From the NCBI RefSeq assembly GCF_932294415.1, contig NC_065536.1, positions 60,325,354-60,389,353 of the forward strand: a stretch of 64,000 nt of DNA, read 5' to 3'. Numbering within the stretch: position 1 is the first letter of the stretch; each line of letters begins with the position of its first letter. The notes under the pieces were generated by a model. It worked only from the letters and a program-made list of their open reading frames with translations, was not told the DNA's origin and searched no databases. The position numbers were made by a program, and so were the translations under genes. This document shows, in pieces, positions 1-64,000 of this stretch. The stretch is from Quercus robur. Lineage: Eukaryota > Streptophyta > Magnoliopsida > Fagales > Fagaceae.

Positions 1-261
1 ATGCGTTCATGTTTAATCTGATGTGGATCTGAAGTTTAATTTTGTGTTCTTATTTTCTTAGTTTGTGATCTTTGGTTTTTAATTTTGTGTTCCTAAATCT
101 AGGTTTGTATTCCTGTTGTTTTTGTTCAATATAAACTTAGATGTTAATTCATGTAATTTTTTTTAATTTTTTATTTACTTAAAATTGATAAATTAATTTT
201 TTTTTAATTTAGATGTTGACATGACATTTTTTTAATACCAAATAAATTTTATTTTTTATTT

Positions 262-416
262 TTTTAAGAGAGTTTTAACCTATGACATCCGCTCCTGATG
301 ATAGCTCTTTATCATCAGACCAAAACACCAATCAGTTTTTTGTGTAAGCGGGAATTGAACCCCAGATCTCTTATACAACCATCAGAAATTTTACCAATTG
401 AGCTAACTGGAACTCA
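262..416 (-). mobile_element. tRNA-derived SINE
   Basis: On the minus strand the unit begins near 416 with a tRNA-like head. An A-box-like stretch (TTAGCTCAATTGG) is followed about 40 bases later by a B box (GGTTCAATTCC). A non-tRNA body follows, then an A-rich tail at about 240-262. This layout is diagnostic of tRNA-derived SINEs, and the wording resembles a SINE family seen widely in eudicots (from memory). No clear target-site duplication was found. Confidence 0.75.
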
Positions 417-420
417 CTTA

Positions 421-880
421 TTATTTTAATGGTCACATCAGCATTTAGCGTGCTAACAGAACACTCCATCTGCCACGTAGACAATTTCTATTAATGAGAT
501 AATAGTAAGGATTAAAATAGAACACGTTTTTTTATTTTAGGGATTAAATGCGGTAAAATTAAAAAGTAGAGACCAAAATGAGAATGAGGGAAAAATGTAA
601 GGACTATAATAGTATTTCTACCATAATTTTTTTTTGTATTTGTATTGCTTCTGTATGACATCCTTGAAACTTGGGTCAGAGATAAGGTAATCACGTTGCC
701 ATGACATTCTTTATGGGTCTTTTGGATGAGATCGATGGAACATGAAACAACTAGAAGTAGAGCCTCAAGGAATGGAGCTCGAGATCCGCAAGCTTAATAA
801 GAACCTACTATCACAATTACCACTAGGCTATGCTCTGTCGATGTGACTTTCTTGGATTCAAGATTTTACTTATTTTTAGT
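421..880. other. Intergenic, nothing recognised
   Basis: AT-rich DNA with short open frames only. No protein motif, RNA gene or clear repeat was seen. Confidence 0.5.
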
Positions 881-896
881 TTAAAGTGTGAATTTG

Positions 897-1625
897 GTAA
901 GAATAAGGTATGGCTGGTCTAGGTCGGGTTTGTGCTCAGCCCGCAACCGACTCGATCAAATCGGGAGGAGAAGTTCCAAACCTAACCCACCGCCAACCGC
1001 AAAAAGCCACCGGTCGAGTTGGATCGAGCTTGGGTGGACAATGGTCAACTTTAATTTTGACCGAAAATACAAAGATCAAACACAAGCCTAAAGAATAAAA
1101 TCAACGATTCAAAAGATCTACAACTACAAACCCAAAGAACAGATCAACAAACCCAAATAACAGAGAATAGGGAGATGGTACTTGAGAGCTTGAGCCTGAG
1201 AGAGAGAAATAATCATAGATCTGAACTGGTGAGGGCTGGGTGATGGAGGCGAGAGATCAAGTGACTGAGAGTAGAGAGATCAAACTTGAGAGATGCAGGT
1301 GATGGACGTGAAGACCAGCTAGCGACATTGCGAACTAAAAACAAAGATCGATGATGACGAGCAAAGATTGGCGAAAAGTAGAGATCAGCGAAGAGTCTGA
1401 TTGGCGAACTGACGAAGAGCAGAGAAATCATTAGAGCCTTAGAGGAGAGAGTGAGAGTAGAAGAATTGAGTGGGTGAGTTCTAAAATTCCTTTTAACCCA
1501 TTTATAGTGCAATTAGGTCGGGTGCTTCGGGTTTTGGAAGAAAAGACCCGTCGGAATTGGATTTGAAAAGCAAGAACCCACCGCCGACTGCCGAAGTAGT
1601 TGGATCGAGCGATGGATAGTTTGGG
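897..1625. repeat. Direct-repeat-bounded repetitive segment
   Basis: Two diverged copies of a roughly 110-base, GC-richer block (about 920-1040 and 1510-1620) lie in the same orientation. Both begin AGGTCGGGT and both contain CCCACCGCC and later GTTGGATCGAGC. Between them is a purine-rich stretch with GAGAGATC repeats. The layout could be a small terminal-repeat element or a diverged direct repeat. A similar GGTCGGGT-type block occurs near 60535-60680. The open frames across it look like shadows of low-complexity sequence. Confidence 0.35.
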
Positions 1626-1683
1626 TCCAATCGATTTGGCCAGTGGGTCAATTCTACGTATTGTTTGGATAGCTTTAGTATAA

Positions 1684-1911
1684 GGTGTAAAACCCATGTT
1701 TTATACCGTTTAATAAATGATTGTTATATTAACTTTTTACTTAAAACGCAATACATCTTACTATACATAATAACATCTCAATAAATTCCCAGTAAAGTTA
1801 GATTTTTAAAGGGTGTTAAAATTGATTAAGTGTGATTTTACCTATTCTTTAATATGTGCAATGATAATGTGGTATGTTAAGATTGAAGAGGTAAAACTTG
1901 GATTTTACACC
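1684..1911. mobile_element. MITE-like element with terminal inverted repeats
   Basis: The left end GGTGTAAAACCCATGTTTTA is matched in inverse by the right end, whose reverse complement reads GGTGTAAAATCCAAGTTTTA. The 228-base, AT-rich, non-coding length is typical of MITEs. The target-site duplication is not clear, so the superfamily is unassigned. Confidence 0.55.
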
Positions 1912-3012
1912 ACATCCTTATTAAATTAAATTTATTTTTCAATTTATAATATTATTTAATAATTTTATTAGAGGTTCAAGAATTATACTTTTTACATGTG
2001 AATATACAATTTATTAATTTATGTTGAAAATGATTTTATTATAGACAATTTTTTTTTTTTTTAATTTGAAAGATTACTAAACACAATTTTTTATAACTTG
2101 TTTATACTTTTATTATTTTCTATCCTTATAAAAATGGTGAAAATTCATATGAAAGTTTTTTTTTTTTTTTAAATAGACATTTTTAAGTAAAATTTTTTTA
2201 ACGTTTGTCACTTTAATACTTTTATTTGTATTTTTTATTATTAAATTAATTATAATAATATCATAGTTTGACCTCGATCCAACCTTAAAAACCTTAAACC
2301 TATCCCTTTTCTGCTTCATTGAACAGTCCGGTTCTGAAAACCATACTCTCAACTAAAGAGAGCTCCAATAAATACTGGTACAAAGTTTAGCTTTAAACAA
2401 CTTTGGAGCCTAAGGCTCCAACCATCAATATAGAGATGACCATATTCCTTGTTATGTGCATTAACCTGACCAACCAAGTGAATTATGTGCATTACACATG
2501 ATAAAACACGTTGTCATCTTATTGGTGGTTGAAATCTAAGGATTCATTTGGTTGGAAAAATGAAAAAGTGGAAGAACAGAAAAGATTTACCTTACCTTTA
2601 TACATGTTTGGTTGAAGGGAAAGAAGCTCTTTCGATTGGTTGAGGAGAAAAGGGGAAGAATAGAAATATAAATTTACTCATATATCTTTGTTACATAATA
2701 TGTAAGAAATAATTTCTTTTATAGTCATTAAACAATAAAAATATTACTTATAATCAATTAGTATAGTCCCCCACACAATAGGAGACTATCTACAAGTTCA
2801 ATAGGTGGAAAAGTTGCTCTAATAATAATAATACAAATTATAGATGAAAGCTTTTGATTTTTTTTTTTCCTAATTTTTCCTTCATATTTGTGTAAACCGA
2901 CCATAACACATGTATAATATATTTCTTTGGATTTAATTAGATATGAATAAAAATCATTGCTTTATTAGAATAAATATATAATAATAAAATTAACCAGCGA
3001 ATGTGCTAACGT
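1912..3012. other. Intergenic, nothing recognised
   Basis: AT-rich sequence with A and T runs. No gene or well-bounded element was identified. Confidence 0.5.
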
Positions 3013-3158
3013 CTTCCTATACCTACTCTTTTGGTATTCAACAAAGGCTGTCTATTCCACTTTCTAAGGTTCAATATTGGCGGTTTTCCTATACCTACTC
3101 TTTTGGTATTCAACAAAGGCGGTCTATTCCACTTTCTAAGGTTCAATATTAGCGGTTT
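3013..3158 (+). repeat. 73-bp tandem repeat, two copies
   Basis: Two almost identical 73-base units (3013-3085 and 3086-3158) each contain CCTATACCTACTCTTTTGG and TTCAACAAAGGC. A third, partial match to the start of the unit lies at 10052-10088, next to the duplicated segment at 10.1-10.3 kb. This ties the two regions to one ancestral locus. Confidence 0.75.
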
Positions 3159-3912
3159 GCTCTCAATTTTATCATTAACCTTTAGAGATTTATTTAAGTT
3201 ACATCATGCGTTATTAAAAAGAAAGGCCAAAATGCAAAATTAATTATCTAAGTTTCACATTTTGTCATTTCAATCCTTTTAAGTTTGAGTTTTGTCAATT
3301 CAATTTTCCACTAGTCTTCTATTAAGTGCTGCCGTTAACTTACCAAAACTCTGTTTATGATTTTTTTTTTTTTCAAAAAAACTGAAAAGCGTTATTTTAA
3401 AAAAAAAAAAAAAATCACTAAAGGGTTCAGGGAACTTCCCCTAACCCACTGAATATGAAAAATCATCTCCACCCCGACCGTACCCTAGCAGCACTTGACC
3501 TGAGACATTTGAGGGGCAAAGGGGGAAAGAGAGAGAGAGACCAAGAGGGAAAAGAGAGCGCGAAAGTGCAGGCCAGCCAAGCCATAGGAAACAGACCAGA
3601 AAATCCAGTCTCTAAAGAATAAAACTCAGTCAACATTCCACCGACACTTTTTTCTTTTGTATTGCTTTGCTGTTCCATTCTTTTAGTTAGTATTATTATC
3701 AATTGAAGATGCTAGCTGTCCTTAGTAGCTCGAGCTTGAGGTTGGTTTCTCTCCAGAACCCCCTCTAGTTTTAGTAGCATTGTCGTTCCTTTCCTAAAGG
3801 ATTTCCATTTCCTGTGGATAACAAGGTTATTCATAGGCTTGTGGGTTTTTCTTGCTGGGTTACTGGGAAACACTTCTAAAACCAACATTATCCTCGGTCC
3901 CTCAAAAAACCG

Positions 3913-5364
3913 ATGGAAGATTTATCAAACCGCTGGAAGTCCCTCTCTCTATCTGAGAAGGAAGAATCCGGCCTGACCCTGAACTCCGACCAAGCCACGT
4001 CGGAGTTCTCCATGTTAGCCAGATTCCTAACTCGGCGTCCTATAAACTTGGACTCCATTGCAAATACGTTCAATCCCCTATGGAGGTCGAAGACGGGTTT
4101 CCGAATGAAGTTCATCGGAGATCACCTCATCCTCTTCTCTTTCGACTCCAAAGAGGAGGTTGACAGAATCCTTGCGGCTGAGCCATGGAGCTTTGACAAA
4201 AGCATCATGGTTCTGTCGAGGCATGAACATTCGAACCCAATCAATGCAGTAAACATGACCATGGTATCCTTCTGGGTGCAGGTGCACGATATCCCCATAC
4301 GTTTCCGTAACAGGGAGGTGGGGGAAAAAATCTGCGAGAACATTGGCATGATTATTCAAACTGAGAACCCACAGGAATGTGATGGTGGTAGTTTCATACG
4401 GATTCGTGTCAAGGTTAATATTGACCTCCCCCTATGCCGTGGTCGACTCATCACCCTGGATAACAACGAAGCACATTGGGTCTCGTTCAAGTACGAACGC
4501 CTCCCCAATCTTTGCTATTGGTGTGGCCGTCTCACCCACCCAGACAAAGATTGTGAGCGGTGGATTGATAGTGAGGGTACGCTCATCAAGGAAGTGCAAC
4601 ATTTTGGACCATGGCTGAAAGCTGCTCCCTTCACGGCGTCGAGGAAAGCCTTCCTTTCTGTTCCGGGCTTCTATGCCAGCAAGAAGACCGGAAAAAAAGG
4701 TCAGGAGCATGCTGGTTCAAGTCCCAAACAGCATGGCTCTCCTCTCTCGCCGGCGAGTGAAACACCACCAACTCTAGCAGCGGAAATTCAGGAGCCTGAA
4801 CTGCCAGCAAAAAGCCTGGCACACGACGTGAAGTTTACCTCGAACAGCCCCAAAAGCCAGCCAATTTCTGACACGGAAATATCGGAACCACCTTTTTCGG
4901 CACTCCCAACGAAATACGCTCCGCAGACAGATTTTGAGCAAATCATAGCTGACATAGATGAGGACATCCGTTGCTTTGACAATGTGGTTTCAGGAGATAC
5001 TAAACCAAACGAGCCCCTTTCGGGCCCAAGTCAACAAACTGGAAATGGGCCAAGCCCTGGAAAAGACTCTTCACAGAAAGCCCTCGCCTCACTCACAGAC
5101 CCCAGCCCTCTAAAGGACATCTCCAATCACCCCTCGGCCCAAGGTCCTTTGAATCTAGGAAACGAAAAACGGTGGCTTCGCATACAAAGGCCCACCCATC
5201 AACTAGGCGACGAAAATGCTGAAATCTCTTTAGGCAAACGTGGTGCTTTGCAAACCTCAGAAAACTCAAACTCCCAGAAGAGAAGAGCTGTGACAAAAGA
5301 TGCATCGGCAACCCCCCTACCCCAAACGGCGGCGGCTGGAAATCAGCCCCGCCGATCACGATGA
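3913..5364 (+). CDS. LINE ORF1 protein (DUF4283 and CCHC zinc knuckle)
   Basis: This is a 483-codon open frame and the first ORF of the LINE. ORF1 proteins of plant L1 elements bind the element RNA and form the ribonucleoprotein used in retrotransposition. Residues about 30-190 look like the DUF4283 domain common in plant LINE ORF1. A zinc knuckle of form C-x2-C-x4-H-x4-C lies at about residues 201-214 (CYWCGRLTHPDKDC). The C-terminal half is Pro/Ser-rich and ends in a basic stretch. It overlaps the start of ORF2 by 65 bases in another frame. The frame is intact, which suggests a fairly recent insertion. The start is the first ATG after a 5' leader of about 190 bases. Confidence 0.88.
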   Translation: MEDLSNRWKSLSLSEKEESGLTLNSDQATSEFSMLARFLTRRPINLDSIANTFNPLWRSKTGFRMKFIGDHLILFSFDSKEEVDRILAAEPWSFDKSIMVLSRHEHSNPINAVNMTMVSFWVQVHDIPIRFRNREVGEKICENIGMIIQTENPQECDGGSFIRIRVKVNIDLPLCRGRLITLDNNEAHWVSFKYERLPNLCYWCGRLTHPDKDCERWIDSEGTLIKEVQHFGPWLKAAPFTASRKAFLSVPGFYASKKTGKKGQEHAGSSPKQHGSPLSPASETPPTLAAEIQEPELPAKSLAHDVKFTSNSPKSQPISDTEISEPPFSALPTKYAPQTDFEQIIADIDEDIRCFDNVVSGDTKPNEPLSGPSQQTGNGPSPGKDSSQKALASLTDPSPLKDISNHPSAQGPLNLGNEKRWLRIQRPTHQLGDENAEISLGKRGALQTSENSNSQKRRAVTKDASATPLPQTAAAGNQPRRSR

Positions 5365-8300
5365 GTCTCCTATTCTCCTATTCTGGAACGTGCGTGGGCT
5401 TGGGAACCGGCGCACCGTTCAAGAGCTCGACCGGTACATTCGAGCACAAGATCCCACCGTCCTCTTCCTAGCCGAGACGTGGGCGGTTGAAGCTAGGCTG
5501 GTTACTTTGTGTACGGAACTAGGTTTTAACCACCATTGGATTTCGCCTCAGGTTAACCGTTTGGGGTGCCTTGCTCTGTTTTGGAAGAACACGGTCAAGA
5601 TTGAAGTTATCTCTTCCTCGCCGAACCATATCGACGCGGTGGTAGGGGACTCTCCTGACGGGTTATGGCGGCTCACGGGGATATATGGCTTCGCTGATCC
5701 GGCAAGGAAGAATGAAACGTGGGATTTGCTCCGTCACCTGCGGGCTAGACTCTCGCTTCCGTGGCTGGTAGCAGGGGATTTCAACGAAATTCTTTGGTCC
5801 CACGAAAAGTGTGGTTTGGGTCCGAGAGGAGAAGTCCAAATGAAAGCTTTTCGCGACGTGTTGGATGAGTCGGGGTTGAAGGATTTGGGCAAGAAATATA
5901 CTTGGAAAGGTCAGCGACACGGAGGCTTAGTGCTGGAAAGGCTGGACCGTGCCGTGGCAAACAACCGGTGGCTTTCACTAAATCCGGGAACAAAAGTCCA
6001 GCACCTACATTCAAATGCTTCGGATCACCAAGCCATTATAGTGAAACCTGAAGGTATCAATCCTACACCAAACCGCTCTTTTAAATTCGAACAAATGTGG
6101 CTTAGAGACAGAGGTTGTAGCAACACAGTCACTACTGCTTGGGGTCCGCCTATCTTGGGTGCCACAATGTCTGAAGTGGCGGGCAAAATTAAATTCTGTG
6201 GAGAAGAACTTACAATGTGGAGTAAAAACTGTTTTGGGAGTGTTAGGAAGCTTCTTGAGATGAAAAGGAAAAGCCTTGACAAAGCTGAGATAGCAGCAGC
6301 AAAAGGTGGGGACCAATTGCGAGTGAAATCGCTCCAAAAGGAAATAAATGGGCTGTTGGATAAGGAGAGCCAGATGTGGTAGCAGCGTTCTCGGGTTCTT
6401 TTTTTGAAATGCGGAGACAGAAATACAGCATATTTCCATACCAAGGCCTCCCAAAGATTCCGAAGAAATCGAATTACTGGATTGAGGAATAGCCAGAATG
6501 TTTGGTGTACTAACGAGAGTTAGATCAAGAACATCGCTTTTGAGTTCTATCAATCCCTTTTCACATCGTCTTCCCCTTCCAACTTTGAAGAAGTCCTCCA
6601 AAAGGTTCATCCCTCAGTCACGGGTGACATGAATGAAATGCTTCTCCGGGATTTCAAGAGGGAGGAAATAGAACTAGCCATGAAACAAATGGCCCCCATC
6701 ACTGCCCCGGGCCCAGACGACATGCCCCCGCTCTTCTTTCAGACTTTTTGGAGCACGGTGGGAGAGGATGTCTGCTCTGCCGTTCTTGACTGCTTGCAGA
6801 ACTGTAAGATTCCTACTAACATAAATCATACTCATATTGCTTTAATTCCTAAAGTAAAATCCCCTGAATGTATCTCTGAATACCGCCCCATAAGCTTATG
6901 TAGTGTGATTTATAAATTAGTGTCTAAGGTGCTTGCAAATAGACTCAGAACTATCCTCCCATCAATAATCTCAGAAAATCAAAGTGCGTTTCAGGCAGGT
7001 TGGGTGATTACAGATAATATCTTAATGGCTTTCGAAACGCTACACTACATGAAACATCACCAAGCAGGCAACTCTGGCTTCATGGCGCTGAAACTCGATA
7101 TGAGTAAAGCGTACGACCGCGTTGAATGGAAATACTTGGAACTAATGATGAAACGGATGGGTTTTGCGGATAGGTGGGTAGCCTTAATGATGGAATGCAT
7201 CTCATCGGTTAGCTATTCGATCCTTATCAATGGTGAATCCTCAGCCCCTATCCACCCCACTAGAGGCATTAGACAAGGAGACCCCCTCTCCCCGTATCTG
7301 TTTCTTTTTTGTACGGAAGGTCTCCATAGTTTGCTCCACCATGCGGCGGCCTCGGGCCAAATTAGAGGAGTCTCCATCTGTAGGAAAGGCCCCCGACTGA
7401 CCCACCTCTTCTTTGCCGACAATAGCCTGCTTTTCTGTAGATCCTCCATGGCGGAATGCCAAAAAATCCAAGATCTTTTGAACAGTTACGAGAATGCTTC
7501 AGGGCAGCAACTAAACGGATCAAAAACCTCTCTTTTCTTCAGCAAATCGACCACTCCGGAAGCCAAACATCAGATCACAAGCCATCTTGGGGCCCAAGAG
7601 GTCAACCAATACGAGAAATACCTCGGCTTGCCTACCCTAGTGGGCAGAAACAAAAAGGCCAGCCTAAGATTCATCAAGGAAAGGGTTTGGGCGAAGTTGC
7701 AAGGATGGAAGGAACAACTTCTTTCCCAAGCGGGTCGTGAGGTGCTGTTGAAAGCGATTGTCCAAGCTATACCAACCTTCGCCATGAGTTGTTTCAAGCT
7801 GCCCATTACTTTGTGCAGCGACATTGAACAGCTAATCCGGAAATTCTGGTGGGGCCAACGGGGGGCGCAAAGGAAAATCCATTGGTCAAAGTGGAGCAAC
7901 CTTTGCCTCCCAAAGGACCTTGGGGGTATGGGATTCAAGGATCTCCAAAAGTTTAACGACGCCATGTTGGCAAAGCAAGTGTGGAGGCTTTTAGAGGAAA
8001 AAAATTCGCTCTTCCATAGATTTTTCAAAGAAAAATTTTTTCCGAATGGGAATATCCTTGAGGCAAAGGATGGTGTGGGTTCCTTCGCTTGGAAAAGTAT
8101 CCTAAAAGGGCGGGAGGTCATAAAAAAGGGTGCCAACTGGAGGGTGGGCGATGGAGAAAATATTCGCATATTCCATGATAGGTGGCTGCCGGACCCTCAC
8201 TGTGCTAAGGTCCAATCCCCCCCATCTTTCCTTGGCAGCGATGCGCAGGTAGCAGTACTAATAGACAGAGATAGAAGCTGCTGGATTGAAGATGCTGTTG

Positions 8301-9451
8301 ATAATAACTTCTTTCCTTTGGAAGCCAAGTCAATCAAATCAATTCCTCTAAGTTTCTCCGTAGCTAAGGATCAGCTATATTGGCCGGGGCAGGTGGATGG
8401 GGTCTACTCTGTGAAAGCTGGGTACAGATTTTTGGTTGAGAACGAGCTACCATCTGCAGCAAGTCCCTCTGCCCCCCCGCATCAAAGAAGCACATGGAAG
8501 GGGCTTTGGAAACTCAAAATCCCAAACAGAATTAAAACTTTGCTGTGGCGGGCAGCCTCTGATGCCCTTCCGACTCGGCTCAACCTGATGAAGCGAAAAG
8601 TCTTAACTGATGCTACATGCCAACTTTGTGGTTCAATGTCGGAATCCTCTCTGCATGCTCTCTGGCTGTGCCCAAAACTGGGAATTGTCTGGGATGATCA
8701 CTTCGGTCCTCTTAGGAAAGATGCAAAGGATTGCACTAGTTTCCTGGAAATTATCCAGATATCTATGGAGAAAGGCCACCCCACGGATTTGGTTGCAATG
8801 ACCACATCGCTAATCTGGAATAGAAGGAATAGGCTCCGCCTAGGTGAATCTGTGCCGGACTTAAAACTCCTTCACTATATGGCAAGAGAAGCACTCCAGG
8901 AATTTCATCAAGCTCACATCTCGACACCTCCTCCCACTCTCATCCGAAGTCACACCAAGTGGGAACCACCCCCTTTGGATTGGGTAAAAATTAACTTTGA
9001 TGGCGCCACCTTTCAAGCGAAGGATGCTGCGGGGCTGGGCGTCATTATTCGCAACGACCATGGTCTAGTTATGGCTGCATTAACGCAAGTAATTCCACTA
9101 CCCACTTCGGTGGAGATGGTGGAAGTGTTGGCAGCAAGAAGAGCTCTTTCTTTTGCTCATGAGCTTGGGTTTGATCATATCATTTTGGAGGGCGACTCGG
9201 ACACAGCCATCTGTGCTATGAAGAATGGGAGCTTCTCTTCGGCAAGCTTTGGTCACATTCTTGCTGACATCAGGGTCCTTTCCTCCCATTTCAGGCATTT
9301 AGCTTTTAGGCATACCCGCAGGCAAGGAAACAAGGTAGCTCATAGCTTAGCAAGAGTTGCATGTAATTTCTTTCCCTTTTGTACATGGATCGAAGAAGTC
9401 CCTGATGTCTCTAATGTAGCCTATATGGATGAAGTTTTAATGAATTCTTAG
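5300..9451 (+). pseudogene. LINE ORF2 (endonuclease, reverse transcriptase, RNase H), disabled
   Basis: One reading frame runs from 5300 to 9451 and is broken only by two TAG stops, at 6380-6382 and 6521-6523, with no frameshift. In order it holds: an AP-type endonuclease (5380-6080, with the FWNVRGLG, AGDFNEI and SDHQAI motifs); a reverse transcriptase (about 6840-7800, with KLDMSKAYDRVEW and RQGDPLSPYLF); a zf-RVT zinc-binding region (about 8490-8680); and a C-terminal RNase H (about 8990-9380, with the NFDGA, EGDSD and NKVAHSLA motifs). The polymerase motif reads FADN at 7422-7433, where active enzymes have FADD, so a metal-binding Asp is lost. The stops fall between endonuclease and reverse transcriptase. 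The copy cannot make an active full-length protein unless both stops are read through, and even then the polymerase should be dead. Confidence 0.9.
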
Positions 9452-9616
9452 CCTCCCCCCTTTTTCTGCAGGGGGCGGTTTCTCAAAAAAAAAAAAAAAA
9501 AAGATGCTAGCTGTCTCTGTAAGCACTATGCTGCAAATTAATTTTCTTGGGAAAGGATATTGCTGCTAGATTTTAGGGCCTAAAAATATATTAAAATTGA
9601 AACTTGTGAAAACTAT

Positions 9617-9912
9617 TGGGGGTGGGGATGATTTTTATATTCAGTGGGCTAGGGACGACGGCGTTCCTATGAGCCCTTTAGTTTTTCTTTTCTTTTCTTT
9701 TCTTTTTTAAAATTTAAAATAACATTTTTCAGTTTTTTGAAATTCAAAAAAAAAAAATTCGAAGGTAAGTTAACGACAACATTTAATAGAAGACTAATGG
9801 AAGACTAAATTGACTATACATGAAATTTAGAGGACTGAAATAACAAAACTCAAACTTAAATGACTAAAATAACAAAAGGTAAAATTTAGAGAGTCAATTT
9901 TACATTTTAACC
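9617..9912 (-). repeat. Right terminal inverted repeat of the MULE-like element
   Basis: It is the inverse counterpart of 3225-3480. An extra block of roughly 30 bases lies in this arm compared with the left one, and internal T and A runs differ. It abuts TAAAAAGAAA at 9913-9922. Confidence 0.6.
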
Positions 9913-10051
9913 TAAAAAGAAACGAAAAAATAATTAATAAGTACAATATAATTATTACTCATACGAATTCACAATACAAATATATTTTGTTTAGTTGTCC
10001 TACCAATGATAATGTTGCTCATTTAACTTAAGAATAATAATAACGTGTGAA

Positions 10052-10297
10052 AGTCTACCTGTACCTACTCTTTTGGTGTTCAACAAAGGCAACAAAGGAA
10101 ACAGACGAGAAAATCCAATCTCCAATCTCCAAAGAATAAAACTCAGTCAACATTCCACCAACTCTTTTTTCTTTTGTATTGCTTTGCTGTTCCTTCTTTT
10201 AGTTAGCACTATTATCAATGTATCAATTGAAGATGTTAGCTGTCTCTGTAAGCACTATGCTGCTAATTAATTTTCTTGGGAAAGGATATTGCTGCTA
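10052..10297 (+). repeat. Paralogous copy of the segment hit by the LINE
   Basis: The sequence matches 3013-3050, then 3583-3720 joined to 9516-9560, with point changes and small indels only. At the LINE insertion point it reads straight through (AAGATGTTAGCTGTC at 10229-10243, then TCTGTAAGCACTATGC). It therefore shows the pre-insertion state. CTGTAAGCA after the ATG could be a splice donor of an old host exon, but no protein was recognised. Confidence 0.8.
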
Positions 10298-10299
10298 TA

Positions 10300-11195
10300 T
10301 TTTTCATAAGTGAGATGACGACATTAATTAAATTGATTTCAAGTTAAAAGGTAAAGGGACCAATTTAACAACTGAAAAACAAGACCGAATTCCCCCAAAA
10401 TATAGGGACAGAAAAAGTATTTTTGCCAAATATTTTCAAAAAAACCAAAACACTTTAAAAAACAAATAAATAAATAAATAAAGGAGTATTAAAGTATTGT
10501 CCAAACAAAGTTCAAGTTACAAAATATTCAACGCACCCCCACCATTATGTAAAGGAAAAGAAAAAATTATTTAATCTGATTATATGTAAAGAAAATATGA
10601 TTTGGAAAGTTTGGTTAGTTCATAATAATTTATAATCTATATACTAGTTATCATGGCAATAACAAGATAATAGCAATAAAAGTAAATAATAACCATAATA
10701 ATACTACCAAAACTCAACAGAAGAGAAGTGGTAATAATAAGAAAATGTAAAATGTAATAAAAGTTATACTCCATAAACTTACAAACTGAGATGATAATAA
10801 ATGCAATTTGTGGGCTTTTTTTAACCATCCCATAAATGAATATTAGAATGACCTCTTTGTGATTGGTTACACATTAATTCATAAGCTTAATGTAGTAAAA
10901 TTTGTAGTATCTGTAACACTCAAATGATACTAATAAACTACAATCACAACAGTGACAACAATAACATAGAAAACAAGTAATGAAAACATCTTGAATAATA
11001 GCAACAATGAATCAATGATAATATTCCAAACAATTTGACTATTAGCCATAAAAGGGTAAATACCACTTTAGTTCCTATCGTTTGTCAATTTAGTTTCCAA
11101 CAATTTGATATTGTGTCAAAATAGTTTATACCATTAAGTGATAGATAGAAAAAACTGACGGAGCTAACAGTTATGTTAAAATATTATTTTTAAGA
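10300..11195. other. Intergenic; start of a diverged repeat near 11046
   Basis: AT-rich DNA. The stretch at 11046-11180 (GGGTAAATACCACTTTAG, followed by related short phrases) resembles the end of a common plant inverted-repeat element, but I did not find a partner end. Nothing else was seen. Confidence 0.35.
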
Positions 11196-11345
11196 GAAAT
11201 GCCATGTCTACAACACTTTCACAACAAATTCTAAGTGGTACGTTATTACTTCTTGTTATTTCAATAGTAAGTTCAAATTAGACCTAATAACAACAAACAA
11301 TTTAAAATTTGTTCTGAAAATGTTATTAATGTAACACTTCTTCGT
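11196..11345. mobile_element. Short MITE-like segment
   Basis: This non-coding block (GCCATGTCTACAACACTTTC near the left, AATGTTATTAATGTAACACTTC near the right) has weakly complementary ends. It uses phrases that recur at about 52970 and 55930. It is probably a small non-autonomous DNA element, and the assignment is tentative. Confidence 0.3.
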
Positions 11346-11349
11346 TTAG

Positions 11350-14300
11350 TTACCTATGATGCCACAAGAGAACTACCACATGCCCTTAATTAAAAAAAGT
11401 ATAGCATTTAATTACATCCATTTAAAGACAAAAGTAAAAATTTTCTTAATTTCTTCCATTTTCTCATCAACCAAACAAAACAACACAAAAATGAGAGAGA
11501 GAGAGAGAGAATCACCGCCCAATCCAATTTTTGTAAGGATGACCAGTGGCAAACCACCCTATACGCTCGATCTTTGTTGTTTGGTGCAAAATAAGTTGGC
11601 TCCAAATTTTCTGGCTGAGCATTGCCTTAAGAAATTGCAATGTTAGTTTCATAGAGCATCAAATAGTGAATATAAACGTTAGTTTCATAGCTTTAACAAC
11701 TTATTTTAGCTTTTTGCTATAAAAAGATTTGCTAAAAGTGTGATATATATATATATATATATATATAAAATAAAAGTTACGAATGAAAATAATAATTTAC
11801 CCATGACACAATGATAATAGGATTTATTATCCATGGCCGGCCATTGATCTCAAGATAGATCCATCTCTAATTATGGGCGTAGGCCCAAAGATTGGATGTT
11901 AAGTACTCCGAAGAAAGAGCCCCAAAGTGATTTATATGGGCCCAGTTTTGTACAAGTTATTTTTTATTTCCCTAAGGACATGTAAATTTTCGCTTTTGGG
12001 TTTGGAATTTCGAAATGAATATTTGGATAACGGATTTGGATCCGGTACAATACCATTGCATCACCCCCTCTTACATGTATTACTATGGCATCAGATGCAA
12101 TACCTCACAATCCCAGACCAACAATATGTGCAGAAGCACAATTAATTTCACAGTTTGCCATCTCTCAAAAAAAAAAAAAAAAAAAAAAGAAAAGAAAAAG
12201 GATTTCACAGTTTGTCAGCTGATGGAATGTATAGATGACAACTCAAATATTGTAAAAATGTCATAAATATTACTATTTTTACTGTATAAAATTTACAAAT
12301 TTATTCAATTATTTGTGATTTATGAAAAAAAAAAATCCTCTGCATTCTTTTAAATCGAAAAAATCATTTATGTAATTATGTATCTAATGTTGCAATAATT
12401 TTCTATTTAATGTATAAAATCAATGAATTATCTTTCGTTTTGTTGCAAAACTTAGGGTTGAAGGGGGGAGGGAGAGGGAGTAGGGAATTATTGTCTGAAA
12501 ATAAACTAATTTTGAATTAACTCTACTTTCTTCTCCTTTACTCCACTCAATCCAAAAGAACCACTATTTTTTTTTTTTTTATATGGAACAAAACCTAATC
12601 TGGATTCTTGATAATGTTAATATCCGATATTTTGAAAAGACAAAAAAAAAAAAAAAAAAAAAAAGGGAAAAATTAAGAAAGTATAGCCTGTTCAATTATT
12701 CATTTAAAATCAAATCAAGCATATTTTTAATAACCTAATTACATAACAAGTCTCTTATACACACACACACACACGAAGTAAATTAAAAAGAAAAAAAGCA
12801 AGCATAATCTTGTGAGTGAAAATGGAAAAAACATATTCTTAATAACAATAATAATAATAATTTTTATTAAGCAAAAAAAAATAAATAAAAGGTTAGACGA
12901 AAAAATAATACCTTCTCTTGGAACCGGTTGGAATCGACTGTAATAAACTGTAACGAAGGGAGCAGATCAAAGTAAATCGGAATTTTCCTTCTTCACTTCA
13001 AGAAAAAAGAAGAAGAAGAAAACTGAACTGGAGTTTAGGTTGGAGTTCAACAGGAAATGAGTTGATGATGAGGTTTTGTAGGCTTGAAGGACGGCTGGGT
13101 TGGTCTGGATTTGTTTAGGGCCATGGAGGTTGGGATTTTTCGCGTGAGGATGATGCTGTTACCAGTTTTTTTTTTTGCATCGTTCAGCTTGAAGGTTGCC
13201 AGTATATATATATATATATTTTTTCCTGATGAATGAGGGTATATTTTATTTGGGAAAAACTCGATTGCCGCATTAGAAGATAGCCAGTCTCTGCTCTGTT
13301 TATATAGTAGAAAAACCTAATTTTGTGAAAAGACCATCCTGCCCATGATGGTCAGAGGCTCTTCTATTTGTAGGATAAATTTTAATAATTTGTATCCATT
13401 ATAATTTGAGATTATTACATTTTCTAATTGCAACAAAAAAAAAAAAAAAAAAAAAAATCTAGGGGTGTAATGAGTATTATGTATTTGTGGGTGAAATAAT
13501 TTTTTCATCACAATCCTAATTTTTTTTTTTTTTTAAAGAAACTGCTTTGGCTGACACCAGTAGTCGTAGGTAATAAAAGTGTATTATAATAAAAATAAGA
13601 TTAAAATGCAAATTACACTCTATTCAAATTCATTTATCTAAAAATTTGTGTGTTCTAGTTTTAATTTCATTTAATTTAATTTTTTAAAAGTTTTAAATTT
13701 ATTCAACTAAAGTCTTTTATCTAATTTCATTAAAAAAATATTATCACATAAAAAATTTATAAAATATATTCTTGTGTATATATATATCCTTCAACTTCCT
13801 CTTCTATAAATATTGTTACATGAGAAGGATTATTGGTTATAGATACACGATACATGCCCTTTAAGAGTATCAGAAACCCCTTTTTTTTTTGAAGAGAGAA
13901 ACCTATCATTTGATTGTAGATGTATACTACATTAAAACACCACCAAGCAATAAATAATTAAATAATAAGATGTTTTATTTTCACCAATAGCGTTACTCAG
14001 AAACATAGAAAGTATAAAGGTATGTTTGGTAACTATTTTTTCCCCTTATTTTTTGTTTTCAAAAACAATTTTCTATCTTTGAGATTAAAAAACTTGTTTA
14101 GTAACTCAAAATGGACAAAAAACAAAAACTGTTCTCAAAACTCAATTTGTGAAGAAAACTAAAAATATGCAAAATGTTGTTTTCAGTTTCTATTTTTCAA
14201 AAGTAAATGAAAACACGCATTTGAGTTAATGAATTTGTCTCATTTAATGAGTTAACATTAGAGTTCAAATCCTAATAACTACATATTTTGGTATTTTGGA

Positions 14301-14400
14301 GGCTAGTAAGGAATGGGTATAGATTTGGAGGCTAGTAAGGAGTTTTGATGCTAGTAAGCTAAGTTGCACATGCGGCTACGAGTATAATTCAAAACAAAAA
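11350..14400. other. Intergenic with microsatellites, no recognised gene
   Basis: The region holds a (TA)n run at 11743-11767, A and T runs, a (CA)n run near 12761-12775 and a (TA)n run near 13203-13220. At about 12990-13170 the minus strand looks like a gene 5' region, with a pyrimidine-rich leader and an ATG followed by about 20 codons before a stop. I do not recognise it, and it may be a dead gene start. Confidence 0.4.
13350..13528. repeat. Partial copy of the palindromic tail family
   Basis: It matches one arm and the loop of the fold-back sequence at 17618-17981 (GAGGCTCTTCTATTTG, then GAGATTATTACATTTTC, then TCTAGGGGTGTAATGAGTAT). The opposite arm is missing or eroded. Confidence 0.55.
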
Positions 14401-15035
14401 AAATTCTCTAAAAAAGAAACTGAACCAAACCTTTTTAGAGGAAAAACCTATGGTCAAAGAGTTGTCGGATGGGTGGCTTTATGGCTATGAATTGCCATGA
14501 TTGTGGTTTGAAAAGAGAAATGGGGAAACAAATTTTCTGGAAACCGTTTGATTGTGACCTTGTGGGTAAAATTGAGTTTTCTATACTACTATTTAAGAGG
14601 CTTCTCCTGTTTGGATTCCACATTTTTCATGCCTAAGATACCCTCATCATACCCACTTACAAGTTTTCAACTACCGGGGATAGGTATGTAAATTAAAACT
14701 CCTACACTTTAAAATCACAAACTCACGTACGCTTTACAATTTATATCTCACTTTCTCTCTCTCATTCTTCTTCAGATTGAAGACATTTAGTTTAGCTATA
14801 CATCCTCCTTTCTTTTTCTTCAGATTAAAGACATTTACTGTCAGAGGTTTCAACAAATTTTCAGGTTCTATCTTTTGCAAGTTTCTCTTTGTTTTGTTTT
14901 CTTTTGTTTATGATTGACTTTCTTTAAGTTCTACTTTTTTTTTTTTCCTTATATGTATCACGTTAACTCTTTTTTTTTTTTCTTCTTCTTTTTTTTAAAT
15001 GTAATTTTGAAATAAATGGTTCCTTCATGTTGTAG

Positions 15036-15110
15036 GTATTGTGATCCAAAGACAGGGCTGTCTTATGCTACAAAAGAAGCATTCAAAATCATTTGTAAAC
15101 AGTTAAACAG
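15036..15110 (+). pseudogene. Exon fragment of SWC2 (YL1 C-terminal domain)
   Basis: After a splice acceptor (TTGTAG at 15030-15035) the sequence reads in frame as YCDPKTGLSYATKEAFKII. This matches the highly conserved core of the YL1_C domain in SWC2/VPS72, the subunit of the SWR1 chromatin remodeller that handles histone H2A.Z. The changes from the expected protein (R to C twice, P to S, E to K, R to Q) are each explained by C-to-T or G-to-A transitions, several at CpG. This is what is expected of a methylated, silent copy. Only one exon is recognisable. It lies between Helitron-like ends, so capture by a mobile element is the likely origin. Confidence 0.65.
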
Positions 15111-15330
15111 TATGACTTCCCTTACCCCCTTTAATAGCCTTTTGTTTACATTTTATTTAAAAAATTTGAATTGAAATAAAAATAGTTACATATAAATGAT
15201 CAATTACTATTTCCTTCTCCTTCCTCACTTCACTTCTTTTTTTTTTTTTTTTCCTTCTTCATATATTTTTTTTTTTTTTAAGAAAGTTTTTTTTTTGGCG
15301 TTAAATTTTTTTTTTTTTTTTTTTTTTATA

Positions 15331-15590
15331 TAGGTATGTAGCAACCTTGAGTTCTACATTTTTTTTTTCCTTTTTAAACGTAATTTTGAAATGTTGGTGG
15401 TGACTGTATATGATTTTGACATTAAATTTTTTTTATTTTTTTATTTAGGTATGTAGCAACCTTGAGTTCTACCTTTTTCTTTTTTTTTCTTTTTCTTTTT
15501 TTTATGTATCACGTTAACTCTCTTTTTTCTTTTCTTTTCTTTTAAAAAAAAAAATTAATTTTGAAATGTTGGTGGTGACTGAATAATTTT
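15331..15590 (+). repeat. Local tandem duplication
   Basis: TAGGTATGTAGCAACCTTGA occurs at 15331 and again at 15446. Each copy is followed by T-rich sequence and then by TTTTGAAATGTTGGTGGTGA. Part of the same unit (TATCACGTTAACTCT) also appears at about 14957 and 15507. Confidence 0.7.
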
Positions 15591-15652
15591 AAACGTGAGT
15601 AAGGAAAGTGAAGTTTAAAAAAATAAAAAAATAAATCTTGATAAAAGAAAAA

Positions 15653-15690
<38 letters not shown>
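15653..15690. repeat. (GA)n microsatellite
   Basis: An uninterrupted GA dinucleotide run, followed by AT-rich sequence. Confidence 0.95.
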
Positions 15691-15691
<1 letters not shown>

Positions 15692-16849
15692 GAGTTGCTT
15701 TGAAAACTAACAGAAAGTTGTCCTATTTTGTAAGGAGTTAGATATGTATCTTTATTCTGAACAATTTTAATAGGATTTTCAAGAAAAATGATCTCATCAA
15801 AATTTAAATCAAACACAAACTCTAACAAACTTAAGCTATTATCTTTAATAAGATGCATGCTAACGTTGGTTTGTTAATTAAAGTTTTTTTTTTTTTTTTT
15901 TTTTAAAAATACTTGGTTTAACCCTAATTCTTTTATCTCTCTCAGGTTCACGTTCGCACAAACTTTTTGGATTGCATCGAGGAGTCATTAGTATGGAATA
16001 TTAGATAAGTTTGGGTAAGCGACTTTACAATAATTATTATATGTATTAAACCTCACATAAAGTGGTTGCTATCTAAGAAACTGTTGTAAACAAATTTCTT
16101 TTGTAATAGAAACTATATTTCTTTTATACAATTAACGTATATCTCTTGCCATAAAATTTTCAATTTAAGCTTTTATTTACTTATGTTATGGATGTGTAGT
16201 AAATGACTAAATTTTAAGATTAAAAAAACTACATTTTAGGAATAGACAAAAAATGATAACTGTCATACATAAAATTTGAAAAAAAAAAAAAAACATCAAC
16301 AACACCAAAAAGGTAAAAAAAAAATAAATAAATAAATAAAGGAAAACTTGAGATGTTTAACGTGGGATAGAAAGTGGGATTTTTTTAAATAGTACATAGA
16401 TAGAACGTGGGATATTTTTAAACATGTAGTTTTTCTTTTTTTGATAAACTTTTAAATAAATAAGGATAGGGTCACACCAATTCCTCACCTTAATCTTTTA
16501 AATTTCCCTAAAACTTAGCATTTTATTTTTTTTCAAAATCAAATATGTTAGTGCCTAAATATAAGGATATGGATGGAGAAATTATAGTAGTAGTTTAATA
16601 TAGGAGTCTTTTTTTTCCAAAATATGGAAGAGATTTAAAAAAAAAGAGGAAAACGTGAGATACACATGAGCCTATGTTTAGTACCAACATAACCAAAAAC
16701 ACAAATTTGCCATCAGAATTCAATACCCCACTGCCTAAAAAACCAATTAAGCTTTATAAATCAATAAATAAATGATCTCAAGCAATTATGGAATATAACA
16801 AATTCTCAATATTGTAAAGCTTACCAAAAGATAGTGTAAGGACTCAATT

Positions 16850-17536
16850 TGTAACGATCCCAAACTGGTTTGTTGGATTCGAACGCTAAAGGCCCAAACA
16901 ATAAATTTGTAGAGAGTGGGCTAAAAGGCTAGGCCTTGATCACCAGACGGTGGTTGGTGATGGTGTTCATGGTGGACGCACAGAGGTGAACTAAGTTTGT
17001 CCATGGACCTTGTCCATTGAACTTAATGTTCTTATTATTCCTTTCATCTTTTTGGGTACAATTGTTTCAGCCCCTTTTTGGCGCATGAATCCTTATATTA
17101 TATAGCTCTTCTCAGTTGATCCTGACCTTCCATCCGTCGATCAGGCAGGTAACTACTAGAGTGCCGGTCCCATCAGCCATCTCCCCCCACTTTCTGTTAG
17201 TTGCAATAACCGAAGCCACATTATTCAGGGGTCTTTTCCCATCAATGTGACTAGGACATTTGTTGGCGCATTCAATGCGGAGGTGACGTCTTTTCCTTGA
17301 GCCACTCCCACACTGTACCTCCGTGCGAGTCTCATTCTACTCGCCTTTTCTTCTGAGAGCGCTTTGGAGGCTGCCTTTGGTGACGTATCATTCTTCCCTT
17401 TTAGGCCTCGGGATGCCGAGGACAGGGTCATCATCGACTGCACCTCTAGGCCATTTGGACTTTCGCTACTTGTCCTTGGCAACTACTCTTCTAGGCGCGA
17501 GCCTTGGGCCCTAATGGAAAGTGGGCCGGGACCACA
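16850..17536 (+). mobile_element. Solo LTR, copy 1
   Basis: It starts TGTAACGATCCC and ends GGGCCGGGACCACA, so it has the TG...CA borders of an LTR. AATT lies on both sides, which gives a 4-base or imperfect 5-base target duplication. It shares TTTGTAGAGAGTGGG near the start and a GGGCC-rich end with the LTRs at 51399-52151 and 54870-55486. No internal retroelement genes or second LTR are present, so this is a recombination product. Confidence 0.7.
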
Positions 17537-17617
17537 AATTCTCTAGCCCCACAGATAGTAATGCCATTTCATGAATCGATAGTATATCCACTAGAGAGGA
17601 ACAAAAATTACATAGAA

Positions 17618-17843
17618 CTAGCCTTTGAGCACGCACATGAGGCTCTTCTATTTTTTGGGTAAGGGTTAATTTAGAGCATTTATTATAATTTGGGATTACT
17701 AAATTTTCCAAATACCAAAAAAAAAAAAAAAAAAACTAGGGGTGTGATGAGTATCATGTGTGGAGAAATAATTTTTCATCACACCCCTAGATCATTTTGT
17801 GATGAAAAATTATTTCTCTACACATGATACTCATCACACCTCT

Positions 17844-17884
<41 letters not shown>

Positions 17885-17981
17885 TGATTGAAAAATGTAG
17901 TAATCCCAAATTATAATAAATGCTCTAAATTAACCATTACCCAAAAAATAGAAGAGCCTCACGCGCGTGCTCAGAGGCTAG
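17618..17981. repeat. Palindromic (fold-back) Helitron-like tail, copy 1
   Basis: A long inverted repeat. CTAGCCTTTGAGCACGC at the left mirrors GCGTGCTCAGAGGCTAG at the right, and the next 150 bases are mirrored as well (CTCTTCTATTTTTTGGGTAA, GGGATTACTA, then the TCATCACACC block), with poly-A and poly-T runs in the arms. Each outer edge reads as a Helitron 3' end: hairpin, CTAG, then T. The sequence could form a very long hairpin. Confidence 0.75.
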
Positions 17982-18266
17982 TTATATATTAAGGAGATTC
18001 AAAAAGTTAGTTATTGTCTTTTTTTTTTTTTTTAATTTCAAAAATACCTCTAATTTAATTAACTTATCTTTATTCTTAAAACATAAAAATTAAGTTAACA
18101 TCGTAAATTGATAATAATAAAAAATCTACCCATGTTCATAAAACTACCCCATGTTCTATAAAACTTTCCACTGTCCCATGTACACAACCAAAACTACCCC
18201 TTGTTCTAAATAAAAAAATAAAAAATAAAATAAAAAACTACCCCAAGTTCAAGTAAATAAAAAATA

Positions 18267-18547
18267 CTAGCCTCTGAGCGCGCGCTCACACGCGTGCTCA
18301 GAAGCTCTTCTATTTGTTGGGTAATGGTTAATTTAGAGTATTTATTATACTTTGGAATTATTACATTTTCCAATTACAAAAAAAATCTAGAGGTGTGATG
18401 AGTATTATGTGTGGTGAAATAATTTTTCATCACACCCCTAGGTATTTTTGTGATTGACAAATATATTAATCCCAAATTATAATTTACGCAAACTATTAAC
18501 CTTTACCCAAAAAATAGAAGAGCCTCACATGCGTACTCAAAGGCTAG
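18267..18547. repeat. Palindromic Helitron-like tail, copy 2
   Basis: It belongs to the same family as 17618-17981 but is shorter. CTAGCCTCTGAGCGCGC at the left is mirrored by the CTCAAAGGCTAG end at 18536-18547. The TCTAGAGGTGTGATGAGTAT and TTTTTCATCACACCCCTAGG blocks lie in the middle. Confidence 0.7.
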
Positions 18548-19446
18548 TGCATCTTTAAAAATAGTGTTTCTCACCATAAAAAATCATTAGTGAAGTTTTT
18601 CAACATACATATTAATTGTTGTTTGCTTTCTTAAATCTCATTACTTCTTTAGGCTTTCACAATTTTTGGTATTGCTTAACTATACTTTCTTTAAAAAAAA
18701 ATTGCATTCGCATCTCCTATAAGAGAAATACATATATGATTAATTGGTTAAAATGCTATCTAACTTGAATGATAGATAAGTAATAAAACTTTTGTAAATT
18801 TTTCCCATCCTATTTTTTAGCAAGAAAATACAGCTTCTCAAGTTTAGATTACATCAATAACACCTATGTGATTCAGGCTGCTATATTAGAGACAAATGCA
18901 AAAGAATCCTGTGAAAAATCATTCGATACCATTTCCGGCCTTTGTAATGCATCCTGTAGTGAAAAGAGATACTACAACTGCCCATTGAAATGAACACAGC
19001 TCATAATTTTTTGAAATCCACTACTCCAATTTCCCATCTAGTCATCAAAATATTTTCGAATGACAATTTCCCCAAGATTTCATCAATCACCATAGAACGC
19101 TGAACATGCCTTAAAAAAAAACGTAAACCAAAAGAAAATAATTATTTGTTCTACCAAAAAAGATAATAATAATAATTATTTACAAAGGTAATAGTTTATC
19201 CCAAAAAAACCACCAAAGTAATAAGTATTTAGAATGTAAGGACTATGAACAACCTCAACCAAACATAAAGAAAAAGAAAAATAAAGTACCGAATATATAA
19301 TACTAATTATATAGCATTACAAAAGATAAAATTGAATGGTACACAAATATTTTTGTTTTTGCTAAGTAATAGTACACGAATAAGAAGTGAGACCTGCACC
19401 CTCAAACCACTCGCTAGTATTCACTGCCTGGTACTGCAAGTTTTCT

Positions 19447-19530
19447 TTAGTCTCGAATGGGTTCTGAATTTGGGCATCCTGTATCTAATTCTGCTGTGAA
19501 TGTAGCACTTTCAGAAAACCAAAAGCAATC
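19447..19530 (-). pseudogene. Exon-like fragment, gene not recognised
   Basis: On the minus strand a good splice acceptor (TTCTTGATCAG) is followed by a short open stretch ending in TAA, reading DCFWFSESATFTAELD and about 11 more codons. It lies within the Helitron-like interval 18267-19977, so it may be a captured exon. It is too short to assign. Another exon-like stretch may lie at 18860-19090, on the same strand, with stops. Confidence 0.3.
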
Positions 19531-20000
19531 CTGATCAAGAAAAAATAGAAATTATCAAAGACAGGATACACATTACGTGTAAATATTAGTGTAAAATTTA
19601 AATATTACTTAAATTTATTGAAAATACATACCTCCTGTCCTGAGCAATACCCCTCTTCATGCTTCAAAGTTTTCCACAATTGTCAAAATCGAAAATGAAT
19701 TTAATATGGAAGTTGGATAATAAGCATTGTGTTTTTGGTTAACCGCTTTGTTGTGGTTGATTTATCAGATTGTCCTTTACGTGGATAAAGCAATTTAAAA
19801 ACCAACAAGAAAGTGATTATGTTTTGTAGGCAATGTTTTAGTGGGAGCTAGAAATGTATTTTTACTAAATTATCCTTTATTTTTGCCTCTACTTAAACAT
19901 AGGCTGTAGGGATATTTTGGAACCAAAAAAAAAAAATTCAGTCCAAACAGGTGCAGCCCCTTAAATAGTAGTATAAAAAAAACCTACAAAAATAAAAAGC

Positions 20001-20029
20001 CTCATTACACGCGCATGTGATGAGGCTAG
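20001..20029 (+). mobile_element. Isolated Helitron-type 3' end
   Basis: A hairpin (GCCTCATTACACGCG paired with GTGATGAGGC) is followed by CTAG at 20026-20029 and then T. The matching 5' end is not certain. The TC end at 14580 is one candidate. Confidence 0.5.
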
Positions 20030-20183
20030 TATGTATGTGTCTATATATATATATATATATAATAACATAGAATTATCGAACCAGGGAAACAATTGAAAGT
20101 ACTGAACATGAAAGCTACCGAGTAACACAAAAAACTCTCAGACTTGTTTTTAGCAGTCAAACAAACGTGTGAATTAAACCCAC

Positions 20184-20282
20184 CGTGTTGGCGTCCATGC
20201 CTACGGCAATGCTCTCTTCAACTATTGGGGTGTACTCTAGGCTGGCATTGTCCCCTTCAAGGCCGTCAAACATTGGCATGGC
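20184..20282 (-). pseudogene. Intact 99-base exon of an unrecognised gene
   Basis: On the minus strand an AG acceptor at 20283-20284 and a GT donor at 20182-20183 bound exactly 33 open codons, starting AMPMFDGLEGDNASLEYTP and ending GMDANT. Exact phase 0 at both ends and biased composition argue for a real exon, old or current. No neighbouring exon was found. It sits between a Helitron 3' end (20029) and the BMS1 stop (20717). It may be a captured piece, or a downstream exon of an unannotated transcript. I do not know the gene. Confidence 0.4.
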
Positions 20283-20716
20283 CTTCAATATATATATCAA
20301 AGAAGACATTTTGGTATCAATATTTTTAATAACAAAGGAAACGGTTGGAGAAGACATTTGATCTCCAACCTTTAATATACACATCAGAAACAAATGTTGC
20401 AACTTACAAATAAATGGTTTAAAAAAAAAAGTGGGAAACCAAAATTACAGGCTCACAGGCTATTCAAAAATGAAAGGATAACGGCTTCAAAAAAAAAAAA
20501 AATGAAAGGATAATAGCAACCAGCTCTTCAAAAATGAAAGGATAATGGTAGATGAATAGTCATTATAACCATTTCTCTTTAAGAAGAAATGACGTGTGTC
20601 ATGGTAGAATGCTTTGAGAAATGTACACATGTCATCGTTGTATGAATCCACGAGTTTTGGGATTCAAATTTTTATAATATATGATTAGATATTGATTCTG
20701 CAGAAAGACACCAGGC

Positions 20717-23700
20717 CTACACATTTCTCCGAATTTTCTTCTGTAGTTTATCCTGCTCTCGATATCTCTCCCGTCTTTCTTCTCTCCGGCGCTTTCTCGA
20801 CAACTCCTCATCTTTGGCTTTCTCTGCCTCATGTTCTTTCCTCTTCTTTTCTTCCTTAAGCTTTCGCTTCTTAATCTGCAAAAACCCAAGTTATGAAGTG
20901 AACATGATTTACTTTCAACATTGCTAGGAAAAATTGTCATTTCAAATGGCACTAATCAGTTCAGTTGCTTAAAGTGAATGCTGTTAAAATTCAGTTTTCC
21001 AATCAAAGAACAGTGACTTTCCAGCAGATTTTATCATCAACTATAACATTTACGCCTGGGTTTCAAAATGTCAACTAAATACAGTATTTCAGACTAAAAG
21101 ATCATACCTTTTCAGATCTAATCAATTGAAGATGTTGAACAAGAGCATGAACTTTTCGCTCATCAGGCTCCATGACAACAGCCGGTCTTCTATTTTCAAG
21201 AAGTGGACGTTTCCGACTAGGTGTATCCTTAGACTTTGTTGCAAACGGGAGAGATGCTTCCAAGGACTTGGGAATTACCAATGGGTTGAACTTCTTTGGC
21301 TTCCTTTCAATTGGCTGTTGATATAAAATAATAATTAAAAAGGATAGTAATACTGCAGTGATTTCAAGCCAGAATAAAGGAAGAAAACTATGGGCTAACA
21401 CAATTACTGCCTCACATCAGATCTGACCTTGTAGAATGAATCCTTGTTAACAGGAATGGCAAGATTGTGTTCTCTCCTCAATTCAGCGACAGTTTTCATT
21501 CCTTGCCAGGTCTGATCACGAGGTTGTAAGGCCGTTGTCAATGGGTTGTAGAAGCGAGGAACTTCAACTGAAGCCCATGCACGCATGAAAACAATGTCAC
21601 TCATCTTGATCTTATCCTCAAAGGTACACCTTGCAATCCCTTCTCTAGGTTTTCCTCCCTTCTTTTTTGGTTGGTTACCAAGCTCTTCTTTAGCAGCCTG
21701 CCAAAATAAAGTCATATTAAGTCCACCTTCAAGGGTATAACAACAGCCATGCTTTTACCTTCTTATATCCACATATTGCCCAGGCATCAACTATGAGGAG
21801 TGCAATTATATTATGATCTATAATCATTGCTACCGGGAAAACTTCCCAGTAGAAATTAATAGAGGTTCGCAATGCTTATTTTGAAGAGTATGACGCAAAA
21901 GGAGTAATACTTTTTTTCAGTTGATAAGTTATGCACCCAGTGGATAACTCATGACCTCACCCTCCACCTTCCATCTACAAGGAAAGGAGGTGCCATTTGA
22001 CATAGAGGCATAGAGCTCATTGGAGATGAGGCAAAAACACACAGTAAAAAGCATATGCAATTAGCACAATCTAAAAGCACAAGTCAGAATGAAAAATATG
22101 AATAAAAGTTCCTAATTAAAAGAGCATACCTTCTTAACCTGTCCCCGGATCCCACTGACAGTTCGAATAGCTGCACCTTCATATCGAGCTATTTCAAGAT
22201 CTGAATTAAACATTTCCTTGATAAGAGCTGTCTTCTTGAAGATCTTGGTGGGGTAACCAACCAGCTTGACTTTCTTTTTAATCTGAGCTGCATGATTAAA
22301 CTCCAACACAACTGCAGTTGCACTAATCCTAAATGTCGCCTGCCACACCAAACAAAAGCCGCTCAGGTATAGAGAAAATTTGAAAGTGAAAACAACAAAA
22401 GAAAAGTAGTACAAAGTATACTCCGGCCAAATTCTAATCACACTGACAAAGCAGAAAGGGATGCCTTAGTTTTAGATATTTTGGACTTTCATTTGGACAG
22501 GGTGGGTAGGACTTAGAATCTTCATTTTCACAAAGACCTTCATGATTGAGAATTGGAATTTGTATATTCTTTTCTTGACCATATCTATACTCAGGTGCCT
22601 AGGAGGGAGGAGGTTGACAGGATGAGGTTGCACTTGATTGGGAGGGCTACTTTTGATGTTCTATCTTTTTACAATAAAACTTTCACGGTATCAATGTTCA
22701 TTACATGTGCTCATCCATTTCCCTGGAAGAGTCTTTAGCATGTTAAGGCCCTCAGGAGGACATCTTTCCTCTTATGTACTGCAACCTGGGGAAAGATTAT
22801 CACTATTGATAACCTTATCAAGAGGGGATTGTATTAGTTGGATGGTGTTGTATGAGTCGTAGTGGGGAAACAGTGAATCACCTATTGCTCTGTTGTGATG
22901 TTGCTTAGGATTTATGGAGTGAAGTCTTTTAGATGTTTGGGATTCAGTGGGTAATGCCATCTACCGTAGCAGATCTACTATTTAGTTGGAAAAATTGGTT
23001 TGGGAAACACCTACTAATGCACAAGTACAAATACAGGTATTGGTACGATATGGGTATGGTTATGGGTACAAAGATACAACATTTTGAAAAGCCTAGGATA
23101 CGATACATCAGGAATACGGAAATTAATTAATTAATATTTATTTTTAGGTATATTTAAATATTTGTGTACATAATTTATATTTATTTTAAGTTTTAAAATT
23201 AAGTAACAATGAACAAGTGTGCAATAGTATATCACAGTGGCTAACCAACAAACAATACTATATTTATATCAATATATCACAGGCTCACAGGCCACAATAA
23301 TGCAATATATATCCTAATAAGCTCCAAAGTCAATAGGTCACTCAAGTCAAGACTCTTTTTCTTTTATAGGTAATAGATATTTCATTAAAAATAAGTACAT
23401 GTTCACGATGATGAACAGAGTACTAGGAACAAATACAAACAAATCAAACAGAAACAAAAACAGATTGCACAAAATAAAAAACGGAAATACATTGTGTAAA
23501 ACCCCAAATACGAGACCACCCAAACAAAGTCCCAACTAGCAAAGACTTCAACAAATCAGCAGATTTCTCAACATCCTCGAAACAAACAATATATAACATT
23601 ATTAAGGGCCCAAGGGCAGTAAGGCTGAAGCCCAGGCCACTGAGCAAGTGAGCAGGAAAACAAAAAAAGAAAAAAATTTGCGATTTGCAATTCCAATTCA

Positions 23701-25174
23701 GAACAAAGGCAAGGCAAGGCAAGGGAGAGAGAGTGAGAGTCTGAGAGACATATAGGCAGGAAGGGGGAGGAGGAGCTCCAGCATCGACAAACGACAAAGG
23801 CGAGGAAGAAAGAGTGGCGATCTATGGCTGGAAGTGGGACTTCATCACTTCAAACAGAAGCAGAGGCAGAGAACGAGAGTAGACTAGAGACTGATCTTAG
23901 AAAAATTAAGGCTTTTAACTCAGTTGGGCCAATCGACGATGGTAAATTTTCCAGGCGTCAAGATCTTCTCATTTTTCCTTCTCCCATGTCCGCTGGGTAC
24001 TCACCATATCTCGAACATGTCAAGCACGTATCCAAGCCGTATCTGAATTTTTTTTAAAATATTTTTTTTATTTAGCTTGATACTCTCTAGGTACAGACAG
24101 TTGTACCAGTATCCAAACCGTATCCGTATCGGTTACGTATCGGATACCGGCACAATGGCAAAATTGCCATATCCATGCATTATAGGGAAACACTATTCAA
24201 ATATTGGAATATTGTTCTAGCATGTTTCATGTAAATAGTGTGGAAGGAAAGGAATAATTGTATGAGGATGTTGAAAGATCTCTGGGTTATCTTCAACCCT
24301 TTTTCATTTGTACCTTGTTCGCCTAGTCTTAGGTTTGGATTTTTACTTTTTATGCATTCTACTTCCATTTTTTAGTTTCAAAACTCTCTTAGTTCTTCTA
24401 GTTGACTATTGTAACTTTTAAAGAATCTTTGTGTTCATCATCATGAACATATATTTCTTTTTTAGTAGATATAAAACTCATTACTCGTCAAAAAAAATAA
24501 CAATAATCTAGCCATGTAAAATTTCAGCATAACATTTTATATAATTCTCGAGCATTATAAAATTATGCCTATAATCAAAATGATATACATGGTTCAATCA
24601 AACAATAACAACAAAGCCTTAGTCCAAAAATTTTAGGGTCAGCTATGGATCCTCAACAAATTAGTCAGGGTAGACCAGATGTCCTTCTTTACTACCAATA
24701 ATGTTATTTCTTATCTTCATCTACCTTTTTCTGTTCCATTAATTTAAATCAACTCAATCTTTCTTACCGGTACATTAATGGCTCTCCTCTGAACATGATC
24801 AAACCATCTCAAGTAATTCTCCCTCATCTTTTCATCAATAGGGGTCACCCTTATCTTTGTGTATATTTTCTCATTTCAAATCCTATCTTTTCAAGTATTT
24901 CCACTAAGCTATCTTAACATTCTCATTTCAACTACACTTATTTTTTAAATATATTGCTTCTTAACAGCCCAACATTTAGTACCATGATCTTATAAGTCTT
25001 ATAAGATTTTCTCTTTAACGTATTCATGTCTTTTGATATGTTCATTCAAAATATATCCAAAAGGAATAGTAAATTTTCTTTTGATATCTACATAATAAAT
25101 TGTTTGTAGTACATATCATTTCCGTCAAAAATCAATCTGCTAATTTTTAATAATTCCTAGATTTTTTTTTAGCA

Positions 25175-25211
<37 letters not shown>

Positions 25212-28200
25212 CACCTAAGCATGCTTTGTGCTTCTTCAAAAAGTGCCAGCAAAGCCTGCCTAAGGTAGTTCCATTGGGCTTTAAGCTTTCAGCGCAGCTA
25301 AGTGCGCAGTTAACAACATTGGGTTTAACTACGTTTCTAGGCTCAAGCCTTGTGCAACTTGTTATTAGTTGAAAGTGGTGTGCACACAGTAAGGAGTGTC
25401 AGATATCAAGTTATTACACGTATCGCTAATTTGCTATTACCGGGATCCATTCTAAATTTGAGGCTCAAAAGCACCCCAGCGAATGCACAGGGCAGAGTTA
25501 AGCTTAATTTCAGACAAAAAAAGGCAAGTTTTGACGGTTTAGTCTCCTTTACAGGTTTTATGAGAGTGCACTGATTCGCATTAGCTATATTGAAATTACG
25601 AATATCACTGCTTCACACTTTTAGCACACCCAAAGCACTCCTGAGACAAATAAATAAAACCTCCCCCAGACTCTTAAAACTGGGTTTCAAGACTCACATC
25701 TGAAGAGCAAAATACAGGAGAGAAACTTTTTCTCTCTATTAATGTAAATTTCATTGATCTTTCATTCAAAATTGTCAAAAATATATGTAATTTTAAGTTG
25801 CTGATAATGTTCTATGCACTATGATTTGCACTGGATATATAATATCCAAAGTTTTTAATGGCATTTTTACACCCATATTGTTGTCATTAGGTAAAATATT
25901 GTGCATAAAAATTATCACTATGGCTTGATATAACAAAATTTCTGCATTATTCTGAGGTTTTTATATTCTTTAAACATCATTTATGGCACATGACACTGTT
26001 TCATCCAATGCCAACATATCGGAGCTTGTTGATAAATTCCCTTAGCTCATCATAGAATCACTATTCTGTTTAGGTTTTATTTCCCAGTGGAACCTACCAG
26101 ATGATCCACCCTGTAACATAAGTCCAACTCATCATTTTCTCCATTTTCATTTTTTAAAAACCAACACTTAAGTTTATATGAATTCAGGGATGGATAGCAA
26201 TGTTTTAGCCCCACTGTGTGCCATTAACAGGCCAAAATAAAAGTTTTAGATTTGTTGTTCAAACCAATTGCAAGACAGTTTTAAACCAAAATTTTTACAA
26301 GGAAAACTTGAGGGAACTTGCCCCATCTCAATCAGTAATTTTGTATGGACTGCTAAGAGATATGAAGGAGAGAAAAGGGGGAGAAATTCTGACCTGATTG
26401 TTTGATACATTCTGAACAGCAACCACGCCAGTATTAGGAGGGGCAAGAGGGCCCCAGAACGTGGCAAGGCAATGCATGTGTTCAGGAGTGTACTTAAGCA
26501 TTCGGTACCTTCCATTCAGATCCTCAATGGCATAAAGAGGTCTAGTTTGGTAACGTCTCCATCCAACTGAAACAATTATGGGATCTCTATTCTTCAGTAT
26601 TTTCTTGTGCCATCTGTGCTTCTTTAACCTGGTCTGGAAGAAAAGAAACGAAAGATCTTATGAGATCAAGAATTTTCCAGTAAGTTAAAACCAGAGAGTA
26701 ATCATCAAAGCTACAGAATAAGTGAACTCTTTTGATCTGATTGTCTGATTAAATTAAAGATTATCACCAAAAACATGATTTTATGATGAATTCACCATAA
26801 CGAGTCTTGATATTATCCTTTCTCAAGAGTTGGCCAGAACAACAGCTAAATTGATATCATCATAATTGTGGAACATGAATCATTTCCTTTATGTCGCAAT
26901 GTTTCATGTTGACAGAGAAGTTGCTTTTTGCTTAATGGCATTGGGAAATTATAACTTAATGACAGGTCATTCGCATTATACTTAAATACTAATTCAACAA
27001 CAATTTTCCCCATCAATAGAACCATTCTGCTGTGCCTAATACCTGTCCTACAAACAAGAAAAAAAAAATAGTTGAGCAAAAGCTCTAGTTTCAGAGGACA
27101 TGATGCAGTTGCATTTATGAGAACTAAGCGGCAGGCTCACCCAGTAGGGAGTCATAAAAACCTAGGAAATAGCAGAAGGAAAACTAACGGTATCATTCAG
27201 CATTGCAGAAGGACAAATTTAAGTCATGAGTGTATTCTACCTGCATATACCCAACATTTTCCTCCCCAAGTCCAATTCCTCCAACTAAAATAGGATGGCA
27301 GGGATCAAAATACTCAACCATCTCACAAGGAACATCATGAATCTCCAATCTCAAGTAAGTCCCTGTCCGAAAGCCCTCTATCTCGATTCGGGTGGCCTCA
27401 TCAAGATCATTGAGTTCAGATATATTCATTTGTTTACGGAGTTCAATCTCCTCCTTCATCTGCACAATGCAATCATGATTCACTCAATATCTTTACCAGT
27501 AGGCAACCATACTCCAAAAATAAGCCAGAAGAGATACCTTGTCAAAATAACCACTTTCATTTCTGTCTCTGTCCTTTGTATCAACTTCCTCATCTGGTGA
27601 TTCAGATCCGTTAAATGTAGATCATAATTAAGGTCACAAAAATCAATTTCATATTGCTTCTGTACATAAAACAGCAGATAGGGCAGAAAAAATTTGATTG
27701 CTGACCTAGGTTGCCATCTATGGCACATGAGCAAACAAGAAAAGAGAGGGAATAAAAAGATGGGGTGGCAATAGGATCACATAAAAAAGTATACTGAAAA
27801 TATAACAGTTCAAAAGGATATTGTGCATCAAATTTTGCACGGAGGGCAAGCTTCTTAAGCCTTCGCTCCTCAGCTGCTGGGTCATCTTCCATTTGGACTG
27901 CACCATTGCCAGTATCATCTGTTCGATGCCTCTCATTCTTCTCACCTGCTTCTAAATCTTCAAAGTCACCATAGACAGCGTCATCATCATCTTCAGCGTT
28001 GGCCTCTGGGTATTTATTTCTGCTTTTAGCCTTTTCCCAGTCACCAGTAACAAAACGATCACGAATACTCTGAATAAGCTCTTCATCTTTCCAATTTTTG
28101 AGAGTTTCATAATTTATGAATTTGCTACAGTCCTCAGAGTTGACATTTCCATCATCAAATCCTTCTCTCAGATTCTGCAACAGACCAAGAAACAGAGTGA

Positions 28201-31200
28201 ACACACAACATCTATTCCAGATATAAGGGTTGAGCATTCATATCAGTCTTCCTAAGGGCAGCTACAAACATGTCTGATGTTAGAAAGAACCTTGTTCTCC
28301 CAAAACTAATGAAAAAAAAAATTGAAAAAACTTTAAAAAAAAAGTGCCTGTTGCTCTAAGAAACAATAGACTCTAATGATGAAAGTAGTGTCAAGGATGA
28401 ACCTTTTTCCCCTCTCCTTTTGGCTTAAAGAATTCATCTCCATCACTTTCTTCATCACCACTACTATCTTGTGCTTCATCCATAGCCGTAGTAGATGCTG
28501 ACGTAGACTTCCCATATACAAGTTGCATAAGATTAGTATTCTGTCTGGAGACAGTCCTTTCCATTAAAGATTCTTTCCACTTTGAAATATTTCCCATGTC
28601 ATCTTCTATGAGAACAATTACAAATAAAAATTAGAAATAGAAGGATATGTTCATGAGGAAATTAGTCCAATTTAACAACTTACTACGGCACTGAATAAGC
28701 AATCGATGGAAAAAAACTTTTTGATATTAATCATTAACTTGAACTATATTCCACAACCATCTCATATTGGTTTCAAATGAAACATAATTCGAGAATCACA
28801 TTCATTTCTAAAGCAGGAGTACAATACTTCTTAATCACCGATAAGAGAAGAAGGCACAACACAGCATATTTACAAATAAGTAAAAAAAAATTACCATCTA
28901 TTTCATGATCCTCTCCATCTTCCTCCGAAAAATCTGAACCAGAGGATGTCTTATTGTCTGCATCATCATCACTGTCCTCATTCACTTCATCTGAATCCTA
29001 TAATTAAGTAATTGTAAAAAGCATGAGTATGGCTAACAGAACAGACAGATTGATGTTGCTAACAGAGCTAATATTTCCAACACTACTGCTCCCACACATC
29101 AATCAAAAAGGGAAGGAGAACAACCACTATATCTGTCATACAGATACGGTAGACATGATCCTCATACAAGCACTGAACTAAATAATGTGTAAAATCAATA
29201 GATGCATTGCAAAAATTCCAACCATAAAAATGCCATAAAAATATATAAGCAGAAGTTCTGTTATACATAGCATCACAACCAAGTAAAAGATATGATTTAG
29301 ATATGAAAAAAGAGAACCAAAAGAAAAAATATTTTCCATAACTACTATGGCAGTACAAGAATTCAAGTACAGTGCCGAACAGTGATTACCAGCATCATAG
29401 TACATGGAAGCATAAACAAGTATCTATGTGCTGTAAAAAAAAGGGTTTTCATAAATCCATTGTTCAACGCATAATGATTACCAGCATCATTTACCTTCAT
29501 GTCATCGTGATCAATGTCATCTCCAAAGAAAGCTTTTCGCCTTATTCTTCCATCATGGTACTCAACATGTTCCTGCAAATGATCTTTTAGAGAATTTTGC
29601 TGATCTAATGCATCATTATCTTCTTCAGAACCACTATCTTCACTTTTTATCATTCGCTCTTTTTGAACAGCTTCATCTTGATCTGAAGATTCTGAACCAT
29701 CCCGAACCCCACCATCACTTTCATCATTGGATTCATCAGTTTCAATTTCTTCCCCAGAATGATATCCCTCTGAAGGCTCTATTTCTCGAATCTGCTCCAC
29801 ACTTCCATGATTATCCTTGGCATGCTTCTGGCCGAAAAGGCTAATGAAGCTCTTTTCTAACTTCTCATCAATTGAGTACTTTGCTTTCTGAAGAGATTTA
29901 ACCAAAACCTCACCCACATCTTGGTCCTTTCCTGTTACGTCAATAATATGCCCAATTAATCCCCCCCAAAAAAAAAAACATGATGGCTGCAGCAAGGACT
30001 AGTGAAAATTTGCCTATTGCCTAATACATTATTTTTACCTAGGAAACCTTTTTTTTTCTTTTTTTTTTTAATAAAGTAAATGATCCATTTAAATACTTAA
30101 GGGTTTTTCCATTTTGACAAAACTCCCAGGGAACAATTTTCACCGAGGCAACATCATAAAGGTTTAATTACTAATCTGGTCCCTCAAATCTTGAACAATG
30201 TTCAATTGGGTCCCTCAACTAAAATTATGATAATTTCATCCCTCAACTTTCAAATTAAGTCAACTTCATCCTTGGGTCTCCTCTCCATTTAAACTTTAAT
30301 GGAACAAATAGTCAAAATTGACTTGACTTTGAATTTTTTACACTTATCATAATACTTTTGTAATATGTATGCTTTATTCCACACATTAGCTAATTTCCTA
30401 AAAATTTAAAGCAAGATGAGATCAAAAAGACGAAATGGATTTGATTTTGAAATTTCTGAGAAACTGGATTGACGCAATTGACAGTTGGGGGAATAACTTT
30501 GACACAATTTAAGAGTTGAAGGTGCAAATTAAACTTTATCCAATAGTTGAAGGATCAAATAGGTAATTTAAGCTTTTTTTTTTCTTTTTCGATACATAAG
30601 AAAGTAATATTATTGAAAAGAGAGAGAGAAAAAAGAATACAGGGTGTTCATGATAATGAACAAAGAACAGCACAAAAACAAAGAAACAAAGTAATTTAAG
30701 CTATTATATAATAGAGAATAACTAAAATGCATAAATGAAAATGGTCATTGAAATCAGAGAGATGTTCCATAACAAAAACAATGGATGGGTGGTCAAGAAA
30801 AGTGTAATGAAAGAGTACCATGAAATGAGCATAGAGATATTATTCACCAAGAAAACAGAACATGAAAGAATATAGAAAAAAGTGAAAACCTTTGTTTGTT
30901 TCTCCCCCATTTTCATCATCCGCTTTAGAAAACTGAACAAGGTGGTCATTTATGTTTATATAGACAGCATCCTTGTCATAGAGAAGGTCCCCAAGTCCAG
31001 ACATGGGTGCATGAAACAATTTTTCTTTATCACGCAGCCCTTTCTTCTTTGCAGCTGATGGTAAAGGACAAGGATCAGCTAATCCTGCAATGCCTGCTAA
31101 ACTGTAATCACCCACACCGGCAATATGCACCTGATTCACAAACAGTATATTAGATCACCAATATATAATTCGAGAAGAAATGCGAAAATAGCTTCTTATT

Positions 31201-33804
31201 CTTTTTTGGTAAGTTTACACATGCACCAGTGGGTTTTGAAGTTTGAACCCAAAACCTTACCCTCCACCCTTTCTTATGGGGGAAGGATGTGCCTTTTGAG
31301 CAAGAGCAAATTGACAGAAAGATGGCTTAATATATTGATCATAACTTTGAAACATTGGACCAAAGTGCTTAACCATATCTCATACCTAAGTGCATAAGTA
31401 CTACTCTCACTGCTTTCTTCTTCTTTTCCATAGGGTGGATACATACAAAAATTACATAACAAAGAGGGACAACAAGAGAAATCCAATATGATAGTGCAAT
31501 TTCAATAAATTACACTTGATTCAACACAGATTCAACTGTTTGGAGAGGGCTAACATTGCCTCACCCTTCACACTATGGATTGCATGGTAAAAATAAGAAA
31601 GCAAGCCCCTCATGTCCAAGATTTACTGATTTACACTTCTGTAAGATACATTAGTATTTTCTCTATGTAACATATAAGGCAACCACCAGTGATTTAACAT
31701 TTCAAGAAGGGAACAACCAGAACTCCAAAAGACCATCGCAGGGCTGCCAACTTCTTCCATTTAATTAAAAATTAACTAAATATCTATGTAATTTATATTC
31801 CAAATTGTAATTGGATAAATATTTTTGATAAATAATATTCCAAAATTGTGATTGGATAAATGATCTTAGAATACATACCTTAGTCCCCTTCTTCATATTA
31901 CAGCCTCGCAAATAACCATAAACAAGGACATTCCTATCACATTTTTTATTCATACGCACTCGCTCAGGAGGAGTGACATCTTCAAAACGGTCTACCAAAA
32001 TATAAGGGTGAGAAACACGCCAAGACAACGGATGAAATTTCATTACAGAAATAAACCGTGCCAGATTGTGAATTTCACGCTTGGGATACCTGTTCATTCA
32101 GGATGGAAATCACAGAAATATAAGCCTCATGAATTTTTTGTGTTTCAGTTAACATAGCAGCATATGTGTGTTTAATAACATAAGTAGCTAAAGAGCTACT
32201 TACTTCCCATGAATTAGGCCAGATAAATAAAACAATTTTGCTCCATCATATATTTCAGTCCAGAAACGATGCTTGAGACGCTGTTTTGTTTTCTTCAGTT
32301 TCTTTGCATCCTTGAACTTATCAAGGTTAGTAAGAACTCCCATAACCTTTGGGAACCCATGAACTTGCAATATGTTGAGGAATTCAAAGGTTTCCTGTAA
32401 AGGAATAACAATAATTAAATAACAGAATTCAAAATTGTAATTTTCTTATATATCAAACCAATAGAAAATGCAAACAACCTAACATAAATCCTTCAAGAGA
32501 GGGGGTGGGGGGGAGGATATATGTAAAAAAGAATAACAGACACTGAGCAGGCCCGATACCAAATTATCTGCAAGCCGAGCCAGTGCTAAATTGGCATACA
32601 AAAGCCCACAAGCTAAATTAACTTGACAGCTCAATTGAAATTAAATTGGCATTACTAAATTATCCATATATTCAAGTGGGTGTATTTACTAGGAAGCAAA
32701 AATTAACAAAATCTCACCATTTCAAGATTAGTGACCTATTGTTTGGTTGGAGGATTGGTCAGGTAAGCATTTGTCAGACTTTTGGAATTTAATCCCATTG
32801 TGTCTAACATGGACGGTTTGGCAGAAATGAAATCATCCTACATTCAAGAACACAGATATAGCAGGAACCCCATTGGTGGCTGCTTTGTTTTGTGGTTCTT
32901 TATTTGATTTGTCTAGAGCATGAGGACTAACTAGCACTATTTCCATCCCTAAATAAAAAATAAAATAAAAAACTCACTTATCAAAAAAAGACATCTCACC
33001 ATTTCAAAGCCATAACTTCCATCTATGAGAAGCAAAGCCAAATCGGCATACTTTGCGGCATCAATCATGCCATTTATATCATTCGGGCACTCCACAAACT
33101 GCAACCGCCTTTTCTTACCTAAACACATTCAATCAACCACTCAATGAATAAATCCATAACATTATCCTTTTTTTCTTCATTTAATTAACTATATAAGTTG
33201 ATAACAGAATACACAAATACAAACCTGATACAATGGTAATTGGGCCCCGAACCTCGGGCAAATTCTGCTTTGTATAATGCCTTACAAGAGACTTTATTAC
33301 CAGTGACTTCCCGACCTAATGTGACAACAAAAACATCATCTTCCCTAAGCTTCCAAACCACTATGAGCTACAAAAACAGCACAAAATACATAAACAGAAG
33401 AAAAAAAAAATTCAAATACCTGAGGAGGTCCTTGCACCACAATAACGAAAGGCGGAGGCTCACCATAAGTCCGATCGATCACCGGAACATGAAGCCTTCG
33501 CTGCTCTTTTTCCACAGTCCGTGACTGTAATCGCTTTGCCTTCACAGATGAACTAAAAGCAAATGCCTAGATACACACACAAACACACATATATAATAAT
33601 ATATTTGATGGGTTTGAAAAATTGTGAAAAAAAACAATGAAGATGATGATAATGGAATGGAATGGAAACCTTAGGGTTTTGCTTCCTGTCGCTGTCGGAA
33701 ACGTTCTTGTTCTTCTTATCGGACTTCGATTTTTTCTTCGGACCGGCCTGGCGAGACCGGTGAGACTTGTGGGACTGTTCGGTCTTGGTGCTATCCAAAG
33801 CCAT
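20717..33804 (-). CDS. BMS1: Ribosome biogenesis protein BMS1
   Basis: BMS1 is the GTPase-like factor of the nucleolar small-subunit processome. It acts with RCL1 in early pre-rRNA cleavage and 40S assembly. Eighteen exons join in frame to 1204 codons: 33804-33670, 33566-33420, 33315-33225, 33118-33000, 32394-32204, 32089-31879, 31130-30890, 29931-29495, 28997-28895, 28605-28403, 28174-27822, 27616-27538, 27459-27241, 26633-26394, 22339-22130, 21697-21428, 21314-21108, 20875-20717. The P-loop GPPQVGKS is at residues 91-98 and a TNLD motif (G4 position) at 186-189. An acidic Ser/Asp/Glu-rich centre spans about 330-640. The conserved C-terminal part runs from about 755, and the tail is very basic (KKRK...RRERYRE). 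All introns are GT-AG except intron 11, which is AT-AC. The frame stays open upstream to an ATG at 33966, but the chosen Met (A at -3, G at +4) starts the conserved part. The length fits the family. Confidence 0.96.
21905..22022 (-). mobile_element. SINE in a BMS1 intron, family copy 1
   Basis: On the minus strand it reads GGCACCTCCTTTCC, then GGTGGAGGGTGAGGTCATGA (B-box-like), then CACTGGGTGCATAACTTATC and an A-rich end. It shares this order with the copy at 31205-31312 and lies in the sense direction of BMS1, inside intron 15. Confidence 0.5.
23011..24184. mobile_element. Insertion with 9-bp target duplication, inside the LINE relic
   Basis: GGGAAACAC flanks both ends as a perfect 9-base duplication. 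The ends are weakly inverted (TAATGCA at both), and GATACGG-type repeats lie in inverse near both ends (23030-23110 and 24100-24170). A 9-base duplication fits the Mutator-like superfamily. It contains a piece of another LINE in inverse, and an open frame (23824-24057) that I do not recognise. No transposase is seen. Confidence 0.55.
23345..23600 (-). mobile_element. LINE 3' fragment nested in the insertion
   Basis: The minus strand reads [20 protein letters not shown], then GWSRIWGF, the usual C-terminal end of ORF2 in this LINE group. A 3' UTR-like stretch with GTTCATCATCGTGAAC follows. This is the third layer of nesting in the intron. Confidence 0.55.
24598..25020 (-). mobile_element. RTE-type LINE 3' relic
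   Basis: On the minus strand broken frames read [11 protein letters not shown], then VVEMRMLR, then [20 protein letters not shown] and RAIN. This is the well-known C-terminal region of plant RTE-clade reverse transcriptase ORFs. The 3' side ends in a TTGTTGTTATTG-type tail at about 24600, also typical of RTE. The 5' part is missing and there are several stops. Confidence 0.7.
25171..25210. repeat. Poly(A) run of about 32 bases
   Basis: A long A homopolymer within the large BMS1 intron, perhaps the tail of an old retroelement. No element could be assigned to it. Confidence 0.8.
27617..27821 (-). other. U12-type AT-AC intron of BMS1
   Basis: The intron starts ATATCCTTTT, a perfect U12 donor, and ends CTAC. 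CCTTAAT, a good match to the U12 branch site, has its branch A 11 bases before the end. Only this AT-AC boundary restores the BMS1 frame (KFDAQ then FNGSE). No GT-AG choice does so without breaking the conserved protein. The minor spliceosome should remove it. Confidence 0.92.
30161..30573. mobile_element. Non-autonomous TIR element in a BMS1 intron
   Basis: The left end GGTTTAATTACTAATCTGGT is mirrored by a right end whose reverse complement reads GCTTAAATTACCTATTTGAT. Both are followed by CC(C/T)TCAA(A/C)T. The interior is non-coding. No certain target duplication was found. It is probably MULE-like. Confidence 0.5.
30588..30700 (-). mobile_element. LINE 3'-tail fragment
   Basis: On the minus strand a GTTCATTATCATGAACA motif lies shortly before an end that resembles the LINE 3' fragments at 23345 and 24430. 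It is short and tentative. Confidence 0.35.
31205..31312 (-). mobile_element. SINE in a BMS1 intron, family copy 2
   Basis: On the minus strand an A-box-like head (GCTCAAAAGGCACATCC) is followed by GGTGGAGGGTAAGGTTTTGG and GGGTTCAAAC (B-box-like), then CACTGGTGCATGTGTAAAC and ACCAAAAAAG. It has the same order as the copy at 21905-22022. Confidence 0.55.
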
Positions 33805-35950
33805 GGTTTTTTGGCTTTGGCTTCGAAGGAAAAAACGAAGAACCTTTGAAAAAGAGTTGCTGTGTTGTGTTCTAATTAGGTTTGAGGTTTTAGGAATTTT
33901 GACGTTGTACTTTGCTAAACCCTTGCACACAGTTTTTCTGTTTTGTTTTGTATCCTCGGGGAACATCAGACAAGTAATGGATCGGGCCTGTAGTCAATTT
34001 TTATGGGTTTTAGTTTTATGGGCTTTTTTTTCTTTTGGCCCAAATTGTAAATCCTACCCACTTTGCTATGGTATTAATAAATATATTTAAATATGATACA
34101 TGTTTAATTAATAAATATTACTTAAATAACAAGTAAAATTAGAAAATTTGTGAAATCAATTTTTTTTTAGAGAATATCAAACATAATTTAATCATAATTT
34201 CTTTAGTTTTTAAGTTGTTTTATTTAAAAAGGTGATATGGATTTTTTTATAAGTAAAAAAAAGGTGATATGGTTCTAATTAGTTTAGCACTATTTCAATT
34301 CTAAAATTCAAAAATTAAAAATTTTATGTGACAACATTAGAAGATGTAAAAATCAAATAATCAAAAGTTTTCATTTTATTTATATTGTAGAACATAGATT
34401 AGTCATTCAACATTTTTCATTATACCAAATGCAATTTCACACACAAGTTAATTTTAAACTTTGTTGTCTTAGCTTAATAGTAAAGAGCAACCATCCTACA
34501 AAAAAAAATACTGTAAACAAGCCGAGTTTTGTCAAGTAGTAAGTGTTCAAGCTTGGCTCGACAAAAAATGTAAAATGTTCAACCTCAACTCAAGCTTGAT
34601 TCAAGCTTTTAAATTATGTTCAAGCTCGAGCTCATCAAAAATTCTAAAAGCTTGAACTCAGCTTGATCCATTAGTTAAGTTAAGCTCAAGCTTAATATCA
34701 AACTTTTGAGTTTGAGATCTAATACAAGCACATTATCAAGCTCACACCAAGCCTATTTGGGCTGGACGAGTGGTTCTAACTCCCAATTACTTAAATAGTA
34801 AGGTATATGTTTGATTGTCAAACTTATTATCAAACTCATAAACGAAAATGGACTCATCTTGTTTTTATTGGGCCCTTTATAGTGTATGGTAATGTTGTTA
34901 GACTATAATCACCAACATAGACAGTAAGAATGAAAAATGTGTAGTAATAATGAATGAGGAGTCCAATATTCATAGACTCTTTTATGTCTCTTGGGAAGAC
35001 ATATGTCTGTTTACCAAAAGTTGTATTTTGTCTAAAAGATATAACACTTCAGTAAATAACTAACTTTAATGCTTAAATAATTCTCTGTTATAGGTTGGTG
35101 AAGCAACACCATCCACCAAGTAGGAGTTATTATATAAGTGAAGGTGTACCATATTATGGTGTGATCACCTATCACTATTATATACTAATAGTTTTGTATT
35201 GAGCTATAATGTTCACAAGCTTGTTTATGATTTTATTTTATTTTATTTTATTTTTTTATTTTTTGCTTAACTCGTTTATTAAACAAGTACAAAATTAAGA
35301 CTCAAATTTGGCTTATTTATAAATAAACGCATATAAATGAGTTTTTTTATCGATTTAAACCCGAGTTGTTTACGAACAACTTGGTTCATTTACAACTTTT
35401 GGAACAAACACCATAGTTTTACACCTTGAATCTGTTGATAAGAAATAACTTTGTTAGAAATAGCATAAACTTTGGGATTTGACTTCTCCAAATTCACATT
35501 AAAACACAAAATATTCTATATGCATGTACATTTGAAGAGGTTGATAATTTAATATGGTCTATAATATCTAGTAATTTTTGTTTTGTGGTGATGATAAGAT
35601 TTGTAAACTTAGATTGGTGTAAACTTAAGAATCTATGTATTATTTAACTTTTATTTTAAGTATTTTGTAATTTATATTATCCTTTTATTTGTATTGAAAC
35701 GAAGATAAAATAATATAATCATATTATTATTACTATTATTAAAATCTCAAACAAATTAGCCCCTTATCCTCTTCCTCCAAAAAAAAAAAAAAAAAAATTG
35801 GCCCCTTATCCCGATGGACCCAACTCATTTTGCAACTGGTTTAGGATGACCCGTTTTTGTTGAACCCACCTGTTTGTCTGGGCTAGGAAATGAAATTTCA
35901 AAATTCCCCTTACTTATCCGGTGTTGGGACATCCTACACACACTTGGCAT
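33805..35950. other. Intergenic between BMS1 and the PPR gene
   Basis: The BMS1 5' UTR and promoter should lie in the first few hundred bases. From about 34511 to 35396 is a diverged inverted-repeat element: AAACAAGCCGAGTTTTGTC at the left, and an inverse AACAACTCGGGTTTAAATC at the right. It is rich in AGCTTGAGCTCGAGCT-like phrases, a pattern of common plant non-autonomous elements. No gene was seen. Confidence 0.4.
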
Positions 35951-36348
35951 TTTCTAATTTCTGAGCAACCAACAACCCGCTAAACAAAGCTTCTCTCTGC
36001 CTCTAAGGGACTCTCAGTCTCAGTGAGTCTGAAGAACCCAAATGCGTATCCCATTCCCATGTCAAAAACTCGAAGCTCTGTTTCAAGGTGCCAGTCCCTT
36101 TTCCCTTTTCCCTTGTTATCTTTCTGTAATTCATCATATGGGCATTTTAAACGTTACTTAGTTTTTACGTCAAGAAACACTACTGGTAAACAAGTTCAAT
36201 GGGCAATATATAATCTCCTTTTTTTTTTTTTTTTTTTTTTTTCATATGCGTGATAGCCTCTGGAAATTTTATGTTGGGGCTGCTGCTATTTTGGTTTATG
36301 TGGGCATTTTATTTTTTGTTTTGATAGTTGTGGATGGTTAGTATGGTT

Positions 36349-36430
36349 GTTTGAGATTGCTGACCAGGTGTTTGATAGAATGACTGTGAGAACTATACTC
36401 TCATGGAACTCAGTTACGGGTTGTTCTCTG
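36349..36430 (+). pseudogene. PLS-type PPR fragment
   Basis: An open stretch translates as EIADQVFDRMTVRTILSWN followed by SVTGC, a clear PLS-class motif (VFDRM then SWNS). The P-class gene downstream has no such motif, so this is a fragment of a different PPR gene. It has no start or flanking motifs and then runs into unrelated sequence. Confidence 0.55.
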
Positions 36431-36497
36431 TTATTAGTGTTGGTAGTAATGGTTTTAGTATATGCATTTTTTGTTAATGGAATCTTTTAACGAGCTT

Positions 36498-36592
36498 TGT
36501 AATACAGTGGCATTATTTGGTCTTCTTTATGAGGAGAACTAAGTTCGAATCCTTCCTGCCCACGTATTGTAACAATTATCAAAAAAGAATTT
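36498..36592 (+). mobile_element. tRNA-derived SINE-like element
   Basis: GCTTTGTAATACAGTGGCA, then TTATGAGGAGAAC, then a B-box-like AGTTCGAATCC, then CCTGCCCACGTATTGTAA and ATCAAAAAAGAA. The order fits a eudicot SINE family. No target duplication was found. Confidence 0.5.
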
Positions 36593-36599
36593 TTTAATC

Positions 36600-37420
36600 T
36601 CATCAAGTTTTTTTTTTTATAAGTAATGAAAGTTTTTGTTAAAGAAAGCACTAACCGAGTACACTGGGGTGTACTCAGGGGGAAGTTTAATCAAAGAAGT
36701 TTATTACTTATCAAAAGTATCAGTTAGCTAGCTATGCTGAAATCATAAGGTTGGGGCCTAAATCCTATCAAATCTCAAGAAAGGTCTGACCAACTTCTTG
36801 AGCTTCATGATTTTCCTCCACCTCCATGTGCTATCTTGAAGAATTTTCACAATCCAGAAACTCGAACCAAAGTTATTGATCGCCTTTTAAGCTTCACATG
36901 GGTGTCTAAGGTCTAAAGGTTGATGCCCATAGGTGTCTCTAGCATTCTAAACAGACTGTTTTTATAATGATTGAAAAAAGTGAAATTAACAGACTATATT
37001 GAAGTTTTTTGTTAATTTTTTCTTTTGGACAGAAAGCAACCATATTAATGTTTTATAATTTGTTGATATCATTTTTAGTCCTGTAATTTGCAAATTACAA
37101 TATCTCTATTCTCCTTCCATTTATTTGTTTTTAGTAATAAGCATGCTACCATCTGTATGGAATTGAATTAATATTTGAAATGCATGTCTCAAAGCATGTT
37201 TCTATATGATGAACATTTCCATCTCTGCTGTATAGAACATGCACTATAGCTGTTGTAATTTGTGTGGTTGTCCAGATTTTAGCATTAAGTAATTATTAGT
37301 CCTGCAGGTGATGGACTGATGAGTAAGCCTTTTTGGCGTGGTTCTTCTACATGGAGGAGAGCCACTGCAGCATTAACAAAGGATCCTCAAACTTTGTTTT
37401 GATGGGTTTCTCTGACAGAC
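36600..37420 (+). other. Upstream region of the PPR gene
   Basis: It contains a palindromic element piece at 36610-36715 (TTATAAGTAATGAAAG mirrored by TTATTACTTATCAAAAG). A possible 5' UTR splice acceptor, CTGCAG, lies at about 37303-37308. A possible first non-coding exon lies at about 35990-36085 and ends in a CAAG|GTGCC donor. These 5' UTR calls are guesses. Confidence 0.35.
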
Positions 37421-39676
37421 ATGAACAGGTGCTCCATCTTCTTCTCAGACCATTGTTTTCGACTCTTCTCTCATCGGTCACACTTGGGTTTTGCTTCAAA
37501 TTATTTGCCTCTCTTGTGTCTAAGAAGATTTCTGAGCCAGGGACATTCCATCTCAGGCTCAACTGATGCCAGACCTTTTCCTGATTATTCCCCCAAAAAA
37601 CCAACCATCAGAGACTCTGAATTTGTACATCAGATCTCAACAGTAATAAAACTACGCCGCTCTGAGCCTCTCCGCCGCATTCTAAAGCCTTATGAATCCA
37701 AGTTCAGGCCTGACCACCTAATTTGGGTTCTCATGGACATTAAGAATGACTATAAACTGGTTTTGGATTTTTTTGACTGGGTGTGCCTACGGAGAGACCC
37801 AACACTAGAAGCCCGTTGTATTGTTGTTCAAATTGCAGTGGCATCAAAGGATCTAAAATTGGCTCATGAGCTTATTCGTGAGTTTTGGGCAAAACCCAAT
37901 TTAGACATTGGTCTTTCATACTCTCATTTTGTTGACAGGTTGATATACACTTATAAGGACTGGAGTTCAGAGCCCTATGTATTTGATATTTTCTTTCAAG
38001 TCCTTGTTGAAGCTGGATTGTTCAATGAAGCAAGGAAATTCTTTGACAAACTGTCGAATTATGGGTTGATTCTCTCTGTTAAATCTTGTAATCTATTACT
38101 TACTTGTCTCTCAAACAATTCTGATGGGATTGAGATGGCAATAAAGGTTTTCAATGAATATCCTGAATCGGGTGTTTGTTGGAACACTGCATCATATAAT
38201 ATCATTATTCACTCCCTTTGTCAATTAGGGAAGATAAAAGAAGCCCATAATTTACTTGTGCAAATGGAGTTGAGGGGTTTAATGCCTGATGTAGTAAGTT
38301 ATGGTACTATCATAAGTGGTTATTGTCATCTTGGCGAACTGAAGAAGGTTTTGAAACTTATTGAGGAAATGCAAACAAAGGGATTGAAGTCAAACCCCTA
38401 CACCTACAACAGTATAATACTTCTTCTGTGTAAGGCTGGTAAAGCAGTTGAAGCAGAGAAGGTATTCAGGGAGATGATGAACAAGGGCATTTTTCCAGAT
38501 AATGTGGTATACACAACTCTTGTTGATGGTTTCTGCAAGTTGGGTAATGTTCCAACTGCATATAGGCTGCTTGATGAAATGAAGGCTAGGAAAATTGTTC
38601 CTGATTGTATAACATATACAGCTATTATTCATGGGTTTTGCCAGACTGGAAAAATGATGGAAGCAGTTAAACTGTTCCGTGAAATGATTAGTGGAGGGTT
38701 GGAACCTGATGAATTTACTTACACAGCGCTTATTGATGGTTATTGCAAGGCAGGTGAGATGAAAGAGGCCTTTGCTCTTCACAACCAAATGGTTCAGACA
38801 GGGATTACCCCAAATGTTGTCACTTACACTGCACTTGCTGATGGCCTTTGTAAAAGAGGTGAGGTAGACACTGCACATGAGCTTCTTCATGAGATGTGTG
38901 AAAAGGGCCTTCAACTTAATGTATGCACTTACAACTCAATTGTTAATGGTCTTTGTAAAGCTGGAAATCTAGTGCAAGCAGTAAAGCTGATGAAGGAAAT
39001 GGAGACGGCAGGGTTCCATCCTGATACTATTACTTATACCACTCTCATGGACGCTTATTGTAAGATGGGGGAGATGGCTAAGGCGCATGAGCTTCTGCGG
39101 GAGATGCTGGATAAAGGTCTTCAACCTACAATTGTCACATTCAATGTGCTCATGAACGGGTTTTGTATGTCAGGAATGTTGGACGATGGTGAGAGGCTAC
39201 TAAAATGGATGTTGGAGAAGGGCATAATGCCAAATGCGACCACCTATAATTCTCTTATGAAGCATTACTGCATTAGAAATAATATGCGTGCCACAACTGA
39301 GATTTACAAGTGCATGTCTGTGCAAGGAGTGATGCCTGATAGCAACACTTATAACATTCTAATAAAGGGGCATTGCAAAGCAAGGAATATGAAAGAAGCT
39401 TGGTTTTTGCACAGGGAGGTGGTTGAGAAGGGATTTGATCTCACAGCTAGTTCCTACAATTCCCTTATCAGAGGTTTTTATAAGAGGAAGAAATTTATGG
39501 AGGCTAGGGAACTTTTTGAAGAGATGAGAAAACAAGGATTGACTGCAGAGAAAGATATATACAACATTTTTGTCGATATGAACTTTGAAGAAGGGAACAT
39601 GGAAATCACTCTTGAGCTTTGTGATGAGGCAATAGAGAAATGTCTAGTGGATAAAGTTATGAATGAAAAGACATAG
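37421..39676 (+). CDS. P-class pentatricopeptide repeat protein, likely mitochondrial
   Basis: P-class PPR proteins bind single-stranded organelle RNA and influence its stability, splicing or translation. This 751-codon single-exon frame begins with an Arg/Ser-rich, acid-poor N terminus (residues 1-50), which looks like an organelle presequence. A non-repeat region follows (about 60-185). Then come two less regular PPRs and 14 consecutive exact 35-residue P motifs at 256-745. There is no E, DYW, SMR or LAGLIDADG domain. The protein resembles Arabidopsis At1g05670 (from memory). The first ATG in the frame was used, and the presequence supports it. The code residues 5 and 35 are mostly canonical (N/D, T/D, T/N). 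Confidence 0.95.
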   Translation: MNRCSIFFSDHCFRLFSHRSHLGFASNYLPLLCLRRFLSQGHSISGSTDARPFPDYSPKKPTIRDSEFVHQISTVIKLRRSEPLRRILKPYESKFRPDHLIWVLMDIKNDYKLVLDFFDWVCLRRDPTLEARCIVVQIAVASKDLKLAHELIREFWAKPNLDIGLSYSHFVDRLIYTYKDWSSEPYVFDIFFQVLVEAGLFNEARKFFDKLSNYGLILSVKSCNLLLTCLSNNSDGIEMAIKVFNEYPESGVCWNTASYNIIIHSLCQLGKIKEAHNLLVQMELRGLMPDVVSYGTIISGYCHLGELKKVLKLIEEMQTKGLKSNPYTYNSIILLLCKAGKAVEAEKVFREMMNKGIFPDNVVYTTLVDGFCKLGNVPTAYRLLDEMKARKIVPDCITYTAIIHGFCQTGKMMEAVKLFREMISGGLEPDEFTYTALIDGYCKAGEMKEAFALHNQMVQTGITPNVVTYTALADGLCKRGEVDTAHELLHEMCEKGLQLNVCTYNSIVNGLCKAGNLVQAVKLMKEMETAGFHPDTITYTTLMDAYCKMGEMAKAHELLREMLDKGLQPTIVTFNVLMNGFCMSGMLDDGERLLKWMLEKGIMPNATTYNSLMKHYCIRNNMRATTEIYKCMSVQGVMPDSNTYNILIKGHCKARNMKEAWFLHREVVEKGFDLTASSYNSLIRGFYKRKKFMEARELFEEMRKQGLTAEKDIYNIFVDMNFEEGNMEITLELCDEAIEKCLVDKVMNEKT

Positions 39677-41314
39677 CTAATTTGTTGGAGATACTTTGAC
39701 GTGATTTTCGCGGACTGAAGCTATCAATTTTGGTTGCATTTACCTGCATGGTGGGATGGTATGACATGCTAGCCTGTACCCAGAATCATGGTAATTTTTA
39801 TGTTTGGACTTCTTCAATGGAGTTCATGATCTTTTTAGATTTAGTACATGTGCTGCACAAGTATTCATAACTTAGTAACTGTTGAGATACTGTGATGTCA
39901 TGTATTCATGAACTTATTGGGCTTAAAGATCCTATGTTGGGCAACCTGACTAGACCCAGATCATGTCACACACACACACAAACTAACAGTCATGCACGTG
40001 TGCAGGTGTGCACACACATCATTGGTAGTTTTAAGTATGTTGAGATCTTGGATCCCCATTTGACTGAGGAAAATATAATTCCTAGGATTTTTGGTTTATA
40101 ATTTTATGATGTCCCATACTTTTAAATTGCTGCTATTTGATTACTTTGATAGATGATATAAATATAGATCCCAAAGCAATAATAATTTCCTTTTTCATTT
40201 TGTTACCTCTGTTCAGGTGTCATTCATTCTCCTGATCTTACTTGAATGGATACAAGAATCTTGGTGAAGTTTTTACCAGATAAAATTTTTGTGAGGAAAC
40301 CAGGTACTCGCATTCTAGCATTTAGCCAAGAAGAGAAGCTGAAGCAGGTTTTTGGGTATTACCAGTTTAAATGGAAATAAAGTCACTTCAAGGGAAAATT
40401 TTAGAGCAAAAAGAGATGAGTTGGATTAGCAATGTCAATTTGACCATAAGTCAGCAGTGTTCACACCACCTTATGTGATTCTCATTTTTTATCTTCTGAC
40501 CTGGATGCTTCCAGCAAAGGAAAAGTACCTCAAAATTTTGTGGCTGTTGCAAACAGAGTTTCATCAATTGGAGCTCCTTCTCAACTGAAAAGGTACTCCT
40601 CTTTATTTCTGTATAAGCTTTTACTTGATCTCACTCTCATAATGAGCTATACCGTTTGTTTGAAAATTACTTTGTACAAATAAATGGCACTGTAATTGCA
40701 AAGCATGATAATGTTGTAATTGTAAAGAATGAGAACCATATCTTGATTACACTTGATTTGTATGAACCTTGTACTCCAATACAAGTACCTCATCTAAAAA
40801 ATTTTTCTAGATAATTTTTAATTGTTTTTTGTATTATTATACCTTGAGTATTTACCATTTGAATGGAGGAGAGGGAAGGGGAGGGGTATGGTTTAATGAA
40901 CCCTGTTTTGATGTTTTTTAAAGGCAAAGGGGGAGGAGTTTGGAGGGGTTGAGAAGACTTTGCAATATATCTGTATGTCCTTTGTTACAAGAGTGTCTAA
41001 ATATTTATACGAAGACTAAGACAATGCCTAATACACTACCTCAACCAAGAATGGCTTAACTACTCTTAACAACTTCTAACTAACTGGTAGTTACATGGAC
41101 ATCCTATTACAGGCTATGATTACTCAACTTATCACTTAAAATGACAAGTAATTAGTTGAGCTTCACTGCAATAGCGATTCGATTTTCATATCCTCTGTGA
41201 AATGTTCTGATAGGGACTGCACAACCATGCTTGTTTCTGAGTTTTCTCCATAGAAAAGTAGGAGAATAAATTTTCCAGCCAAAAGTAATATTTGCCCCCC
41301 ATCTTTGGTTATTT

Positions 41315-41350
<36 letters not shown>

Positions 41351-41813
41351 CTGGGGGAGAGTGGCTCGTGGGGTTTGAATCCCAGTACTCAAGCACCACA
41401 AGAGGTGATGCAACCACTGGGTATCCTTCAAACCCTGAGTTCAAAATACTTATCTTTTTTTCACTAATTCATCAATTATTTCTATCAATCATGGGATGGT
41501 GGAAAACTCCTAATTTTGGTTACTTTATATTTTACTCTTTGGTATATCGTATGCATCTAATATCCGCCTATATATTTTACTTTTTCCTAGTTCACATTCA
41601 ATGTAATTTTTAGGAAATGAGCTAAGCTAGTAGCTTCCAAATGATCCACAATATATGAGAACATGGCACTATTGAGCAAAAATACTAAGGAGCCTGTTTC
41701 CTCCATCCACTTGAACACCCACCGCACCTCCTTTTCTCTCAAAACCAAAAACTAAGAATAATCCTGAAGATGGTTTCGTGCTCTAGGACACTTTCTCAGC
41801 AACAACATAGTTA
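39677..41813. other. Region between the PPR and HIPL1-like genes
   Basis: The first part is likely the 3' UTR of the PPR gene. A (CA)n run lies at 39968-39980, and a (CA)n(TA)n run lies at 41315-41350 with a SINE-like TGGGGTTTGAATCCCAG just after it. No further gene was recognised. Confidence 0.4.
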
Positions 41814-43031
41814 TCAGATTACAATATAAAGCATGGAAGAAAGAAAGAAAGACAGACACAACACTCTATGCAAGTTAGTCAACTTTTTTCCACTTGAATC
41901 AGTTGGCAAGATAATAGCTGTGACATTTTCCTTCGAGCAAGTGTAGTTGCAGCGACTTGGACGAACTACTCTGTACACACCACTGCTAGCTAAAATAAAA
42001 ATGTCTTTCCTGTTATCCTCCCCAAACGAGTATATGTAACCCAGAGTTGGTAGGGAACTTCCTGGTATGGTGCTGCAGTTGTTAGGAGAATCATGAGCAC
42101 AACTAAAAGGAATCCTAGTAGTAGTAAAGTTTCCACTATTTTCAGGGCTTTCAGCAGCTGCCCAAATATCACTCCCATACAAATCTGCATACAGGTAACT
42201 GAATACACAATGACAGTCAAGATTGTTAGTAAGTGTTTACAAAACATTACATATAAATTAGAAAAGGGTGCTTTCTTACCTTCCAAACATGCATGGATCA
42301 GTTGAGGAACGATAAAAGTATCCGCCTGATATTGCTGCAGATCCTTCTTTCTTGTTTATATTAGAGTGGTTATATCCCAACACAGGGAAGATAGGATGAA
42401 TAGAGTTGGCAGGAGTAATTCCTCCAGGAGATTGCTGAGGATTAAAGAGGAAGGGGCCTTCATAAACATGCCACCCATAGTTCCCACCCTTGGTGATTAT
42501 ATCTACCTCTTCATAATGATCCTATAGGATTATGACCACCAATAGCATTAGCATCAAACAAATATGATAACCAGCCAATGCTAAGTATATTTTGTTGCTT
42601 GCTATTACAATCAAGAAAGTCTTGGCAAAAGATGACTATTAAAAATAATCTATCCTCTGAACCTGCCCAGTATCTGCACAGATGAAGTAGAGAGGTCTTT
42701 GTGAGTCAAAGCTACAGCGCCAGGGATTTCTTAATCCTAGAGCCCAGAGTTCGGGCTGCAAGTCTTTATCTTCAGAAAAAGGATTATCTTGAGGGACAGA
42801 ATAGTTTCCCCATAGATTGAGGTCACCTATTTCATTTGCACCTGTAATAGTTTGGCATTAAGACCAGATAAAGCACAAATCAAATAGGTCGTTTCTCCAA
42901 TTTCACACTTAAAACATGCATGCATATAAGAAAACAATCTAATCCAAGGTTTGATTATCAAAAATACATTCAATATAAATTTAAGTGGTATTAACATTGA
43001 TAAAAATTAGTGACACTTGAACCAAACCCTT

Positions 43032-43067
<36 letters not shown>

Positions 43068-45385
43068 TTAGTTCATGATAATTTAGATATATTGATAAGA
43101 ATCAGGATATGCAGTAAAAATTCTAAGATGGCAAGAACAAGCTAAGCTACACATTCAACAGTTCTATGCCATTAATGCTCACTTGGTAAGTTATCAATGT
43201 CAAGCCTTAAAATCTTTCCGAGCAAGGATTTTTTGTTTTGGGAAAAATCGTAAGGATCATCTCTGATTGCACCATCTCCCACCATAACATATAAATATCC
43301 ATCTGCAGGTCCAAATAGAATCTGGCCCCCATGATTAAATGCCATTGGAAGCCCCAGTGTAAAAATCCTTCTCACTTCTGATGGGCTAGCACTTTGTTCC
43401 TGGAAATTGATAAGGATGTAATTTAGCAAAAACCCATAAGAAAAATTTATGCTATAGTCAAGCTAAAAAGGTATAGATGTTTACTGAGGAAGGTTTTGAT
43501 ATAGTCCCATTAGCAGTGAACTCTGCAATAACTATATGATACCGGCATGGTGGAGTTGCATTAGAAGAACTTAGCTTTGAAGGATCACAGTTCGCATCTG
43601 TGTTACAAGCACACCTACCAGAACATCCTGGTGTCCTGATCTTATCACAATTGAACGAAGCAAAGAAACGACCATTATGCGCAAAGTTTGGATGAAAAAC
43701 CATACCCATCATCCCAAAGCTACTGTCAAAAAAGACTCTATCAGTCAAATCTATAAAGGGCCTGGACACATCAAGTCCTAGAGTACCTCCTGAACTTTGC
43801 TCAGGTATTGTGGCCAACCAAATTTTGCCTGCTTGGTTAGAGAAGAATGCGCGATTAGACCCATCAGGATGTGCAACCATATTGAGATAAGACCCATTGC
43901 CAATTTTCTCAAGGCACAAGCCCTTTGGCAGAACCAAAGTTTCAGACTTCTCTAGGGAAACTTGTTCACCATCAAAACATATTGAACCATCATAAGAGGA
44001 ACCACCAAATGCATCACAGAAAACACTCTTGGACTGCACCAGTTGGTTTAGTTTGGAAGAACCAGAATCAGCTGGTACTACATTACTACCTTGTAGTAAA
44101 GAGGCAAAAGGGGAACTCAATATAGACACATTCTGGCATGCATCCCAGACAGTAGAGCAAAAACTACTTGCTGCGCTGTTCGACTGTGATGAGTTTACCA
44201 ATAGAGTGGAGCTACAAAGAACAGGAACTTCTCGAGGTCCTGATTCAACCTTAAATAACTGAGCTGAGAACTGATCACACATCTGCAAATAATAAAATTT
44301 CCAAATTTCATAACTTTCTGAGTACTAAAATGTTGTCATTTTTGTACTTAGCACTTATAGTAGCTCAAAAAGTAGATTAAGATAGCCCACATTTCTATAC
44401 ATTGCTGTGCATTATCTCTAATACATTATACTGGGTAAATCCAAAACCTTCTTTATAAGGACAACAAAAATAATAAGAAAATAATAGAGTATGTGTCACT
44501 CTTCACATAAATTGCCAACGAATCCATCTGTTTGTGTGCACATTTCATGCTCATCACTTCAGATTCCAAACAATGTAAAACGATGGTGTTTCAAAAATAT
44601 AAAATAAACTTGAGCATAATTTACATCCATAGCAACATGTAGAGAACATATTTCATGACCTCAGGGAGCAGTCAGCCTAGACAAATTCCACTTCCATACC
44701 AGTACAAAAACCAGCCTCTACAAGCACTTGTCCCATAAATTTAAGCTGTTAGATAATGGTAACTCTCACATGAGATAAAATGGTTACGAAGTTCATACTC
44801 ATAATCACCTACTTTAATATGGTAATACCATAATAAACTATCACATGTCTCAAAAGCTAAAGTTATTAAGAAATTATGCATTTAATCATTTAACCATTAT
44901 TATAACATCAAAATGGAGGATTTTTTTTCATATGTTAAGCTACTGTTCTTTGAGGTTTACAACCAACACTCGGTGGATTTTGAACAGTTCAAACGAAGCT
45001 GTCATTATAATAGAGTTGACAAGGCCTTACCGCACAAAGTATTGATTTCATAAGAGCAGCACAGCCAGAATCAGAGATATTCATTGCATGAAATTGCTTC
45101 TGCAGCTGCAGGTCTTTGGCTGAGTCACAACACACACTTCCATTGTATGGACAAAAGACCAATGGTGTCTTTGAAATGAGAGGTGCCCCTATGCCAGTCA
45201 AAACAAAGAAAGGCTATTTAGCAAAGACATTATTAACCCAAAAACATAAACCACATGAACTAAACTGAAATGTGAGAGAGAAGGAGAGAAGTACTTAAAT
45301 CAGTGCATAAAGGAAGTGAAGAAGAAGGTTGATGAAGTAGTAGGTAGTGATACAACAAAAAGAGGATAGTAACAAAAGCTTTCAT
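41814..45385 (-). CDS. HIPL1: HIPL1-like glucose/sorbosone dehydrogenase-domain protein
   Basis: This family (Hedgehog-interacting-protein-like) is secreted and anchored at the plant cell surface. It carries a Cys-rich N-terminal domain and a beta-propeller of the glucose/sorbosone dehydrogenase fold, and the substrate in plants is uncertain. Seven exons join in frame to 689 codons: 45385-45295, 45188-45031, 44282-43485, 43399-43183, 42841-42663, 42521-42280, 42198-41814. Residues 1 to about 25 form a signal peptide. The Cys-rich domain starts LCTDLRAPL and carries FCPYNGSVCC. The propeller part includes MVAHPDGSNRAFFSNQ, FGMMGMVFHPNF, VMVGDG and LWALGLRNPWRCSFD. The last 20 residues are hydrophobic (LCLSFFLSSMLYIVI), which fits a GPI-anchor signal. 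The length is near that of Arabidopsis HIPL1 (from memory, about 695). All introns are GT-AG. Confidence 0.94.
43032..43065. repeat. (CA)n microsatellite in a HIPL1 intron
   Basis: An AC dinucleotide run of about 32 bases lies in the intron between exons 4 and 5. Confidence 0.9.
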
Positions 45386-47096
45386 CCTCCAAAAACAAAA
45401 ATTAAAGAAGAGAAGCAACAATAGCCCTTCTCTTCAACCTTCTAATTAAAGAGACAAAATAAATTACTAAACAGCATTTCAGTGGGATTACATTTGACGT
45501 TGGATCAGAGTGGACAAAATAAGCAAACTTTATTAGTAATCATTGTGTAGAATTTATACCCAAATTATGCAACAATTCAAAAAGTTCATTTGACTTGACA
45601 CTCCCAGTAGGTGAGGCGCGGAAAAGAATACAGGGAAGCATATTACCGGACAATTTTAAAAAATAATAATAATTAAAAGAGAAGAAGAAAGAGGAAGAAA
45701 AAGAGCAGTGTTACTGCTACAAACCTTTTCATAGCCAGTTATGGTGGTAAGTTACGATGGATTATCATCATTCTTATGAGTTCACTATAGACATCATATT
45801 TTTTATTCAACAATAAAAATATGTTTCAATCATTGTGAAAAAAAAGAAAAAGAAAAAGAAAATTTGTGTGTCTCTGAAAATCTTGGCATGTACTTTGTCA
45901 TCATGTTTAAAATCTTTACTTATTGTGTTATTCAAGCAAAAAGAATGTCTCAATCATTCATCTTTCAATTCGTTTACAAGCAACTAAATAAAAATCTCAA
46001 TTATTTTCTTGAGGCTATTGTATTTGAATGACATTTTTTTTTTTATGAACTATTTGAATGACATATATATGATGTGATGGTTAAAAAAATTATTTGTACT
46101 ATGAGTTTGAGTTGTGCACTATAAAACCCACAACAAAGAAGTATACCAATCATGTTGTATTTTATTATTATTTTTTACCCCAAAAAAAAAAATATATATT
46201 TAAAAAGAGGATTGAGTCATGGGTTAGTCGGGTTGACAAAAAAAAAAGGGTAAAGTCACGAGTCAATCCGATTTTACTTTTAATCAAAAAATTTGGGTTC
46301 AAGTCGAGTATGCGAATACGCCAAACTTCTTGTTTATTTTTTTGGACCACCAAAGTAGTATGTGAGGAGAGAGAGCGATTGGATATTTATATACTAAAAT
46401 ATACTCCCTTAGTTCCAAGGGGTGGGCAATTGAATGGTTTGAACAAATTATAGGGTTGATATGAGAGAGAGGGAGAAGGTTACTAATATGATAAATACAC
46501 ATATTTTTTTTTATTAATTATTTTAATTGATGCATTAATTATTTAAGTATAATGAAATTTTGATATAAGTTTTCTAGGATTTATATGAGAAACAATTGAC
46601 TAGACCTATAGTATTCTTGCTTAGAGTTAGTTACTTTTGCAACAATGAAAACAAAGTACAATAAAAGAATAAAAAAGGTAATAAACTAATAAAACACAAT
46701 CAAGAACGTAAAAAAAATTATTGAAGAATATTTGCATTTTATTTATCAAAATGATATTTGCATTTTTTAGTAGGCATAAAAATCATGCAATTTTCAAATT
46801 TATAAACACATGTAGTATAATCAAATCATTACACCACTCTTATTTTCTTTCTATTTTGTCTATAAAATAAAATATTAGAATATTAGAATATTTTTACAAG
46901 GAAAATTATTAAAATATTGGAGAAAACTAACAAAATGCAATTCACCTTGGCATTTACTTAGAAACAAAAATTGAGATGAGGTACTTGTATTGGTTACAAG
47001 GTTCATACAAAACAAATGCAATCAAGATATGGTTCTTAGAAGCTTGTTCATATATTAGAGAACCAGTGAAGACTTCTCTCTTTTTTATCACTAATA
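45386..47096. other. Intergenic, nothing recognised
   Basis: The first few hundred bases hold the HIPL1 promoter. The rest is AT-rich with A and T runs. The open frames at 46094-46500 look random. Confidence 0.5.
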
Positions 47097-48249
47097 TTGA
47101 TTATTTTATATAAGAAGAGATCAAACACAAATTTGGAGCACAGCTTATTCATCAACATGAGAAGTCTCCCATCTTTAGTGGGCCAGAATAAACAAAATAC
47201 ATTCAATGATATCAAAGAAAAACTTGCAAAAAGTTTAGCTAGTTGGAAAGAAAAATTGCTTTCGAAGGCTGGTAAAGAAGTTTTAATTAAGGCAGCTCAA
47301 GCCATCCCAACTTATTCTATGAGTTGCTTCAAAATTCCTGATTCCCTTTGTGATGAATTGACGAGTCTAATTTGCAATTTTTGGTGGGCAAAAAACAGGA
47401 TGAAAGAAAGATAGCTTGGTTGAGTTGGGATAAACTCTGTATGTCTAAATCTTGTGATGGGATGGGTTTCAAGCAGCTTAAGCAATTTAATTTAGCTCTC
47501 TTAGCCAAACAAGGGTGGAGACTCCAGATGGGTCAAAATTCTTTGGTGTATCAATTCTTGAAGGCTAAATATTTTCTGAGTTGTGACTTTGTACAAGCCT
47601 CACTCAATAACAATTCTTCTTATAGTATAATGTCAGTCCAACAGGTGGTGAAAAAGGGCATTCGATGGTAGGTGGGTAATGACTCTAGCATCTGATTTTG
47701 GAGTGATAAGTGGTTGCCTAGTTCAAATACATATAAGGTTGTTTCCCCAAGAACAGGTTCTTCTCCAAATCTTTGAGTTTAGGAACTCATTGATCCAAAT
47801 GAATGTTGTTGGAATTATGGTATGCTGGAAAACCTTTTTCTCCCATTTGAGGTTGATATTATCAAGACTATCCCTTTGAGTAATAGATTGCTAGTCGATA
47901 AATTGAATTGGGCAAAAACACAAAATGGTTTTTTTACTGTACGCTATGCTTACAAGGTGGCAATGGACTTGTCAGCTAATTCAACGAGTAGTTCTAGCTC
48001 ATATGATAGCCATCTTTATAAATTTTGGAAGCAATTATGGAAATTATCAGTTCCCATAAGGTACGTCATTTTGCATGGAGGGCTTGCCACGATATTCTCC
48101 CCACAAAGGAGAATTTACGGCATAGGCACGTCCTCAACGAAGAGCTATGTAAGGAATGTAAAGTGGGAAATGAATCTTCAAATCATCTCTTTTGGTTTTG
48201 TCCAGAGCTCATCGAATGTGGAACTTTTCTAAGTTGTTTGGTTTACAAT

Positions 48250-49460
48250 GTGAGAGCATCCACAGCAGTGGAGCTAAAAATTTAGTTTTTTAGCTCCACC
48301 AAAAGTTATTTTATCTATTTTACCTACACACATGCTACAACAGTGGATCTATTTTAGCTTTCAACACAATAAAATCATATAAACATCACAATAAAATAAT
48401 ATATCCACTATAATAAAATAATATATCTATTACAATAAACAACAATCACAACAACAACAATCACAACCACCTGTAACCGCCACATCTACCACCGCCACCG
48501 CCATCGACTCTTCTACCGCCGCCGCCACCGCCGCCATCGACGTGGCTCCATAAAATTAGAAAGAAAAAAAAAGTAAACTTCCCTGCACACAAAAAATTCC
48601 CAAACATTTATATCAAAACTTAAAATACTTAGAATTATAACAATAGAACATGATTATGCATAAATACTTAATTTGACATATAGCTTAATCCCACTGATAA
48701 AGAAAGCACCAAATTCATTTTTGAGAATCTCAAAACCAAACTAACAATTTCTCATTAAAATGACCACAAGAAATGTGTGCTTTGTTTCTAGTTTTGTGCA
48801 ACAGAACATATCCAACAAAATCCACCCAAATCAGATGTGAAACATTAAGAGCCCAACAAAATCCATATCACAAACCGTCTTAATATCTCTACTCAGTACT
48901 CACACTCACACTTACCAAACCATAATCATCATCAATCTACCAAAATCATATATGGAACATTAAGAATCCTAAAAAAACTACCGTATTCATTCATTTCTAC
49001 CAACTCAAAACAGCTAATACAAAGCAAAATGAAATCTCATAACATAAAAACACCAAGCCAATAATCCAGAACAACAATCAAAAATCATATATCAAAAATA
49101 AAAAACAGAGACATCCACATGAAGTGGATCCAAATCAAAAACCCAAAGTGGATCGGCGGAAGAGGATGTTATACCCAAATCAAAAACCCAAAGCATCACA
49201 TGAAGAAGACAGAGACAACTGACCTGAAGTGGATCGACGAAAGAGAAGTGCGTCTGAGGCAAATCGGCGGCGTGGGTCTGAACTTGACAATGGCGGCGAC
49301 GTTGACGATGGTCGGGCAGGCGACGTTGAGAGAGTGAGCTTGAGAGACCGGAGTGAACTTGACGATGGCGGTGACGTTGACGATGGTCGGGCCGGCGACA
49401 TCGAGAGAGTGAGCTTGAGAGGCTTAAGATGAGAGATGACAGTGAATGAGACCAGATTTG

Positions 49461-49493
<33 letters not shown>

Positions 49494-49829
49494 AGAACCA
49501 AGTTGTACCGTACCGGAGTGAGCTTGACGATGGCGGCGACGTTGAGAGAGTGGAGCTTGAGAGGAATGAGAGATGAACGAGAGAGAGTGAGTGAGAATGA
49601 GAGTGAATGAATGACCGGATTTGATGAAATGAATAAAAAATAGAAACAATGAGGTCCGACTGAAGAAAATATTGTTTTTTTTTTTTTTTTGCTTCAAGCT
49701 ACAGTGCACATCTATAGATAGATGTGCACTATAGCAATTCATCTAAAATTTTTTGCTATTGCTCCACTGCTGGAACATCATTTTAGGGATAATGGAGCTA
49801 AAATATAGCATTATAGCATTTTAGAGAGT
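48250..49829. mobile_element. Non-autonomous DNA element in the LINE relic
   Basis: The left end GAGCATCCACAGCAGTGGAGC is mirrored by a right arm at about 49750-49785 whose reverse complement reads GATGTTCCAGCAGTGGAGC. The interior is AT-rich, with GC-rich islands at 48478-48545 (CCGCCACCG repeats) and 49230-49600. The latter holds roughly 78-base tandem repeats containing TTGACGATGGCGG and GAGAGAGTGAGCTTGAGAG. The last 44 bases are unexplained. The TIR wording resembles the element at 52573-52985. There is no transposase. Confidence 0.5.
49270..49565. repeat. GC-rich tandem repeats
   Basis: Two adjacent units of about 78 bases (near 49275 and 49352) and a partial third at 49513 contain CTTGACGATGGCGG(C/T)GACGTTGA. 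An A run of about 31 bases lies between units two and three. Open frames here are by-products of the repeat. Confidence 0.65.
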
Positions 49830-50190
49830 GGGAACTGGTGCAGTGGGCTAAGTAGTATCTTCAAGAGTATCAAGCAGCTAATGTTGTCCCTCCTACGCCT
49901 TCTTCAGACCTGGTTGGGAGGTGGTCTCCTCCATCGGGTTCACAGTACAAGGTTAATGTGGATGGTGCAATGTTTTCAAAATGGAATGAATCTGATGTGG
50001 GGGTCACTATTGATGACAAAGGGTTAGTGGTTGTTGCTTTGAGTAAGAAGATTGGTGCTCCCTTAGGTGCTTTAGAGGTTGAGGCAAACACTTCTGAAGT
50101 TGGTCTACAATTTGCTAAAGATGTGGGGAAAATTGATATGAGCTTTGTTTCAAAATGCATAATAATAGACTACAAAAACACACATTGATT

Positions 50191-50725
50191 GACACATGAT
50201 CATATCTTGATTGAAAGTTTTAGATTTAAATTTATTTATATTAATACTTAATTTATCTACTTTTATTATTAAGAAATCCAAACTATTAAGGAGATATATT
50301 ATTTCACAAAATTTTACTATAAAGTTTTCAAATTCCTAGCCGTTCAAGAGCTTTAGCAATTGTTTAGATAAACTTTTTCATTGAGTTGATAGAGGTATGG
50401 TTATGTTAAAAAATAAAAATGATGGTATGAAAGGTTGTACATAAATAAATATAAACTGATAAGCTTATATGAAAATATTAATCCAAACATATACTAAACT
50501 TTATTTCTTTATCTTTTTCTAGAGTTCTTAGAAATATCGTTCCCTCAAAAAAAAAAAAAATAATAATAAAAAAGAATCTATCGCCCCATTCATATTTGGT
50601 AGACCCGTCCACATGTTATGACTTATGAGACTCCATCCGACTCAGCAGTCAGCACTCACGATACGTTTTATTTCCCTAAAACTCTTCTGACAATATATAA
50701 AAGCTTGCCGTTATTAACATTCACA
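50191..50725. other. Intergenic before the tRNA gene
   Basis: AT-rich. No gene was seen. Confidence 0.5.
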
Positions 50726-50796
50726 GCACCAGTGGTCTAGTGGTAGAATAGTACCCTGCCACGGTACAGACCCGGGTTCGATTCCCGGCTGGTGCA
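50726..50796 (+). tRNA. tRNA-Gly (GCC)
   Basis: A full cloverleaf of 71 bases. The acceptor arm GCACCAG pairs with CTGGTGC, with an A discriminator. The D arm has the A-box-like AGTGGTAGAAT. The anticodon stem GTACC/GGTAC holds the loop CTGCCAC with anticodon GCC at 50758-50760. The T arm carries the B box GGTTCGATTCC. No intron and no encoded CCA are present, as usual for nuclear tRNA genes. A T run starting at 50799 is the pol III terminator. The gene looks functional. Confidence 0.97.
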
Positions 50797-51132
50797 AGTT
50801 TTTTTTTTTTTTCTCCTTTTCCCTCTTATGGCACAACGGATGGTCCTGTCACCTGTGAAATATGTATTTTTTTAGCCTCTAGCACGCGCGTGATATGTAT
50901 TTTTTTTATTCACCTATATGTGTTATAACTCACTAGCCTCTGAACACAAGGGTTCGATTCCCAGTTAGTGCAATTTTTTTTTTTTTTCTCCTTTCTCCTT
51001 TTCCCTCTTATGGCACAATGGATGGTCCTGTGAAATATGTATTTTTTTAGCATCTGAGCACGTGCGTGATATGTATATATATTTTTTTTTTCTATTGGCC
51101 TATATGTGTTATAACTTACTAGCCTCTGAGCA
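50770..51132 (+). repeat. Tandem duplication of the tRNA 3' half and flank
   Basis: The segment from the tRNA T arm through the flank (T run, CCCTCTTATGGCACAA(C/T)GGATGG, AAATATGTATTTTTTAGC, CCTATATGTGTTATAACT) to CTAGCCTCTGA occurs twice. GGGTTCG is at 50774 and 50950, and CTAG is at 50933 and 51119. The second tRNA piece (50950-50972) has substitutions and lacks the 5' half, so it is a dead 3' relic. Confidence 0.8.
50799..50812 (+). terminator. Pol III T-run terminator of tRNA-Gly
   Basis: A T run of about 14 bases begins two bases after the tRNA discriminator base. Confidence 0.85.
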
Positions 51133-51370
51133 CGCGCGTGCTTAGAGGCTCTTCAATTTTTTGGTAAAGGTTAATAATTTGCATTTATTATAATTTAAAG
51201 CATTTATTATAATTTGGGATTACTACATTTTTTTTTCATCACACCCCTAGGTTTTTTTTTTTATGATTGGAAAATGTAGTAATCCCAAATTATAATAAAT
51301 GCTCTAAATTATAATGAATGCAAATTATTAACCTTGACCAAAAAATTGAAAAGCCTCTGAGCACGCGCTA
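51119..51370. repeat. Palindromic Helitron-like tail, copy 3
   Basis: CTAGCCTCTGAGCACGC and GAGGCTCTTCAATTTTTTGG at the left mirror CCAAAAAATTGAAAAGCC and TCTGAGCACGCGC at the right. The CATCACACCCCTAGG block lies in the centre. It is shorter than copy 1, with part of one arm deleted. Confidence 0.65.
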
Positions 51371-51398
51371 AATAGTTTAAATAAATTGTAATATATAT

Positions 51399-52151
51399 TG
51401 TGGGGCCCAATAGTTTAGGGGCCCGGCTCGCTCGCTTATGGGGAGTCCACAGGCCCTAAACTAAAGGAAGTCAGGGCCCAAGTCCAAAAATAGGAAGCCC
51501 AAAGTGACCCGAAGATACAGCCGAGGACAGCTTAGTCCTCGGCAAACCCAAAGTCTCCCGGATTAGAGTGGAATACAAGCTAACTTGGGAGATCAGAAAA
51601 TATCTTGGGGCAGTTGTCCTTAATACCCTTCACTGATATGACACTGCACCCAACAGAGCCGGATTTTTAGGCTTTATTGATCATCTCCAACAATTTCGGG
51701 ATTAGATTGATGGGACAGATATCTGCCCTGGAAAGATCGACCCTACACGTGGACGAGGGACAACAAACGTAGGCTAGTATAAAAGGAAAAGTAAACTAAT
51801 AAGGAAGGGATCCCCATCTGACTTCCTGGAAAAAACTCCAGGAATGAGAATGCCCGGACAATATAGGTACAATACCATAAAAAAACCCACCGGCGGGTAA
51901 CCGGAGAGAAACACAAGTGCTCCTCGGACATGATCTGAGGAGTCCAATCCCTCACTTTATAAAGTTATTGGGCTTGGATACCCGAACTAAAGCCTTTTCT
52001 GGTCTAGGTTTATCTAAGGTCCGGCCTGTACCAACACCCTGTGACCCAACGCTAGCCTTTCAAGCCCACTCTCTACAAATTTTATTGTGAGGGATTCTTC
52101 ACGCGCGAGTCTAACGTCGCTGTTGGGCCGTTTGAGAATCGTGTCCCTACA
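51399..52151 (-). mobile_element. Solo LTR, copy 2
   Basis: The borders are TGTGGGGCCC (51399) and CCCTACA (52151). A perfect 5-base duplication, TATAT, lies at 51394-51398 and 52152-52156. On the minus strand it starts TGTAGGGACACGATTC and carries TTTGTAGAGAGTGGGCT, as in copies 1 and 3. It is nested in the Helitron and therefore younger than it. Confidence 0.85.
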
Positions 52152-52572
52152 TATATCTATTTAGTTTTTTTTTTTTTTTTGGGATAAACTTGAGGATGTT
52201 TTTTTTAAAAAAAAAAAAAAATCATTTGAAGATAACTTTTTTTAAGTGATATTTAGTTTTGCTTTTGGATAAACATGGGGTGTTTTTTTTTAAGGAAAAA
52301 AACAGCAGCAACATGGGTTGTTTAACTTATTTTTCTATTAAAAAAAAAAAAAAACAATAAACGTATAGTTACTTTGAAGAAGTGGGTTAGTGAAAGAGTG
52401 TTCATATTTTATAGGCAATATTTTAGTGCAAGTTAAAGATGTATTTTTACCAGATTATCCTTTAGTTTTGTCTCTACTTAAACCTAGGGGGTAGGGGTAT
52501 TTTGAAACAAAAAAAAAAAAAAAAAAAATCCGGTCCAAACAGGGGAAGCCCCTTAAATAGTAGTATAGATAA

Positions 52573-52985
52573 CATAAGAGCATTCTTATCAAGGATTTCA
52601 AAAAAATTAGCATTTAGCATCTCAAAAACCTACTTTATTTATTTTAACAACTCACTTTATAATACACCCAACATCAAAAGTTTTATATTTTTTACCACTT
52701 CATTAATTAAAGATAGTGAAAGAGAGTCGTGAGAAAAAAAGAGGAATAGTGAGAGAGAGAAAAGATATTTTAATTAAAATAGTATTAAAATATTATTATA
52801 TTTATAAGATTTGAGCTACAGTGGAGTGTCATACATAGCATTCCATTGTAGCTCAGATGCTAAAATTTTTAACACTAACACATTTGTTGTAGTGTGTTTT
52901 TTTGGAATGAGATGCTAAAAAATAACATTTTTAGCTTTTGAGAGTTTTAATGTGAATGCTATAATGAGTAATGCTACGAACATAA
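52573..52985. mobile_element. TIR element next to the Helitron
   Basis: The left end GAGCATTCTTATCAAGG runs on to TTAGCATCTC. The right end is its inverse, reading AGCATTCACATTAAAAC and later TTTTAGCATCTC on the minus strand. Internally GAGCTACAGTGGA is mirrored by CCATTGTAGCTC. The wording is like that of the element in the second LINE relic. The target duplication is unclear. It starts within 5 bases of the Helitron 5' end. Confidence 0.5.
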
Positions 52986-53435
52986 TACTTTTCAACAAAT
53001 CTTATAACTATTAAATTATCAAGTTGCAAGATATATAAACAAGGGGTAATTCTTTTTCTCAAAAAAACAAGAAGGGGTAATTCTATGGTACCCTCCAAAA
53101 ATAAGAACACATAGTAGTCAAACTTTGTTCAATAATTTAACCATTAAATACGTCCATATTTATTATATCAATGGATCAAGTTCTAATGAATAAGAATTAG
53201 AGGTCAAATAGCACATTTCTTTCTCTATTAATTACAAACCAAATAAAAGTATAAGATGTATTCTTCTTTTTAATTTCTATGCCCAAACACATTTGGGAAA
53301 AAAGTATTTTCTTCTCCCTTCACTTTTCCTGCTATTTTTTTTCCAACATTGTGTCACATTGTCAATTTTTTACTCTACAGAATGATCTGATTATTTACTA
53401 GGCACTTTAATAATGTTCAATTGATTTTTTTTATA

Positions 53436-53468
<33 letters not shown>

Positions 53469-53745
53469 CATGTTGAAAATCTTTAAACGATAGTCTTTAT
53501 TAAATCTTAATACAAAATTTAAAGATTGTTATTTGGTCATGGATTCAATTAAAAAACGTACGTGATTTGTGTCATTTAGTCATGTGTTTTCTCTCTTTCT
53601 CTTGTTTCCACTTTATCTCTTTATAATGATATCAAAATTATGTTTTATGTTCTCTAATAATAATTTAATTACTAGTAAATAGAATATCTGAAGATATGAC
53701 TCAAAGAAGGTAATATGAAGTAGAAACTATTGCTTTATAGTAATT
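52986..53745. other. Intergenic, nothing recognised
   Basis: AT-rich, with a T run of about 32 bases at 53438-53469. Confidence 0.5.
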
Positions 53746-55588
53746 AGGGCTCCTTTGGTTTAGGGCTCACTTAGTTTTCATAACTCAGTACTCAGTTTTC
53801 ATAGCTCAAACTCAAAACCCAAAACTCATAAGTCATAACCCAAACCCCACTATCACTCAAAAAATCCAACACTTTTGTTTGGTCACAAAACTCAATCATA
53901 TATCTCAATTTTAACTCCACTTTTTGCCAAAATGATGGATCCATCCACTGACACTACACAAAAAATTATGGTTGCTACCCGCGTCCCTTTTCTTTTCTGC
54001 TCTTCAAACCCAGCTACATTGAAATCCAACTCCACCACCACCAATGGCAAACCCAAAAATCAACAACCATAACCTCCACCACCAACAGCCCTCAACACAA
54101 CCACAACCTCCACCAAAAAATTAGAATGAATCAAAAATCCAAACCCACCAACAACCCTCAACCAAAACCACAACCTCCACCAAAAAATCCAAGCGAACAA
54201 GCTCCACCACAGCCCAAGCCTCAAACCACCACAACCACAACAAAAATCCCAAACCCAAATCCTTAGATCGGAGCCCAAGCTTCAAGCCATAACCACAAAC
54301 ACAGAAAACCCAAACCCACCAACATGAAATCTTTAGATTGGTGATCCGAATTGCCAAATCCAAACCCACAAACACAGAAAACCCAAACCCAAACCCAAGA
54401 ATCCTTAGATTGAAAACCAAAATCACGAAAATGAGGTGTGAGTTTTTGTTTCTGGGTATAAATTTATGCATGTATGAAAATGGTGGAGTGGGTCTAAAGA
54501 AGAAAGAAAGAAAGAAAGAAAAAGAAAGAAGAAGAAGAAGAACCAAAAAAAAAAAAAAATGTTGGAGTGGGTCTGAAGAAAGAAAAATAAAGAAGAAGAT
54601 GAGGGAAAAAAAAAGCCTTGGAGTGGATCTGAAGAAGAAAGAAAGAAAGAAAGAAAGGAAAGAAGAAGAAAATGTTGTTGGTGATGAGTGGGTTTGACTT
54701 GACAACACACAAGTTATGGCCCCACAAAATCCTTATATTTACGTTTGTGCCACTGAGAATCAGTTCTCAGTTTTTGAAAACATCCTATTGTTGTTTCCTG
54801 TTTTCATCACTCTAACTCAAATTTTTGAGTTTTGAGTGATGGAAACAAGTGTTGAAAACCAAACCAAACTGTAAGCACACGATTTGCGTTAAACTGCAGT
54901 TGTGTTGGGTTCGCACGTAAATTGGCCCATACAATATCATTTGTAGAGAGTGGGATCGAAAGGCTAAGTCGTGTTTCCCCGGCTGAGGTTTTGTTAAGAT
55001 ATTTATGCATGGTTCCAATATCTTTGCCTCTGAAGCCTTTTTCTCTTCAGTGGGACTGGAGGAGCCCCCTTTTAGGTTACATATTTTTTCTTTTATACTC
55101 GCATGTGTTCAATTTCCTTCGTCCACGTGTAGGGTCGACCCTTTCAAGACTGATACTTGTCCCATCAGTTTTAGACCCGAGTTGTTGGGGAGTGGTTGAG
55201 TAGGCTAAAGAAACACGACTCTGTGAGAGGCAAAGCTCTGTCTAGGGCAGGTAGTATGGGCAGCCTTTCCTAGATATTTTAAATTTCTTACAAGATTATC
55301 CCTATGCCACTTTTGCCCCTTTCCTTAGTGTAATTCTGGGCCAGCCGAGGGCTATACCCTCCTCGGCGGCTTCTTAGGCACATTGATGCTTTGCGTTATT
55401 GGGCTTGGACTACTATCTTCTTCGGCTTGGGCCTTAAGTCTTCCTGTGAACAGGTGGATTTGGTCCATCTGTTGTCGGGCCCCACACAAACAATTTTTTT
55501 TTTTTTTTTTTGTGTGGGACTCACGTGAGAACTCAGTTATGAAAACTGAGTGATATGATCCAAAAACTCATTGATCCAAACAGGCTCT
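53746..55588. mobile_element. Inverted-repeat element with a nested solo LTR
   Basis: The left arm (GGGCTCCTTTGGTTTAGG, then TAGTTTTCATAACTCAGT, about 53747-53830) is mirrored by the right arm, which on the minus strand reads AGAGCCTGTTTGGATC, then CTCAGTTTTCATAACTGAG. The interior has CCAAACCCACAAACAC-type repeats at 54060-54420 and GAAGAAAGAAAG-type repeats at 54480-54680. These generate long but meaningless open frames on both strands. The ends resemble hAT-type MITEs. No certain target duplication was found. Confidence 0.5.
54870..55486 (+). mobile_element. Solo LTR, copy 3
   Basis: It begins TGTAAGCACACGATTTG and ends CGGGCCCCACA. A perfect 5-base duplication, CAAAC, lies at 54865-54869 and 55487-55491. 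It carries TTTGTAGAGAGTGGGAT and AAAGGCTAAG like the other two copies. No internal region remains. Confidence 0.85.
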
Positions 55589-55788
55589 AATACTCGAAGT
55601 GAGTGTGAGTGTCAAGACTGAGGTTTGATTTGAAAGAGTAAAGTCTAGTCAGGCTCAGATTAGATGTACCCACCCAAACAGTGAACAATATATGTGAGGA
55701 ATGAGGTTGATATGTACTGTTTTCTATGCAATGTGAAAATTCTTGTTGACATCTGTTATGATGTCTTTAGTGTTTACTGTGTACCCGA

Positions 55789-56421
55789 CAAGGACGTAGC
55801 TACCTTTGGACTAGGGGCAATGCCCCCAATTTTTTTTTAAAATATATTATTATATATATGTGTACTAATTTTAGTAATTTTGTTCTATAAAATTATATTT
55901 TTTCTCTAAAACAATATCATTGATTCTTTTAAGAGTAATGTTATACTCACAAACTTTTTTACAATATTTATACAAACTGTTTTGGTAGAAAATTCTTATT
56001 GGTTCGCACATGGGCCTACCACTCATATTATTTTTTTTACTTACTAGTAGCCACTTATCACATCAACAATTTATAAAAAAAATTTGTAGCACTAGTATTT
56101 TCCTCATTTTAGTGACTATAAAAAAAATTTATAGATCTAAAATCTAAAACAAAATATACAAGCCCAAAAAAAAAAAAATTCAACAAGAAAAATTACTAAT
56201 AGTAAAACTAGAAATATAAAAAAGTAAGCTCTTAAAATAAACAACCCTACCCTTTAAAAATTCTAAACAAAAATAACTTTGATCTTACCAACACCAAAAA
56301 AAAAAAAAAAAAAAAAAAAACCCTCAACAGCTAAGTAGTAGTAGAGTCAAAGGCTAAAATTGCTACACACAGCCAACAGTAATGCCGCCCCCTTTAACTC
56401 AAAGTTCTGGCTTTGTCCCTG
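55789..56421. mobile_element. hAT-like non-autonomous element
   Basis: The left end is CAAGGACGTAGC and the right end, in inverse, is CAGGGACAAAGCCAG, matching the CAGGG start of hAT ends. An 8-base duplication lies outside: GTACCCGA at 55781-55788 and GTACTCGA at 56422-56429, with one mismatch. It is 633 bases long and non-coding. A smaller MITE-like block may be nested at 55930-56100. Confidence 0.65.
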
Positions 56422-56429
56422 GTACTCGA

Positions 56430-56550
56430 GTAATTCTTAGGTACTTCCAAAGTATGGAAAATGATGCTTCCTCCTCTCACATTCATGGTAGGGTTCACTT
56501 TAAATGTGAGAGGAGCAAGTACCATTTCTCCATACTTCGACAGTTGCTAA
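56430..56550. repeat. Long imperfect hairpin, MITE-like
   Basis: AATTCTTAG, CCAAAGTATGGA and CTCCTCTCACATT on the left pair with AATGTGAGAGGAG, CCATACTTCG and CTAAGAATT on the right, with a loop of about 20 bases. A microRNA-like hairpin is possible, but the terminal symmetry favours a small transposon. Confidence 0.5.
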
Positions 56551-57000
56551 GAATTTTCCCTGTGTACATGTCATTTTTGAAAATTTATTTGCATAGTATT
56601 TATTGAATGATATAAATTTTGGTAGCTTAATTGTATGGAAACAAGTAAAAAATTAGTTTATTTCTAAAAAATTTTAAATCTATATTATTTATTAAAAAAA
56701 AAGTGAGGCAAAAGAATTTTTTTTTTTTTGCCTTTTCCCAAAGAGTAATGTTACATGTTACATATAAAAAATTTTGACAATATTTTTCACATCAGTCAAG
56801 TTGAAAGCTTTTACTTGTTTTTATATAAGTTCACTACTAATATCAATTTTTTTTTTACTTGCCATTAGTAATCTGCCATATTGTCAATTTTTTTTTTCTC
56901 TTCCACATATAGGCTCATCAGTTATCACTAATATCATTTTTTTTTACCTGTCATTAATAAACCACCATAATTGCTTAGGAGGAGGGATCACATGCTCTCT

Positions 57001-57002
<2 letters not shown>

Positions 57003-57030
<28 letters not shown>
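57003..57030. repeat. (TA)n microsatellite
   Basis: A TA dinucleotide run. Short open frames of repeated Tyr-Ile come from it. Confidence 0.95.
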
Positions 57031-57031
<1 letters not shown>

Positions 57032-57039
57032 GATAAAAG

Positions 57040-60000
57040 AAGAGTAGAAGGTGGTTGGGGTTGTGGTTGTGGTGGTGGTGAAAGGTGGTGTTGAGTAAAG
57101 AGCTGATAGTGAATTGAAAAACGATGGCTAACCACTCAATAAAATTTTGGTGTACATCATTGGGCAAAAAATTAAGGACTATTCTACCAAACAATAATTA
57201 TAACACAGAGGAAGAAAATGAAAGCAAGGTGAAGACTGAAGAGAGCTCTCGTATAATTGATAATTGATAATTGATAATTGATAGTATATATATGAGAAAT
57301 TTTAGGAACATATAAAATTACACAATTTTTACCATAACTTATCATATAGCAAATTGTGATTAGTAAAGATCTTTCCTCACGTATACTCACCACCATATTT
57401 CTGTTACTTCTAACTAGCCACATATCAAGTTTGTAGCAAAAATTATGTAACTTTACGATTGTAGCTTTACTCTGTATGTATATTATTATAATGTGTACGT
57501 GAGATGTCTCTTCCATGTGATGACTGATGATAATGATCAGTGGGCCTAACGGTCCCACAAAAAATATCTTCTTATTAATAAGATGGATAGTTGGGCACTT
57601 TAATAGGCCGGTTAATAAAACAATTGGACGGGACCCACCAAATTTGAGAGAGATACTGAGGTGCTTTCACACGAGATAATGTTAGATGCAATGGTGACAT
57701 CACTGACATGGTCATCACTTATCACCGTTATTATGGAAAATTCACGTGGAGTTGTGCACAAAGTTGTGCAAATGGTTGTGTCACCAGAATTACTCTTTCA
57801 TTTCACACCAAGCTGACAATGAAATGCACATTATGTTCCTAATTGAGACACCTTCTCCATGGGATGATAATAGTAAGTACCAAGTAAGTAGGCCACAAGT
57901 TCCCACTTGCAGATATTAACAAGTACGTAGGCATCATATACTATATAATAAAAATTTAGCTTAGAAGTCGTGATTACGTCAAGTAATTTCATCAAACTGA
58001 AGAAATTTTTATAGATTTTAAGAAAAAATAAATATAATTTTTTCTCCCCTATAATTTTTAAGTTGATAAAAATCTTAATTTGATTACAATTCTAATTCTT
58101 CATCTAATCCTTTATTAAAAAATATTAATTAAAAAAACAAAAAAGAAGTAAATAAGAGAATTAGTCTATTGCGTATCAACCTAGGTTCGAGTTTTTTTTT
58201 TTTAATTATTTTTAGATAAGAAAAAATATACATTGTGTATCACAAAACGTAAAAGCAATAAGATAAAATAAAAAAACAAAAGACAAAAAATAAGTAAATA
58301 AAAAACAATTAGTCTATTCCGTATCAAACTATCAACCTAGTTTCGAGTTTTCTTTTTCTTTTTTCTTTTTTTAGATAAAAGCAATGGTATATTTGTTTTT
58401 ATCAATTTTTTTGGATAAAATAATAATAAATGTTTTAACAAAATATGCCACCTACGTTTTGTTCATATCAACTTTTTCTTTGTTTATCTGGATAAAATAA
58501 CAAAGCATGTATAACTTCTTCACAATTGAAAATTCTCTATATATACTATTTTTTTATATATATTCCTATGCACAACTTATAACTTCTTTTTAAGGCTTCT
58601 TTTTTGTGTTTTTATTTTTATTATTTTTTTATATATAGAAACACTACTTATTGTTCTAACCATTTTTTTTTTGTCCTCCATTATCAATAATTCTCCTTTT
58701 TAAATAATTTCTATATGTTGATTAGAAATCTAACTCTCTTTTTGTTTTTTTGTTTTTTTCTTATAACTTAGGCAATTCGACATTTGTGAAATCCATAGTA
58801 AAATGCTCTATCAAACATACCATCCACACTATTACAAGTAGGTATTACTCTATAAAGGCAATTTTAAATCCATTATATAGGGTTTCATATTTATTAATGG
58901 GTTGAATTTGTGTTATGTATATATGTGCGTTATTAGATTAAATTAACTTTCTCGAATAGTAAAATTTTTATGTTACTATTTCCCATTTTTATTTTTGTTA
59001 TTAGTAATATTATATGTGTGTAGAAGTGATTGTCTAACATTATGAGCATATAAAATTTCACTGTAATTATTATTATTAATTTTTTTGGTTTTTACATATG
59101 TCAATATTCATACCTATATATAGCACCCACAATACATTTGAAAAAAAAAATCCTAATACACAGCATGTTATGAATATCAACAACACATTCCTTCACAAGA
59201 TTGCTATAACCAAGTAATATTAAATCTACATCAAGAAAAGAATCCACACCTCAATATGATCTTGCATTTTTCCTTGAACTAATAACTTTTTTTTAACAAT
59301 TGTCTATATCTTTTTTCTTCATCAGGACTCCTTTAATATTAAATTTTCACAACTCTCCACTTATCTTTAAGGAGATCTCGTTTAGATAAAAGAGGCCATT
59401 AGTGTATCAAAACGAAGTCTAAATAAATGTTTGAAAAAAATTCCATGTAGGCTATGCACACAATTTAGATGTAACTACAAATGTCTTATAAGACAATCAA
59501 TAAGTTAGAAGAGAATATTTTTCCCCCTTTTTATATATATATATATATGTTGTGTGATTGCTTGAGACCTTTAATAACAATACTTTATATACAATTTATA
59601 TGATCTAAACTCAAGTGATTATTAATTTATTATTTCTCAATAAAATTATTATAAATTTTATAGTCAAAACTGTCCAACGCACGGAAATAATACTAATATC
59701 ATATAAATACAAGTTCTCATGAAATAGTACAAAATCTTCGGATGGTCCATGAGCAATAACCAAAAATAATAAGTCAGTCAAGCTCAACAAATGTCTCATA
59801 AATAAATAAAATCAACAAACGACTTTAGTTTTTGACCTTGTTTTCATGAAATTAATTTTCATAAAAAATGTAAAAGAATCAGAGAATATCTTAGGAGTAT
59901 ATCCATGGTGCTACCATGTTTTAGTGACACTTTTTGTTGCGAACTAGGGATATTAACGCGAACCCGAAGAATTAAGGGAAATTTTTTTTTTTAATACGAA

Positions 60001-61790
60001 TCCGAAGTATTCAAAAAATAATAATAATAATACTAAAATTAAGCAATTTAAACTAGATACTTGAGGATGATTATCCTATATTCTCAAACAAAATAAATTG
60101 TTCGATTTACTTGAATTCCTCTTTCATTATTTCTTCTTTTGAATGATTTTTCAATTATTCATAAAAGAATTTAGTTAATGGAGTTAGTTTAAAATAGGCT
60201 AAATCTTGTTATACATTCTTTAATATTACACACTTCTTGTAAAAACACAATTTCAATTAAAATTGGTTTCTCAAAAAAAAAAAAAAAATTGTGAAATAGC
60301 AAAATCTTGTTTCGTGTGTTTTCAAAACACGATTTTAGTTAATGTGATAGTGTGTACACAGTAAATGTGCAATAGCTTAGCAGATCGATGTGTGATAAAG
60401 TGATAATCATTGCCCTTTAAAACATTTTTTAATTATTCATATAAAAACTATTTAATGAAATAGTTTTGATAGAACATTAAAAAAGTGCTACTCAAATTGA
60501 TAGTGTAAACATCTCTACTTATATTTAGGACTGAGCAAACTCCGAGTTGGGTTGGGTTCAAACCTGCCCGCATCCTGACCCAATATAAATAGACCCGAAA
60601 TTACTCTCACTGGAAACCCACACATTCAGGTCGGGTAGGGTTTGGGCGAGTAAATCTGGTCTGGTCGAGTCTCTCATATATTATTTTTTAATAAAAAATT
60701 TCATTTTAAGGGCGTATTAATCATTATTTGTTTTTATGAAACAATATACTATTAGTCAAATGGTTCATTATATAACCTGCAATAATTTTTTTTATAAAAA
60801 AATTATCTAAAATATTCTAAATTTAATATTGATCATGTTATTCCATTTCCAAATGTGATAATTCTATTTATGTTATGTACTACAAAATAATATGCAACAT
60901 GCAATAATATCAAAAAAGTGATCTAGACACTTTATTTCCTTCCAAAGCAAAGTTTAAATTCAAAATGAGATTCTTTGGAATTGAAGTCTAATGGATGGAA
61001 AAGTCTATACACTTTATTTCTCTATAATATTCAACATGCAATAATATCCAAAAAGTCCAAACATTTTATTTCCTTCCAAAGCATAGTTTAAATTCAAAAT
61101 GGAATTCAAATTTGGAATCAAGGTTTAATGGAGGAATGCTAATTATAGAAACTTCAATTTTGGCTAGCAATTGATTCATCCTTATCTCTTATTTGAGATC
61201 ACAAACACAACTTTAGGTTTTAATTTCTTATTGCCTTTTTTTTCCTGACTTTCGTGTATTTATGATTTTTTGTTTCAATACATTTATCTTTTTTCTTTTT
61301 TTTGGTCGTCGACTTTGGTACATTTTTTGATATATATTCACTTGAATCGAGTTAGTTAATGTTTTAATATTAAATTTGAATCCTAAAAATCAATTTGGAA
61401 AATGCAGAGGCTTAAATAAGGTGACTAAAGATAAGATATTTCCATTGTAATTAAGCTCTTAAATTCAAATTTAATTTGACATTTCTATTGGAAAATTTTT
61501 TAAAAAGTGGTTGAATATTTTCTCAAAATAAGTTGGGTCATTAATGCCAAGAGACTACCTTTTAAGGTTTAATTCAAATTTGAATGGAAATAAAACATAG
61601 AAAGTATAAAATATGTTTGGGTCTTATAAATGAGGATATTGGAAAAGGAACTAAAAGGGAAATCTATAATAGGATTTTTTTAATATATATTTGTAATCAG
61701 AATTAATATATATATATAGGCAAAATTACAACTTACTCACATGTGATTTGACTAAAATTTACGTTGCCTACCTGTGATTTAAAATTTAAC
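57040..61790. other. Gene-free, AT-rich region with local duplications
   Basis: No gene was recognised. Two tandem duplications are visible. TTAGTCTATTGCGTATCAAC and CGAGTTTT at about 58147-58195 recur at 58291-58350. GCAATAATATCAAAAAAGT and TTATTTCCTTCCAAAGCA at 60900-60960 recur at 61036-61080. A GGTCGGGT-type repetitive block lies at 60535-60680, similar to the one at 0.9-1.6 kb. The rest is A/T runs. Confidence 0.45.
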
Positions 61791-61796
61791 ACTTTA

Positions 61797-62135
61797 CTCA
61801 AATCTGGTTTATAGGGGTCTAATCTAAACAAACAGTTTCGGTGGAAAACCTTGTGTAAAGATAGTTTTACGTATTTGGTAGCATCAGAAAAAATAAGTAA
61901 AAGGAAAATTATCTTTAGTCAACATAAAAAGTATGATTTATTTTTAGAAATTGTTTTTCACTAATTTTTTTTGGAAAAAATTTTTATCTCACATCAAGCT
62001 AAATAAGAGAAGTTAGGAAATTAATTAATTAGGTTAAACAAATCTGGTTTACAGGGGTCTATCTAATCAAAACAAAAGACAATTTTGATGGAAAATCTTG
62101 CCGTAAAGATAGTTTTTCATATTTGGTAGAATCAG

Positions 62136-62184
<49 letters not shown>

Positions 62185-62560
62185 GATATTTAGTCAACAT
62201 AAAAAGTATGACTTATTTTTAGAAATTTTCCACAATTTTTTTTTTGGAAATCAATTATATCTCACAGAAAACTAAATAAGAGAAGTTAGGAAATTAATTA
62301 ATTAGGTTAAACAAATCTAGTTTACAGGGGTCTAATCTAAACAAACAAACAAACAAACAATTTCGAAGAAAAATTTTGTGTAAAAATAGTTTTCCGTATT
62401 TGGTAGCATCAGAAAAAATATGTAAAAAATAAAAAATCTTTAGTCAACATAAAAAGTCTAGCTTATTTTTATAAATTGTTTTCCACTAATTTTTTTTTTT
62501 TTTTTTTTTGGAAAACAACTCTATCTCACAGTAATTTTAATAAGGAAAGTTAGGATATTG
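61797..62560 (+). repeat. Tandem triplication, unit about 240-270 bp
   Basis: Three units start near 61799, 62039 and 62311. Each begins AAATCT(G/A)GTTTA(T/C)AGGGG and then has GATAGTTTT or a close variant, ATTTGGTAG(C/A)ATCAGAAAAA, TTTAGTCAACATAAAAAGT and a (T)nGGAAA run. Unit two carries an A run of about 45 bases (62139-62183). An unrelated-looking copy number change explains the length differences. Confidence 0.8.
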
Positions 62561-63660
62561 TTTTTCAACTCATTTAAGGTTGCTACCAAACATAGAAAAA
62601 TTAGATAGTTTTATAGAAAACGTTTTTTGAAAAATGACTCATTTTCTAGAAAATATCATCGCTAAAATAAACAAAGCATAATCTTTTTTTTTTTTAGAAT
62701 ACTAAGTATTTTTAACACACACACACGAGGAGAGTGAAGAAGGTTTTTAAATAAATTTACAGTGGTGTATATCCAAAAGGGTCTAAGCGTAAACTAGTTG
62801 TGAAACAAAATTATAAAATTTGTTGTGTATTGATATTATTAGAAATAATATGAACTAATAAAGACAAAAATTTAAGAGTAGTGTCTATTACACACTCACT
62901 AATACACACACATAAAAAAAGAACAAAATTTAGCTACAAAATTTATTGTAGCCTAAGGCTACAACTTTACTCAATATCTTTTTATTGGAGGTGTATTTTG
63001 AGAATTTTACCATTGGATTACATCTTCTTCTTATATTCTTCATACTTGCAAAATTTCAAGAAAATTAAAGATCAATTGTTATACAATCAATAAATTGTTT
63101 TAATTGTTAGTTTTTGTAGTTTAAGATTATGCATAAAATTTAAGTTTACAGATCTTATACTAAATAATATTTTATTGACATAAAATTTTACATATGTATT
63201 AAGAATGTAGAGAACATATAATTTAACGGTTAGATTTTCAAAACATGTAGTAATATTTATTTTATTGAGTAAAATTATAGCTTTAAGCTATAACTAATTT
63301 TGTAACTAACTTTGTCTTATAAAAAATGAACTGAAATCATTCCAAGAGTGTGTGTATTATAAATAGATATGCCTGAACTTAGAAACCCTTACTTGTAATA
63401 AATATGAGAATATTCTATAATTATTCCTCTTAGTCTCTTACATTATTATTTTTATTATTATTTTGATGAATATTTCTTACATTATATCTTGTGGCAAGGA
63501 TCACCTGGAGCAGGCTGCTTTGAAGTTTGTTCCAAAAAAATGCCTGTAAATGCGTGATGTCCATTACAATTTGACTAGTCTCTGTTGAATTTTCAGCCAC
63601 ACAAGCCACCGAAATTCTCTCTCTTAAAGTCCATCTACGGCATAAATGCAATGGTGCGTA
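62561..63660. other. Intergenic upstream of the GST gene
   Basis: AT-rich, with short CA runs at about 62716 and 62900. No gene was seen. Confidence 0.5.
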
Positions 63661-63661
63661 G

Positions 63662-63668
63662 TATAAAA
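63662..63668 (+). promoter_or_regulatory. Likely TATA box of the GST gene
   Basis: TATAAAA lies 118 bases before the start codon, a plausible distance for a plant promoter with a leader of about 85-90 bases. Confidence 0.45.
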
Positions 63669-63785
63669 AGTCACATACCTCTACACCTTAAAGTCTACAT
63701 TTCACACTAGATATTTATTTGACATTTACATATATAGTTCATCTTGCACTAGTGGGTGATTAGCAAAGATTTCGAGAGTGAACTC

Positions 63786-64000
63786 ATGGCGAAGAATGAT
63801 GTCAAGCTTTTGGGTGCATGGCCTAGCCCATATGCGTTGAGGGCTCGGATTGCCCTTAACATCAAATCTGTAAAATATGAGTTTCTTGAAGAGACATTGG
63901 CCCCTAAGAGTGAGCTTCTTCTCAAATCCAACCCTGTTTATAAGAAAATCCCAGTTCTGATTCATGGTGACAAGCCCATCTGTGAGTCCCTAGTCATTGT
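63786..64000 (+). CDS. Tau-class glutathione S-transferase, 5' part
   Basis: Tau GSTs conjugate glutathione to electrophiles, including herbicides, in the plant cytosol, and they have peroxidase and ligand-binding roles. The frame opens MAKNDVKLLGAWPSPYALR and continues for 71 codons to the window edge. It covers most of the thioredoxin-fold N-terminal domain. The catalytic Ser is Ser14 in the WPSP motif. The glutathione-binding cis-Pro is in KKIPVLIH and the ESL motif is at residues 67-69 (CESL). It is closest in wording to the GSTU17/GSTU18 group (from memory). Usual tau genes are about 220-230 codons with one intron, so two thirds of the gene lies beyond the window. Confidence 0.93.
   Translation, partial: MAKNDVKLLGAWPSPYALRARIALNIKSVKYEFLEETLAPKSELLLKSNPVYKKIPVLIHGDKPICESLVI

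Follow-up and report, generated by a model that had tools for sequence, protein, structure and literature searches.

The 64-kb stretch of Quercus robur DNA analysed here, referred to below as the window, carries on its minus strand a complete coding gene for BMS1 (33804-20717) with 18 exons and a product of 1204 aa. The exon boundaries were picked by hand from the reading frame and the GT-AG splice signals, without a gene predictor, and in the resulting gene model the coding sequence is free of stops and of frame breaks. Sixteen of its 17 introns have GT-AG ends and the remaining one, intron 11, has AT-AC ends (Table 1). A preliminary description of the locus had numbered the neighbours of this intron as exons 11 and 12, in agreement with the 18-exon model, and had given no strand; the intron lies on the minus strand. 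The longest intron of the gene is intron 14 (26393-22340, minus strand) with 4054 nt, the next longest having 958 nt, and it contains a run of 35 T on the gene strand (25176-25210).

The protein is matched in Pfam by RIBIOP_C (289.5 bits) and AARP2CN (92 bits), in addition to two weak G-domain matches of 27.8 and 24.9 bits, the latter under its cut-off. Its best relatives among solved structures are the BMS1 chains of 7mq9 (1001.5 bits, E=5.5e-300), 5oql (785.8 bits) and 5jpq (746.3 bits), which we take to be the human, Chaetomium and yeast entries of the SSU processome. The 1001.5 bits compare with 88.1 bits for the TSR1 chain of 6g18, which identifies the protein as BMS1 and not as TSR1. In these domains, in the weak G-domain match and in the long matches to BMS1 chains, it resembles the SSU processome GTPase BMS1, for which At1g06720 is the Arabidopsis locus; the portion of PMC4140647 that we consulted lists At1g06720 as a protein with a BMS1 domain that takes part in ribosome biogenesis. 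An extra BMS1 copy in the window was considered and rejected, as all 16 tblastn pieces listed at E<=1e-3 map to this same gene. No relatives of the protein were found in viral contigs, nor of its C-terminal 434 residues in prokaryote contigs, as expected of collections without plants.

Table 1. Features of the BMS1 locus bearing on intron 11 (positions in the window).
Feature	Position	Strand	Basis or remark
BMS1 gene, coding part, 18 exons	20717..33804	-	gene model, Pfam, BMS1 chain match
Exon 11, 353 nt, ends ...LRAKFDAQ, codon phase 2	27822..28174	-	gene model
Predicted intron 11, AT-AC, U12-type, 205 nt, phase 2	27617..27821	-	sequence, gene model, U12 scoring
U12-type 5' splice site ATATCCTTTT	27812..27821	-	9/9 to ATATCCTTT
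U12-type branch site ACCTTAAT, branch A 27628	27627..27634	-	6/8 to TCCTTAAC
3' splice site TAC (CTAC)	27617..27619	-	sequence, gene model
TAA stop met if intron 11 is kept	27611..27613	-	stop lies 73 nt upstream of the exon 12/13 junction
Exon 12, 79 nt, ends ...GYFDK	27538..27616	-	gene model
GT-AG rival with the highest site score (CAG|GTGAGA ... CACCAG), in frame, -49 aa	27594..27945	-	site score 14.0

The reading frames require an intron between exons 11 and 12, and one of a frame-shifting length, since the frame of exon 11 stays open through all of intron 11 and stops at 27613-27611, and the frame of exon 12 is closed just upstream by TAA and TGA. On the minus strand, intron 11 starts with ATATCCTTTT and ends with GACCTTAATTATGATCTAC, its flanks being GATGCACA on the side of exon 11 and ATTTAACGG on the other. 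When the two exons are joined across 27821-27617 the frame is kept without a stop, leading from FDAQ into FNGSES.

U12-type introns have the donor consensus RTATCCTTT and the branch-site consensus TCCTTAAC, and these letters were used for scoring. The donor of intron 11 agrees with the consensus at all nine positions, and no other intron among the remaining 16 of the gene exceeds 7/9. Its branch site departs from the consensus at two of the eight positions; a branch site of 6/8 is found as well in the GT-AG intron 17, the donor of which scores 6/9, and we counted this against the U12 reading of intron 11. The last base of the intron follows the branch A at a distance of 11 nt, within the published optimum of 11-13 nt. 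The AT-AC intron in BMS1 put forward in the preliminary description was thus recovered with its donor, its branch distance, its CTAC acceptor and its frame. That the remaining exons are intact and the other introns GT-AG was counted in favour of the AT-AC reading. Intron 12, with the donor GTATCTCTT, was tried as a U12-type intron and discarded (donor 7/9, branch site 4/8). A weak polypyrimidine tract was likewise given up as a mark of intron 11: the 20 bases ahead of its last three hold 12 pyrimidines, inside the range of 9-18 for the 16 GT-AG introns of the gene, so that pyrimidine content separates no classes here.

Taken alone, the set of U12 motifs means little in a window of this size. 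Simulated 64-kb windows contain on average 0.79 cases of the strict combination, in which a ATATCCTT donor, a CCTTAAY branch site and a YAC end all fall within 3 kb, and 44% of the 300 simulated windows had at least one. We therefore rejected the window-wide significance of the motif set by itself. In fact, the branch site of intron 11 also combines with a second matching donor, which is located in intron 9 at 28648. At the one junction where an intron is required, simulated 70-nt stretches (200,000 trials, frame not imposed) gave much lower figures: the donor appeared in 0.20% and the branch site with YAC in 0.23%, the product being about 5e-6, and joint matches were 0 in 200,000.

The claim that only this choice of ends joins the two conserved halves of the protein in frame did not hold. 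Considering donors from 28044 on, introns of at least 50 nt and GT-AG, GC-AG, AT-AC, AT-AG or GT-AC ends, we enumerated 299 in-frame, stop-free pairs (106 AT-AG, 63 AT-AC, 62 GC-AG, 43 GT-AG and 25 GT-AC). By U12 score the pair 27821-27617 is at the top of all 299 with 15/17, followed at 14/17 by the GT-AC pair 27794 to 27617, which uses the same branch site. For 17 of the 299 products, including 10 of the 43 from GT-AG pairs, we obtained Pfam scores against PF04950, a domain whose match starts just upstream of the junction. The product of 27821-27617 scored highest (155.2 bits), and two others gave 154.9 bits each, those of 27819 to 27594 (AT-AG) and 27819 to 27597 (AT-AC), both of which rank below the top 12 by U12 score; the ten GT-AG products ranged from 144.1 to 149.3 bits and the remaining four from 149.1 to 152.1. 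The product of 27821-27617 stands only 0.3 bits above the next two, a difference that carries no weight, and 6 to 11 bits above the GT-AG products. We also summed global alignments of the products, 298 of them distinct, to the corresponding segments of human, Chaetomium and yeast Bms1. With a sum of 653, against a best of 670, the product of 27821-27617 is at rank 14 of 298, so this homology sum does not discriminate within the linker, and human and fungal homology was dropped as proof of the junction. The best GC-AG pair by this measure, 27826 to 27589, reaches 662, with 149.1 bits for PF04950.

The GT-AG pairs were judged by a splice-site score for which the 16 GT-AG introns of the gene itself, scored leave-one-out, give 2.7 to 22.3 with a median of 11.1. 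Six of the 43 pairs reach at least 2.7, all of them ending at 27594, and their donors 27945, 27969, 27705, 28044, 27903 and 27726 have homology sums of 460, 421, 583, 373, 538 and 590, respectively, compared with 653. A major-class intron from 27945 to 27594 would cost the protein 49 residues of its acidic linker, and its in-frame CAG|GTGAGA donor and CACCAG acceptor score above the median of the gene. We nevertheless hold its use very unlikely: it removes the LRAKFDAQ stretch, the start of which is common to fungal Bms1 (LRAKF of exon 11 aligns with LRARF in Chaetomium, and yeast has LRAQF in the same stretch), its homology sum has rank 237 of 298, it gives 147.0 bits for PF04950 against 155.2, and it does not account for the full set of U12 signals. 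The number of GT-AG pairs in frame and stop-free leaves room for another of them, for example 27705 to 27594 with a site score of 10.4, but this one would put a hydrophobic run into the acidic linker and yields 145.1 bits for PF04950, and 27794 to 27569, the GT-AG pair with the highest homology sum (647, rank 19), fits the protein but has a site score of -6.6; such a choice appears even less probable. Least credible is that the AT-AC intron is real but is spliced by the major spliceosome, like the few known U2-type AT-AC introns. AT-AC ends are not confined to U12 introns, according to the parts of PMC3584512 and PMC8280824 we consulted, and they make up 0-0.05% of the U2 introns of four plants (PMC7367187); intron 11, however, has the full U12 donor and a branch site at 11 nt.

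With a 9/9 donor, a branch site at 11 nt, a CTAC end, a kept frame and the top PF04950 score of 17, the U12 reading is the best one, and it is further supported by the published criteria for the donor, the branch site and the 11-13 nt optimum, which intron 11 fits (PMC3584512, consulted in part, where mixed AT-AG and GT-AC ends are disfavoured). Judging from the sequence, we consider it highly likely that intron 11 of Quercus robur BMS1 belongs to the U12-type (minor) introns and to their AT-AC subtype; its AT-AC splicing is a prediction, and the intron is very probably real. The join of exons 11 and 12 given here is thus the likely one for this gene.

The intron is an ordinary example of a well-known class, to which it adds a new member. 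AT-AC introns were described as rare even among minor introns, and they are indeed a minority of U12 introns; the extreme rarity did not stand, as they make up 23% in soybean, 26% in Arabidopsis, 13% in maize and 22% in rice (PMC7367187, Table 2), the database of that work holding 269 Arabidopsis U12 introns. Like the AT-AC U12 introns known from these plants (IAOD, U12DB, ERISdb), intron 11 has the ATATCCTTT donor, a branch site of the CCTTAAY type with a YAC end 11 nt away, and a host gene for RNA processing in which a single minor intron stands beside many major ones; we saw no difference of kind, and its branch site has two departures from the consensus. We found no paper linking BMS1 with U12-type or minor introns in a search outside of which lie most subscription journals and all supplements; BMS1 has no mention in the main texts of PMC4892727, PMC2426677, PMC7367187, PMC6865273, PMC10639083, PMC2831892 and PMC8280824, and the introns of At1g06720 are not treated in the portions of PMC4140647 and PMC12386182 that we consulted.

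From what is known of the class, U11 and later U6atac would pair with the ATATCCTTT donor, and U12 would pair with CCTTAAT, bulging the branch A at 27628. Cleavage would then be expected where the first YAC follows that A, at a distance of 11 nt, and would bring FDAQ and FNGSES together across a phase 2 junction; the other 16 introns would be removed by the major spliceosome. A dependence of BMS1 on the minor spliceosome, also proposed in the preliminary description, would follow from the class. Factors acting on such introns have been described, at least in the sections consulted of the respective papers: human CENATAC promotes the splicing of AT-AN minor introns (PMC8280824), and Arabidopsis DROL1 mutants have defects in AT-AC U12 introns (PMC11039992). 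In the embryonic mouse retina, highly expressed genes with minor introns are mainly of RNA processing, ribosome biogenesis and the cell cycle (PMC6865273, in part). With BMS1, a gene of ribosome assembly would join the set expected to be affected when minor-spliceosome or AT-AC-specific factors are lost.

Since the stop met upon retention stands 73 nt ahead of the next junction, a message with intron 11 unspliced should be non-productive and is likely a target of nonsense-mediated decay. It is conceivable, although doubtful, that the intron acts as a throttle, such that at lower minor-spliceosome capacity no full-length BMS1 would be made and the output of small subunits would be tied to the minor spliceosome. 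The mis-annotation of exons 11 and 12 by a GT-AG-only predictor, another claim of the earlier description, is plausible because the pair 27945 to 27594 outscores the median intron of the gene; gene finders of this kind may pick it and lose 49 residues.

Elsewhere in the window, the plus strand carries at 3880-9448 a retrotransposon in pieces, probably of LINE type, with matches to DUF4283 and a zinc knuckle, to an endonuclease family and to a reverse transcriptase with an RVT_3 end. An open frame of 288 codons at 43461-44324 on the minus strand has no Pfam match at E<=0.001. On the plus strand lie a pentatricopeptide repeat protein at 37403-39673, in an open frame of 757 codons from stop to stop, and at 50726-50796 a tRNA, the sole Rfam match at gathering score within the 64 kb.
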